Shown one piece after another: positions 1-64,000 of a stretch of 64,000 nt of DNA. The notes beneath the pieces were generated by a model. That model was not told where the DNA came from. It was given only the letters and a program-made list of their open reading frames with translations, and made no database searches. The stretch comes from Liolophura sinensis (lineage: Eukaryota > Mollusca > Polyplacophora > Chitonida > Chitonidae). Numbering within the stretch: the first letter of the stretch is position 1; every line of letters begins with the position of its first letter. The translations under genes were made by a program, and so were the position numbers. The DNA lies in assembly GCF_032854445.1 (NCBI RefSeq), contig NC_088300.1, forward strand, positions 67,492,984-67,556,983. The letters are read 5' to 3'.

Positions 1-828
1 AGTCCCTTCATCTCTAGCATTAGAAATCTGGTTAAAACCAGTTATTTATATATATCATATCAGACAACATTATCATCTTACTCATTATTGATAGTTATTG
101 ACGCTGCAAAATGATGGAGAGTGTAAATCTCCACTATAATGACTCTGTTAACTTAGATGGCTTAACATAGATTTTAGACATTCTTGAGGACACTTAAGTT
201 GTTTAGAGTAATTTGTTAAATAAAAATATAATAAAAAGATGTTTTCATAAATCTCTCAAAACTTTTGCGGAAAAGGTAATATGAAGATGTTTGTATATCA
301 GATTTGGAAAATATTCAAACACATCATTCAAGGCATATACTTTATCTCCAGATGAATATTCTGCCAACAAAATCATTATAAACATATACATATCCTAAAA
401 ATATATGAATGGGATGGTCAAATGTGTATATAAATAATGGGATTGAATTTGTGCACATGTTGAAAACATTTTCTGTATATGTTTATGAATTGTGCCTGTG
501 ATACAGTTTTGGAGAAACTGTCTTCAGCTGGTTTAAATATTATTATAGATTTTATAAAATCTATTTTCTATCTCTTTTTTTTTTTGGAATCATGCCATGC
601 AGAGGTCTTATGCAAGTGAATCTTGTTTCAGTGTAATAATTTCAATGTATATTTTATTGTTGCTTGTCCTCAGTCTGTTTGATATTACGCTACAAATAAA
701 TGGTTACAAGTTAACCCTCTACTCATTGTAATTTGTGGATCTACTTTCATTTTCACTACCAGTGTTGCATATCAACCAACTTATCACTGTGTACTAACTT
801 TCTCTCCCTGCCAAATATCACTATAAAG
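1..828. other. AT-rich stretch without a recognisable gene
   Basis: I see no credible exon on either strand. The last 60 or so bases (from about 765) resemble a degenerate first copy of the 73-bp repeat that follows. Confidence 0.5.
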
Positions 829-1193
829 TGAGTTTGGTGTCTACATGTCAACCAACTCATCACTGTGTTTACTTTCTCTCCTTGCCTGATATCAATGTCG
901 ATGAGTTTGGTGTCTACATGTCAACCAACTCATCACTGTATTTACTTTCTCTCCTTGCTTGATATCAATGTTGATGAGTGTGGTGTCTACATGTCAACCA
1001 ACTCATCACTGTATTTACTTTCTCTCCTTGCCTGATATCAATGTGGATGAGTTTGGTGTCTACATGTCAACCAACTCATCACTGTATTTACTTTCTCTCC
1101 TTGCCTGATATCAATGTGGATGAGTTTGGTGTCTACATGTCAACCAACCCATCACTGTATTTACTTTCACTGTCTGTTTGATATTAGGTGCAG
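829..1193 (+). repeat. 73-bp minisatellite, five copies
   Basis: Units start at 829, 902, 975, 1048 and 1121, exactly 73 bp apart, each beginning TGAGTTTGGTGTCTACATGT or a near variant. Copies differ by a few substitutions and the last one decays after about 1180. The period is not a multiple of three, so the short open frames crossing it change frame between units and are not coding. Confidence 0.95.
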
Positions 1194-3900
1194 AATATGT
1201 TGTCCACAAAACAACCAACTCTGTATACTGTAAATAGATATTTACTTTGACGCTATACCTTATATTACTGTGCAGTGCTGAATGTATAAACACCTGTGGT
1301 AAAAGGGTGTAGACTATACCATTAATACCTTTACCTCTATCCCTATGCTGAATAAAAACGTTCTGTCTTCAAGGCTCAATGACAAATGTGTCTGACTTGA
1401 TATGTGTTGTTAAGATTAGTCTTGACATGTTACCTATATTTTTGTTCAAAACTCATTTGACATTTATCTCCCAATACCAGGGGCATATTGTGACGTACTT
1501 GTATAATGCCGAACCTCCTATAGCTCAAGCTGAGACAGCTGCTAATGTTCGGATGGGCGTCAGCTACTACAGCACGAGCTATACCACGTACATCATTTGC
1601 GTTGGAATCATGGATGTTCCACCCACGTGATGACGTGCGAAAGCTGTTGTCTGTAGAAAAATCACAATCCGGAAGATACAGATGTACAATAATCTATTTC
1701 CTCTTTATGTCACTGAACATTTGCCAACTCGTTGAAATAAAGCCGCAACTGGTTCAGATTTACAAAGCCTTATACGTTTTATTCTTTTTCATTCAAGAAT
1801 TCTCGCCGGGATACACCCGCAATATTGCTGAAGTTGCGTTAGTCCATAAACATGCATTCATTCATTCGTTCATTCAGACATTATGTGACTGGAAGACGGT
1901 TATGTCCTCCGTTTACCAATTTTACCATCTATAATAGGGAAGAACTTGCATGTTGCCCTTACATTAGTCCACATAACTGTACTGGTAGCGTAAGCAAAGG
2001 TAGAGCTATGTAAAGCTACCATTGCGTAACGTATTGTTAAATGATAAATAATGAAACCCGAGTGTCCGAGATAAATGTACCATCGGTTATTATTGGCAAG
2101 TTACTGACGAGCAGATGCGAATATGGTATTGGTAAGGCAAGTACGCAAACGGCCACACGATCGTCGTCGACAGGTTTTTAATCTCCAGGAACAGGTATAA
2201 TGGACAGCGTGATCAAATGTTACACACTCAAATGCCAACTGCGGGCAAACTTGTCGTGATAACATTCCTTACATCATTGTTACCAGTCGTGTAGCATTAG
2301 GTGCAGTCCGCCCCTGGTATGTTTTTTTCTTTTTCTTTTGTGAAATCAACTCGTGCAGTGAGCAAGGGCACCATTTGAAAGTCAAAAGTTTTGTAGCGGA
2401 TATTTCAATTTGCACCATTTGTTCGATTTCCATGTAAACGTACGAAAGTTTTTCAGTAAGGACGGTGATTTGCCCCAGCCTCTCTAATCTCTTCTACCAT
2501 CAAACTGACGAGCATCGTTTAGAAGAAAAATTCTTGAGTATGGCGTTAAACAAGTCATATACGGTAAATAATTCTCATGGTAAAAAAAACACTGATTTCC
2601 TCCAGACGATGTCCACGGGTTTTGTGTGTTTTGTCTCCAGACATAAACCTTAATATTCTTGTGTGCAGCATAAACAAAACCAGTAATGAATTTCCGTGTC
2701 ACATTATGCACTCGGTGTTCTTTTTTAGTGAACTCGGCGCTGAACAGTTACCGCAAGAATACCTTTTGGAGACGTCTCCGCAACGTCTATAGTAAACATC
2801 GCACAGGTCTGTCATAAGGTCTAAAGAAGGCTATAACAAAGTCTATTCATATGTATTATACAATAGCCTTTATATTAGGCAAGTCGAAGAAAGCGTGACG
2901 TCTTGCTTAGTTATAGCCCGGACAAAGCCGTAACAACACCGATATACATGGAAACCAATTACGGTTATCACTGAAAAAAGAGATTGTTACATACCTAGAA
3001 GAATTACTGATAATATCCTAATGCTAGACTACAAAATATATTTTTGTAGGACTGGTTCCTTTTTGTTCTTTCCATGTTCTCTTTTGTTATGCTTATCCAA
3101 AGGCTTGTGGGATCAATGTGGCTATGTGGTTATAGCTGAAAACAAGCATAGCCTTTTGTCTGTGCCTACGCGATTTCCAGAGCTGAGTTTCACGACGTTC
3201 GGATATACTAGTATCACTTATAGAGAAAGGCACCGTTTACGGTGAGACATACGAGGGTTTTAATTTCTTGCTTGCGATGTGCTGTCTTAAAATGTTCACA
3301 ATGACGTAAGAGTTCTAAAACACACGTTTTGATTTGTTTAGGTCTGTAGTCGTTCCTTAAACCAGCCCTTTGGTCAATACGTTTTCGAAAGTTTAATAAT
3401 CATATTTAATCCGTCAAAAGAGATGTTTGTAAATATGCCTTTATTGTATTTGTAAAGTGGCGTATAAGCCCATCTTGTAGACACACTGAAAATGATGCAT
3501 TTTACAACAGCATTTACTTGACGACATTCTGCCAAATCCATGTTTCTAAGGAGCGTGCTTTCTTTTCCAGTATATGCTGGCGCATATACTGGTTTGAAAT
3601 GGGAAGATATAAAGCGTCCATTCTTCACTGGTAACATGTTAAGACGTTGATGTGACGTTGTCCTCTCCGGGCTTTGCTCGGATCTTGTGAATATAACATT
3701 GATGAGTGTCTACTTAAACACTATAAACATCACAGAATGAAACTCTGAACTCTCTTAATTCTTTCTACAGAAGAATACGTGTTTCTGTCAAAAATGAGTG
3801 CTTAGAATATTTGGTTTACGGTACGTACATATTTTTTACAATAAAGCGTGACAAATAATTGGATAAGAGTAAATATATCATGTATCACTATATTACTGAA
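1194..3900. other. Intergenic stretch, no supported gene
   Basis: Several short open frames occur, but none has a recognisable domain or convincing splice sites. At about 1801-1870 there is a fragment of a dispersed repeat (GGGATACACCCGCAATATTG followed by a CATT-rich tail), a type of sequence I associate with mollusc genomes. Confidence 0.45.
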
Positions 3901-3914
3901 CACATAGACAAAAC

Positions 3915-4195
3915 AGACAACCCTTACGTTTCCAAACATGCAACCTGTACTCCTAACAACTTTTATATTTTCGAAAAGACAACCCTTAATTGCTAGCATA
4001 CAACCTTTACTTTGTAACAACGAAAAACTTTATTTTCGAAAAGACAACCCTTATTTCCTAGTAAACATTTACTTTATAACAACAAAAAAATCTTTATTTT
4101 CGAACAGACAACCCTTACTATTTCCTACTATTCAGCCTTTACTTTGTAACAACAAAAAGCTTTATTTTCTAACAGACAATTTTATTTTCCATCAG
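3915..4195 (+). repeat. Imperfect tandem repeat, about 65-bp unit, four copies
   Basis: Four successive units share the order AGACAACCCTTA, then an ACCTTTACTTTGTAACAAC-like block, then CTTTATTTTCGAA. Spacing varies slightly because of small indels. The open frame running through part of it is a by-product of the repeat. Confidence 0.8.
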
Positions 4196-4716
4196 ACGTG
4201 AAGTACACACAACATCATGTTGATAAGGCCCCAAATAGTCAACCTTCAATCTTCAATTAATTACAAACTCATATGCCATGGATTTGGAAAAGGACAAAGT
4301 TCAAGACTAGAGGTGATACATGATAATATTACTTATTTTATATTTATCGGCATTACATTACGATATCTGATAAATGAATAACATACACAGGGTTACCAGG
4401 ACATGTTTCCCAAGCGTTCCAAGTTCATTTGCATAGCAGAATTGTAATGGCTTTTTCGTTGTTGGCTTAATTCACTTAAGTCATCTTTTTGAGAAAAGTT
4501 GTAAAAGTGTCCAGCAAGAATGCTTTTGAGTCTTGCATGCACCATGCACCACAAGTCGTCGGAATCCAGTAATGATATGAATGTTACCACAACACATTCA
4601 ATTAATAAAGAACGCGGAAAGAGGAAATCCGCCCATAGCGTGCTTTCAAATCTGGCTATCCACTAGATAATCAATCAGAGGGTACTTTTTTTTTGTTGGT
4701 GGTGGTGTTTGTTGTT

Positions 4717-5391
4717 CTAGGAAGACAGGGATCTCTTATCACGTATTCCTGTTATGTTCCTCTGAGCTTCTCGACTAGACCGTTCTTTGGCGGTTTCTTT
4801 AGAATCCAGATTGTAGCCATCTTGGCTTTTTTCTCCAGCGGTATTGTCAGCAGAAGGTTCAGCGTTTGCAGCCGCCATGACTTTCAGTTCATTTTCCAAT
4901 TTCTGTTCAGCCATAACGTTTTGTCTCTGTTCGATGGCGATACTAAGTCTCTCTAAGTTCAAATGGATGGAATTGACTTCGGCGATTCGCTTTACGATCT
5001 TTGGCGTCAAGGTCACGCTCTTGCGACGCTGCTTTGGTTTCACCCTTTTCTCTTTTCTGGACGACTGAAGGGTCAAAGTATCAGTGGACAGGGACAAATT
5101 GGAGAGATCAGACGAAGTGCTACACAAGGACGACGACAGGGATTTGGTGGAAGACTCGATGCCTTCTACTTCGGTCGTGGATACACTTCCCTGACTAGAA
5201 GTTGAAGATTTCGCGGAAAAACTCGGGGTCTTTGTTCGAATACACACAAGGTCTCTGTAAACTTCTCTTCTGTCGAACCAGATTTGGTTTAAAGCTTTCC
5301 TTCTCTTGCAGTCGATTTGTCGGGTAGCCTGGCAGAGTAAACGTTGCTGTAGTCCGTTCTGAATAATGGCTTTGGAGTAAGGGTCCGCCAT
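4717..5391 (-). CDS. Uncharacterised Ser-rich basic protein, 224 aa, apparently intronless
   Basis: I do not recognise this protein. A single open frame runs from ATG at 5391 (minus strand) to a stop at 4717. Residues 1-60 are compact and mixed in composition (MADPYSKAIIQNGLQQRLL, then a basic CKRRKALNQIWFDRREVY segment) and look like the structured part. Residues about 60-115 are Ser/Thr-rich and low in complexity. Residues 115-135 are strongly basic (KEKRVKPKQRRKS), a plausible nuclear localisation signal. Residues 135-175 could form a helix or coiled coil (VKRIAEVNSIHLNLERLSI). The tail is charged. There is no signal peptide or membrane segment. Length and composition make a real gene likely, but it could also be the terminal exon of a spliced gene. 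Confidence 0.6.
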   Translation of the reverse strand: MADPYSKAIIQNGLQQRLLCQATRQIDCKRRKALNQIWFDRREVYRDLVCIRTKTPSFSAKSSTSSQGSVSTTEVEGIESSTKSLSSSLCSTSSDLSNLSLSTDTLTLQSSRKEKRVKPKQRRKSVTLTPKIVKRIAEVNSIHLNLERLSIAIEQRQNVMAEQKLENELKVMAAANAEPSADNTAGEKSQDGYNLDSKETAKERSSREAQRNITGIRDKRSLSS

Positions 5392-8300
5392 ATCGCCGTA
5401 AATCTATCCACACTTTGTGTATGGAGGTCGTGTGTTAGCATACTGGTGAAACCAGCATCTTCCACACTCAGTGCAGAGCACTGTGTTTGCCTTCTGACCG
5501 GAAATCAGTTAAATGTGGTGGGTAGTGGGGATTGTAGTCAAGCTACCTTAAAACCGGCCTGATGTCAACTCTGGCGTCACACAACTTAACATGTGCCTAT
5601 TAATCGGAGTATGCGTTTCTTGGCCCCCAAAGCCCTTGTTTAATACCTAATGCAATAAGTTAGTACCCAATGCTATAAGTAGCTTATACACTTCAATAAA
5701 TTCTCCTCTATAACCACCTACAAAATCACCCACGTGGCAACTGACCTGCCGGTCATGATCTTTAAGGCCTGTATGTAAGTGGTTATATGTAAGTGTTTGT
5801 CCACCAGCCATATAGTTAGTTCGTATACCGTTTTAACAGGTCAAGCGTGCATGGTCATTTATCATTGGCAATGTTCCTAGACCAGGAATCACCGTGACAT
5901 AACCCCTTACACAATGCCATCCACCTGACGCTTTGATGTAAGCAGCGGAAACAGCTTTATAAGCTTTCTTTTATGGGGCTTGGACCTCTAACATCCAGGG
6001 CTAACCAACACTTCATGTTGTCATGAGGCACAAAATCAATCTCAGGGGCGATCACGGTCACCCGCTAATATTATTAATTTTAGATATCAGTACATATGTG
6101 AGAGTTCAAAGGTGTATCAAAAATCAGGCTTAAATCTTAATACAATTTACGTTTCTTCTTTAAAAAATACCAACCGAAACTTTAAGATAAGACTAAATGT
6201 AATGCTGGGATTAAATGTTCATACAATTATGCAATGAATTCTCACTACACAAATGATACCCACCGTGACATGCGCTGGGGTATAGGCTGTAAGATTTGCA
6301 CATCTGCCATTGTGGATGTGCAAATCTGTACACAGTCGTTTTTAGAGAGCAATCGCCTGTCTTCAAAATAATATCTTAAGTACTCAACATATACAACGGA
6401 TACATAATGCAATGTCTTCTTGTGGCAGAACGAGTCCATGAGATCAAGTTTGATCCATTAGACCACCGAAGCGCTTATAACATCAATAGTTAAGTCATGA
6501 AATAACATACTGACGAACATATTATTTTGCACATTGTCCGTAAATCTTAAAAGAGGAATAAAACAAAACGGTTGTAAAGATTTCTTAAATGATTCTGTAA
6601 ATATCAATCCATGAATTATTGCTATACACGTCATTAAAAGGGTCTGAGCGGCATTATAGTATCGTCAATCGAGACCATGGGAGATTAATCTATCGCCACG
6701 TCTCAGACGCCTGTTCAGCTACTTAACTTGAATAGATTTCCGTACGAATTGATTTATTTAAAAATTCAAATCACAAATTTTTTAACGAGATGCAAAACAT
6801 ATGGTAGGCGTAAAAATTTTCTTCAAGCAGAAGAGCGTCGATATGATATCCAAGTGATTCTATCTATATGCTGACTCTTTTGTGTCCTGGCTCACCAGTC
6901 AGGTCTCTGCCTTCCTTACTATACGACCAATTATCAATAACGAAAATGCTATGAGGTTGCCTCATTTATCGAAAATTGCCAAATGTCCTTCAGTTATTTA
7001 CTGATAAAGCCGGAAGTGTATATGTAGACTTTACTTCTGTGTTGCAGGAGTAAAAGGGGAAACTGGTTGTTTGGTGTATAACGGTTTCGATACGAACGGG
7101 TTGTTCAGTGGTATATACATCCATTTGGTTTCTCCGTCGATATAAAGCTATAGTTGTATAAGAGAAACTTTTTGATTATTGAGTAAAACATCAACTAATC
7201 TTATTCTTATCCCCCACCCTCGGTCTTAAATCAAGAGGTGTGTCCATTTCCCATAACCTGGTCGCAGTCATACAAGTGAAAAATTCTTGAGCAGAGCATT
7301 AAACACCAATCAAGCAATTAATCGAGGTTTCACCTCAACTCTTCACCCTTCGAAGAAAAAACTTAATGTGGTCCGCCTGGCAACGTTTATTTGGAGGAAA
7401 TGCCAAGAAAGGCGTAGAAGGGAATAGCGCATGTTTTAATTTACGTAGCGTACAGGAGTGAACTTTATTAAATGGCATATACTGCTAAGCGTGCAAGGAA
7501 TACACACCCGTCCATGTATTCTGTGGATCATTTCGACCAACGATATATCCGATAAACCAATATAAAAGGCATTACTATTGACTCCGATCAGTCACTTGGA
7601 ACTGATGCTATACACACAGTTAAGTTTCGTTAGCTTTCCTGTCTATAGTATTGATATTAAGGTGTCAAAATGGCTTTCCTCGGTGGGGGACAACAGAGTA
7701 TTGTCTGTGTTTGTCCATGTGTTCCCTTTTGGGGCGTGTCGAATGTCCACTGTCACCAAGAAAGCTCAAGTCTTTTCTGGCGAATCACAAAGGCACGTTG
7801 CCCTTGTTGATCCGAACAAAAAAACAAAACTTCGGTGCTATCCATACCACCAGTTCTATACCAGACGCAGTTAGTTAATTGTCAAACTGTGATTGTTGGG
7901 CGTTCTCTGTAGTCATGTGGTCCACGGGGACGGGGCCAGTTTAAACCTGGTTTCGTTGAAGTTAAAGCAACACAGACAACTCAAGGACCACCACAAAACT
8001 AACTTGATTTTCGAGGTATAAGGCACTTTATGCATGGGTACGATAAGCAGACGATGAAAATAGATACGGAGACAAATAATGTGATGCAGCTTAAGGCCTC
8101 TTTCTGGCTGGAACATTGATACTGTTTTTGTATACGAAGTAACCACGAACTGGAATAACATCAGGTCTGTGCAGAGACATTTACAGGCGTCTGCATTGAA
8201 AACAGCAAAATGTGGCTTGATGACATGACATTAAGAACATCGTGTCAAAGAGGGAACCGAAAGTGAAGAAGACAGGAATACACGGTTCAGATTATCAAGA

Positions 8301-8659
8301 CGCGACAACAAAGCAATACCCTCGACAAACGTAAAGGTATTGGCGAGATTATCTACAAGGGTAAACGTACTGGTGAAATTTGCCCAGGAAGGAAAACGTA
8401 TTGGTGGGATTGGATAGGAAATGTGTAGGAAAGATTCTCCAAAAAGTAAACGTATTTCCTTGCAAGGTGAACATTGAAGAAGACTGAAACCCCAGGAAGA
8501 TTTCAATGTTAAGCTTAATGTAGTGTTACCACAGGAAAGCTGGGATACGCTGCTTTTAGAGAACATGACCTTGTAAGATGTTTGCGAGATTGAAGCAAAT
8601 GAATCGCAACATAGGGGACTTTTTGACACCATCGTAACGCAATTATAATCCGTATAGGA
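5392..8659. other. Intergenic stretch with degenerate repeat fragments
   Basis: No convincing exon seen. Positions 7255-7320 hold a worn SINE tail (AAGTGAAAAATTCTTGAG, then ATTAAACACCAATCAA) of the SINE-A type. Positions 6290-6330 contain a small inverted repeat around TTTGCACATC. An open frame of 98 codons at 7578-7874 has no domain and is probably chance. Confidence 0.4.
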
Positions 8660-9208
8660 ATGCCTGCTTCCAGGAAACTGGCAAGAGGGTCCATCAAGGT
8701 GAAAAGGTTTGGGTCAGACAGACCCGACCACACTCAGAAGACTCCGCTAGCCCGTGTTCCCGAAGAGAATGCCGCAGAACAGGAAGCTCAAGAAATAATA
8801 GAAGTAGACAGCAACACACAAACGCAACCGGACAAACAGACAGGAGCAAAGAAAGATTTTTTGTATTTGGATGACTCTGGGTTTGCGGAAATGAAAAAGC
8901 ACTTGCTTCAGTTTGAGATACGATATATGCGCAGAACAGTTCGTTACACGGAGAACAGAGCGCCATCGCAGACGGAAGTCGTCATTCGACAGAAACAACC
9001 GACTAAAGACGAAGATGTGCCGGCACCGAAGAAAATCAGTTGTGATTCGACCGGTGACTCTCCAGAATATATGTTTACACCGGAGATCAGGATATTCCCG
9101 ACGGACGATTCGGGTGATGAACAGCTAGTGGCACCAAGCCTGGTGGTACCCAATCTTAACATTCAACTGAATGGGATTACTTACCTGTCACACAATTATA
9201 AATCGTAA
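8660..9208 (+). CDS. Uncharacterised charged protein, 182 aa, apparently intronless
   Basis: I do not recognise this protein. The open frame starts at ATG 8660 and ends at TAA 9206-9208. The N-terminus is basic (MPASRKLARGSIKVKRFGSD). An acidic, Gln/Thr-rich linker follows (about residues 35-60). A more ordered segment at about 70-95 holds FLYLDDSGFAEMKKHLLQF and a run of aromatic and basic residues. The C-terminal third is acidic, ending in a hydrophobic patch (SLVVPNLNIQLNGITYL). There is no signal peptide. As with the 224-aa ORF 3.3 kb upstream, it has no obvious introns. It could be a lineage-restricted gene or the last exon of a larger one. Confidence 0.55.
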   Translation: MPASRKLARGSIKVKRFGSDRPDHTQKTPLARVPEENAAEQEAQEIIEVDSNTQTQPDKQTGAKKDFLYLDDSGFAEMKKHLLQFEIRYMRRTVRYTENRAPSQTEVVIRQKQPTKDEDVPAPKKISCDSTGDSPEYMFTPEIRIFPTDDSGDEQLVAPSLVVPNLNIQLNGITYLSHNYKS

Positions 9209-9301
9209 CTGTACATGTCTCTATAACGAGACAACCAATCTAGGTGAACAATGTAACCTGTTGAATGCTATATGAATTCCATACATGTTGTCATGAAGGT
9301 C

Positions 9302-9322
9302 ACGCCATGGTTTCCATGGCGT
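9302..9322. repeat. Perfect short palindrome
   Basis: ACGCCATGG, TTT, CCATGGCGT: two perfect 9-bp arms around a 3-nt loop. Confidence 0.8.
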
Positions 9323-9721
9323 CAGTACGATACTCAAAAGTTGCTCCATCGATCAGTGGTTATAAAGGAAAACTGAACAACAAATGCATCAGGTAGCATT
9401 CAACAACAGCTGAAATAGGAAACAACAGCAGCACAGAAAATATATTTCTTTCGTTGTTCAAGAAAGTACAGCGCAATGATTGCTCCAGATTGCACTACAG
9501 AGGGTTGGCCTGCGGTTATTATAGCTTGGTATTCATTTGTTTCCAGCTGAGCTATCCAATGGTTACTGGTTATACTGGTTATTGGGTTTATCTGGTTCAG
9601 TTTTAAAGAAGTCGCTCGCTTTCTATTTGGCTGTCCTCTGAAGTGAGGAGTATTTGTGTAGGCTTTGACTTTTGCTGGACGTTATGTTCTGCCATCCCAT
9701 TACGGATGTTGTCTCAGGGAA

Positions 9722-10005
9722 AGACTTACAGATATCTCATATCAGGGTCAATTTTGGGTCCGGGAACACCTAAGACCTTAACAGAGGAAGACGTAACTTC
9801 CTCGCTAAGCGTTCAACATGAAGGGGATAGTTGACCCGTATCAGTATAATGGCTCGGGCGGGGTGGCTTGCTTGCCATCGGTAAGCAGCACTAGATAAAA
9901 GATCGGTGGCAATCCATCCTGCAACAAAGAGGCACATTACATGCACTCTTAAGTGCATGTCATATGAAAGTACGACGTTAAACCCCAAGCACTCATTCAC
10001 TCATA
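9722..10005 (+). mobile_element. SINE-B copy
   Basis: It matches three other copies in the window (15793, 30844, 59036 on minus): a GGGTCAAT-type B-box region, CTTAAGACCTTA-like link, GTTGACCCGTATCAGTATAATGG block, GCAGCACTAGATAAAAGA block and a tail GTACGACGTTAAACCCCAAG then CACTCATTCACTCAT. Part of the middle is deleted compared with the 15793 copy. Confidence 0.8.
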
Positions 10006-12196
10006 GAACTTCAAGGTTTGGGATTGTTGCCTATAGACTTGACATAACGAAGATAACGTCTGGCAAGGGCAATTTATCCGAAAACCAGACGATCCTTCAT
10101 TATAAGCTCAATGCAGAAAATACTTGGCTGGGCTTAATAAGAGATTATGTACGAGTCAAATCTATGAAATTTGTTGGGGTTTATTAATCATGTGAGTTTT
10201 GCCGCAATTCTGACAGTCTGTATGGCAAGCACAGAGGAATCGACTTCTGTAAACGAGAGCTCAATAAAATGAAATGGTTAAAACAAAAATTACTGATTAC
10301 TGATTATCTATCGATCGATGTCCTGAGCCTGTCAATGTACAGTTCACTGAAACATCGAGGAGATTCCGAGAAAGATTTCTAATGAAATAACAACTTTGTA
10401 TGCTGAAAGGTAACACAATAAGGAGCGACACACTGATCGATTGGAACAAATGACTTTTAGCGATGTTTTTTTCAGGGTATATATAAGCTGTTGGAAATTA
10501 CGTCGATGATGTCGTGATAGCTGAGATGGAAATACTATGCATTAAAATCATAACAATAAAGCTTTTAGCTCCAACTGAATCCCGTTCTGACGTGAGTGTG
10601 CATTAGAGCGATTATAATCTCGTTTTGATGATAGATATAACCCATGTGTGCTGAGCAACAGAGCAACAGTTAACTCCATATTACAAAAACTAACAACCAG
10701 TCAGATACCAGTTTTAAAGGAGTACATGTTTATATGCGACACTTTTGAATATCATACATAGGCCTATATCGAGTGATAGGAGAAAGATTTACCTTTCATG
10801 ATGATATGTTATATGTATGTTATATGATATATGTTAAAAGAGAAGAAAACATCAAAATGATGCCAAAATCAGACGAAAGAGCGCCAAAACTTATTTGCAA
10901 ATATGCTCTTTACTATTTCTTTGTTTTGCTTTTTTTTCCAGGAGAAAGGGCGATTTGAAATTATTTTTGTACGGTGGGTATTTTGGACCACATTTTGGTA
11001 TTTATCGTCGCTGCATAATAATGTTCCAAATAAGGATGTGATGCATGTCTAAGAAATTTGTTTAAAAATAAATTTGTGGTTTATATTCAAACACATGTAA
11101 TTAATCTGAATTATGATAATATTTCTGAATATATTAAAAATATAAATATATAAATATGATCAAAATCCCAGTTGAACACATTTGTTAGCTGAAAAGACCA
11201 AATTCTAGTCCAAATATATTCATTAAACAAGTGTTACATCCTCATTAATAACATTATTACACAAAGACTATGTATACCAAAAGGTGGTCCCAAATACACA
11301 CCATTCAAAAAATATTTTGAAGTGTTTTTTTCTCCTCTAAAATAAATCTGAACAATTACTGAAGTCCACATTTACGACTAAATTTTCGCACTCTTCCATC
11401 AAAACTTTATGTAAATTTTATGTTTTCTCCTCTTTTAAGGAGCTGTAAAAGGGATAGGTTTGTTATATCGACCTCCGATATGCTTTGGACCAATGAAAAA
11501 GCGACTTGCTTCTTGTCTGCTATGTTTTGTTAAAGGCGGCTGGGAAGTTGAACCTACCGAACCTGACAAGATGAGTAAGTAGGAATGTCAGATAAATCTT
11601 GAGTTTATTATTTTCTGACTAGGCAAAAATTTGTAAAAAAAAATCTTACCCCGAGTGATCTATCCCGCTGTGTGAGATCAATACTGAGTTGTAGAATGGC
11701 TACAAAATAGTTGTATCGCCCTCTTGTTATGTATACACTGACCTTGTCAGACGCCGCGTCAGCAAATGGTGAAATGGATACATTGTCTTCCATACAGACA
11801 GGATTTAGTTTAATCTTCTTGTCTGTTGAATCCATTTATTAGACATATCTAATGTTTGTAATTCTGTTATACATGTTCAAATGGTTTAGGTATTTCGATG
11901 AAAGCTTTGCTGCGTGAAATCTTTCTTAATGTACTTAAAACCTGACATACTGAGTCAAATATATGTATATGTACTTGAACCTGACAGCATCCAGGGACTA
12001 TTGGTCACCCAAACCTGATAAAAACCTCGATCAATATGGATTAAAGATTATAAGGCAAAGATATGTGACAGCGTCGCTGGTCACTGGAGAACAAATAAAT
12101 GGTTTAACCGACAAGGGAATTATCTGAGAAACCGAGAATTAAATTCGTGCTGACTGACAAGACAGATTGGTCAAGGGTGCCAATATAGCTGGTAAA
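10006..12196. other. AT-rich upstream region of lectin gene A, no gene seen
   Basis: No coding sequence is supported. AT content is high, especially 11030-11170. This stretch presumably includes the gene A promoter, but I cannot point to a specific TATA box or initiator. Confidence 0.4.
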
Positions 12197-15100
12197 ATGT
12201 GGAGAAGAATGTGTGTTGTGTTGGAGATTTTACTCTTACATGCATCGCAATATGGTGAGTTTTCTTAGCCTTTAAATTTTAAGATCAGAAATTTGTATTA
12301 TTACATATGTAAAAACATGTCACCATTCTATAATGTGCTATACACATTTGGAATAGGCCATGTGTCGACATGATCAACATGCTCACCGGACAGGTTCACC
12401 AGCCAGTCAGCGAAAAGAAGTGCGCAGTGCTTTACAATACCGCTGTACAAGAAATATATTATATAAAAACACAGCTGACCGCCAAGAATTTGACTGAAAA
12501 TTTTTGAGTTAGGTCAAAATAAGAGTCTAAGTTCTGGTCGGCTCTGCGTGTCATTATATACCCAGATGGCGCAAGGTGTCATGTCTAATGTCTGTGGAAT
12601 GGAAAATGAGTGAGTCAGAACAATTTTAGACATCTCCACATGAAGACATACGTACAACAAAGAGACAACCTTGACATAAGACAGAATGCTAAAAGCAGTA
12701 TTTAATCTCTAGGCTCAATCCCACTTTAAATGGTGAAATGCAACGCTTTCAGTTTCGCAAAAAATATTTTCAACAGGCGCCCCCTATTATTATATAAGAC
12801 ATGAAGGTGTACTTTGTGAAGATAGTTCAGTGAGCAATTTTAATACAAATGTAAAATACGGTTATCTAATGTAACGTTGTATGGGATTATCGTTATCTCT
12901 CTTTGATGGTCAGATGAATGAACTAGTGCTGCCTTGACCTCATGACGTTCCAAAATACAAGCGGAACAAACCGTTGCTTTTACAACAAATTACAGGCTAA
13001 GATTAGTGAGGTCATTTATTGCGGAACATAAGATACAAATTTTATACACGTATACAAAGTAATAGAACAAAGTAACACAATCATATCACTTTTTCAAACT
13101 TTCCTTACTGCATGCACTTGATGTACGTCTTTCAGGAAATGCCTACAACGCATATTACGAAAGTAAACCGGAACTGGGATATTTTGCTGTACATCTACCC
13201 GTGGTTACAAAACCCAGCGGAATACAGTGCGCAAGCGCGTGTTCTTTAATTCACGGGTGTTCTGTGATCAGTTACTCAAGGAACCAAAAGCTGTGCAAAT
13301 TATCGAGAGGAATAGGAGAATATGTTGCAGACTCTGCCTGGACAACACTGGTATTACGTGCACAGGAACATGGACTCAATGGCCAGGTCAACACATCTGT
13401 CATGACGTCATATGCCACAGGTACAACAAAAGCAACGCCAGAAGTCGTGACGTCACAACCGCCTGACCTTGTGACTGAGTCTTCATATACAACTTTTTCT
13501 GATTTCATTAGCACTGCTGTAGGTTCAAATCCCAGTGGAAGCGCCGTAATTAATGGAGTGGAAAGTCCTAATCCTGAAACTGTCAAGGCGTCATATAGCA
13601 CTGACATCACGGTGACGTCATCTGCCACAGGTACAACCAAACTGACGCCAGATCATAGGGATATTTCCATGACAACTGCGGATGCAGTGACGTCACAAGC
13701 TGGTGACATGGCAACGACAACTTCAGACACAACTGCTTCTGTTTTCACCAACTCTTTCACGGAACCCCCACCCACTACTGTGGGTAATGGGACTGAATGT
13801 CCTAACCCTAGTGTTTTCATGGCAACACCATCAGGCTCGTGTTTTCATGTCTCAGACGCATATCGTGAGATGACCAAGGCTACGTCATCATGCAATAGGC
13901 ATGGTGGTCACTTAGCAACCATATCAAACGAAGTTGAAAATCACGAGGTTATAGCAATGCTTCACGCAACGGGTGAGTATACACGTAATTCTGTCGTTCA
14001 TTTTCAATTATAAAAGACCACAGCACAGAGATTAAAACCAGAGCAGCGACAAACAGTGTGATAATTTGTCCCACAAATGGCCACACGTACTACCGGTGAA
14101 GTCCTGCATCTTGTCGATTTACATCAGTCGGGGTTCTATTCTGTCTGTTCAAGCATATACTTAAAAAAAAACGTGGCTTGAGCACAATTGGGTAAAAAAA
14201 TGCGGAGATTTTAGATGCAATTTATTTAACTTAAATGATCTAGAATTACTCCAAAACGCTGTTCTTTCCGAAACAAAAACGTATACTCCATATATATTCA
14301 TGCATTGACGCCTAATTTATTAATAAAGATTATTTCCTTATATTGCTTTAGGTCAGAACAAGGAACAATATATGATTTTGACCTAACTTTTATTTCACTA
14401 GTTATACCTACAAGCCCTGTTAAATGTGTGTCGACATATAATTACATTTTGATAGAAATTTTGGGATTATTCGTTTGGACTTTACCTTGAATTTATTTAG
14501 AACTTACAGTTGTTATTTTGACCAAAATCCAAAATTTTGACAAAGCTTATGAGTAATTTAAGGAATTAACATAATTCTTGGGATAGTTTTGCTGTCATTT
14601 CTATAAATGATGAATGATTAAGTCAAATGCTTGATGCTAAAAATTCTCCGCAATATTCATGTAAAGCTGAGTTTGATTTTTTGTTCAGGTTCCTTGGCAA
14701 CGAACGTACTGATTGGTGCAACGGGTTTAGAAATGGAAAGAACATGGAAATGGGTAACCGGTGAACCGTTCTGTGAGTCTTCATATTTCGTATCAGCTAT
14801 TATATTCCCCTCAACAAAGTTGAAGGAAGTGGAAGAGTGGGATGGGGAGGTGGCGTGGGGGTGGGGGTGGGGGTAGGGTTCGTGGGTTTGTAGTAGAATC
14901 ACCTTATCTGACCGTCTGTCTGTATGGCTGTCTGTCGGTAGCCGTCAATTTGTCCTTGCATCTCCTCCCAAACTCCTTCACCGATTTTGATGAAACTTGC
15001 TTCTTGGCTATCATCTGAACTTGGACATGCTTAAGTTTAATGGCAATCAGGTAAGTATTTTGGTAATTACCCCCATTTAGGACTTTCCATGTATAATGTA

Positions 15101-18100
15101 TTCAGATTTTGTCCAATCAACTCTTCCTAAACCACTCAACCTATTTCCATGAAACTTAGCATACATCTTCTACGGAAGCCGATCGCGCTACCTCGGTACA
15201 TCGAAGTTTCTAATACAGGGCGAGGCAGCGAGATAATAAGGTAGCGAATTAGCGAGGTAGCGAGATTAATAGCGGGGCAGTGAGGCAGCGAGGCAGCGAG
15301 GCAGCAAGGTAGCGAGGTTGCGAGGTTGGGAGTAGTTATTATTATAACCACTTTAGTGTCAGGCTGAGGCATACACCGCGTGTAAATTGGGTTCCTGGTA
15401 CACCTGGCCGCATGTGATGCCGGTTGAAATCAACACACTCTCATTGCCAGGCCCTGGATCTATTACTTGATAGTCCCAGCTATGTCAGTACTTTTGCTTG
15501 GCTGAGATGTGAATTAATGGAAGCTATGGGAGGGTTGGTTGGGTGGTGGAGGTGCAGAGCTGGGACAGGAGTTTTGTTGGGTATATATAATGACCGTTTT
15601 TCCTTCCATCATTGTCCAGTGAAATTTCCTTTGTTTGAGAGGGGCAAATTAAAAGGTAAATTGATTTCTCCATGACACGGAATAATCAAGTAAGGGTGAA
15701 GTTGTGTGTGACCCCATGGCGTGGGGAGAGCTTTGGGTGAAGGTGTTGCACAGGATTTTTGTACTAGAAACCTGTATAAATACAGTGGAATGGAGAGAAC
15801 ATTCGATCTCGTCCGGTCCGCTTCGGGAGCGGTAGATCCAGGGTCAATCCTGGGTCGAGTCACCTTAAGACCGTAAAAGCGGAAGTTGTTACGTCCTTGC
15901 TTGGCGTTCAGCATGAAGTGGATAGTGCAACTGGTTGACCCGTATCAGTATAATGGCTTGAATGGGGCGACTTACTTGCCTTCGGTAAGGCGTCTCATTG
16001 AAGCAGCACTAGATAAAAGAGCAGTGGAAATCCGTCCTGCAAGGAGGAACATCACATGCACTCTAAGGATTTCTTCGTCGTCATATGACTGAAAAACTGT
16101 TAAGTACAACGTTAAACCCCAAGCACTCACTCTATCAGAATTCTCTCAATCTCCTCCGTGTTCCGAGCCGTTGTAAACGCCTTTCTTCGCCGCCTACCTA
16201 TTTTAGCAATTGTAAACCACTAAAACTTAGTATGAGCGATTCAGAAGGGCAATCCGTAAACAAGAAGTTAGTTGAAATTATAAGGAAGGTTGATTCTTCT
16301 GAACAGGATATAGAGACGGCGGTTGACGCTAAGATAGCGCGTCTGGGTGAAGAATTCGTACAAAAGTCCAGAAATCCCAAAAAGAGAGGGAACATGGATG
16401 GAAATAGACATCAATTTGACTTTGATAGCGAAGTCATAGAACAGCTAGCGACCGTACAATGGGGCCTGAGATACGGTAAAACTGATTACGCTGATGAATT
16501 TTAATGGAAAAACTGACTACCAGAAACAAACAAATAAAATTGGCAAATTCCTCAGAAGAGGGTTGAGAGAAAGTGAGGCAGTATGTAACAATTAAGCTAG
16601 CTTCCGATTCTGACGATGAGAAGACGAGATTATGCTTAAAATTAAATGTTTTGCACCTGTGTACATATAAACACATGTAAAATAGAAAAGTATTTATTCA
16701 TATTTTCAAAGGAATTAAAAATTATTCACGTGTCTAGTTTACTTGACATTTACGTAGTAATCGTTGGTGTGATTATTTTGTATACATATATGTAAAACAA
16801 AATATACCTATGTGTAAATGTATTGCACATGTGTACATATAAACATATATGTTTGTTCATACGTACAATAGAAAGGGATATGTGTACAGTTATTTTACAC
16901 ATATGTAGGCCTATAATTATAGAAAAAATACCGAATACCGAAAAATAACGGTTTGCAATGCCGACGCATCCCTGTGTACGGCATCATGGGGTCTTATACC
17001 ACCTTCCTCTTCGGGTTTCATCCATTGCCATGTCTTTCACATACCCACCTATTTGTAGATCTGTTATTTTGGATCTATCTCGCATACCGAGTGCAATCTG
17101 TCAGTACAGAACACGTAAATCCATCCCCACGAACTGCTGAAGAAGCACGCCAAGCAGTCAACCTCAGCGTGGGGATTGGTAGGGCCCGTGCGGGATGGCA
17201 GCGAGGTTAACATAATCTCGGTACCTCGCTGTCTCGCATCGCTATCCCACTGCCTCATATTGCTACGTCGTTACTTCCCTTCGCTACATCCTTACCTCGC
17301 TGCCTCGCCCTGTATTAGAAACGTCGAGGAAGCGAGGTAGCGATATGTCTTCTATCGGCTTCTATAATCTTTCCTATCATCTAAACATGTGCATGCTGAA
17401 GTTTAATTACAATTCTGTAATTATTTTCATAATTACTCTTGTTCAGATACTATGTGCAAAAACGGATTTTCATGTACAGAGATTTTGACCATGCAACCCT
17501 GGTCAAGTATTGCACCAATTTCTCTGAAACTTTGTATATATGTTTTATATGGTCTAAACATTTGCATGCTTAATAATAATGACAGTCTGATTAATAAATC
17601 AATTTTCATTTTCTTTCTTTTTTTGTTGGAAATGTTGGTTTATGGAAGGTGGATATTTCGGATATCCGAGGAGTCTAGTTTTTATCGGGTATCTGTCTCG
17701 GTAATATAAGTTGTGGATCTCTGGGATATAAAGGATATTTATTGTGCAGCAAATGTAAGCTCAACCAATTCACATTTTTGGGAAGGCGAGGTATCTGGCA
17801 GATTTGTTGATTCCATGCCGCAGGTGGAGTAATGGTCACGGGTTTTGAATTGTGATCTTTTGACTTGAAGAGCGGAAAAGTGATTTCAAATTCGCAGTTG
17901 TCAACTACCTCGCACCGAAACATGCGGAGGCTATAATTCTTACTCACTATGTCTAAACCAAAGCATGTCGTCATTTTCAAATCTATACCTGGTCGATTTG
18001 CTTTGGTACAGTAATCAGGATCATTCTAAAAGAGTTCGTTCTATAATACAGTAAATTAAGGGTCTAGAATGTGATCATCATACTGCGAATATTGAATCAT

Positions 18101-18319
18101 AAATTTTCCCACTTGCCTATGTTTCAGTAATAACTAAATTTTGATTTCCACAATGTTGTAAGTTAACGGATTTTTCCTGCAGCTTGGATCGGCACGGGCC
18201 CTGCCAATCCCGACGCTGAGGCTGACTGCTTGGCGTACTCCTACAACAATTCGTGGGAATGGATAAAAGTGCCCTGTACTGACAAATTGCACTCGGTATG
18301 CGAGAAAGATCCAAAATAA
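12197..18319 (+). CDS. Lectin gene A: secreted PAN/apple-like + Ser/Thr-rich + C-type lectin-like protein, 371 aa
   Basis: Four exons join in frame: 12197-12254, 13136-13972, 14689-14772, 18183-18319, all with GT-AG ends and phase 1 junctions. Exon 1 encodes a signal peptide (MWRRMCVVLEILLLHASQY). Exon 2 opens with a Cys-rich PAN/apple-like module (residues about 21-95; CASACSLIHGCSVISYSRNQ, then LCKLS), then a Thr/Ser-rich stalk with repeated VTS (about 96-235), then the start of the CTLD at Cys241. Exon 3 carries the WIG-like and WKWV core, exon 4 the final Cys residues (DCLAYS, WEWIKVPC, SVCEKD). The CTLD is 131 aa with six Cys, the long form. The EPN/QPD sugar-binding triplet is absent, so calcium-dependent sugar binding is doubtful. 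A likely role is an extracellular recognition protein. A possible AATAAA signal lies at 18688-18693. Intron 3 (3.4 kb) is full of repeats. Confidence 0.9.
15173..15335 (+). repeat. GCGAGGCA/GCGAGGTA short-unit repeat, copy 1
   Basis: An array of roughly 8-bp units (GCGAGGCA, GCGAGGTA and variants) follows a leader with GAAGCCGAT, CGCTACCTCG and TTTCTAATACAGGGCGAGGC. The same leader and array recur inverted at 17215-17365. Confidence 0.8.
15793..16136 (+). mobile_element. SINE-B, near full length, in lectin A intron 3
   Basis: The head is tRNA-like: GCTTCGGGAGCGGTAGATCC, then GGGTCAATCCTGGGT as B box. The body has GACCGTAAAAGCGGAAGTTG, GTTGACCCGTATCAGTATAA and AGATAAAAGAGCAGTGGAAA. The tail is ACGTTAAACCCCAAGCACTC. 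This is the most complete forward copy. Confidence 0.85.
16232..16504 (+). CDS. Short retroelement-like ORF, 90 aa (possibly DIRS/tyrosine-recombinase type)
   Basis: The ORF starts MSDSEGQSVNKKLVEIIRKV and ends at TAA 16502-16504. It has an acidic helical N-terminal half and then a KKRGNMDGNRHQFDFDSEV motif. From memory, a 'GN..QF.FN..V' motif is common in N-terminal ORFs of DIRS-like, tyrosine-recombinase retroelements of marine invertebrates. That assignment is tentative. No recombinase, reverse transcriptase or RNase H follows, so this is at most a fragment stranded in the last intron of lectin A. An upstream in-frame extension to 16085 runs into SINE-B tail and is not part of the gene. 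Confidence 0.45.
   Translation: MSDSEGQSVNKKLVEIIRKVDSSEQDIETAVDAKIARLGEEFVQKSRNPKKRGNMDGNRHQFDFDSEVIEQLATVQWGLRYGKTDYADEF
16669..17205 (+). repeat. Left arm of a ~535-bp inverted repeat
   Basis: Matches the reverse complement of 18195-18727. Shared landmarks include ATGAATAAATACTTTTCTAT (read from the right arm), the CACACCAACGATT block, the ACATATATGT-rich stretch, the 'CCCCATGATGCCGTACACA' block and a copy of lectin exon 4. The spacer is about 1 kb. Confidence 0.9.
17064..17200 (-). pseudogene. Antisense copy of lectin A exon 4
   Basis: Read on minus, this is the final CTLD exon of gene A in inverted orientation: TGPTNPHAEVDCLACFFSSS, then a WGWIYVFC segment and LHSVCEIDPK with a stop at the same place. 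The reading frame is still open and the Cys residues are kept, but the acceptor CAG and the start of the exon (SWIG) have been replaced. It cannot be joined to gene A, which runs on the other strand. It is either a decaying duplicate or a source of antisense transcript. Confidence 0.8.
17215..17365 (-). repeat. GCGAGGCA/GCGAGGTA short-unit repeat, inverted copy 2
   Basis: On minus, GAAGCCGAT, CGCTACCTCGC and TTTCTAATACAGGGCGAGGC reappear, followed by AGCGAGG-type units, matching 15173-15335 in inverse orientation. Confidence 0.75.
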
Positions 18320-18727
18320 CAGATCTGCAAATCGGTGGTCGTGTGAAATACATGGCAACGGATGAAACCCGAAGAGGTATGTGGCATAAGACCCCATGAT
18401 GCCGTACACAAGGATGCGTCGGGATAGCAAACCGTTTTCGGTGTTTTGTCTATATGATTTTTGGCCTACATATGTGTAAAATAACTGTACACATGTCCCA
18501 TTCTAATGTACATATGTACAAACATATATGTTTATATGTACACATTGCAATACATTACACATAGGCATATTTTGTTTTACATATATGTATACGAAATAAT
18601 CACACCAACGATTGCTACGCAAATGTCAAGTAAACGTAAACTAGACTAGTGAATAATTTTTAAGTTTGCAATTCCTTTGAAAATATGAATAAATACTTTT
18701 CTATTTTGCATGTGTCCAAAAGGATTG
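18195..18727 (-). repeat. Right arm of the ~535-bp inverted repeat (contains the real exon 4)
   Basis: Reverse complement of 16669-17205 with scattered mismatches. It covers most of the functional exon 4 of lectin A, the 3' UTR and the putative poly(A) signal. Confidence 0.9.
18688..18693 (+). terminator. Candidate poly(A) signal of lectin gene A
   Basis: AATAAA 369 bp after the stop codon. It is the clearest match in the 3' flank, but AATAAA is common in AT-rich DNA. Confidence 0.35.
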
Positions 18728-19199
18728 CACATATGTTAAATAGTTCCTGTTAGTATCAAAAACAACGACTTCTCCCCAAACAGCCCGCGGTCAGTCAATG
18801 GCGACATGAAGTATGCTCGTGCCTTGCCTCGCTTGTCATTGCTAAGAGGGATTATTCAAATGTTGGGTTCCAGACGTGCTGTGTTTGCTCAGCTTCGTAT
18901 GTACAAAAGATTTCCACACCTGTGGAATAAGGGTTTATGATGTTGTGGAAATATGGAGAAATATTGTGTACATGTGTTCATTTCTTGCAAATTTGTATAT
19001 TTAGCGAGTAAATAACGAAACGGCTTTCAGGTACAAGACTGTGTTCAAGTGAGGCAATAAAGATGGTTAATATCATAAATTTACATATGGTATAATACGT
19101 CTTCAGCGTGGTTATGTCTAATTCTATAATTAATAATTTTTCAAATTTGTTTATTTATTTTATTGTTCTTTAAAGTCATACTCAAGAACTGTTCACTTA

Positions 19200-19400
19200 T
19201 GCAATGACTGTGTTATACGAGTGTTAGAAACCTGAGAGCGCGGAATAAACCACCGACCTTTGGTAAGTTACTGACAAGTTGACAGATACGCACACCACAT
19301 TGGTGAGAGGCAAATGGTTTTCAATGAACGTTCATATGGGCAACCGTCACACAAGCGTCGTCCACTACTTATTAATGTCTACAACAGTGAGAGCTGAAGA
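19200..19400. mobile_element. SINE-D fragment
   Basis: Contains GGTAAGTTACTGACAAGTTG, CACACCACATTGGTGAGAGG and GTTTTCAATGAACGTTCATA. Related blocks occur near 24250, 33060, 38050 and 62740. Confidence 0.5.
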
Positions 19401-19405
19401 ATCCA

Positions 19406-19688
19406 CAAATTCCTTTTTTTTTTTTTTTTTTTTTTTGATTGGTGTTTTACGCCGTACTCAAGAATATTTCACTTATACGACGGCGGCCAGCATTATGGTG
19501 GGTGGAAACCGGGCAGAGCCCACGACCATCCACAGGTTGCTGGCAGATCTTCCCACGTACGGCCGGAGAGGAAGCCAGCATGAGCTGGACTTGAACTCAC
19601 AGCGACCGCATTGGTGAGAGACTCCTGGGTCACTACGCTGCGCTAGCGCTTTAACGGACTGAGCCACGGAGGCCCCCAAATTCCTTTT
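19406..19688 (-). mobile_element. SINE-A, full length, with target-site duplication
   Basis: On minus it reads from a tRNA-like head (GGCCTCCGTGGCTCAGTCCG, A box) through a B box (GAGTTCAAGTCCAGCTCATG) and a conserved middle to the tail AAGTGAAATATTCTTGAGTA. It ends in a long A tract (T tract on plus, about 19414-19436). The flanks repeat CAAATTCCTTTT, the target-site duplication. Confidence 0.92.
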
Positions 19689-20099
19689 ACAAGGCCGAGT
19701 ATGAATGTTGTGTTCGCCACTGACGCTCCTCTTAATTTAACTCCTCGCGCTCTTTCAAGAGTCAAATTGATTTGCCCATTAGAGCCCTCAGAAAAACAGC
19801 CATGTCCAGTTCTGCACAGATCACACATGGCCATAACTTCGTTGGACAAAATAGCGACACACTCAAAATGAATCTCTAACTTGTCATGGTGAAGCTAGGT
19901 ATCCACTTTCAGCTCAGAACAATGAACCATTTCGAAAAATATGTGGAAAAACTGATTAAGTCTAAAACTGCCGTCAAATTGTCCAACTTGGACATAATGA
20001 TCCGAAATACCAATGTACCAGGTTCAAATGCAATATAATGAACTGTGTTCACCCAGCAACGGACCAGTGATAGAAATCGTCTACACTTTGAGCATGTGT

Positions 20100-20344
20100 A
20101 AGTCCTGTTGATTTTTTTTTTTCTTTTTTTGATTGGTGTTTTACGCCGTACTCAAGAATATTTCACTTATACGACGGCGGCCAGCATTATGGTGGGTGGA
20201 AATCCACGACCATCCGCAGGTTGCTGGTAGACCTTCCCACGTACGGCCGGAGAGGAAGCCAGCATGAGCTGGTCTTGAACTCACAGCGACCGCATTGGTG
20301 AGAGGCTAACCGACTGAGCCACGGAGGCCCCAAGTCCTGTTGAT
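20100..20344 (-). mobile_element. SINE-A copy with 13-bp target-site duplication
   Basis: The element spans about 20113-20331 and is flanked by AAGTCCTGTTGAT on both sides (20100-20112 and 20332-20344). It lacks the GGCAGAGCCCGGGGGAAACC block and part of the head, showing internal deletion. It is nearly identical elsewhere to the copy at 19406. Confidence 0.92.
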
Positions 20345-22130
20345 GAAAATTTCGAAATTCTTCAGGAGTGGGTATGAGAGGGTAATGTTTTGGGCCGAGT
20401 TGCAGCATTAAAAACTTAACATGTTCACTTACGGGGAGTTAATGCGCCTGAGACCACTTAATATCCTCTTGCATCAAGAAATATAATTTGAATCACGTGC
20501 GGTTTGTACCTCACCTAGCTTTATCAAATAAAAGTTTAAGGAAACCATCCCTTTTCTCCCCCAAGCTCTGTCCGGTTCCCTCCCACCATAACATTGCTGT
20601 CGTAGATTTCGTCCATGACTTATTTGCGCATTTTCCCTTATTCTGATAGTTCTATTGAGTTCAGAAAAGTGTTATGAGGTTTTTCTTGAAACATGGAATG
20701 ATATCCTACTTGACAAATGCAAGTAGTTTATCTACCTCTAAATATGCACTTGTGTAAGCAAAATTTTAGGTTATTTAGGGTTGTTGAAATACTCGCGTTA
20801 AAACGCTATTGAAATAAAGATATAAAGATAAAAAATCTAAGGAAATCGGAACTTGCTAGAATAGATTCCATTGTAGTTTCGCTCGTGACCTGTCAAACAT
20901 AATGTTCCAACTGTTTGAGTTTGAAGAGCTGCGAAGTTACAATCCCCACAACTCCAGGGAAATTATATCAAGATTATCAACAAAACAATGCATGCTTTAT
21001 TTGTGTTTTTGTTAATGGTTGCAATTTTTAGTAAGTTAGTAAGAATAAAACCCTGACTGAGATAAACTGACAAGGAGCACCATTTGCCAGTTTTCACACT
21101 GTCGCCGCTGCACTGGTTTTACTTTCTGTGCTCTAAGTCCTTAATTATTGCGTACATTAGTGTAATGCCTTTCCGTCTCAGTATAGTCAAACAATGGTGC
21201 TTGTCAAACAAACAGCTCTACATGGAAATGTTGAAGCATTATTCATAGGTGGTAGTCGATATTCAAAAGTGTCCCCTCTGTAATCAACTTAAAGGTTTGT
21301 AACATCGGTATAGGCCTACGCCTGATGGCGAGTCCCTACAAGAGGAGTCTGGGTTCGATTCCACAAACCCGTTCCTGGCTTAAGTCAAAATTTAAAAACT
21401 CTTTCAGTTCTTGTAGTTCTTGGTACTAGATTTTGAAAATTGGACACATTTGTCTAACGATAACATTGATGAGGTGAATGAAAATTTCATTTTCTGAAGC
21501 CCAAAAATAAGCTTTAAGATTGCATGTATTCCAAATATAGGCTCAAGTCAGAAATATCTCTATGGAATTTGCCCCAGCTGGCCATAAGTAAACCGACCCG
21601 TGGACATTAAAGCATAGCAGGTTGGAATCTAAGGCCTAGCCGGTTCGGCTACGATTTAAGTCAGGGGAGTTGTCAGGTATCCGGTGAAAGATGATGGTTG
21701 CCCCTGGTTTCTTCAACCCCTAGAACTTAAACGCCGTCATATAAATGAAAGATAGAGTAGTAGAACACCAACCCCTGGACTGTCAATCGTGTGGCTTCGA
21801 TCTCCGGGACAGTGAAGTTTTCTAAATTCCCCTGTTTTCTTAGGTCTTTTGCGTTTGACTTACTTGACTCGACAAAAATTTATGGATTTTCTCGAAACAT
21901 AAAACCGTAGCATGAAAGAAAAATTATCGGTTTGGAACACGTCAATATAAATATTATTTCCAAAATAGATACAACAAATTGGATATCCTATTCATACCTT
22001 GTACTAAAAGGAAATTTACATCATCACTGAGGTATTATTTTGTGGTGAGTCTAGTTTGCCTTCAAAACGTGTTTTCTTACGCTTACTCAGACACATCCTG
22101 TTATAGCGTCTAATTGTTCTGACATTTTGA
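20345..22130. other. Intergenic stretch, no supported gene
   Basis: A worn SINE-A fragment sits at about 20565-20612 (GGTTCCCTCCCACCATAACA). A B-box-like GGTTCGATTCC occurs near 21352. No exon of the lectin family could be found here that would belong to the orphan exon at 22134. Confidence 0.4.
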
Positions 22131-22133
22131 CAG

Positions 22134-22284
22134 GCTGTTCAGTGGCGGGCCTAGTAACGGAAATGAAGCGAATTACCTGGCGTATTCCTAATCCAACGCA
22201 TGTACATGGACTGACGTCAACTGTAACAATGCTCAGCTGCATTTTGTATGCCAGGCGGATTCCAGTTTGAAGGCACAATCCTAA
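22134..22284 (+). pseudogene. Orphan final CTLD exon with premature stop
   Basis: An acceptor (TTTTGACAG) precedes a sequence that aligns with exon 4 of genes A, B and C: SGGPSNGNEANYLAYS, stop (TAA 22199-22201), then SNACTWTDVNCNNAQLHFVC. Compared with the functional exons, one base is missing at the WIN/WIS position, so the splice phase no longer fits. The conserved Cys of DCLAYS has become Tyr, and the terminal stop is displaced. No matching exons 1-3 are seen upstream. This is a relic of a further lectin gene. Confidence 0.8.
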
Positions 22285-22385
22285 AATACTTCTTTCATAG
22301 ACACCGAAAGCTTATTTATTTCAGTCCCACCGGACTAATATGCTCTTTATCATATCATTTGGATAGCCTGCGGTCCACACGTAAT

Positions 22386-22644
22386 TCATTTATTTATTTG
22401 ATTGGTGTTTTACGCCGTACTTAAGAGTATTTCACCTATACGACGGCGACCAGCATTATGGTGAGGGGAAACTGGGGCAGGGGAAACCCACGACCATCCG
22501 CAGGTTGCTGGCAGATCTTCCCACGTACTGCCGGAGAGGAAGCCAGCATGAGCTGGATTTGAACTCACAGCGACAGCATTGGTGAAAGACTCCTGGGTCA
22601 TTACGCTGCGCTAGCGCGCTAACCGACTGAGGCACGGAGGCCCC
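22386..22644 (-). mobile_element. SINE-A, full length
   Basis: Tail TTTATTTATTTGATTGGTGT on plus at the left, tRNA-like head ending GGCCTCCGTGCCTCAG (minus) at the right. No clear target-site duplication found. Confidence 0.88.
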
Positions 22645-24057
22645 AGCAGAAAAAGAAACGAAAAAAAGCAGCCCAGAGAAGCAAAAGAAAATATATCTAA
22701 AAAAAACATCTGATCAACTGAGCGGAAGTTCAACAGGTGATCATGCGCAGAACGCACAATGTTGTAACAAAAAGGGGACAGTACCGAGTGTCCGGAAAGG
22801 TCTATAGTCAAGGAATGTAACGACAAAGATGGGTAAATGTAAATTTTTTTATTGTCTTTCATGAGATGAGATAATTGATGCACAAATGATTTGTTAATTT
22901 ACGATATTAAATGTTGCTGTGGACTTTATCGGTACCTTATTAGGCGAGCTGTTTTAAATGAACACCTATATAATACATGTATACTAAAGCCTCCCCATAC
23001 GTCAAGACCACGAGGCAGTGAAAAGAAACGAACTTAACAAAGACTAAAATTCACTGCTCTGTAGGGTACAGTGCAAAGCCAGAAATGGACAATAAGCTGC
23101 ACAGCTTATAGGCCCGAATTACTTAAACCGAAAAAGATTCTCCATTGTAACATGTGTGAAACATTTCGTCAAATGCAGTATGATATATAAAGTGATACCA
23201 GTGAAACGGTTTCCGTTGACATAGGGGAGGTTTCTGAACACTAGACGCCAATGATCTCGAGTAAGTGGTAGATTGAGCCAAACCAGTTCCCCATTAGAGT
23301 CAATCACTCAATCATCTTCAGTCCTTACGCTGACGGATGACTTATTCCCTACAGTCACCTTTCGCGGATCAATACAGAAAAGAAACAAAAGTATTAAGCA
23401 GTGGTTTTAATGACAATTACGCCTATAACTAACGAAATGTTTTAACACCTTAATTGTATGTGCAGTTCGGTCTTACACATATACGACTCCGGAGCATCTT
23501 GCATGCGGCACCGCTGTCGTAAGTGAAGACCACGTGCTTCCGTCTCCGTATATTGGCCCTACGCAAGCTTTGCACGAATACAGTGAAATGACGTCACCGT
23601 GATATCTGCGAAAACCCAAGCGCGTCTAAAGCCACGTTCTCAAATCGTTGTGAATTGTGGAATGAAAACAGGACGAGTCTATTTCACAAGCTGCGATCAC
23701 ACGGTGCAATTATTGTCGAGTCGACTTGCCGGATTCGACTAGTGTAATGAAATTACAACATGCGCTTTTTCATGCGGCTGAAGCATTCGACAAATTGCGC
23801 CGTCTGAACGCGGCTTTAGGTCAGTGTAATCCAACTAAAGCACACACAGTACGTACATCTAATCCGTGAAGCACTGGAGCACCACGTGTGGGTCCGGTAT
23901 ACTTAATACCGTGTTATGGCAGCCGTCGCACGAAAGTACAGGAGAATATATACCGACAATATTTGCAAACCCGTTGAAAGTAGTCTCAACTGCACGCCTA
24001 CATGGCAGCTCACGTCAAATGTGGCTTAAGGAGACAGGCCTACAACGTAGCTAGGCG
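22645..24057. other. Intergenic stretch, no supported gene
   Basis: Short open frames only. A single TGACGTCA octamer occurs near 23590. Confidence 0.4.
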
Positions 24058-24200
24058 ACTGGCAACAACCTGTAGATGGTCACTGCTTTCCTTCTGGCTC
24101 TGCCCGCCTTCTTCTCACCACAAGGCTGGTCGCCGCCGTATAAGTGAAATCTTCCTGAATTAAAAAAACACAACAACAATCAAATAAATAATAAATAAAT
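24058..24200 (+). mobile_element. SINE-A, 5'-truncated and degenerate
   Basis: GGCAACAACCTGTAGATGGT, GGCTGGTCGCCGCCGTATAA and AATCAAATAAATAATAAATA identify the 3' half of SINE-A. Confidence 0.75.
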
Positions 24201-24426
24201 AGTTACGCGCCTCTTTATAAATACGGCAGCCGAAAAGGAAAATGGAGAGCCCGGGGAAACCATCGACATTTGGTAAATAACTGATGAACATTCCAAACTG
24301 TAAATTAATATATATGCACACCATATTTGTGTAAGACTTGTAAGTGCTTTTCAACGAGCGTTAAACCGCGCAAATAGCCGCACGGCTGTGATCGACCAAT
24401 TAAGGCCCCTCGCAGACGCCGCGGAA

Positions 24427-24471
24427 CAGGGGGGGCTGGGGGGGGGGGGGGGGCTGAAGCCCCCCCACTTT
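24427..24471 (+). repeat. Homopolymeric G tract followed by C tract
   Basis: A run of G with a single CT interruption, then CTGAAG and CCCCCCC. It can form a G-quadruplex or a G/C hairpin. It may lie at the 5' edge of the hAT-type element, because AGCCCCCCCACTT recurs at 28145, beyond the transposase. Confidence 0.8.
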
Positions 24472-25064
24472 TTCCTAACCAAATGTTTTTTAAAAATGTC
24501 CACAAACATTCCAAGTTCAACGAAATTAAAATTTAGTTGCGGCATTATTATTCATCTGATATTTTACGGGGCCAGGGCCACATAGTCAGTACTGTACCGT
24601 AACGTTTAACATGACTCCATTTTCCACGGAGGCTTTGCGTCGCGATCTGATAAACAGTGGGATTGCAGAGGTACCGGATTTCGATACCGGTACGTTAAGA
24701 CAACAACACCAATCACTCTTTATCTCTCTTTTGAGCTTTAGTTTTCACGGAAGTAAACTATAAAGTTGGCATCATAACATGCAGGCCTCGCTCTTTTAAC
24801 AGAAAGCGTAACACTGATGATGCCATTTATCTAGTTTGAACTGTTTTTGTGCAAATAAGCATTTTCCTGGATGTATAGATGGCGCTGCAGGTCAAACCCC
24901 AAAAATACCTAGTGAAGTGTTCTGAGCCAAGGTGAACTTCAGAGGCGTTCCGGCAGCTATATGGTTGTATTACCCATACATGCAACTTTGACGTAGTCTA
25001 TGTCAGGTCTATAGATAGACTGAGTGTCTCAGTGTCGCTTTCAAAAACGCACCAACATTTAAAT

Positions 25065-27476
25065 ATGTCACAAAACGCAGGAGCAAAAAAAAAAAAAGCG
25101 AAGCTTACAGCCTGATATAGCTTCTTTTTTCGCCTCAAAATCACAGCGTGTTGACGAAATTCCGACACTCGCTGATGATGAGAGCCAGCCATGTACCTCA
25201 CACGGGCAAACTGCGGAGAAGACCGAGTCCACTACGGCCGGTGAGCTTTCAGAAACAACACCTGCCACCCAAAAATCTGGTCCTAATGCCGATAGTCCCC
25301 ATTCGTTGGATGGTATGGCTATGCGTGAGCCAGTCTCTACTTCGCCTAACCAGCCGTCAAATTTTAATTTCCCAAACAGGATGTTCGGGAAACAGCAGCG
25401 ATCTTTTCAACCTCAGTGGTTCAAAGCCTTTTCTTGGCTGCATTATCTGGAATATAATGACACTGTATTATGTCACACTTGTGTCACTGCTGACGAGCAG
25501 CGCAAACTTGGTAACGCCAAAAATGCCGAGAAGGCATTTCTCATAAATGGATTTTCCAACTGGAAAAAAGCCCTTGAAAAATTCCGTGATCATCAGAAAT
25601 CCCAGTGCCACAAACTAGCTGTTCAGAGCGTTGAGTTACCACAACAATGTGGAGATATCGGAGAGCGGTTGGATACTGCACTAGCAGCTGAAAAAAAGTG
25701 GAACCGCTCCATTTTAGTGAAGATTTTAGAGAACCTTAGGCTGATGGGGAGACAGGGGCTTTCACTGCAAGGCAGCACAGACGAAGACTCCAATTTTATA
25801 CAGATTTTGAAACTCAGGGCAATCGATGACCCATCTATTTTGAAATGGTTAGAAAAAAAAACTGGCAAATATACCTCCCATGATATCCAAAATGAGTTAC
25901 TCAAAATCATGGCCAACATCATAGTGAAAGATATTGCAACATCGATAAAGTCTGCTGGATTTTTCGCTATTCTCTCAGATGAATGCACAGATATATCAAA
26001 CAAGGAGCAATTAACAGTCTGTCTGAGGTGGATTGACAAAGCCTTAGAGCCACATGAAGACTTTGTCGGGTTTTACCACATCCCTAACATAAACGCAGAC
26101 ACTATTGTCGGCGCTATTAAAGACACCTTAACAAGACTGGATCTGTCTCTCAATAACTGCAGGGGGCAGTGCTACGATGCTGGGGGACCTATGGCCGGGT
26201 GGAAAATGGTGTGGCTGCTCAAATCAAGGCTCAATCAGTGAATGCACATTTCACTCACTGTCATGGGCACGCACTTAGTTTGGCCGTAAAGGATACAACT
26301 AGTGGCTGCAAGCTGCTACGCGATGCCATGGACACAACCAGAGAAATCTGTAAACTAATAAAGCTTTCTCCTAAACGCCAGGAAAAACTGGAACAACTCA
26401 AGGCCGAGATGCAACTGGACACACCTGGGCTCAAAGTTTTGTGTCCAACTGGATGGACAATCCGAGCTGAAAGTTACAAACGCATCCTAGAAAACTATGA
26501 TGCGCTTCAGTTAGAATGGGATGAATGTTTGGAGGGCAAACTAGATTCTGAAATGCGAGCCAGAATAATAGGCGTGAAGGCTCAAATGGAGAGTTTTGAT
26601 TATTTTTTTGCATTGAACTTGGGACAGAGGATATACAGTCATACTGACAATTTGTCCAAAACATTGCAGCAGGGCAAACTCTCGGCAGTAGATGGTCAGC
26701 GTAACGCAGAGCTTGTCGCTAGTGTTCTACAGAATATGAGAACTGATGACAATTTCAGTGCATTCTACGCTGTTGTCAACAGCAAAGCTACTGAGCACGA
26801 AATAGCTAAACCATCGCTACCAAGAAACCGGTCGGCCCCACGTAGATTTGAAGTTGGTGAAGGGGAAGCAACGTTTCCCAGAACATGCAAAGATCGATAC
26901 CGCAGGATATATTTTGAAGCGATTGACCTCTCTGTTAATGCTATCAAAAGCCGCTTTGAGCAGCCAGGGTTCAAGGCCTATGCAGAGATGGAGAGTCTGC
27001 TCATGAATTGCCTAAACGGAGAGGACTATGCGGCAGAGTTGGCTTTCGTTGAGAGTGAGTATAGTGGCGATATTGACCTCTTCCAATTTGAGTCCCAGCT
27101 GACACTGTTCAAGGCAATGTTGCCAAATGAGACTTACGCCTGTTTTCGAGATATCTACTCAGCTTATATTCAACTCAGCCTGAGGAATAAATGTTTGGTT
27201 TCAGAAGTTGAAGTTTTGATGAGACTCATTTTGGTCAATCCAGCCACCGATGCTGTGGGTGAAAGATCCTTTTCTACAGCCCGTCGCTTAAAGAGCTGGC
27301 TTAGATCGTCAATGAACCAGTGTCGATTCAACAATTTGGCAATTCTGACTGTCCACAAGGAGCGCACTGATGCCATAGATTTAGTATCCGTAGCTAATCA
27401 GTTCAGCTCCTTAAATGAGAATCGAGTAGCCACTTTTGGAACCTTCAAAAAGGAAGACTTTGACAGAGCTCATTAG
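25065..27476 (+). pseudogene. hAT-superfamily transposase (ZMYM1-like), frameshifted
   Basis: The likely start is ATG 25065 (MSQNAGAKKKK). Order of features: basic N-terminus with PDIASFF motif; TTF/ZMYM-type zinc finger (DTVLCHTCV, later FRDHQKSQCHKLA); DUF4371-like core with SDECTDISNKEQLTVCLRWI; CHGHALSLAV motif; C-terminal hAT dimerisation region (ATDAVGERSFSTARRLKSWL). Two breaks are visible. The A tract at 25085-25097 is one base out of frame between the start and PDIASFF. A second shift of one base lies around 26185-26215, just after GQCYD, so the core continues in the next frame (NGVAAQIK). Otherwise the frames are open to TAG at 27476. Terminal inverted repeats and an 8-bp target duplication could not be identified. 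A small ORF with a good donor at 24611-24693 might be an upstream exon. Confidence 0.88.
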
Positions 27477-28200
27477 GCCTAGATCTGCTGCGTAACCCAG
27501 ATGAGAATGGCGACTTTGAATTGTGACTCTAGTTTTAGGCTGTTATGGTGCTTGTTTTGGAGGAAACTCACAATATCAGCATGCTTGTCACCTAAGCTGT
27601 TCTCAGCACTTGCATATTTACCATTGAAATTCTTCAATCTCTATTTAGCGAATATACAGAACTGCCGTTTAAAAAGTTACCGTATATACCGATTAGTCAT
27701 TACAACCTTGTTGTGATGGTTGCTTGGTCGAATTAGGGTTTCCGTGTATTCAGCAATCTATTTCTGTCCTATATGATGGCGGGGAGACATTAGCCACTTT
27801 GTTGTTACCACCACAGGAGTTGTTACCACAGAGATATAGTCTCAGCGGTATATTCAAGTTACTGCCAACGTTAATGTTTGTAATAGTCGTTTTAATCAAT
27901 CTTAATGAAAGATTAAGATCCGAAATTTTGTAGTTCCTTAATTGTTTTCAAAATCCAACAACACCATTGGTGTTTCAAGTTATTGCAATTAAGTCACTTT
28001 TCTCGCTCATTCATCCTTCCCTTTTTAGCGCCGTAAATCGCCGAAATCGCGTCTCCGGCCATCTAGGGTTTCAGAGCTTCCGGGGCCTAGGCGGCCCCTG
28101 GACCCTCGCCTGTAGGGCAGGGATAATCGTCCCGGGCCTGCAGTTAGCCCCCCCACTTCTCAAATCGATCCGCGGGCCCTGCCTCGAGCAGTGAAAGTGG
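27477..28200. other. 3' flank of the hAT-type element
   Basis: No gene seen. It is GC-rich around 28080-28190 (GGCCTAGGCGGCCCCTGGAC, AGCCCCCCCACTT, ATCCGCGGGCCCTG) and could contain the 3' terminus of the transposon. Confidence 0.4.
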
Positions 28201-28221
28201 AAGGGTCAACAAATTCGCTGG

Positions 28222-28306
28222 CATAGATCGGGTTTGAACCTACACCTCATGTGTCCGAGCGACTAAAAGGCAAGTGCCAATTAACAACTAGACCACGGCT
28301 CATTCT
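28222..28306 (-). repeat. tRNA-like sequence (SINE head or tRNA pseudogene)
   Basis: Read on minus: GAGCCGTGGTCTAGTTGTTA (A-box-like), then GGTGTAGGTTCAAACCCGAT (B box GGTTCAAACCC). It does not fold into a clean cloverleaf by eye, so a genuine tRNA gene is unlikely. Confidence 0.4.
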
Positions 28307-28543
28307 AAGGGAAGGAAGAATGATGTGACGTTACTTACCTTCCACGGGGATGTTGATCAAGACGATAAATGTTTGTCACCAGCAAAATCCTGTGACATTC
28401 GACACGATTGGCTGGATAGTAAAGTCGATGTGATTGGTCGGTTTGCCGACAACCTGGATATGCAGATATGGGATTTCCTTCATAAACTGGTGGCAGTATG
28501 TAAGCGTCATTTAAGTGTCTTACTCGGCTGGCAATACAGCACC

Positions 28544-31500
28544 ATGTGGAAGTGGTGTTTGATATTCCACATTCTTCTTCAAGGAATTCAACAAGGTAAG
28601 TTTCCGTCATTGTATATGCTTTTAATTTATTGATTTATTTGATTGGTGTTGTAAGCCGTCGTCACGAACATTTCCCGTGTACGTCGATGGCCAACACTAT
28701 AGTGAGAGGAAATATAAACCGGGCAGGGAAACCAGAGAAAACCGACGACCATTCGCAGGCTGCAGAGAGACCTTCTCACGCATGACCGGAGAGGAAGTCA
28801 CCTTGAGCTGAACTCACAGCTGGTTTTCTATCACTTATTTTTATAGCTGGCTCGTTTTCTATATAGCCACCAATTTGATTTTATTATACAATAACTCTAT
28901 GGCCTTACATCATGTAGAAGGGTTTACACAAATTAATCCGTTAAATTTAACAGAAAGTCTGCTGTCTGAGTGATGTCGTAATGCAACCTGTTATTATAAC
29001 ACATTATTGTGTCATCTTAATCAGAATATCCTATTAGTCTAATAGAATCGTGATGTTGAATTAATAGAATATGTGTGTTATATTTAACAGAATAATCTGT
29101 TGAAATAACAGAATACATTCTAGCATCACTCAGGCAACAAACTTTTTGTTAAAATTAACAGAATTTTTGAGGGTGTTTGTATATGTAGTAGGCGCGCCAC
29201 AGCATAACCATTGACAGAATAATGGCTTAACTGTTCTCCAGAATAACAAATGAAGCGAGAATGCATGAGTTCTTGTGCAAAAATACCGACATGTTGCCCT
29301 CGCTACACCGACGTCTAAGTTCTCGGTAATTTAATACAGCCTTGTAACATTCCAGGACTATCTCTCGCGGCACTTTACAGAAGAAAATCGGAACTGGGGC
29401 ATTTCTCTCTACATCTCCTAACGATCTCAAAGCCCAGTGGCATACAGTGCGCAAGCGCATGCTCTCTGACTGACGGATGTTCCGTGATCAGTTTCTCTAA
29501 GAAGAAAAACTTCTGTGAATTATCAGCGGGAACAGGAGTGTTTGTTGTAGACACCGATTGGACAACTCTGATATTACGTACAAGAGAACAGCAAGAGTAT
29601 AATCAGACAGGAGTGTCTGCTGTGACGTCATCTGCCACTGAAATCTCACCATTGACGTCATCTACCATTGAAATATCACCAATGACTTCACGCTCCACTG
29701 AGTCACCTGTCACCTTGACCCCATTCTTAGAAACAGTTACTGCCACCTGGGGCACAGCTGTATCAACTATAACTATCCCTCACGATCTAGTTGTGAGGAA
29801 TCCTGGGGCCAGAGGAATCACATGTCCATACGGGTTCTCAACGACGACATCAGGCTATTGTTTTCAAGTGAATACAGATTTAAAGAATTTTAAAATGGCT
29901 TTTAAGGCTTGTGGAAATATGGGTGGATATTTGGCAGAGATATCAAGCAAAATTGAAAATATGGAACTGACAGACCTATTACAACAACGACGAACTGGTA
30001 GGTACAAATCATTTGTGTTATAGTGTAGTTAATAGGATAAATAAGCATAAAACAGATGACCATATGAATGCAGGGTTGGCTTGTTTCTTCGCTTGTGTTT
30101 TAAGGTCAATTGCAGTATCATGTCTGTCATATCACGACAGTGTCGCCTTACTAGAACGCGCCCTTACCAAGACACCACACAAGACACTGCAGCCCTGTCA
30201 CTGTAGACACTGACCCGAACAGTATAGTTGGCCTATCCTTCTATGCTGTGCTACTTTCACAAAACTTCGTAAATCAAATCAAAAAAAATAAATAAATGCA
30301 CTGAACGTATTGAGCTACTGTTCATATTTGCCCAAGTTCAAGTACCGAGCTGATTCACTTGGGTCCATATTTAACAAACGCCACAAGACTTGCGTCAACA
30401 ATTCAAGCGGAGCAACAATTAAAATGCTTTGCTCTATGCAGTTTGAAAATTTGTAAAATTTGTTCTTTATTGCAGAACAATGCACCGACCACAATTTGAG
30501 TTCTTTCTGCTCCGAGTGTGGCTGTTTAAGCACTTTGCAATTTATAACTTAAATCTTAAGTTGCTTGATAAATACGGATCCAGTAAGGTTTGCACTCTCT
30601 AGCGCTCTAGCGCGGCGTGATGACCCAGGAGCCCCTCACCAATGCAGTCACTGTGAGTTCGTCCAGCTCATGCTGGGTTCCAATCCGGCCGTACGTGGAA
30701 AGGTCAGTCAGCAACCTGCAGATGGTCATGGGTTTCCCCCGGGCTCTGCCCAGTTTCCTCCCACCATAATGCTGGTCGCCGTCGTATGAGTGAAACATTC
30801 TTGAGTACGGCGTAAAACACATATCAAATCAAATCAAATAAAAGAAGAAGTTGTAACGTCCTTGCTTGGCGTTCAGCATTAAGTGGATAGTGCAACAACT
30901 GGTTGACCCGTATCAGTATGATGGCTGGGGTGGGATGGCTTACTTGCCTTCTTTAAGTCGTCTCATTGAAGCAGCACTAGATAAAAGAGCGGTGGAAGTC
31001 CGTCCTGCAACAAGGAGGCACGTTACATGCACTCTAAGGATTCCTTCGTGGTCATATGACTGAAAAATTGTTAAGTACGACGTTAAATCCAAACACTCAC
31101 TCACTCACTCCTTACTTCTAAACCAGTGGCGTCTAATAAATTGCAGCTGATATCAATGTACTTTTTCAGATCTCATTACTTAAGTCATGGTGCTCGTGGG
31201 TGTGTCCGTTGTTACGTTTTAGGTTTATACATGAACGGTCGGAATAAAACCCTAAATGGGGGAAACGGACTACAGGACATATTTCACCGTATTATCGGAT
31301 TACACTTTCTGAATATATCTGAATATATAGATTCTAATGCTGATATTTGGCTGAGACCACTGCGGGTTTCGAACCAGCGACCTCAGTCAGGTCAGCAATA
31401 TATGTAGACCAACAGACCACTCGTCCAACAGGCGTTCCACACAGTAGAAGACAGTTGACCGGTAGACTTTACAGCGAACAAATATATTCATATTTTACCG

Positions 31501-32844
31501 GTTAGTGTGACCATTTACCAACTATCACACCATCGTCACTGCTCTGGCTTACTGTCTGTGCTGTAGCCTTTTATATTACACGTATGCCTTGTGTCTCGGT
31601 GACTACCCTAGGAAAATTCATACTTCTCAATAAGGATAATAGGTTTGGTGGTTATTTAAAAAGGCCCTCGCTTCTCAGATGCCCATTGTTAAAAGCAGAT
31701 GTTTTAATGAACAGATGCCATACCCTCTATACATGGACTTTATGACCAAATCAATACCCTAAACTTTACAACTCCCTTTCAGTAAATTCTTAACTCACAT
31801 ACATTTATCTGGCAGACCTGAGCACGGACGTCTTTATCGCCGGTACCGACGAGAGCGTGGAAGGGACGTGGAAGTGGCTGTCCGGAGCCCCATTCCTGGG
31901 TAAATATTACTGTATGAAGTAACTAGATTTGAAATATTTCATCTCAGTAATTTCAATCCAGAAATCCAAAAGGTACTGAATGAAGTTCAACGGAGACCGC
32001 TTGTCTTTTGCCAATATGACGTATATCACACATGGAAGAGTACACCAGTAGATCGCCTAAGATCGGTGGTTTACCACGGGCACTTCGGTTTTACAAGTGA
32101 CAAATTCTTTAGTACATGGCGTTAAAATGACACTCGACTAGATATGTATAACATCAATCAAATAAATAAACAAGTACACGCATGCTGTCTCACTTATTAC
32201 AAGTAAGCGAAGTATCCGAATCACTGCTCAAGCCCTCAACCGGCAAAACAATATCCCAAACCAAATTCGCAAACACCACTTTCATTACTAAAAACTTCAG
32301 TTTCGCACTTGTGAATACAAGTAAATGCAATTAAATCAAATACGATTATCCAGACTGAAACAACTACGTAGACACCCGGTTTCCTCCCACCATAATGCTG
32401 GTCGCCGTCGTATAAGTGAAATATTCTTGAGTACGGCGTAAAACCCGATAAAATAAATGAACAAATGGATAATGAATTTATTCTATCTCAGCTAGACACT
32501 ATAATAGGCTTGTTATCTAGGCTGGTGGAGTAGTGGATCTATCCGGACACCCTAATGTCGAATGAAAGATCGAATCTCACTCGCACCAGTTTTTCTAATC
32601 GTCGTGCGGAAACTTCTCAAGCGTCGACAGTCATATCCGAACTGATGTATTCGATTCTTTCAGACACAACCTTTCTAATGACTGTGTCTTTGTTTTTATC
32701 TTAACAGGTTGGATTAATAGCGCACCTAACAATTACGACAGCCAGGCGGATTGTCTGGCGTATTCGTACGTAAACGCTTGGCAGTGGTCAGACGTCATTT
32801 GTGCAGAAATAAACCACTACGTGTGCGAAGCTGACCCGATTTGA
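28544..32844 (+). CDS. Lectin gene B: secreted PAN/apple-like + C-type lectin-like protein, 304 aa
   Basis: Exons 28544-28595, 29356-29997, 31816-31899, 32708-32844 join in frame with GT-AG ends and phase 1 junctions. Exon 1: signal peptide MWKWCLIFHILLQGIQQ. Exon 2: PAN/apple-like module (residues about 19-95; IQCASACSLTDGCSVISFSK, FCELS), a short Ser/Thr-rich stalk (about 100-170, VTSSATEISPLTSS), then CTLD from Cys174. Exon 3 carries DVFIAGTD and GTWKWLSGAPF. Exon 4 carries GWINSAPNNYDSQADCLAYS, WQWSDVIC and HYVCEADPI. The CTLD has 131 residues, as in gene A. There is no EPN/QPD triplet. The stalk is about half as long as in gene A. A candidate AATAAA lies at 33436-33441. A and B arose by duplication and are both open throughout. 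Confidence 0.9.
28629..28825 (-). mobile_element. SINE-A, degenerate, in lectin B intron 1
   Basis: TTGATTGGTGTTGTAAGCCG then GACCGGAGAGGAAGTCACCT mark an old copy. The head region (right end) is largely lost. Confidence 0.7.
30594..30843 (+). mobile_element. SINE-A in lectin B intron 2
   Basis: Starts inside the head (GCGCTCTAGCGCGGCGTGAT) and runs to the tail AATCAAATCAAATAAAA. It directly abuts a SINE-B. Confidence 0.85.
30844..31112 (+). mobile_element. SINE-B, head-truncated, abutting SINE-A
   Basis: GAAGTTGTAACGTCCTTGCT to CACTCACTCACTCACTCC. It lacks the tRNA-like head of the 15793 copy, so the upstream SINE-A may have inserted at or near its 5' end. Confidence 0.8.
31285..31480 (-). 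mobile_element. Partial copy of the tRNA-containing MITE
   Basis: Related to 43847-44116 in reverse: GTATTATCGG and ATTACACTTTCTGAATAT at the left, then the tRNA-like core with GGTTCGAAACCCGCAGTGGT (minus) and a GTCTACCGGTCAACTGTCTT block. The outer inverted end on the right is not preserved. Confidence 0.7.
32375..32460 (+). mobile_element. SINE-A tail fragment
   Basis: CCCGGTTTCCTCCCACCATA through GTACGGCGTAAAACCCGATA: only the 3' third of the element. Confidence 0.85.
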
Positions 32845-32919
32845 GGGCACACGAATTTTTGTAATCGTCAATATAACCTCCTTCATTTATACAACTGAAC
32901 ATTCGTAATCTTTATTTAT

Positions 32920-33250
32920 TTATTGGCTTGTTGTTTTTTTTTACGCCTTGTTTTTTTTTACGCCATGGTCAAGAATGTTTCACTTTCACGGTCAGTTGTA
33001 TGAGACAAGGAAACCGAAATGCCAAGAGTAAATGCAACCAGCCTTTGTTATTTTACTGACTCACATACACATGCGCCATACTGGTGGAAGACAAGTGGAT
33101 TTCAACGAATGTTACACTGCGTAAAAAGCCACGTGAGCGGTGATGTTGCCTCACGGTGAACGCAGAGCAAATATCCTGTCCAAGGCCGGTTTTGAACCAC
33201 CCTTTTAGCGATTAAATGACAAACACATCTAACCACTGGACCGCTGTCCG
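32920..33250 (-). mobile_element. SINE-D copy, degenerate
   Basis: A T-rich tail with two ACGCC copies at 32930-32965, then TTTTACTGACTCACATACAC, GTGGAAGACAAGTGGATTTC, and a tRNA-like head on minus (CAGCGGTCCAGTGGTTAGAT, GGTGGTTCAAAACCGG). Confidence 0.6.
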
Positions 33251-33595
33251 CTCCAAGCTCAACCTGTAATGGCTTGTGTAAATATTATCAGTCTCCAGTA
33301 TGTACGATACACAAGTATCCCCGAAAATGCCAAGGCGATGCGAAAGTCATCGCACTTGAAATAATGGCTACACTTGTAAGATATGAAGCAATCTGTGTGA
33401 AACGTTTCGAAAGACCTGATCAAAGGAAAATGCAAAATAAAATGAAGTCATCATCATAATCAAACACCGAAACTATGCAGCTAAAATACTCTCGCCCTCT
33501 TTAATCTCCTTTTTAACAAAATTTGATGCTTTCAAATATTTGAAAATTTAAGTGAGTTTTATTGAACAAATATATTGCTGAGTGATGCCGCGCGT

Positions 33596-33715
33596 GTGAA
33601 GATCTGTCAGCAACGTGCGGATAGTTGTGGCTTCCCCACCTCCGGGCTCTGCTTGCTTTACTCCCACTATAACGCAGGCCGGCATCGTATAAGTGAAATA
33701 TTCTTGAGTGCGAGT
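33596..33715 (+). mobile_element. SINE-A fragment, degenerate
   Basis: GATCTGTCAGCAACGTGCGG through CATCGTATAAGTGAAATATT matches the 3' half of SINE-A. Confidence 0.75.
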
Positions 33716-35147
33716 GATTAACCAGAATTTGCCATTTGTAATTCCTCTCCGTATCCTGACCATACGGCTCCTAATTATCGGTGCCACACCATAACAGGAT
33801 AAGGCTTTTACTGCTTTACTGGCCTTCTTGGAAATAACATTTGGTCAATTTTTTTTCTGTTGTTAGGAGATTTAGAGCTATTGAGCTACTACAGTAAGTT
33901 CCTTATATCTCAGCAACTTATAGAGCGCACATTTTCATGTATATGTTGTCTGAGTTTCAAATGCTTCATCTTTCTATATTCGAGTTTGCTTGTGCTGTTT
34001 TTTGGCGACGCTTTTCAAAAGCGCTTGTTCTTTGTAAATGCCAGTGTCGTCGTCTGTGGAGCAGAAAGCTGTGGAGTTCATCCTATTGTAAGAACGTCGT
34101 AATCTTTATCATTATATTACCGAGAATCACGATCCAACATCCGTTGAAATTAAGAGCATGCTGTGTGGAGTAATTTGCACGGCTACCATTGTGATTCTTC
34201 TATCAAATAATTCCATCGATTATAAAAGGAGATAAAAAACGAAGCGCATTTTCCCGCCGCATGGTGACTCTGACCAAAGCCGGATGAAGCATTATTCTCT
34301 TGTCATACATGAGTATACTGCATTATCTGTTTGATTAAAAATCGTCATCGCCAAGGCGGGAATAAACAACTGCACTTTAGGCGGGAAGGTTCCCCGTTAA
34401 TGGGAACATAGTCAATGTCCTTTAGGTGCCATCTGCTATGTATGTTGCACAGAAAAGTTGGAGTTAAATCGTGTATGGGATCAATAATTGACTGAATTTG
34501 TCAGCCCACATATTGAGGTAACAAAAACTCTAGGTAGGTCTGCATTGTAGTGAAATAACCCTACAAAGCATACCGTTCAAAAGCTATCATGTCTTCCATA
34601 ACTACTCTACTCTATTGCGAATACCAAGCCCTTTGGAAACCCTGTTAACACAACAAGGTTTTGAGATACGCTTTTCAGTCACGGTTCTTGAGGGCCTATT
34701 TTTAATACAAAAGGAGAAGACTTCAGAATCGCGATTTTTCACTGCTAACCATCATATCAGATGATAATTGTGATGTTTCTGAAGCGAGAAATTAATAACA
34801 TTGAGAGTCCTGCCATGGAGACAAAAGAGCACAAACAATGCGATCAGATGAAGGTTTGTCACTTATTATAGGACATGTTGCGTCCTTTTCTCTGGACTCT
34901 CAGGAAATTGTGGGTTAGCTGCCCAGGAGAACGGCGGAGACAGCAAAGACGACAATTAATGTGGAGGGATTATCAAGCATAAGTATTCGCTTGTGTGTGC
35001 TGCGTACAGGACATTTGTAGCTATATAGTACACTGTTCATAGACGTGTGCGTATATACACTGATCAAATGTACACAGTTCAAATGTAGATTGTTCACAGG
35101 TTGAATGGTGTTTGATTGCTCTTGGAAGAAAATGCAAGCAAGGGAAA
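33716..35147. other. Intergenic stretch upstream of lectin gene C
   Basis: No supported gene. An 80-codon open frame at 33860-34102 has no domain and is probably chance. Confidence 0.4.
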
Positions 35148-36469
35148 ATGATGCTCAAGCTGAGTGTCGCATTTCAGCTGCTCCTCTTTTACAAACAGAA
35201 TGGTAAGACTAATATATTCCCATAGTGGTTTAATATGTAGACAAGGGCTCGCAATGAAATTAAGTGCAATTTTTGTCGATCTTACCTGCCTGAGCGGTGT
35301 AATAGAGAGATCGCACGAATTTACCGATGCCAAAACGAAATAAGGGAAATTATTCGAGACTGCAAGAAACGTTTCAATATGATCCATGCATCAGTACAAA
35401 ATCAACACAAATTAAGACTAAAGGTAGGCCTATTCAGAAAAAAATAGTGAGCCTGTGTTAAGAAACCATAAGCTCATATCTAGATACGAATTCATATCTT
35501 GACAAAACGATGACAGGCCTTTTAAGGGATACATAAAGAGGAACTATAAAACAAAGATTGTGTTACTATGCCATATGAAGAAAATTATGCCTAGGAATTT
35601 TTGTAAAAAAATTTCATACAAAAATTTTCAGATATTTTTATACCTGTTAATTACCCCTCTATATTATGCATATTTTCCGTCAACGGTCGGATTTCTTCAG
35701 AAACTATGTCATCATTTGGTCTTGCTCGGAACTCAGTGAACCTCCGCGTCCCTACACCCGCCGCGATTAGGCGTGTTCGCCACACAATTGTCCCCATTCG
35801 GCCAGGCCCATTCGGTCTGTCTACCACAGAGTTCTTTTTAAACAGGGATCGTCGTTGACGTCACAGCTGCAAGCTACTTAATTTCTGGACTAACTGTTGT
35901 GGCCTAAAGAAAAAAGTGTACTTTGAAGCCATTTTTACCCTCCAAAGTGCAAGTTAAAAAAATTTGTTTGTACTGTTATATGTTATTACACATGATAATC
36001 TGCAAATTAAGAAATAAAATAGAACCGCTTTATGTATCCTTCAATGTTACATATTGTTTTTTGCTACATACAGTACTTGTCCGTTGTGTTTTTGTCGTAA
36101 GTAATTCTCATGCTTGTTTCAGGAACTGCGCATATAGCATATTACAAGAGGAAACAGTCACACGGATACTTCACTGTTCCTCCTGAAAAAATCCACTTTC
36201 ATACAGTGCGCAAGCGCGTGCTCCCTAATTGACGGCTGTTCTTTGATAAGTTACTATAGGAACCAAAAGTTGTTCAAATTATCGACGCAAGAAGGAGAAT
36301 ATGTTGTAGATCCCGCGTGGACAACTCTGATATTACGTGCGCATGAACAGGGATTGGATGGTGAGGTTAGCACGAGTGTACTGAGGTCCCACGTCACTAA
36401 TACCACAACGGCGACTTCGAAAACCATGATGTCATCTCCCACAGATATAACAGATAAAACTACACGCTC

Positions 36470-36890
36470 AGTGGCTTCACAGCCCTCTGATTTTACAACA
36501 ATCACAGGGCCGGTGACATCACATCTCACTGACTTTACACCCAAGACAGAAATGGTGACGCCACGTTCCACCGAGTTTACAATCACGACAGAAACTGTGA
36601 CATCACGACCCACTGAGTTTACAACCATCACAGGAACTTTGACGTCACACACAGTGAAGTTTACAACCACCACTGAAGTGGAAACTCAGACAGCACTGAC
36701 TTCACAACCATCACAGAAACGGTAACGTCAGATCACCTAAAGTTTACAACAGCCAGAGAAAAGGTGACGTCAGATCCCACTGACTTCACAACCACCACAG
36801 AAGCGGTGACGTCAGATCCCTCTGTTTTTACAACCACCACAGGAACGGTCACGTCATATCCCACTGGCTTTACAACCATCACAGAAATGG
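36470..36890 (+). repeat. 42-bp coding-type minisatellite in lectin C stalk
   Basis: About ten units of 42 bp (14 residues), of the pattern TS-x-PT-x-FTT-x-T-x-x-V. Examples: TSRPTEFTTITGTL and TSHLTDFTPKTEMV. The later units lie in a different frame from the earlier ones because of the frameshift at about 36725. Confidence 0.85.
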
Positions 36891-37277
36891 TGACACAAAT
36901 TGATTGCACATCTACAATTTCGCAACGTAAGGCATCGTCAGAGCGGGATATTCCAAGAAAAACTGAAACTACAACATCTACTGCTTCAGACGCCTTTTCG
37001 ACATAGACTCCTACTACAACATACCATGTGCCCGCGTGTCCAGAGGGATACACGATGACACCCTTCGGCCACTGCTTTATGTTACTCACACCTTAAAACA
37101 CCTTTGACCAATCGCCGCAGATCTGTTACCAACATGACGCATTTTTGGCAACGATAACTTCAATCGCTAAAAACCAAGAAGCGCTCCACATGTTACAAAT
37201 GTGGACAGGTAAGAATGTGAATTCGCGCATTCTGCTAGTAACCCCACAGGATGCAGTGCTCTATTAACCATATTTTA

Positions 37278-37478
37278 CCAATGCAGTCGTTGTGAGTTCA
37301 TGCTGGCTTGATCTATGGTCGTACGTGGGAAAATTTGCCAGCATTATGCGGATGGTCGTGGGTTTAACCGAGCTCTGCCTGGTTTCCTCCTATCATAATG
37401 CTGGCCACCGTCGTATAAGTGAAATATTCTTGCTTACATCGTAAAACACCAATCAAATAAATAAATAAAATAAATAAC
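37278..37478 (+). mobile_element. SINE-A, 5'-truncated, between lectin C exons 2 and 4
   Basis: CCAATGCAGTCGTTGTGAGT through CCAATCAAATAAATAAATAA. It lies in the interval where exon 3 should be, so insertion or an accompanying deletion may have removed that exon. Confidence 0.85.
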
Positions 37479-37964
37479 CAATCAACAGACAAAATAAATG
37501 GACAATAGAAAGGCCTGTGTTGGCAATGAGACTGGACTTCTTCATGAAGACACCGTCCTGATATAATCAAATAATAACAGCGAAGTTAACATATTATTTG
37601 TCTTCTCTTTGAATTGTAGACTGGATAAGCGGAGGACCTACAAATTTCCACGCAAGTGCAGACTGTTTGGCCTACTCCTTCAGTAACGGTTGGGAATGGC
37701 GAGATGCCGTCTGTACCAGACAGCACCACGCTCTGTGTGAGGCAGAAATCATCTAAGAGTCGACAGCTTGTCGTAATCAATTCAATACAAAATATGAAAG
37801 TTACAAGGACCATGGAAATAGAAAGAAAGCGTAAAAAATGAAATAAAAAAAAATCAGTCCAAAGCTAAAGGTATTGCTTACATGAATTATCCACAAGAAC
37901 TGGCATGCATTGCTGTCTGGGTAAGCGCAGTGCTTCTACTAATACCGCAAGAATGGAGCCTATT

Positions 37965-38190
37965 TATTTATGTTGATGAATGGCAACCTCAAGAACTTTT
38001 CACATAACGATGACGACCAGTTTTATCAGTGAGATATAACTAAAAACCAGAGTTAAACCACCGATATTTGACATGTTACTGACAAATTTTAGCACGTGTG
38101 GCGCACTAATTTGCACACCATATTAGTGAAACCCAAGTGGTTTTCAACGAACAAAAGGCGACGACAGCGTTGTCGACAGCTTACTATCAC
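37965..38190 (-). mobile_element. SINE-D copy, degenerate
   Basis: Contains CATGTTACTGACAAATTTTA, CACACCATATTAGTGAAACC and GTGGTTTTCAACGAAC, matching the other D fragments. Confidence 0.5.
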
Positions 38191-38674
38191 CATGGTTGCA
38201 CAAACAATGGGAGCTGGGTGGGCCGTGTTTACAAAGGTCAAGCATGGAAATTATAACTCCTTTTTAAGGGTCTATCATAACAAGATAAGGGCAAAGGGTT
38301 CTTTTTTTTTTTGAAATAATTTAATGTATTAAATTTCCATGAATACATAATGCACAATTTCGTCTGTATATAGAAGAAAGGAGACGATTGCCTGTTGTAA
38401 ATGACGGGTGTATCTAACCAAGCAGATATTCTGCTGTCACATTTCAAGCAATGCCACCAGCGAATGCCAGACAGTGAGTAATTTCATACATATATTCTGA
38501 CATAACTGCCAATATATTGTGAAGAGGTGTGGAATTTAGCGGCAAGAGAACTTCTAATATCGATTTGGTCACATCACAACCACCTTCTGTCCTTGTGCCT
38601 ACATATCAAACCAATCATGCATAACGTGACGTGTACGTAAATACTAAACATATCAGGGGCAGCTTGCTCACAAG

Positions 38675-38680
38675 TTTATT
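38675..38680 (-). terminator. Candidate distal poly(A) signal of XPO5
   Basis: AATAAA on minus, 1.3 kb beyond the stop codon. A second candidate is at 38982-38987, which would give a 3' UTR of about 1 kb. I cannot choose between them. Confidence 0.25.
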
Positions 38681-40019
38681 AAAAGCTAAGACAGGTTTAA
38701 ATCTTAAAATCATCCTCATTCTGAGACATATGTAAAGTCTGCGTGGCTCGACTACTGTACAGATTTTCCGCAGCTCCAATCATGCATTCAGGCAGGAAAG
38801 TAACACTGCCTAGTACTCTTTGTAGAAGCCTCTTCTGAATCAATCACATATTTGGCAGAAAAATTTTATAAATATAATTTTCTTACCATACATGTATATC
38901 AGCTAAAATAAATAATATGAAAAAAATGAAATGATACAGCAGCAATGCGTATATATATGTATAAGAGGCAAATTCCTGAAATTTATTTCAGATACGAAGT
39001 TGTTTTGATTTCATTGAGGTCTTTCACAACTCAGGTGGGCAAGTAAGCTTGATACAAAGATAATACATTTGGATACTGCCTTCTTCTTTTAGCAGAGGCT
39101 TTAAAAATAAATATTTGCACCATACAGGTGGCTCAACGGTCAGCACTGTAGCACAGGGCTTAAAATAAATTATCTGAGGTGCTTGACCTTCAGGCAAAGC
39201 TGCAAGGTCAAAGTGAAGGGACAAACTGGTCAGTTAGGATTTCTTTCCACTGATGTGCAAGCTAGAAAGATTAAAAAGTCCTCTTGCTATCTTGAACACA
39301 TCTCTTTCATTTACTGTATAAACAATGTCTTAAAAAAATATCCTCCCTGTGGAAATGTACTCAGACCCAGTAAAAGTTTCTAGCAAACAAAATTGAAAGG
39401 CATTCACCTAATGTGAGATTATTATGCCAGATACTTTCAGAAGGTCAAGCACTTTAATATAAAGGAATAGTCTTTAAAAGGCTGACAAACACCTGACCTC
39501 AAATGCACATAAAGATGTATTCAGCTATAACCCATTAACACTAGCCTCCATATTTATCAAAAATTACACTGAGTTAATCGTTCTTTGATAATTGACACAT
39601 GGAATCCCTCCAATCATATTGGCACACTTCTGCTTGTAATGTCTGGAGGACAGTAGGGTAAAAATTAAATCAATTTAAAACATGTAATTTTCACATAAAT
39701 TCCCATGGTACACCTGACCTGTTTTTTGTTTTTTTTTGTTTTTGGGGAAAAGTAGTCAGAACTTAAAGATTATTATAGAAAGTGCCCTGAACACAAATCC
39801 CAACAAACATGTAGATTGGGCCATCTGTACTTCTGTATTCCAATCTCATTCATCTATTTGTTATTTCCACATTTTTTTTTTCAACCAACATGTTCTGTTC
39901 GGATTTTTGCCTCTTACATCAAAAACCCTCTTGATGTGTGAGAGCCACCATACATCATTCAGGTACAGTTACCTCAAGTATTTTCACACTGTAACAGCTA
40001 CTGAGAATTCTTGACCGTG

Positions 40020-43000
40020 TCATAATACTTTCACTCCATTGGTGGGTTTCACATCATCAGGTTTGAACAACGCACATATCCCAGCGTCCTCTCCATTTGT
40101 CACTTCCTCAATGACAGACTTCACTTTTTTAGTTGCCCGAAAGATAGTTGGCAGGTTTTTGATATGAATGTCTTCCTTGAAATGCTGTCCAATATTTTTC
40201 TGGATAAAACAAATTGAAAAAGGTGAGAATTTAAATAGATCTGCAATGACAAAATACATGTAATCTATAGCGCTTATCACTTACTCATCATCACCTATGA
40301 TTCCCATCATCACCTATGATTCCCATCATCACATGTGATCCCCATCATCAAATAGGACTCCCATCATCAAATAAGACTCCCATCATCACATAGGACTCCC
40401 ATCATCACATAAGACTCCCATCATCACATATGATTTACATTCACTTATTTAATTATTTACCTGACTTGTGTCTAACAGTATACTCAAGAATTTTTCACTT
40501 AAACAACTTAAACAGTTAAGTTTATGGCTGGAGGAAACTAAAGAGCCTGGAGTTTAATTTGACTTTCAAGTTGCAGATGAGCCACTCAGAGCTGGACTGA
40601 AGCCTACAACAATGTTTTGGGTCTGATCACCTGTGGCTTACAGAATACTTCAGCTGACTGAGCCAGCCATGTTCTCCGTAACAAGTAGATTTATTTTTAT
40701 CTGATCAGTATTTTAGGCTATATCAAGAATAGTAAGCCGCTTCTGCTATCACAGAGGTCTTCACAGTTGTCAAAATGCTGTAAACTCCCTCCAATGGTGG
40801 TGTATCCGTAGACAAGTTCCAATCCTTGTTTAACAACACGTCTTCAATATTCCACTTTTATAAAAGCAGTCAGGCTTGTAAGTGGGAGAAACTGAAGTGG
40901 CCTGAGTAAAATACTGGACTTTTGCCAGGTACCTGACCAGTTTGAACCCGATATTCCACCAATTTTATAGCTGTAATCTATATAACTTTCTGCATGAATT
41001 AGACATTATCTATTATTAAAACACTTACCCCTATAATATCTGTGACAAGTTTTTTGAATGCCTCTTTCTTTTTCTTATCTGTCAACTGTTTCTGTGGACT
41101 GGTCTGTAATAGTTTGTCATCAAATGACTGCCAGGGAAAGAAAAACAAAGTTTAAATGCAGGCAAAGGTGTTTTATTGCTGTACACAAGAATTTTACATC
41201 ACATCATGACATGTCAGGTTTTAACTCCATGGTCCTCGGAGAAATATGTAAAATCTCTTCACTTGAACCAAAAATACTTCAAGCAAAATATGATTGTAAA
41301 TTTGCACAGACAACAGGCTCCTCAAAAATCAAAGTACCCTATTTCTTCTAGGGCAGATATAGGTACTGCTGAAAGCAAGGAATTATATTTCTCTCTCTGT
41401 TTTTTGGGAAAGTAAAGAATGATATAAATACACTGGTCATTAGATGTACTAACCATATGTACTAAGTATTCCTGCTACAATTACATGTATATTGGTTAAA
41501 AAGAGTAGACCAGGTTTTAAGAATGAGGGCACAGTGTACATGTTGGAAATGTCTTGCATAAGACATTTACACCAAGAATCAACAGGTATAAGAGTAATGG
41601 ATACCCATTAATTATATATCCCCACACTGTCACCCCCCACTTCTTGATAGCAGTGATTCTCTTACCCGGATTGCCTCAGCTTTCACATTGGGTATTTGTT
41701 TCAGCACTTCATTCATGGGTGGATACAAAGGCCTCTGAAAAATTGATGAATATTTTAGCAAATTCTGTCAGTTCCTTTTCACTTAGTTGATTTGAGTAAC
41801 ATCGCTGATTTATTCACGCAATAAATTTATATTTGTGAAATACTACATCGGAGTGCACCGCCCCTTTGCAGGCACCTTGCTCTTGGTGAGCTACAGTTGA
41901 ACTACTGGCTGGCTAATTTGCCTACTGTATTGGTGGGAGGTGTAAAATTATTAGATGTGTCCTGTGAATTCATTCCTTTCATCCATGACAAAGTTACCCA
42001 TTTTGTCTCACTCTGAGACTTATATTAATTATTTTTGTTTTGAAGTTCGTTTGGAAGATAATATCCTACTGGATTAAATGAGTTTCAACACAAAAAAAAA
42101 AATGAATGAATGATTATGGTTTAATGCCACTTCAGTGTTTTAACGGGGCCTCCGTGGCTCAGTTGGTTAGTGCGCTAGCGCAGCGTAATGACACAGGAGT
42201 CTCTCACCAATGCAGTCGCTATGAATTCAAGTTTAGTTCATGCTGGCTTCCTCTCCGGCCGTACGTGGAAATGTCTGGCAGCAACCTGCGGATGGTCGTG
42301 GGTTTCCCCCGGGCTCTGCCCGCTTTCCACCCACTATAATGCTGGCCATCGTCGTATAAGTGAAATGTTCTTGAGTACGGCATAAAACACCAATCAAGTA
42401 AATAAATAAATAAATAAATCAGTGTTTTAACACCAACAGTAATACTTTATGACCTTTATTTACCATTAAAAATGTACTTTTTTGAGGTCAAATTTTAAGG
42501 CAAATGCAGCATAAATGTACTTTTGCACAAGTAGATAAACATAGTTGCTTACATCTTACACAGGCCTTGAATATGATCAGAGTTGCAATGTATCTTTCAA
42601 TGCCACAGGAAGACTTGTCAGATGTAACAAGATACTGTTGTGTCCAGCAGCGTGACTTACCAAAGCCTCATACAGCTGTAGTCCCAGGGTTAGTAAGCTC
42701 GCCTGTATACCCTCATGTTGGCCGTGTAACTGTAGCCCCTGGAGTACTGTGGTGAACAGGAACACTGCCAGGTCCTGGATTACCTCCCCTTGTGACAATA
42801 ACTGACAACAACAACAGAATTATAAACTAAAATAAAAAAACATAAAACTAAATATTTGCTCAAAAATTCACCACTGGTCAGTAAGAATTTGCAAAAATTA
42901 ATTACAGTGGCACACATGTAACATAGATATGACAGTGACAGATGTTAGTAACCAAAATTAAAACACTTAATTCAGCGAATTAAGAAAAAAAAAGTAAAAA

Positions 43001-46000
43001 ATACACAAAACTTATAAATGGATCAGACTGGTTTCTCAAACCCGATATGGATCTGAACACAAAATTTATAATCGTACAATATCTAAATCAGTTACTGCAA
43101 GGGAACCAATGACCAAGAATCCTGTTAGATATGCAAAACTTATGGAAAGATTCAGGTTTTTGATGTAGATGTGAAGTTGCACGTTGTACAGAACTCAGAG
43201 AGTATTTGGAGGAGATATTGCATGGAAACCAAAGCATAATATATGGACAGACCCTGACGCAAATTACTATCCCTTGCTTTTCCTGAAAGCATGGGGAAAA
43301 GAAATAAAGAATACATTCTTAATAAATAAGGGCAGGCAGTCAAAACGATGTTAATTCAATCCTTCACATATAGCGAAGAGAGCAGTAATTTCTTACGTAC
43401 AAGATTTCTTGGATGTGACAATTATACATTGTTAGTAGAACAGGTGATTTCTCAATTAAGTCACAGTTTGTGTACCTGCAGGTATCTCACCTGTTTAACG
43501 AGGGACCAGCACAGATTGATGCACTTGTTACACACTTGAGAGTCATTCCACTTTAGTCCGTTGTACACACATAGTATAACTGACGGGTAAACTGACTGGA
43601 AAAACAGATACAGATATTGTTGTATTTACATGCATTTACAATATGTATGATAAGCAAAATGTCTACAAATAACGTTCTTGAATGACTTTATACATGCAAA
43701 GTTCAGGAGATGTACATGGATCAAGTGATTGGCTGGTGTTTATCAAGGTTTGCTTACAAAGTTCAGTTTATATGGGTAGAGGAAACCACAGAGACAAGTC
43801 TGCTATCTAACTTCACTACATACCATACCTGACAAACCTACTGAATGTAACAGTATTATCGTTAACAGGGATTACACTTGTGATCATCAGAGGGGTAATG
43901 CATGTTCGCTGTAAAGTCTACCGGTCAACTACCTTCCATTTTTTGTGGAAGGCCGGATGGTCGAGTGGTTTAGACGGCTGACATGTATTGCTGGTGGTTT
44001 GGTGCCTGACTCTGAGGTCACTGGTTCGAAACCCGCAGTGGTCTCAGCCAAATTTCAGCACTAGAATCTGTGCTATATTCAGAAAGTGTATTCCCTGTTA
44101 ACGATAATACTGTTACTTAATCCACTTTCTAAAATGACATCTATACCTACTGAATGCAGTCGAAACATTGAGAACTGGGTTTGAACATGCAACCTCAAGG
44201 GCGAGATAGCCAAAGCCAGCCGGTGCTTTTGAGTGAGTGTCTCAAATGAGATGCGTATTTATTTCATTGGTGATCAATGTCATCATCTAGAAGTTTTCAC
44301 ATATAGTAAAGTGTTTTGATGTTTGTTTAGAAGATAGGATGATAGTCTGTTGGTAAAATGTAACTTTCAGCACAAAAAGTATTATAACATTTATTTGCCT
44401 CTTTAAATAGACTTTTTGGGGGCAAAATTTCAGGTTATTTCCCATATACAGCATTGCTCAGCTTCATGGGTGGTGGAAATGCTGAGCAAACTCCTTCAGA
44501 CTGTTACCTCCTGACTTACAAACCAAAAACAGCGATGACTGGATTTGAACCTGTGCCCTCAGTGTTCAAGAGCTGATGTGTTTTGTGAGATCATTGCTTC
44601 AACTGAATGAGTTTGCCAAGATCCATCTAAGATCTTTGTACGATCCGCATGATATTACACAAATTGTCGAGCTCTGTAATCCAAAGTAGTCTCAGGACAA
44701 TTTCTGTTAGATAAATTCAGGTGAACCTGGTATAAAATTCAGAAGCCTCTTGTAACTTAGCTCACCTCCTGTTTCATGACCAGCTGACCCAGCTCACTCA
44801 GGCAGTCATCCTTTGACTGCTGATGCGTCACTGTGAAGTCCTCATCCATCACGTTGTCATCACTGTGTGTTGTGCCAGTGCGGCGGCAATGGAACACTGT
44901 GGCTGACATAATGAAAGCAGACAAACTTGACTACACTGCATAAAATGGTATCATGGCGCAAATTTTAATAAGCTACATGTATTTTTTTATAACGGTTAAT
45001 TAATACTTCTCTACAACAGTAGCTTGATATGTAACAAAATACATATCAGAATACATCACTAGTCACATAGTCTAAACCAATCTCGACTGCTCAGGAATGT
45101 CAAATTTCAAAGAAAGCACATACTACACAATATATCTCTGAAAATTTGTGCAAATGTATTGACAACTGCCATGTTTTTCTCTACAAGTATTAACTGTTTA
45201 CTAAATATATTTATTGTCAAATGCTGTGTGTGTTTGTTGAAATGTAACCTCTCTGTCTAATGAATGAATGCCTGGGGATTAACATCGTACTTTAACACGT
45301 TTTCAGTCCTATGACGAGTCATTATAGGTGGGTGTACATATATTATGTCTTCTTGTGGCAGAGTCCATATCGCCGAAGTGCTGCTGCCACTGAAATATCA
45401 TGCCAAAGACACCAGACATGACACCCCACCCAGTCACATTATTCTGTCACCGGTACAACCAGTCCCGTTTCCTTGCTCTAACCTCTCAGTGCTGAGTGCC
45501 AAGCGAGGCAGCAACAAGTATCTTTTTTAAAGTCTTTGGTATGACCAGACCCGGGTTTGATCCTGGGTCTCCCAACTTCGAGGCGATGTATTACCTGTCT
45601 AATTTTTTACAAGCGTATTGTCAACCAACATCTTCAATGTAACGGTGTTACCAGGTATCAAGCATAGTCATGGTATAAGAGTAAACAAAAGAATCTAAAT
45701 TTGATCCGTGAATAGCCAGACAATCCACAGCATGGCATAAACATGACATGTAACACATGAGTTCGGTCATCATTGTATGGCAGTTTAAGCAGGCGTACAT
45801 TCTTACCAAGCAAATCAATGTATTCCCGGGTAAGTTGTCGTGACAACTGGTCTTCCAACACCTCCTGAGATTCTGGGTTAACATCATCATCAGCACTTGC
45901 AGGGGGGAAAAGTAGAGAAAACAAAGGCAATTTAGAGTCTACAATGGTACAGTATGATGTGCTCAAAACAGATCAAAAACTGTCATATTCTTTGTTTCCC

Positions 46001-49000
46001 ATAATACTTTATACACATGCATTGTCTTTATCTATGGTGGGGGGAAAAGGGGGCAGAGCCCAGGAGAAACCCATGATAATCAGCTGGTTGTAGACAGAAT
46101 TCCCATGTATGCCCAGAGAGGAAGTTGGCAAGAGCTGGATTTGAACTCACAGGGACCACATTGTTGAGAGGCTCCTGGGACGTTGCGCTCGCTGGCGTGC
46201 TCGGCCACGGAGGCCCCCAAATTGCATGTAACATACAATGTTCTTTGACTCACCTATTTTCAGATCGCTGATTTATCACTTGCCACTTAGATTCAAGCCT
46301 CTGAAACACAAATTAACAGATTTATTGATTGATTGCAGCCAATGATTCATCCTTATATTCCTCTTATACTTGATCAACATTAAGTAGGTCAAACAGTCTT
46401 CTGCTCTTCCATAATGGTGGACTGTATAAATGAAAAATGTACCCATCAATAACTTTTTCTTTCATTCATTTTCAATATTATTCAGTTGTACGTCATAATG
46501 ACTGAACAGCAAAAACAACAAAAACGTGAGAAAATTCTCGTAACATCTTTTTGAGACAATTGCACATCTTTGCAACTAACTAGGGCAAATATTTGACATG
46601 TGCTTAACATTAATTTTGGAATTATTGTAAATACTTACAACAGGGCTAATCCGATAGTCAATTATAGCTGTAAGTTACAACTAGCACACCGTACAACCCC
46701 TTCAGACAAGAGGGTGTTGATTGTAAATTAGGTCTATGATTGTTATCTCAGTGATTTACAACCATCTTGGGCTTACAATCCCTTTGTGGAAGCAGCCCCT
46801 GATGTCTTCAAGCAGCCATTCCAGTGAGGCAGCACTATAAATGTCAACACTGAAGCTGACCAGCTACAAACGCATTGCTGATATCATGTCGCAATGCATG
46901 ATAAGTTGAAACTTACATTAACCCAAACACAAATAGTTGAATAACAAGAGAGTAAATGTAAATCCAACAATCCATGTTATATATTTCTCTCCCTCCTCTC
47001 TTTGGAATCTGGCACTATGTTGACATGTACATGTATACACAGGTGCATGTAAGTGCGAGCATTCAACACAGGGCTGTACAAATGGGACTTGAACCTAGGC
47101 TATAGTTTATTTATTTATTTATTTGATTGGTGTTTTACGCTCTACTCAAGAATATTTCACTTATACGACGGCAGCCAGCATTATGGTGGGTGGAAACCGG
47201 GCACAGCCCGGGGGAAACCCACGACCATCCGCAGGATGCTGGCAGACCTGCTATAGTTTAAGTTTTATTAATTCTTATTAAAGTGTACATGAAGTCAAAA
47301 ATAATGTATGCCTCAAATTAGAGGCAACAGAGATGTTAATTCAGAAGTGCTTTACATTGTTTGCCTACAGCTATTTATTACCAAGAAAGCAGATACTTCC
47401 TTAGAGTTTTTTCAAAATATTTTCTTAGGTTTATCAAATTATTCTGTGATGCAAAAAATCTATTAAAACTTATTAGAATTAACTAAGGGGGTTAATCATA
47501 TTCAATTACACAGAAAGTAACTATTTTCAAAATGTTACATAGAAGGAATTCTAATGAAGAGAATGTGACATCATGTCACTTGGATTTGGCTTAACTAGGC
47601 CATCGTAATTTACCTTAACGTAAGTGCACATTACGATGCAGCCAACATTTTTTAAAAAATCAAACAAAAATTGTTTTGGGGGATAGTTTTGCCCAGAGCA
47701 TTGAATGCCAGTGACTTTGATACATTCAGGCCCCAACTAACAGTACTCAAAACTTTAATGACAACCCTAATTTTCTGTCAATGTGTTGTTGTTGATGTAA
47801 CTTCACCTGAAACATATAAGGGCATAGACTGGCCAGCAGGGGGACGATACTGGTGGAATGGAACTCTGATGGACAGTGCAATATCAAAGGCTTCAGGAAA
47901 GAGCTTGCCCCAGTCAAGGAAATATAAAAACATCTTCAACCAAATGAAAATAGTTTGACACGATCCTCAGCAGTAACTGACAACACCAATAATAGCAAAT
48001 AGTTTAAACCTTATAACTTATAAAAGTTTGGATCATATTCAGGAAATAACAATCTCATGCATATTCATGAGATGTATGAACAGAGTAGATGACCCCGTGT
48101 CTCAGTTGATGACCTAGTTTTGGCTGATCACTCTCCAACATTTTTTCCTTTTTAAATAAGATTCCTTTTCTTAATCCCATCATATTGGCATTAGGGAGTT
48201 CGATTATAACCCATTAAAGCGCTGCTGCCCCCATAAATTCTATTGCAAGAAAGAGCTGCTTCAGCTTGTCAATTTCTAAAAATAATCTGACTTCCTACCT
48301 ACATTGTTAGTTTTTAGGCCACATGTGAATCCTTCCACAAACAACACACCTGTAAAACTGTGAAAGTCCCCCAGAACTAAGGAGCCAAAAATAGAGAGCC
48401 ATGGTCCATAAAACTCTGTTTGCAGTGATTTATTAGCCGATTTCATCCACAAAAAAAGGATTCCACGATATGTAAAATACTGTGTACCTTTCCCACCATT
48501 TTTCCTATTTGTTTGGGATAGTTACTATGAGCCCAGCTTGCTCAATGTGATTTTGGCAGGATAAATACTGCTGTATTAAGTAGCATGTAAACTAAAGTCC
48601 TTGTCAATGATGAATATCTAAATAAAGCAGTGGCAGATTTTGACAGAATAGAAGCAGAAAAAAAAGGATATGAATGATTGGCCTTAGCCTGTAGTCAGGA
48701 ATGTGGTCCAGTCCCAGGAAAACGGTCTTTAGGAACATTTCAGCCAGGCCAGGCACTGCGTAGAACTCATAGCCCAAACACTGGCCCGCATTACCCAGAA
48801 TGTGACAACTGTGAAAGGAGCAAAGGTATAAAACGGTATATAAATACACGTGAGAAGGTCTGGCAACAACCTGCGGATGGTCGTGGGTTTCGCCCGGGCT
48901 GTGCCCAGTTTCCTCACACCATAATGCTGGCCGGGGTTGTATAAGTGAAATATTCTTGAGTATGCCGTTAAACACCATTCATCCACCTTATACAGGTAGA

Positions 49001-52000
49001 GCCACTTTTGTGAAGTTTCAATAATTTCTCTTCATGATGTGTTGGCATTACATGTATCATTTTATGGCCTTCATGTGCTTCTGTAAGTGCAGTTTTACAC
49101 TCCAAAGTTAAAAGTTAGAGCATTTATATGAGGCCTGATCCTCTTCTGTGTGTCTGAACACACTAACTAGTAGACCCAACCATTTTGGCTGACCCCATTC
49201 TTCTCAGCCAGTGCATATGGGATTCACTGTATTAAACACTGTAATCTGGACGAACTTTTGAAAAGAACGCAAAACTTCATGTTTGATCTCATATTTATAT
49301 GGGCTGCAATTATTAACAAACAATGAGATAAGATAGGTATCCTGCAATAAAACATTTTCCAAAAATGGCCGATGTACCAACCTGCAGTCATGTATGTTAG
49401 AGAAGAAATTCTGCATTCTCTCCAGCGGTCCTTTGTTAGCTGACAGGTCTGTGTTGTCAATACACGGAGGTTTGATTCCTGCACACAAAGTGACATTTTG
49501 GTTTAAATTAGTTTGCTTTTGTTAACCACAAGCAAGCCTTCCATATTAGACAAACATTTTAGTTCAAAAACACCAAGATATTATCTCATGAATTCTTCAA
49601 CAAAATGCTTTATGTACACTTTCTTTGATTTGGTAAAAAGATTTACCTATGTATATCAAGTATAACCAAGGAACATAAGAAACCCAACAGCCAGCAACTT
49701 AACTGTAACTCTCATATTCCACAAAAGCTCAAGTAACCATCTTATTATATTTTTATATAAGTTTCTGAATAAATGGCGGGTACACACAGCTTCTCACAGT
49801 ATTTCACAGTACTTCATAATAACAAGCCCAGAAGCCTGCATGTCACCAATACGACCCATTTCTTACCTAACACGGCCTGTTTATCAGCATCCTGCAGATC
49901 GTAAGCTTTGGTGAAATCTGGGTGGCGCAGTTTCACATTATCAGCATTCCACAGAGCATTGAGGGTTCTGTTCAAATGATAAGCAGATAAACACAAAAGA
50001 CAGACCTGCCATTAACGGAAGGTAAGGTATATGGAACATAGTACAATCTTTATCAGCTTAAAAAATTCTGATGTATGAAGAATAGTATAAACATCTTTTT
50101 GATGGCCAATATAGTGTTTTGTCAGCAATTTCACACTACTCTGGTTCATATCACAAAGAAATTTTCTCCAGCTGAACAGTTCTATTGCTGTCTTTAATAT
50201 GCACATGTACAGTGTTGTTTCGCTTGTAAAATACACAAGAATCAACAGCTACACCTACATGTACATGTGACCCATTCACAGAATACAGACAATAGGCTAA
50301 TAAATAGAATTATTACAATTACTTATGAATTATTTACTTATTCATTTATTTCAGGGGCCTCCATGGCTCAGTTGGTTAGCGCGCTAGCGCGGTGTAATGA
50401 CCCACGAGCCTCTCACCAATGCAGTCGCTATGAGTTGAAGTCCAGCTAATGCTTCCTCTCCGGCCGTCTGCGGGAAGGTCTGCCAGCAACCTGTGGATGG
50501 TCATGTGTTTCCCCTGGGCAGTGCCCGGTTTCTTCCCACCATAATGCTGGCTGGCGTCGAATAAGTGAAATATTCTTGAGTACAGTGTAAAACACCGATC
50601 AAATAAATAAATATATATTTATTTGAGTACTGTTAATGCCATACTCTCTCAAGATGGCAGTCGGACTAATGGGTGGAGGAAAACAAAGTTCCTAGGGTAA
50701 ACCATCAACCTTTACCTTGTACTTCTTGACTTAAAAAGTATTTGAGCTGGATTCAAACATCTCATTAACCCACTTATAAAATGTTTGGCCAGAAATAATA
50801 ACGTTTATGCCCAGGACTGAACATGGGTCTTCCTCATCAGAGGCCGATGCTCTGACCATGTCATCGATGCTGAATCTGTCTGTTACACAGAGAAATCTTC
50901 TCAGTTAACAGTGTTCGGTCTACCGCACAAGTCTAAGTTACCTCATGAGGATCAGAAGGTTTTCCATCAGCTGTATGATATGGTCTGTTGCAGGGTTCCT
51001 GAGGACTGTGGAACCTCCGGCTGTGTTGACCTGGAACCCTCCAGCTTGGGCAACCTGCCAAAAACACAAGGAAACATGCCTTCAGCTTTGTATCTAAATA
51101 AAGTTTTTAGTGCGGGCCTGAGGAGTAGTTCTCAGTGGCAAGCTGCTAGCTCACTACTACCTCATTTACCGAACGTTTTTGGTATCCAGCAATGTGTCTC
51201 GGATCTCGGATGTACACTACTTTTGAGAACTTTGGCGTATACACCATCTCCAGGTTATTCAGTACACTTCTGTTTTGTATTAGAGGCCTAATATAAGTGT
51301 ATTTACTCGTTTGATGTGTAGCACTGTGAAACAGCTGTTCAGTGATACACAGGTGCACCATTGGGATGCCACTGGCTGGCTGGTGGCATGCCACTGGCTG
51401 GCTGGTTGAATGTTTCATGTATCCAAATAAGCTTCACCTTGCCTACACACATGTTTGTGTGCAGAGATAAAGCTATGGTCTGTAAATATACATGCAGTGA
51501 CCAGTAGCCAGCAGTGAACTAAAAGTTAAGTCTGATGTAAATCTTGATACCAGTCTCATCCTAACTGAAAGTAAATGGCACTTCAATTTGGATTAAGGTC
51601 GAAACCTGGCTTATAAAATCCTTCTTCCACTTTTGAACAACAAGCTGAAGCAGTTCTTCAGTGATTAGCTATACGCCGCTGGCTTTTTAGTGGCTTGCTA
51701 CTGGGTTGACAGTAAAGAGATAAGACCATCTGAACCTGTATTTACAAACTGTCATTCAATACAACTACTACTTTTTCTGTCGTCAAGATATGACCTCCAC
51801 ATCCACAGAAATGACATGAATAGCAGCAGAACAGAAACATGGAAATGTAATTTAGTACTGTACAAAAGTGCACATTCGTTTCTACATCTCTCTGAACAAC
51901 ATGTTCCACTGCACCAATCTGGAATCACCAGAGTATAAAATCAAACTGTCCATGTTTAAAAGCTACAGTATGTAAGATATATACAGTGACTACATACATG

Positions 52001-55000
52001 TATATACAACATGTCATACAATTTTTTAGTCATATGGTGACCAGAGTCATTCTAATTCTTTTGGCAAGATGAGCCTATGTTGCCAAAATGCTGCCATCAC
52101 TTGAGTACCATGCCAAAGACACCAGACATGGCACCCAACCAGTTCACATTATACTGACATAGGGACAACCGGTCCTGTTTCCTTGCTCTAACCTCTCAGT
52201 GCAGAGTGCTAATCGAGGCAGCAAAACAGTACCACTTTTAGAGTCTTTGGGATGACCATGATTGATCGCATCAGCTACAGATCCGCTGTACACACCTGGG
52301 AATCATCTGGCCACGTGCTCCGCTTCAGGACAGCTAACATTGTGCTGATACAGTATGTAATCTGCAGGAAGAAAATGACAAATATTACTGTGTAAGATTC
52401 ATTAAACCACATTTGATCATGAACAACACAACCATGAGTCTAATATAATGCTAGCTATACCATCAGTGTCCAGGAGAGACATATTCTGCCAACTACAGAT
52501 GGGGGAAAGTGGAAGGACAGTAAAGGTGAGGCACGTGTATATGACTTTCAATTGTCCAGGCACGTAGTCACATCTGCCTTCCATACGGAAAACTAAACCA
52601 GAACAATCGCAACAGTGGTACATTTTCATGTTCCGTTCGCCATCAATAGGAAAATAGGATCTCAGAAATCACCTTTTGGGGGGAATGCTAGTGGCAACGT
52701 CACCAGAATAGACTTTAATTTCCCTTGTAACCGAAAAGCACTACTGTTTATTGCATTTGAGAAATTGACGATAGAAACTTCACTAATTGACTGGCACACA
52801 CTAACCTAAATCTGTCATTTGACAGCTTAGAAGCAATTGCTGGTAGATCAGATTTGAGGGCAGGGAGACACTTTGGGCTGTGCTCCTCAAGCCTCTTTCT
52901 ACTCAATGGTCCAATACATCACTAAATGCTCGTGAGTTGTCTAATAATAAGTAACTCAATCGACTTCAGGAAACTAGAAATTTCTCACACAGTTTCTTCA
53001 TCTTTACGTGAAATATTTGAAACTGTAAGCTATTTGACAGATAACCTTAACTGAACTTCGTTGCTTTTTTAACTTACATGAGATCTGTTGATGCCACTGA
53101 CATCTTCACTACTGGGCTCCACTGGAGGCTGGTCTAAGCCCACATAACACATGAACTTCCCGGGGTCCCAGAATGCCCTGCACAAGAGAGAAAAGCACAA
53201 TTCAACAGAAACCAGAGAGAATAAATTCAAAATACTCAAATTGTGCATGGTACATTTCCAACATGTTTCCTCTTTTCAAAAGAGCTATTAAATATTTTTT
53301 TTTTTTTTTATCACTGTTGAAGAGATTTCTTTTCCTTTCTTTTTCCAGGTATATTCCATTCTGACTACATGGACTGTGCTCTAAACACTAACAAGCCAGT
53401 CCTCATTTTATCACACTGTGATCCAGTTAACAGAAGTTTAAAGACAAAATGGTAGGCAAGTGTTCACAGTGTAGTGTACACTGAAGATACATGTAAGCTG
53501 GCCAGCAAAGTGCTCACGACTGAAAACAATATGGTAGAGATTCCAAAGAAGTGATCTAAAAGTTTTTATGTGCTGCATTTATTAGATAAGCTGTCACAGA
53601 ATTCTCAACATAATTCCCTTCAAATCCTCACCACAGAAAGAATCTATTGTTATTGCATTTGTAATACTGATCTTACTGTTTGAATTCCTCTGACAACCAC
53701 ATGGTCTTCACTGGCTTTATAATAGTCTCTATAAACCTGGACTGTTTCTCAAAGTTCTGGTACTGGTTACTGTAAAGAATTTTAAAAGAAGTTTATGTTT
53801 GAAGATATAAAGTTGTGATAAAGTTCTCAAAGAGAATTTACTTACCCAAATTCCTCTACCTTTCCATATATGAAAGAGCAACTTCCAGTGCAATTCATGC
53901 ACATTTTGAATTTGACTTTAGAGGCAAAACGACAATTGGCCAATTTCAGGGCTTCACAAAAAGTATAAGTTTATCAGTCCACATAGAATAATGCCTTCAC
54001 AATAAGCTTTAATAAATACCTTGCAATCATGCAAACAGGTATTAACCTTTACAGTATTGTAAAGGAATTACAGTACTGTCATGATTGAGGCAGAACATAG
54101 TCGCAAGCAACAATATGGTGCGATATGATAAGACACACTAAATACTACCAGTCTTAAAGGTCACACTGTACACTTTACATTGCAGACTTTAGTGAATGGA
54201 AAGACTTAAATAAATCACACACTTTATTACTTCAACAGAAATTTGGTACAGTGTCACATTCAATTTATTTACTTGATTGTTGTTTAACACAACACTCATG
54301 AATTTTTCACTTATACAACAGTGGTCATTTTTATGAGCAGAGGAAACAGGATTGCCTGATGCTCAAAAACAGCTCACCTTCACAGAAAATCCCATTCCTT
54401 GTTTTACAAGTAGACAAGTGGTTTTAAGAAACATAAAGAGCCCCACAAGCAACCACCAATCATATTCTCACAAAGGCCCAAAAATTGAGAACAAAATCTA
54501 AAAATGAATTGTCCAGGGCCATGTCATATTAAATGAAGCATGCAGGCTGTTACATGATATGTGTCACCCAATCTAGTTAACACAGCAGATTGTAGGGTAT
54601 CACGGAATGCTGCCAAGCAGTAAACTGCGAAACAGGCTTTTCAGGGTACGTAATTAAAGAGCACACACTTGATGAGTATTAGGGCCTCCATGAGGGTGCA
54701 CTTCTCCATCTGTGACAGCTGATCTGGGTCTCCACTGATTGAGGAGATATGGGTACACAGCTGATCAAAGGCTGGCTGAAAATACACGTGTACACTTATT
54801 AAAATGTGGTTACCCAGCTGATGAAAGGCTGGCTGAAAAAATGCAACATGTACATGTATTTACAAATGAAACATGGTTACATACATGGAGTTTATCGAAG
54901 AATGGCGGAAAATACACAACATATGTACAAATATTTAAATGTGGGAGCACAGCTGTTCAAAGGCTGGTGGAATTGGAAAATACACAAAAATGAAATCAGA

Positions 55001-58000
55001 ATTACATATTTCTCAATGCCTGTACTGATTTTATACCTGCTGTAAATTAGGGTGGTTTTTTATAGATCCAGTAACATACAGTATAGATGGTGTTTTATAT
55101 TTTTAACTTTGTGTTGTAACTTCCAACAAGTTTGAAGGCTGTCGAACTTCCAACAACTTTTAAGGGTGCTGTAACTTCCAACAACTTCCTAAGTGTGCTG
55201 TAACTTCCAACAACTTTATAAGGGTGCTGTAACTTCCAACAACTTTCTAAGAGTGTTGTAACTTCCAAGAACTTTATATGGGTGCTTCAACTTCCAAGAA
55301 CTTTATAAGGGTGCTGTAACTTCCAACAAACTTATAAGGGTGCTGTAACTTTCAACAACTTCCTAGTGTGTTGTAACTTACAGAACTTTATAAGGGTGCT
55401 ATAACTTCCAACAACTTTATAAGGGTGTTGTAACTAATCAACAACTTTATAAGGGTGCTGTAACTTCCAACAACTTCCTAAGTGTGTTGTAACTTCTAGA
55501 ACTTTATAAGGGTGCTGTAACTTAACAAAAGGATATCAAGGTGCCATTGAAAGATCTTCATAAACACACAACACGCGTGGATTGTTACATTCTTCACTGC
55601 CCGCACTAACTTACCAGTAATAAATCAGGGTGCTGTTATATTTAACTTACCAGCGATATATCAGGGTGCTGTTTACATATTTTCACTAGCACATCCAACA
55701 TTCTTCTCTGCCTGTACTTACTTACCAGTAACAAATCAGGGTGCTGTTTACAGATTTTCACTAGCACACAGCATGCATGACGCCTGACATTCTTCACTGC
55801 TTTGCTTCTTGTTGACTTCGTCTGACCAGGAATGTTGAAGACAACCAAAGAAAAAATCTTGAACAAAAAAGTAAGAAACACAGTTTGCATTGAACAAAAC
55901 AGTTTAAATATTTTACTGCTTGCCACATCTCTATCTACCAATCACTTGAACACTAAATGCAGAAGACTTGCATAACAATGTATTACTGGTACACTAGCAT
56001 CCTGGGTTTCAAACAAAAAAAATCTGCAAATACATTTTTCCTCACATGTCATGTAAATCAATATAATTTTAAGGTACTGTAACCTAAACATTGCTTCCAA
56101 ATTTGGTGACGCTCAGTTTAATGCAGGTTTGAGAAAATGACATTCGGCAACCAATGAGAGTTTAAATCATTACACTACTTAGATTTATTTATTTATTTCA
56201 TTGGTGTTTTACGCCGTACTTAAGGATATTTCACTTATACAACGGCGGTCAGCATTATGGTGGGTGGAAACCAGGCAGAGACCGGGAGAAACCCACGACC
56301 ATATGCAGGTTGCTGGAAGACCCACTTAGACAGGCTACACCGATCTGAACAAAACTCAAGTGGCAGATCTTAGCATATCAAATTATTTATTCATTTGATT
56401 TTTGTTTTACTCAGAGCCCAATTAACAACTGAAAACCTCTTGAGTCCTGGGCTTGTGCTAGTATGCTAACCCCTGTACCACAGAGGTTTAGTTTAGACCT
56501 AAAGTTTAGATTGTTGTCACCACAGAGACTATAAGTGCAAACAATATTTAGTTTGACCTCGCTGATCAAGGGTTATAGTCACTTTCTATGAGAAAACAGG
56601 CTTCCTGGATAGCAGTGCACCACACCCTGAAATACCTTATCACAGCAAACAATTCTACTTACCTTATCCAGAAGAGATGGTAATATTTCTGGGGCCGAAG
56701 TAAGGAAAACAAATAATGCAGAAATGCAAGACAGCAGTGATGACAATATTAGGGGGTCCTGAAAATATAGCATATGATGATGATGAAAATGTTGCATGAA
56801 AGGCCACAGTTTTGTGCATAATACTAGCTAAATTGATATCTGGTTGTGAGAAACATAAAATAAGAACCGTGTCGCTACTGCCCTGTGGGTCATTACTGCC
56901 CGTTAATGTCCTCGCATTTTATAGACAAGCCTCTCAACCACTAGCTACATTGTTTGATCATGAATTTTTGGTGAAGTCTGATTAACTTCTTTTTGGAAAA
57001 ACTCAAGTGTTAATATCAAAAGTATCATTTTATTCACGACCTTTGCATGCATCTAAAAGCGCATTTTTACTGGTCAAATTTTGGGGTGAAATACTGTGAT
57101 TGCCACATCAGGAAGTTACCTGTGTTTGGTAGACAAAGACTGTCTTGAGCAGACGGATACCCTCCTGCATATAGCTGGTGTCCCCAGTTACGGACGGCAG
57201 CTTGGTCATCATGTTCTCCAGGAAAACAGTCATGGCGTCCCATTCCAGAAAAGAAGGGGAGCTCAAGTTACAGTTACCACTCTCCGTCGCTGAAATGAAA
57301 CATAGAAGCAAGTTTTCAACAGATTGACATTTTAATTCATTTATTTGATTTGCGTTTTACGCCGTACTCAAGAATATTTCACTTATACGACGACGGCCAG
57401 CATTATGGTGGGAGGAAACCGGACAGAGCCCGGGGGAAACCCACGATCATCTGCAGGTTACTGGCAGACCTTCCCACGTACGGCCGGAGAGGAAGCCAGC
57501 ATGAGCTGGACTTGAACTCCATCGACCGCATTGGTGAGAGACTCCTCCTCCTGGCTCGTTACGCTGCTCTAGCAAGCTAACCAACAGAGCCACTGAGGCC
57601 CCCAATTGCCATTTTAAAGCAAGTTTATTACTGCTTGTCGCCTATACTAGTATTTAGGGATGGGCGGAGAAAACAAAAATTGCTTTGGAAGATATACATC
57701 ATGAATGAGCTTCATTCTAGGACCACATAAAAGACTACCCTCAACCACATACTTCCCCTGAGGCTCATTGAAGTACGGCAACAGATATGATCAGATCTTT
57801 CATTTGTGTTTTACTGTACTGATGAGTATTTGACTTATATGATTAAGATCTGGGGCTGTTTTCACGAAGCTTTCTTAGCCAAGTGTGCCCTTAACCATCA
57901 TGATAACATATGTTGTAGAGATATGACGTGCACTTAGCTAAGTTCTACTTAACAGTAAGTATGCTTCATGAAACTGGCCCCATCTTTGTGAGTGGAAGAA

Positions 58001-61000
58001 ACCATGTCAATCCCAGAGTAAGCTACCACACCTAACCAGGTAACCAAAACTATTCTTATGGTATAAAACACAACCAAGTACACCCAACTTTATTATCTAC
58101 CTTTCTGAACAGCTAACGCCGACCTTTTGTTGAATGCAGACACAACTTACACTTAACCCTTTTCCTTACCTGTTCCGGCATCTACAGGTTTCTTGAGTAA
58201 GACATCAAGCCACTGCACTGCAAAGCCAAAGGTAAAGCTGGGCTCCAGGCGTGTTGATAATCTGATCGTCTCAGAAATCTCTGCCCTGTACTCTGATAAA
58301 GTGATTGACAAGTGTAAGGAAAGTACACATATTCATTTGGCAAATCAGATTTTCACACTGACATTCCAGTACAAAGTTAAGTTCCCAACGAGATACATGT
58401 ATACATACATGCCACAGTAATGTGGCTCCATTTGGGTTCAGATTTTTAAACCTTTACAAATGGAATGAAATTTTTGTAATATGTGACTCCTAAACCTGCC
58501 CAAGAACATAATTTAAATGACCAATCTAATACTGTTTAATAAGTTTTCTATATTCTGTACACCACACCATGTTAACATTGAAGTATCCTTAAAGATTAAT
58601 TGTCGAATCAATTTAAAAAAAACTTGCACATACATATCTATAAATACCATTTTTTGAAAACAATTAATTGTTAGCTGTTTGCAAAGCGCTTGTAAAGACT
58701 GTTACACACAGGTAAACATATAATTATGAAACAAGCACTTCTTATTCTCCAAAGGTGTAGACATTACAACAGGTTTTGTAATCAAAAATCAAAATTACTT
58801 TTTGTTTAGATCAACAAAATATTGACAAAAACGTTTTTTTTTTAAACAAATTCCAGATGATATCGAATTCTTACTTGAGAAGAAGGCATTGAAATCTTCA
58901 TCGCTGTCAAAATCCTGCCTAGCAAAGTCGCAGCTTGGGGAATTTATCTGACTTGGAAAGCCAACCTAAGTACAATCAAGCATTTCGTTTCATCTGTAAA
59001 CTTCTGTATTTTTTGCTTCATTGATGTTTGATGCGAGTGAGTGAGTGAGTGCTTTGGGTTTCACTTTGAACTTAGCAATTTTCCGTCATAAGACGACTAA
59101 GGAGTCCTCAGAGAGCATGTACGTGTGATGTGCCTCTTTGCCGCAGGGCAGATTTTCACCGCTCTTTTTATCTAGCGCTGCTTCACTGAGACGACTTACC
59201 AAAGACAAGTAAGTTGCCCCACCCCAGCCACTATAATGATACAGGTCAACCAGTCTACCTTCGTGCTGAATGCCAGGTGAGAAGCCACAACTTATTCTCT
59301 TAAGGTCTTAGGTGTGACCCTGGATTGACCCTGGATCTGCTGCCCCTGAAGCAGATGTTCTACCAACAGGGCCAGTCATTGATGTTTGATGTCACACTCC
59401 TAATAATGTCAGGTAAAGACCCACATGATAGAGGTACACCTAGAGAAGCACCCGATGAACCCTACCACATTATGTTACAACTGACCCCTTAAACTTTCAC
59501 AAAGATGCATACATATAAATATTAAAATCAACCACCTGTACTCATGTTCTATGACAGAAATATTAGCATGTTAACTCATAAAAACAGATCAATTCAAATA
59601 CCAAAATTAATACTTCCAAAATATATTTGCCAATGAAAGATGTAAATACATTTGCATGCGATTCACTTACTCTACATGTATTTTAACTGAAGTTTTGCAA
59701 TTTGCAAATGATGTATTTCACTTCATACTGTTTGATTCATTTTTCTTCTAGGAACCACTCACCCTACTTCCTCAACCTTTCAGTGCAATACAGGAACATT
59801 TTTAATTTGATTTTGAGGACACAACTAAGTTGGTTGGATTGGCCAATTTTCAGGTTTCACAAAAAGGAAACTTTTATCAGTCTACACAGAATAATCCCAT
59901 CAGATTGTGCTTGTATTAACTCCTTGCAAACATGTGAAAAGGTTGAAAGAATTATAGTATGAGCTTTGTGAAGTTTGATTATTTTTTTACCGGAATAACT
60001 TAAGAATTCTTCACTGATACAATAGCAGTGAATAATACGGGTCCATATTATAATGAGCAGTATATACATGTACCTTTAACAATGTGATTGTGGCTGTTTC
60101 CATTAGTTTAGGTATGAAGGATAACACCACAGAATCTTGAGATATAACTTCATGACGTAGAAAAGATGCCCACAAGGACTGAGTAAAACTACCAAGCATC
60201 TACAACAAAGATGAGGTTCATTATTAAATCGAATATAAAGTAAATGATAAAACAATAATACATATACTTACGACAAGTTTAACAAGGAGATTACAAATTT
60301 ATTGGCGAAGGCTGTAGTTTCAAATTTGTCAAAAACCACAATGGTGCATTTTATGTTCCAAGTGATGATATTTCAATGCCAAAGGGACTTCAACTGTTCA
60401 AAAGTTTAATTTCTGGTTCATATTTATTCATAAAGCTTATTGTTGACAACATTATTTTCTAGGTATTGCAACATTTTTGAAAGCATACAAAACCTGTTTT
60501 TATGAACAAAAATGAAAAATATTTGTTTTATGCCACCAGCATTATGACAAGAAGGAAAGCAGGGCTCACACGAAACCCATGATCATCTGCAGGTTGCTGA
60601 CAGACCTTCCAATGTACGGAGTGGAAGCCAGCACTTGACCTCACAGGGACTGCATTGGTGAGAGGCTCTCGAGTCTTTATGCTGTGCTTGCAAGTTAATT
60701 ACTCAACTACTCAGGCCCCTGCACACTTTATAACCTTTGTTCTACTCCAGAATTTCTTCAGCTTCCTGAATTGTGGGAAATACTGGGTGTGTGCTGTTGG
60801 GTGGGAGCTGAGCTGTACTTACCTGACTGGGGTGTAAGGTGAATGCCAGGACTGACTGGAGATACTTCTCAAAGTTAGGTGGCCTGCATACTCCTTCAGC
60901 TGAACCCTGACATATATAAAAATATTTTTGAGGATTTCACTCATAAACTTCACACACAGAAACACTTAACTGCTCTCATTTATCCATAATGTAAACTGGT

Positions 61001-63750
61001 ATAAGTGGACGAAAGGAGGAATGCATCAAAGAAAGATGAGTTTTAACATTAGTTCAAATCTTTAATCAAAATATACCATAATATACTACAGAATTCAACT
61101 CCTGTTAAACTTGACTGCCAGCAATTCCGTGGTGTGACTATGTATATGTGTAGTTTGCTAGTCAAAGCCTCAAACCAACACCTCCAGGGTGCAAATCACA
61201 TGACACAAGTGGCAAAGGGTAGGATGAATTATGATGTATATCACGGCATTAAAGCGGTCCTAGTTATCATAAAATCATGTTGATTTCTGCTGTAATGTTG
61301 CAGAGGTTGTATGCGACCCAATTTTATCATATCACATATATTTATTTATTTATATTATTGGTGTTTTACGCCGTAGTCAAGAAATATTTCACTTATATGA
61401 CAGCGGCCAGCATTATGGTGGGTGGAAACCGGGCAGAGCCTGGGGGAAACCCACGACTATCCGCAGTTTGCTGGAAGGCCTTCCCACGTACGGCCACAGA
61501 TCACATATTCAACAAAAAGCATTATGCATTACAGCAAATAACAACAGCGTTTCACTTCCGTTTCCAATAATAGGATTCAGCGTACAGCATCCAATGTGAC
61601 AACAAATTTAAAATTCAACAAGATCATATTTCTTTCCTAAAGAAGTTTTCACTTTAACTGAACTTAAACAGTGGACTTTCAAAACTCCATACTCTGAAAT
61701 TTAAATCCAGATTTAATTGGTCAGTCCAGTTTATCAAAGGAATCACACTACTTGCACGACATTAACTTGAATCATTGTGTATTTCTTAGACTGACATTCC
61801 ACATTATCCCAACACACAGTTCTGTGGTCTCAGGGGCATGTGACCAATGTGCCGTATTGTTTTCATTGTTTGGGAATTTCTACAACCAAAAACATGTGGG
61901 AAATCAAGATGGTCACCAAAATACATTGAAGCTATAAGTCCATAGCTATCATTCATGATTATTATGGCTTAAAGAGGCTACACCAGAGATTTTTGCCAAA
62001 AATATCCATATTCCTGAATCAAATTTTTTGTACTTGCCAAGATAGCTCAAATTATTACCCTTTAACAAACATCAGACTTGTACGGCCATTACTGTTTATA
62101 GTGTTAAAATGATTCTATAAGTTATAATGCGACCCACTTTATAAATTTTAGGAATTTTATCAAATAGTTTTCAAATGGTAACACGTGCACCAAAATTCTG
62201 AGAAAGGTAACTGTTTAAAAATAAAAAGCCAAAAAATTGATTGGATCTGCTACAATCCATTTTTTGTAAAACATTTCTGGTACAGCCTGTCTGATACCAC
62301 TTTCGCTTTATTGCTGCCATACAATGGTGACAATGTGGTGAATGACTGAAACGAAACTACACTTCACCTTTCTCTAGACATGTTACAAGTGCACAGTTTA
62401 TCATCTTAATTTTGCATGCAGTTCTCATACTTGAACATTCATGTAAGAGAGATATAAAGATGACGGCTTACCCAGACAGCACAAAGCTGTTTGCCAATCT
62501 CTGTCAGAACTTGACACAACTTCTTTAGGAAGAGATAATAGTATTCATCTAACGACGAACTGGCTGACCTTAAAACACAAAGCAAAGCGCTAGTAAGTCA
62601 AAACCACCAGATCCAAACAATTCTTTATTTATTTAATTACTTGATGGCCGTTAAATGCCACATTCCAGAATTTTCCTAAATTGCACTTGCAAAGGAGGCA
62701 GTTATCTAGATGGAGGATATCGAATTGCCACTGACAGGTTACTGATGAGCTTTCCTACCTGCAACTTACACATCTGTACACCATATCGGTGGAAGACAGC
62801 TGTCGTCAACGAATGTTAGACATGAGCATTGTCAACCAATTATCATCACCAAGGAACCTACAAATTCCCTGTCCAAGGTGGGGACTGAACCAGCAATGAC
62901 CGAGCTACATCCCACTACCTAACACAATATGGAAGGATATTTCATTAATATAGTGTAGCAAAAGAAACACTGCTTCTTTGAAAATGCAAAGAAAAGATTG
63001 AAAAACGTTTATCAGTGGCTTAACTTTATCACATGTGTACGACAGCAACTTGTTTATTTATTTATTTCATTGGTGTTTTATGCCGTACTCAAGAATATTT
63101 CACTTATACGACGGCGGCCAGCATTATGGTGGGTGGAAACCAGGCACAGCCTGGGGGGAACCCACGACCATCGGCTGCTGGAAGACACTCTCACGTATGG
63201 CCGGAGAGGAAGACAGCATGAGCTGGACTTGAACTCACAGCGACCGCATTGGAGAGAGACTCCTGGATCATTACGCTGCGCTAGCGCGATAACCAACTGA
63301 GCCACGGAGGCCCCAGCAGCAACTTGTTGTTCAACAAACAAACATAAGTTAGCATCCATGTCAGACAGAACTAGAGGTTGACATCAATAACAGCAGAAAG
63401 AAATTATTACCCTAATTCTTGTAAAATTTGGGACAGATATTAGTAGTGTTGAAAGTACATTATATTTCATTACCAGTCTTTTGGAAAAGTAAAGATATGA
63501 GTATGTTGTTCAATTGATGGTCAAACCATGTGAGAAGAAAGAAACTCAATATTCTGACTAGAATTACATATATATTGGCTAAAATGAGCAGACCAGGTGT
63601 CGCAAAATTTAGAAGAAATTCATTATTACACAATATGTAGCTTATTTTCTAGTCAGTCTCTAACATTTCTTACCCAGCAGCATTAAGAATTGTGTTCATG
63701 GCATCTTCACTGAAGAGAATCAACAGGGGCTTTCTCTCTTCAACCTGACC
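40020..63750 (-). CDS. XPO5: Exportin-5 (pre-miRNA nuclear export receptor), C-terminal 924 residues, 26 exons
   Basis: Exons in order on minus: 63674-63750, 62472-62568, 60823-60906, 60074-60199, 58875-58965, 58170-58292, 57120-57289, 56663-56758, 55726-55857, 54669-54775, 53677-53769, 53078-53177, 52296-52361, 50942-51054, 49867-49967, 49382-49478, 48672-48808, 47807-47904, 46254-46300, 45807-45895, 44766-44902, 43491-43595, 42661-42801, 41666-41734, 41029-41127, 40020-40199. Every junction is in phase. All introns have GT-AG ends except 47905-48671. Recognisable XPO5 segments: DFDSDEDFNAFF; VKNVRRHACCVLVKIC; QMEKCTLMEALILI; HIPDYRLRPII; SKWQVINQRS; NPESQEVLEDQL; LQLHGQHEGIQASLL; and the C-terminal KEDIHIKNLPTIFRATKK followed by an acidic tail. 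The family is a HEAT-repeat karyopherin that binds RanGTP and pre-miRNA hairpins in the nucleus. The vertebrate protein is about 1,200 aa, so roughly 280 N-terminal residues (Ran-binding part) lie beyond 64000. No stop or frameshift is seen. Confidence 0.96.
40285..40436 (+). repeat. 19-bp minisatellite, eight copies
   Basis: TCATCACCTATGATTCCCA and variants (AAATAGGACTCCCA, CATAAGACTCCCA) repeat every 19 bp in the last XPO5 intron. Confidence 0.9.
42132..42431 (+). mobile_element. SINE-A, full length, with 13-bp target-site duplication
   Basis: The element is 42145-42418, flanked by TCAGTGTTTTAAC at 42132-42144 and 42419-42431. It begins GGGGCCTCCGTGGCTCAGTT (A box) and has a B-box-like GAATTCAAGTTTAG. 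It ends in AATAAATAAATAAATAAA. This is the best reference copy of the family in the window, in an XPO5 intron and antisense to the gene. Confidence 0.95.
43847..44116 (+). mobile_element. 270-bp MITE with 32-bp inverted ends and a tRNA-like core
   Basis: The ends 43847-43878 and 44085-44116 are reverse complements with one mismatch (outer part GTAACAGTATTATCGTTAAC). The middle, 43951-44045, resembles a class II tRNA: GGCCGGATGGTCGAGTGGTT (A box TGGTCGAGTGG), a long variable region, and CACTGGTTCGAAACCCGCAG (B box). No transposase is present. A partial inverted relative lies at 31285-31480. The target-site duplication is unclear. Confidence 0.8.
44450..44660 (-). mobile_element. SINE-D-like fragment
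   Basis: GGTGGAAATGCTGAGCAAAC, then GATTTGAACCTGTGCCCTCA, which on minus gives a B-box-like GGTTCAAATCC. Degenerate. Confidence 0.4.
45250..45600 (-). mobile_element. SINE-E copy 1
   Basis: Shares with 52040-52270 the blocks ATGCCAAAGACACCAGACAT, TTTCCTTGCTCTAACCTCTC and CGAGGCAGCAACAAGTATC. The right end on minus has a B box (GGATCAAACCCGGGTC), consistent with a tRNA-derived head. Confidence 0.7.
46036..46217 (-). mobile_element. SINE-A, degenerate, head half
   Basis: GTGGGGGGAAAAGGGGGCAG through GCTCGGCCACGGAGGCCCCC. The tail third is missing on the left. Confidence 0.8.
47099..47260 (-). mobile_element. SINE-A, 5'-truncated, with target-site duplication
   Basis: The element 47110-47249 is flanked by GCTATAGTTTA (47099-47109 and 47250-47260). 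The head is missing although the duplication is intact, so it was truncated at insertion (incomplete reverse transcription), not by later deletion. Confidence 0.9.
47905..48671 (-). other. U12-type (minor spliceosome) intron of XPO5, AT...AA ends
   Basis: On minus the donor is ATATCCTTTTT (48671 downward), a textbook U12 AT-type donor. TTCCTTGAC (47921-47913), a perfect U12 branch site, lies 9 nt from the acceptor. There is no usable GT donor here. Protein continuity (YRLRPII, then RS, then FLKPLILHCPSEF) and phase (1 base + 2) require the exon to start at 47904, so the intron's last two bases are AA. Shifting to the adjacent AG would break the frame. Confidence 0.8.
48859..48985 (+). mobile_element. 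SINE-A tail half
   Basis: GTCTGGCAACAACCTGCGGA through TATGCCGTTAAACACCATTC, in the intron between XPO5 exons 49382-49478 and 48672-48808. Confidence 0.85.
50354..50612 (+). mobile_element. SINE-A, full length
   Basis: Head GGGGCCTCCATGGCTCAGTT, tail AAACACCGATCAAATAAATA. The flanks share an ATTTATTT-(C/G)AG motif, which is a possible but weak target duplication. Confidence 0.88.
52040..52270 (-). mobile_element. SINE-E copy 2
   Basis: ATGCCAAAGACACCAGACAT, TTTCCTTGCTCTAACCTCTC, CGAGGCAGCAAAACAGTACC and GAGTCTTTGGGATGACC parallel the copy at 45250. The tRNA-like end is lost. It abuts the XPO5 exon at 52296. Confidence 0.65.
54262..54480 (-). mobile_element. Degenerate SINE (A/D-like tail)
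   Basis: TTATTTACTTGATTGTTGTT, then TTTTTCACTTATACAACAGT: an old tail with unrecognisable head. Confidence 0.5.
55111..55525 (+). repeat. Minisatellite with ~29-bp unit, about 13 copies
   Basis: Units of the form GTGCTGTAACTTCCAACAAC plus TTTATAAGG, with two alternating subtypes (TTTATAAGG and TTCCTAAG). It lies in the XPO5 intron directly next to the duplicated exon end. Confidence 0.92.
55607..55725 (-). repeat. Two partial tandem copies of the 3' end of XPO5 exon 55726-55857
   Basis: On minus, the exon end (VLVKICKQHPDLLL plus GTAAG donor) is followed by a copy encoding VLVKICKQHPDISL with its own GTAAG donor (exon edge at 55651). A shorter copy follows (CAGCACCCTGATTTATTACT, donor edge at 55615). 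Between them is a GCAGAGAAGAATGT or GCAGTGAAGAATGT block from the same exon. The 75-bp and 36-bp spacings show tandem duplication across the exon-intron border. Confidence 0.85.
56177..56330 (-). mobile_element. SINE-A, 5'-truncated, with short target-site duplication
   Basis: The element 56184-56323 lies between two ACTTAGA copies (56177-56183 and 56324-56330). The tRNA-like head is absent. Confidence 0.8.
57324..57617 (-). mobile_element. SINE-A, full length, with 12-bp target-site duplication
   Basis: TTGACATTTTAA (57324-57335) and TTGCCATTTTAA (57606-57617) flank the element, one mismatch apart. It lies just upstream of XPO5 exon 57120-57289, on the acceptor side. Confidence 0.9.
57852..57981. 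mobile_element. 130-bp MITE with 19-bp inverted ends
   Basis: Left end GGGGCTGTTTTCACGAAGC and right end (reverse complement) GGGGCCAGTTTCATGAAGC match at 16 of 19 positions. The flanks share ATCT, a possible target duplication. The inside is TTAGC/TTAAC-rich with no coding capacity. Elements with these ends are widespread in animals, from memory. Confidence 0.75.
59036..59386 (-). mobile_element. SINE-B, full length with tRNA-like head
   Basis: On minus: CTGGCCCTGTTGGTAGAACA (A box), GCAGATCCAGGGTCAATCCA (B box), then the body and the GTGAAACCCAAAGCACTCAC tail. This copy shows that SINE-B is tRNA-derived. Confidence 0.85.
60531..60719 (-). mobile_element. SINE-A, degenerate
   Basis: CCACCAGCATTATGACAAGA through CAACTACTCAGGCCCC. 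Many substitutions; an old copy. Confidence 0.75.
61331..61508 (-). mobile_element. SINE-A, 5'-truncated, with target-site duplication
   Basis: The element 61340-61499 is flanked by ATCACATAT on both sides. It breaks off inside CACGTACGGCC, before the B box. Confidence 0.88.
62620..62930 (-). mobile_element. SINE-D, long copy
   Basis: TTATTTATTTAATTACTTGA tail, then GACAGGTTACTGATGAGCTT, GTACACCATATCGGTGGAAG, CAACCAATTATCATCACCAA and a GGACTGAACC block at the head end. Confidence 0.6.
63043..63328 (-). mobile_element. SINE-A, full length, with 12-bp target-site duplication
   Basis: The element 63055-63316 is flanked by CAGCAACTTGTT (63043-63054 and 63317-63328). Its head is complete and its sequence is close to the 42145 copy, so it inserted recently. 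Confidence 0.93.
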
Positions 63751-64000
63751 CTATGCAAATTATACAAATACATACATTCTTCACAACAGCTACTCACACA
63801 ATCAGTTTTAGACGGTACAATTATTTCATAATACACAACATTTTGCTTTTGATTATTTTATTATTTACTGATTTATTTTGTAAGTGGGTTTCAATACTCG
63901 TATTGCTGCTTTCCTGAATACATTTATTTATACAGCAGTATTATTTAACAGTGTTTTCATAATCTTTGAGCAAATCCGCTGACCACATGCTACTTAACAT

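Follow-up and report, generated by a model that had tools for sequence, protein, structure and literature searches.

The intron that separates two exons of an exportin-5 (XPO5) gene, on the minus strand of the 64,000-nt stretch of DNA analysed here (the window), raises the questions of which spliceosome removes it and after which base its 3' end is cut. On this strand the upstream exon, ...CCAATCATTC, stops at 48672 and ATATCCTTTTTTTT starts at 48671. Very probably, this animal XPO5 gene carries at 48671 to 47905 a U12-type (minor-spliceosome) intron that belongs to the A-type (AT-AN) class and has the ends AT-AA (Table 1). The original reading of the sequence proved accurate when both strands were read again.

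Table 1. Positions of the XPO5 gene model, the putative AT-AA intron and its candidate signals in the window
Feature	Position	Strand	Remarks
XPO5 gene, modelled part in the window	40020..63750	-	25 introns between 26 coding segments; covers human residues 279-1204
XPO5 exon 5' of the AT-AA intron	48672..48808	-	match to human XPO5 849-892; CTCCTTTCACAG precedes
Putative AT-AA intron of U12 type (phase 1, length 767 nt)	47905..48671	-	top-tied in-frame pair with splice signals; sole gap without GT-AG
Candidate U12-type 5' splice site ATATCCTTT, running on as a T tract	48663..48671	-	9/9 to RTATCCTTT
Candidate U12-type branch site TTCCTTGAC	47913..47921	-	9/9 to TTCCTTRAC
Predicted AA 3' terminus, 9 nt past branch A	47905..47906	-	frame kept; Arg rebuilt, aligned with human Arg893
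Competing AG acceptor, out of frame, one-base overlap with AA	47904..47905	-	10 nt past branch A
XPO5 exon 3' of the AT-AA intron	47807..47904	-	match to human XPO5 893-923; RSFLKPLILHCPSEF...PYMFQ

The gene was traced by tblastn with human exportin-5 as the query, a sequence whose residues 279-1204 agree by eye with PDB 3a6p_A. The search returned a minus-strand chain of exons running from 63750 to 40059 and largely collinear with the human protein, and the 5' (upstream) portion of XPO5 was not found by it in the 64 kb. The stop codon is at 40022-40020 on the same strand. The spliced model comprises 922 aa and matched human XPO5 (3a6p_A, residues 279-1204) with an E-value of 2.6e-262 and the Pfam family PF19273 Exportin-5 at 4.4e-155. 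Because of these two matches the identity of the gene, as read from its sequence, is secure, and the assignment to XPO5 made in the original prediction is upheld by them and by the tblastn chain alike. As expected, a stretch of 124 XPO5 residues had no relatives in prokaryote genomes and viral contigs. The two exons bordering the intron align with human XPO5 849-923 free of gaps across their junction; the upstream exon closes with ...DYRLRPII and one further base, which opens an Arg codon, and the downstream exon has the donor CAG/GTGAAG (here and below, a slash marks the splice position).

Joining this pair of exons across a single intron with an open frame was possible in 4387 ways, which were enumerated and scored by protein match; the solutions listed were the 25 with the highest scores of all and the top 40 with GT-AG, GC-AG, AT-AC or AT-AG ends. 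The top score of 181 was common to AT-AA, CC-TC and CT-CT pairs, among which splice signals are present at AT-AA only. One-base shifts such as TA-AG and AT-GC (His in place of Arg) scored 176, that is 5 below AT-AA. Because two other pairs tie at 181 and such shifts come this near, homology alone does not fix the exact base of the junction. Junctions of the GC-AG, AT-AG, AT-AC and GT-AG kinds reached at best 166, 164, 161 and 85, respectively, and were discarded in view of these scores and of the quality of their signals; the best AT-AC solution would use the branch site itself as its acceptor. At the AT-AA junction the reading becomes ATT C/GC TCT (Ile-Arg-Ser), and the predicted exon-exon join is ...AATCATTC/GCTCTTTCC, as against ...ATTC/CTCTTTCC for an AT-AG cut.

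The other introns of the gene served as a control, the enumeration being repeated between 26 fixed anchor peptides that define 25 gaps. An in-frame GT-AG solution was found in 24 of the 25, the sole exception being the gap under study, as anticipated by the claim that the exon end has no GT donor. The shortfall of these 24 solutions against the best unconstrained score was 0 to 9, except for a value of 20 in gap 6, where a further exon may be hidden. Perfect donor and branch signals had likewise been claimed for the intron, and both score 9/9; the remaining 24, which were modelled as GT-AG introns and then scored for U12 signals, reached at most 5/9 for the donor and at most 7/9 for the branch site.

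On their own the U12 motifs say little, because of their counts in shuffled sequence. RTATCCTTT has 4 copies in the window against a shuffle mean of 1.12, with at least 4 copies in 2 of 100 shuffles, and TTCCTTRAC has 2 copies against a mean of 1.33, so that about one chance copy of either motif can be expected on the two strands of the window. When the donor is allowed to lie at most 2 bases from the boundary and the branch site within a stretch of 27 positions, a first-order Markov model puts the probability that both occur at one homology-defined intron at about 4e-7 for the 25 introns together. This figure, the two perfect motifs and the lack of a GT-AG solution sustain the U12-type class given in the original prediction. 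Three further U12-like donors on the minus strand (17738, 26296 and 55536), like the second copy of TTCCTTGAC at 22815, lie, by eye, at no recognised exon end and were taken as chance occurrences; the one at 26296 is antisense within a transposase-like ORF and the one at 55536 falls in a decayed exon copy.

The alternative of a major-spliceosome intron with GC-AG or GT-AG ends, perhaps with a micro-exon, in which the U12 motifs arose by chance, is barely credible. It can draw on the in-frame GC-AG pair from 48655 to 47904 that accounts for the score of 166, at the cost of adding HILFFL before SFLKP. These residues would be inserted into a conserved block, the donor, TTCT/GCTTCTATTC, looks weak to the eye, and two perfect motifs would be left to the small joint chance given above. 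Any model with a micro-exon would still require the upstream exon to close with a donor. Read-through of this exon is open as far as 48606 on the minus strand; the sole GT of this extension, at 48644, is absent from the best-scoring solutions listed.

The remaining alternatives accept the minor spliceosome and concern the acceptor. On the minus strand TTCCTTGAC is followed by TGGGGCAA, which ends at 47905, and then by GCTCTTTC, and the candidate branch nucleotide is the A at 47914, the only A in TTCCTTGAC. The dinucleotides with A first that end 5 to 29 nt past it are AA at +9, AG at +10, AA at +22 and AG at +23; within 5-20 nt the choice is between the AA at +9 and the AG at +10, and AA alone keeps the frame. 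The spacing of 9 nt, re-measured here, is the one originally predicted; it is short, and both near acceptors are a little close to the branch A, because the published optimum is 11-13 nt (PMC3584512). U12-type introns have no distinct polypyrimidine tract beside the acceptor; here TGGGGC separates the branch site from the AA, but the pyrimidine fraction of the 20 bases that precede the terminal dinucleotide is 0.60, inside the range of the other introns (0.55-0.85). A U12 spliceosome that mainly cuts one base later, as AT-AG, shifting the frame to an early stop and leaving the transcript mostly unproductive, would work at a distance closer to the optimum. Such a cut would truncate the product after ...RPIIPLS, adding Pro-Leu-Ser before the stop, yet the downstream exons are open and resemble human XPO5 to its last residue, 1204; AT-AG is moreover called a disfavoured combination (PMC3584512), and we regard this reading as highly improbable. 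The intron could also be an ordinary U12-type AT-AC (or AT-AG) intron whose AA is an assembly base error or a private allele. The AA differs from the usual YAC acceptor by one base (CAC versus CAA), and an AT-AG intron would be in frame if one more base followed the AG; the error would, however, need to have struck exactly here, which we judge improbable a priori, and natural AT-AA minor introns exist. This explanation is unlikely, if somewhat less so than the other alternatives weighed here.

The AT-AA reading is favoured over AG by frame, homology and the habits of the class rather than by signal strength. The earlier view of AA as the in-frame acceptor holds in that AG meets a stop and AA restores the Arg at human Arg893. 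With regard to class habits, Parada et al. (PMC4176328) report earlier findings that an intron with a 5' A can be spliced whatever its 3' base, AC being the preferred end. In U12-type introns the donor is paired by U11 and the branch site by U12 (PMC2846911). By analogy with known U12 introns, U11 would recognise ATATCCTTTTT at the 5' end of the XPO5 intron, and U12 would pair with TTCCTTGAC, leaving the A at 47914 free to form the branch, before U6atac and U5 would enter for both steps of catalysis. The 3' cut would then fall after AA, at nine bases from the branch A, with the XPO5 frame kept; a cut at this place is possible because the last base is weakly constrained in U12 introns that start with A. 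Splicing of the intron in cells as AT-AA, and likewise its ancestry, are predictions drawn from the gene identity, motifs, frame and homology observed. A more speculative and very unlikely idea is that the overlap AA/G acts as a one-base switch, the AA cut giving functional XPO5 and the AG cut an early stop and presumably decay, so that the choice of acceptor, or slow excision of an A-type intron, would regulate how much of the miRNA export receptor is made in this lineage.

Several features of the surroundings may be recorded. Scans of the window with Rfam at the gathering threshold and for tRNAs gave no matches, and no repeats of at least 14 nt were reported in 47700-48850. Directly upstream of the exon that precedes the intron, the stretch at about 48820-48990 resembles by eye the peptides of ORFs elsewhere, e.g. 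50618-50379 and 42446-42222; because similar peptides occur in other ORFs of the window, this suggests a dispersed SINE-like repeat. Another intron of XPO5 holds a minisatellite at 55111-55523 with 14.4 copies of a 29-nt unit (a period of 116 nt was also called). Beside it, in the downstream intron and adjoining the exon that ends at 55726, lie partial and decayed copies, in tandem, of the end of an XPO5 exon and its donor region (55520-55673), with 51 nt at 63% and 90% identity and a stretch of 81 nt that recurs 200 nt away at 70%. On the plus strand, two overlapping ORFs in different frames at 25063-27473, the first matching DUF4371 at 2.2e-17 and the second without a Pfam match at 0.001, look like a hAT-type transposase. 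Three other plus-strand ORFs (13066-14010, 29319-30020 and 36138-36722) are alike by eye and have the motif QCASACSL..GCS.IS and Ser/Thr-rich stretches. The first two lie just under the Pfam cut-off for the PAN domain and the third gave no match; the three may belong to a PAN-domain gene family located next to XPO5.

Motifs, frame and homology point to one junction and make this intron a clear AT-AA candidate, which is a useful test case for gene predictors limited to GT-AG, GC-AG and AT-AC ends. In the original prediction the AA was put forward as a possible species-specific acceptor variant. If its orthologues are AT-AC, the minor spliceosome would have tolerated a change of acceptor in a conserved transport gene. 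Among the matches listed in the literature, the main texts made no statement on a minor intron in XPO5 or exportin-5. U12-type introns with AT-AA ends are an already described phenomenon, to which the XPO5 case adds a candidate. According to Larue and Roy (PMC10639083), non-canonical ends occur in about 3.8% of the orthologous minor introns of animals, no such pair is more frequent than AT-AA among conserved minor introns of animals and plants, and molluscs are among the protostomes with a relative enrichment of minor introns. The notion that AT-AA is rare therefore needs qualifying, as these ends are uncommon, and yet form the largest non-canonical class (PMC10639083). The XPO5 intron has the same terminal dinucleotides as those animal and plant AT-AA introns, which were filtered by orthologous clusters, whereas it is known here from a single locus. 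In the CENATAC study (PMC8280824), AT-AC, AT-AA, AT-AG and AT-AT introns are treated as one A-type class that is spliced less efficiently; AT-AC makes up 84% of these introns, and 92% of the A-type introns responded to loss of CENATAC. The XPO5 intron has the 5' AT in common with this CENATAC-sensitive class, which explicitly covers AT-AA, although XPO5 itself is absent from the main text of that paper. The test case used there, intron 21 of IPO5, is in a different gene and has an AC acceptor in place of the AA in XPO5, but it is likewise an A-type minor intron in the gene of a nuclear transport receptor (PMC8280824).
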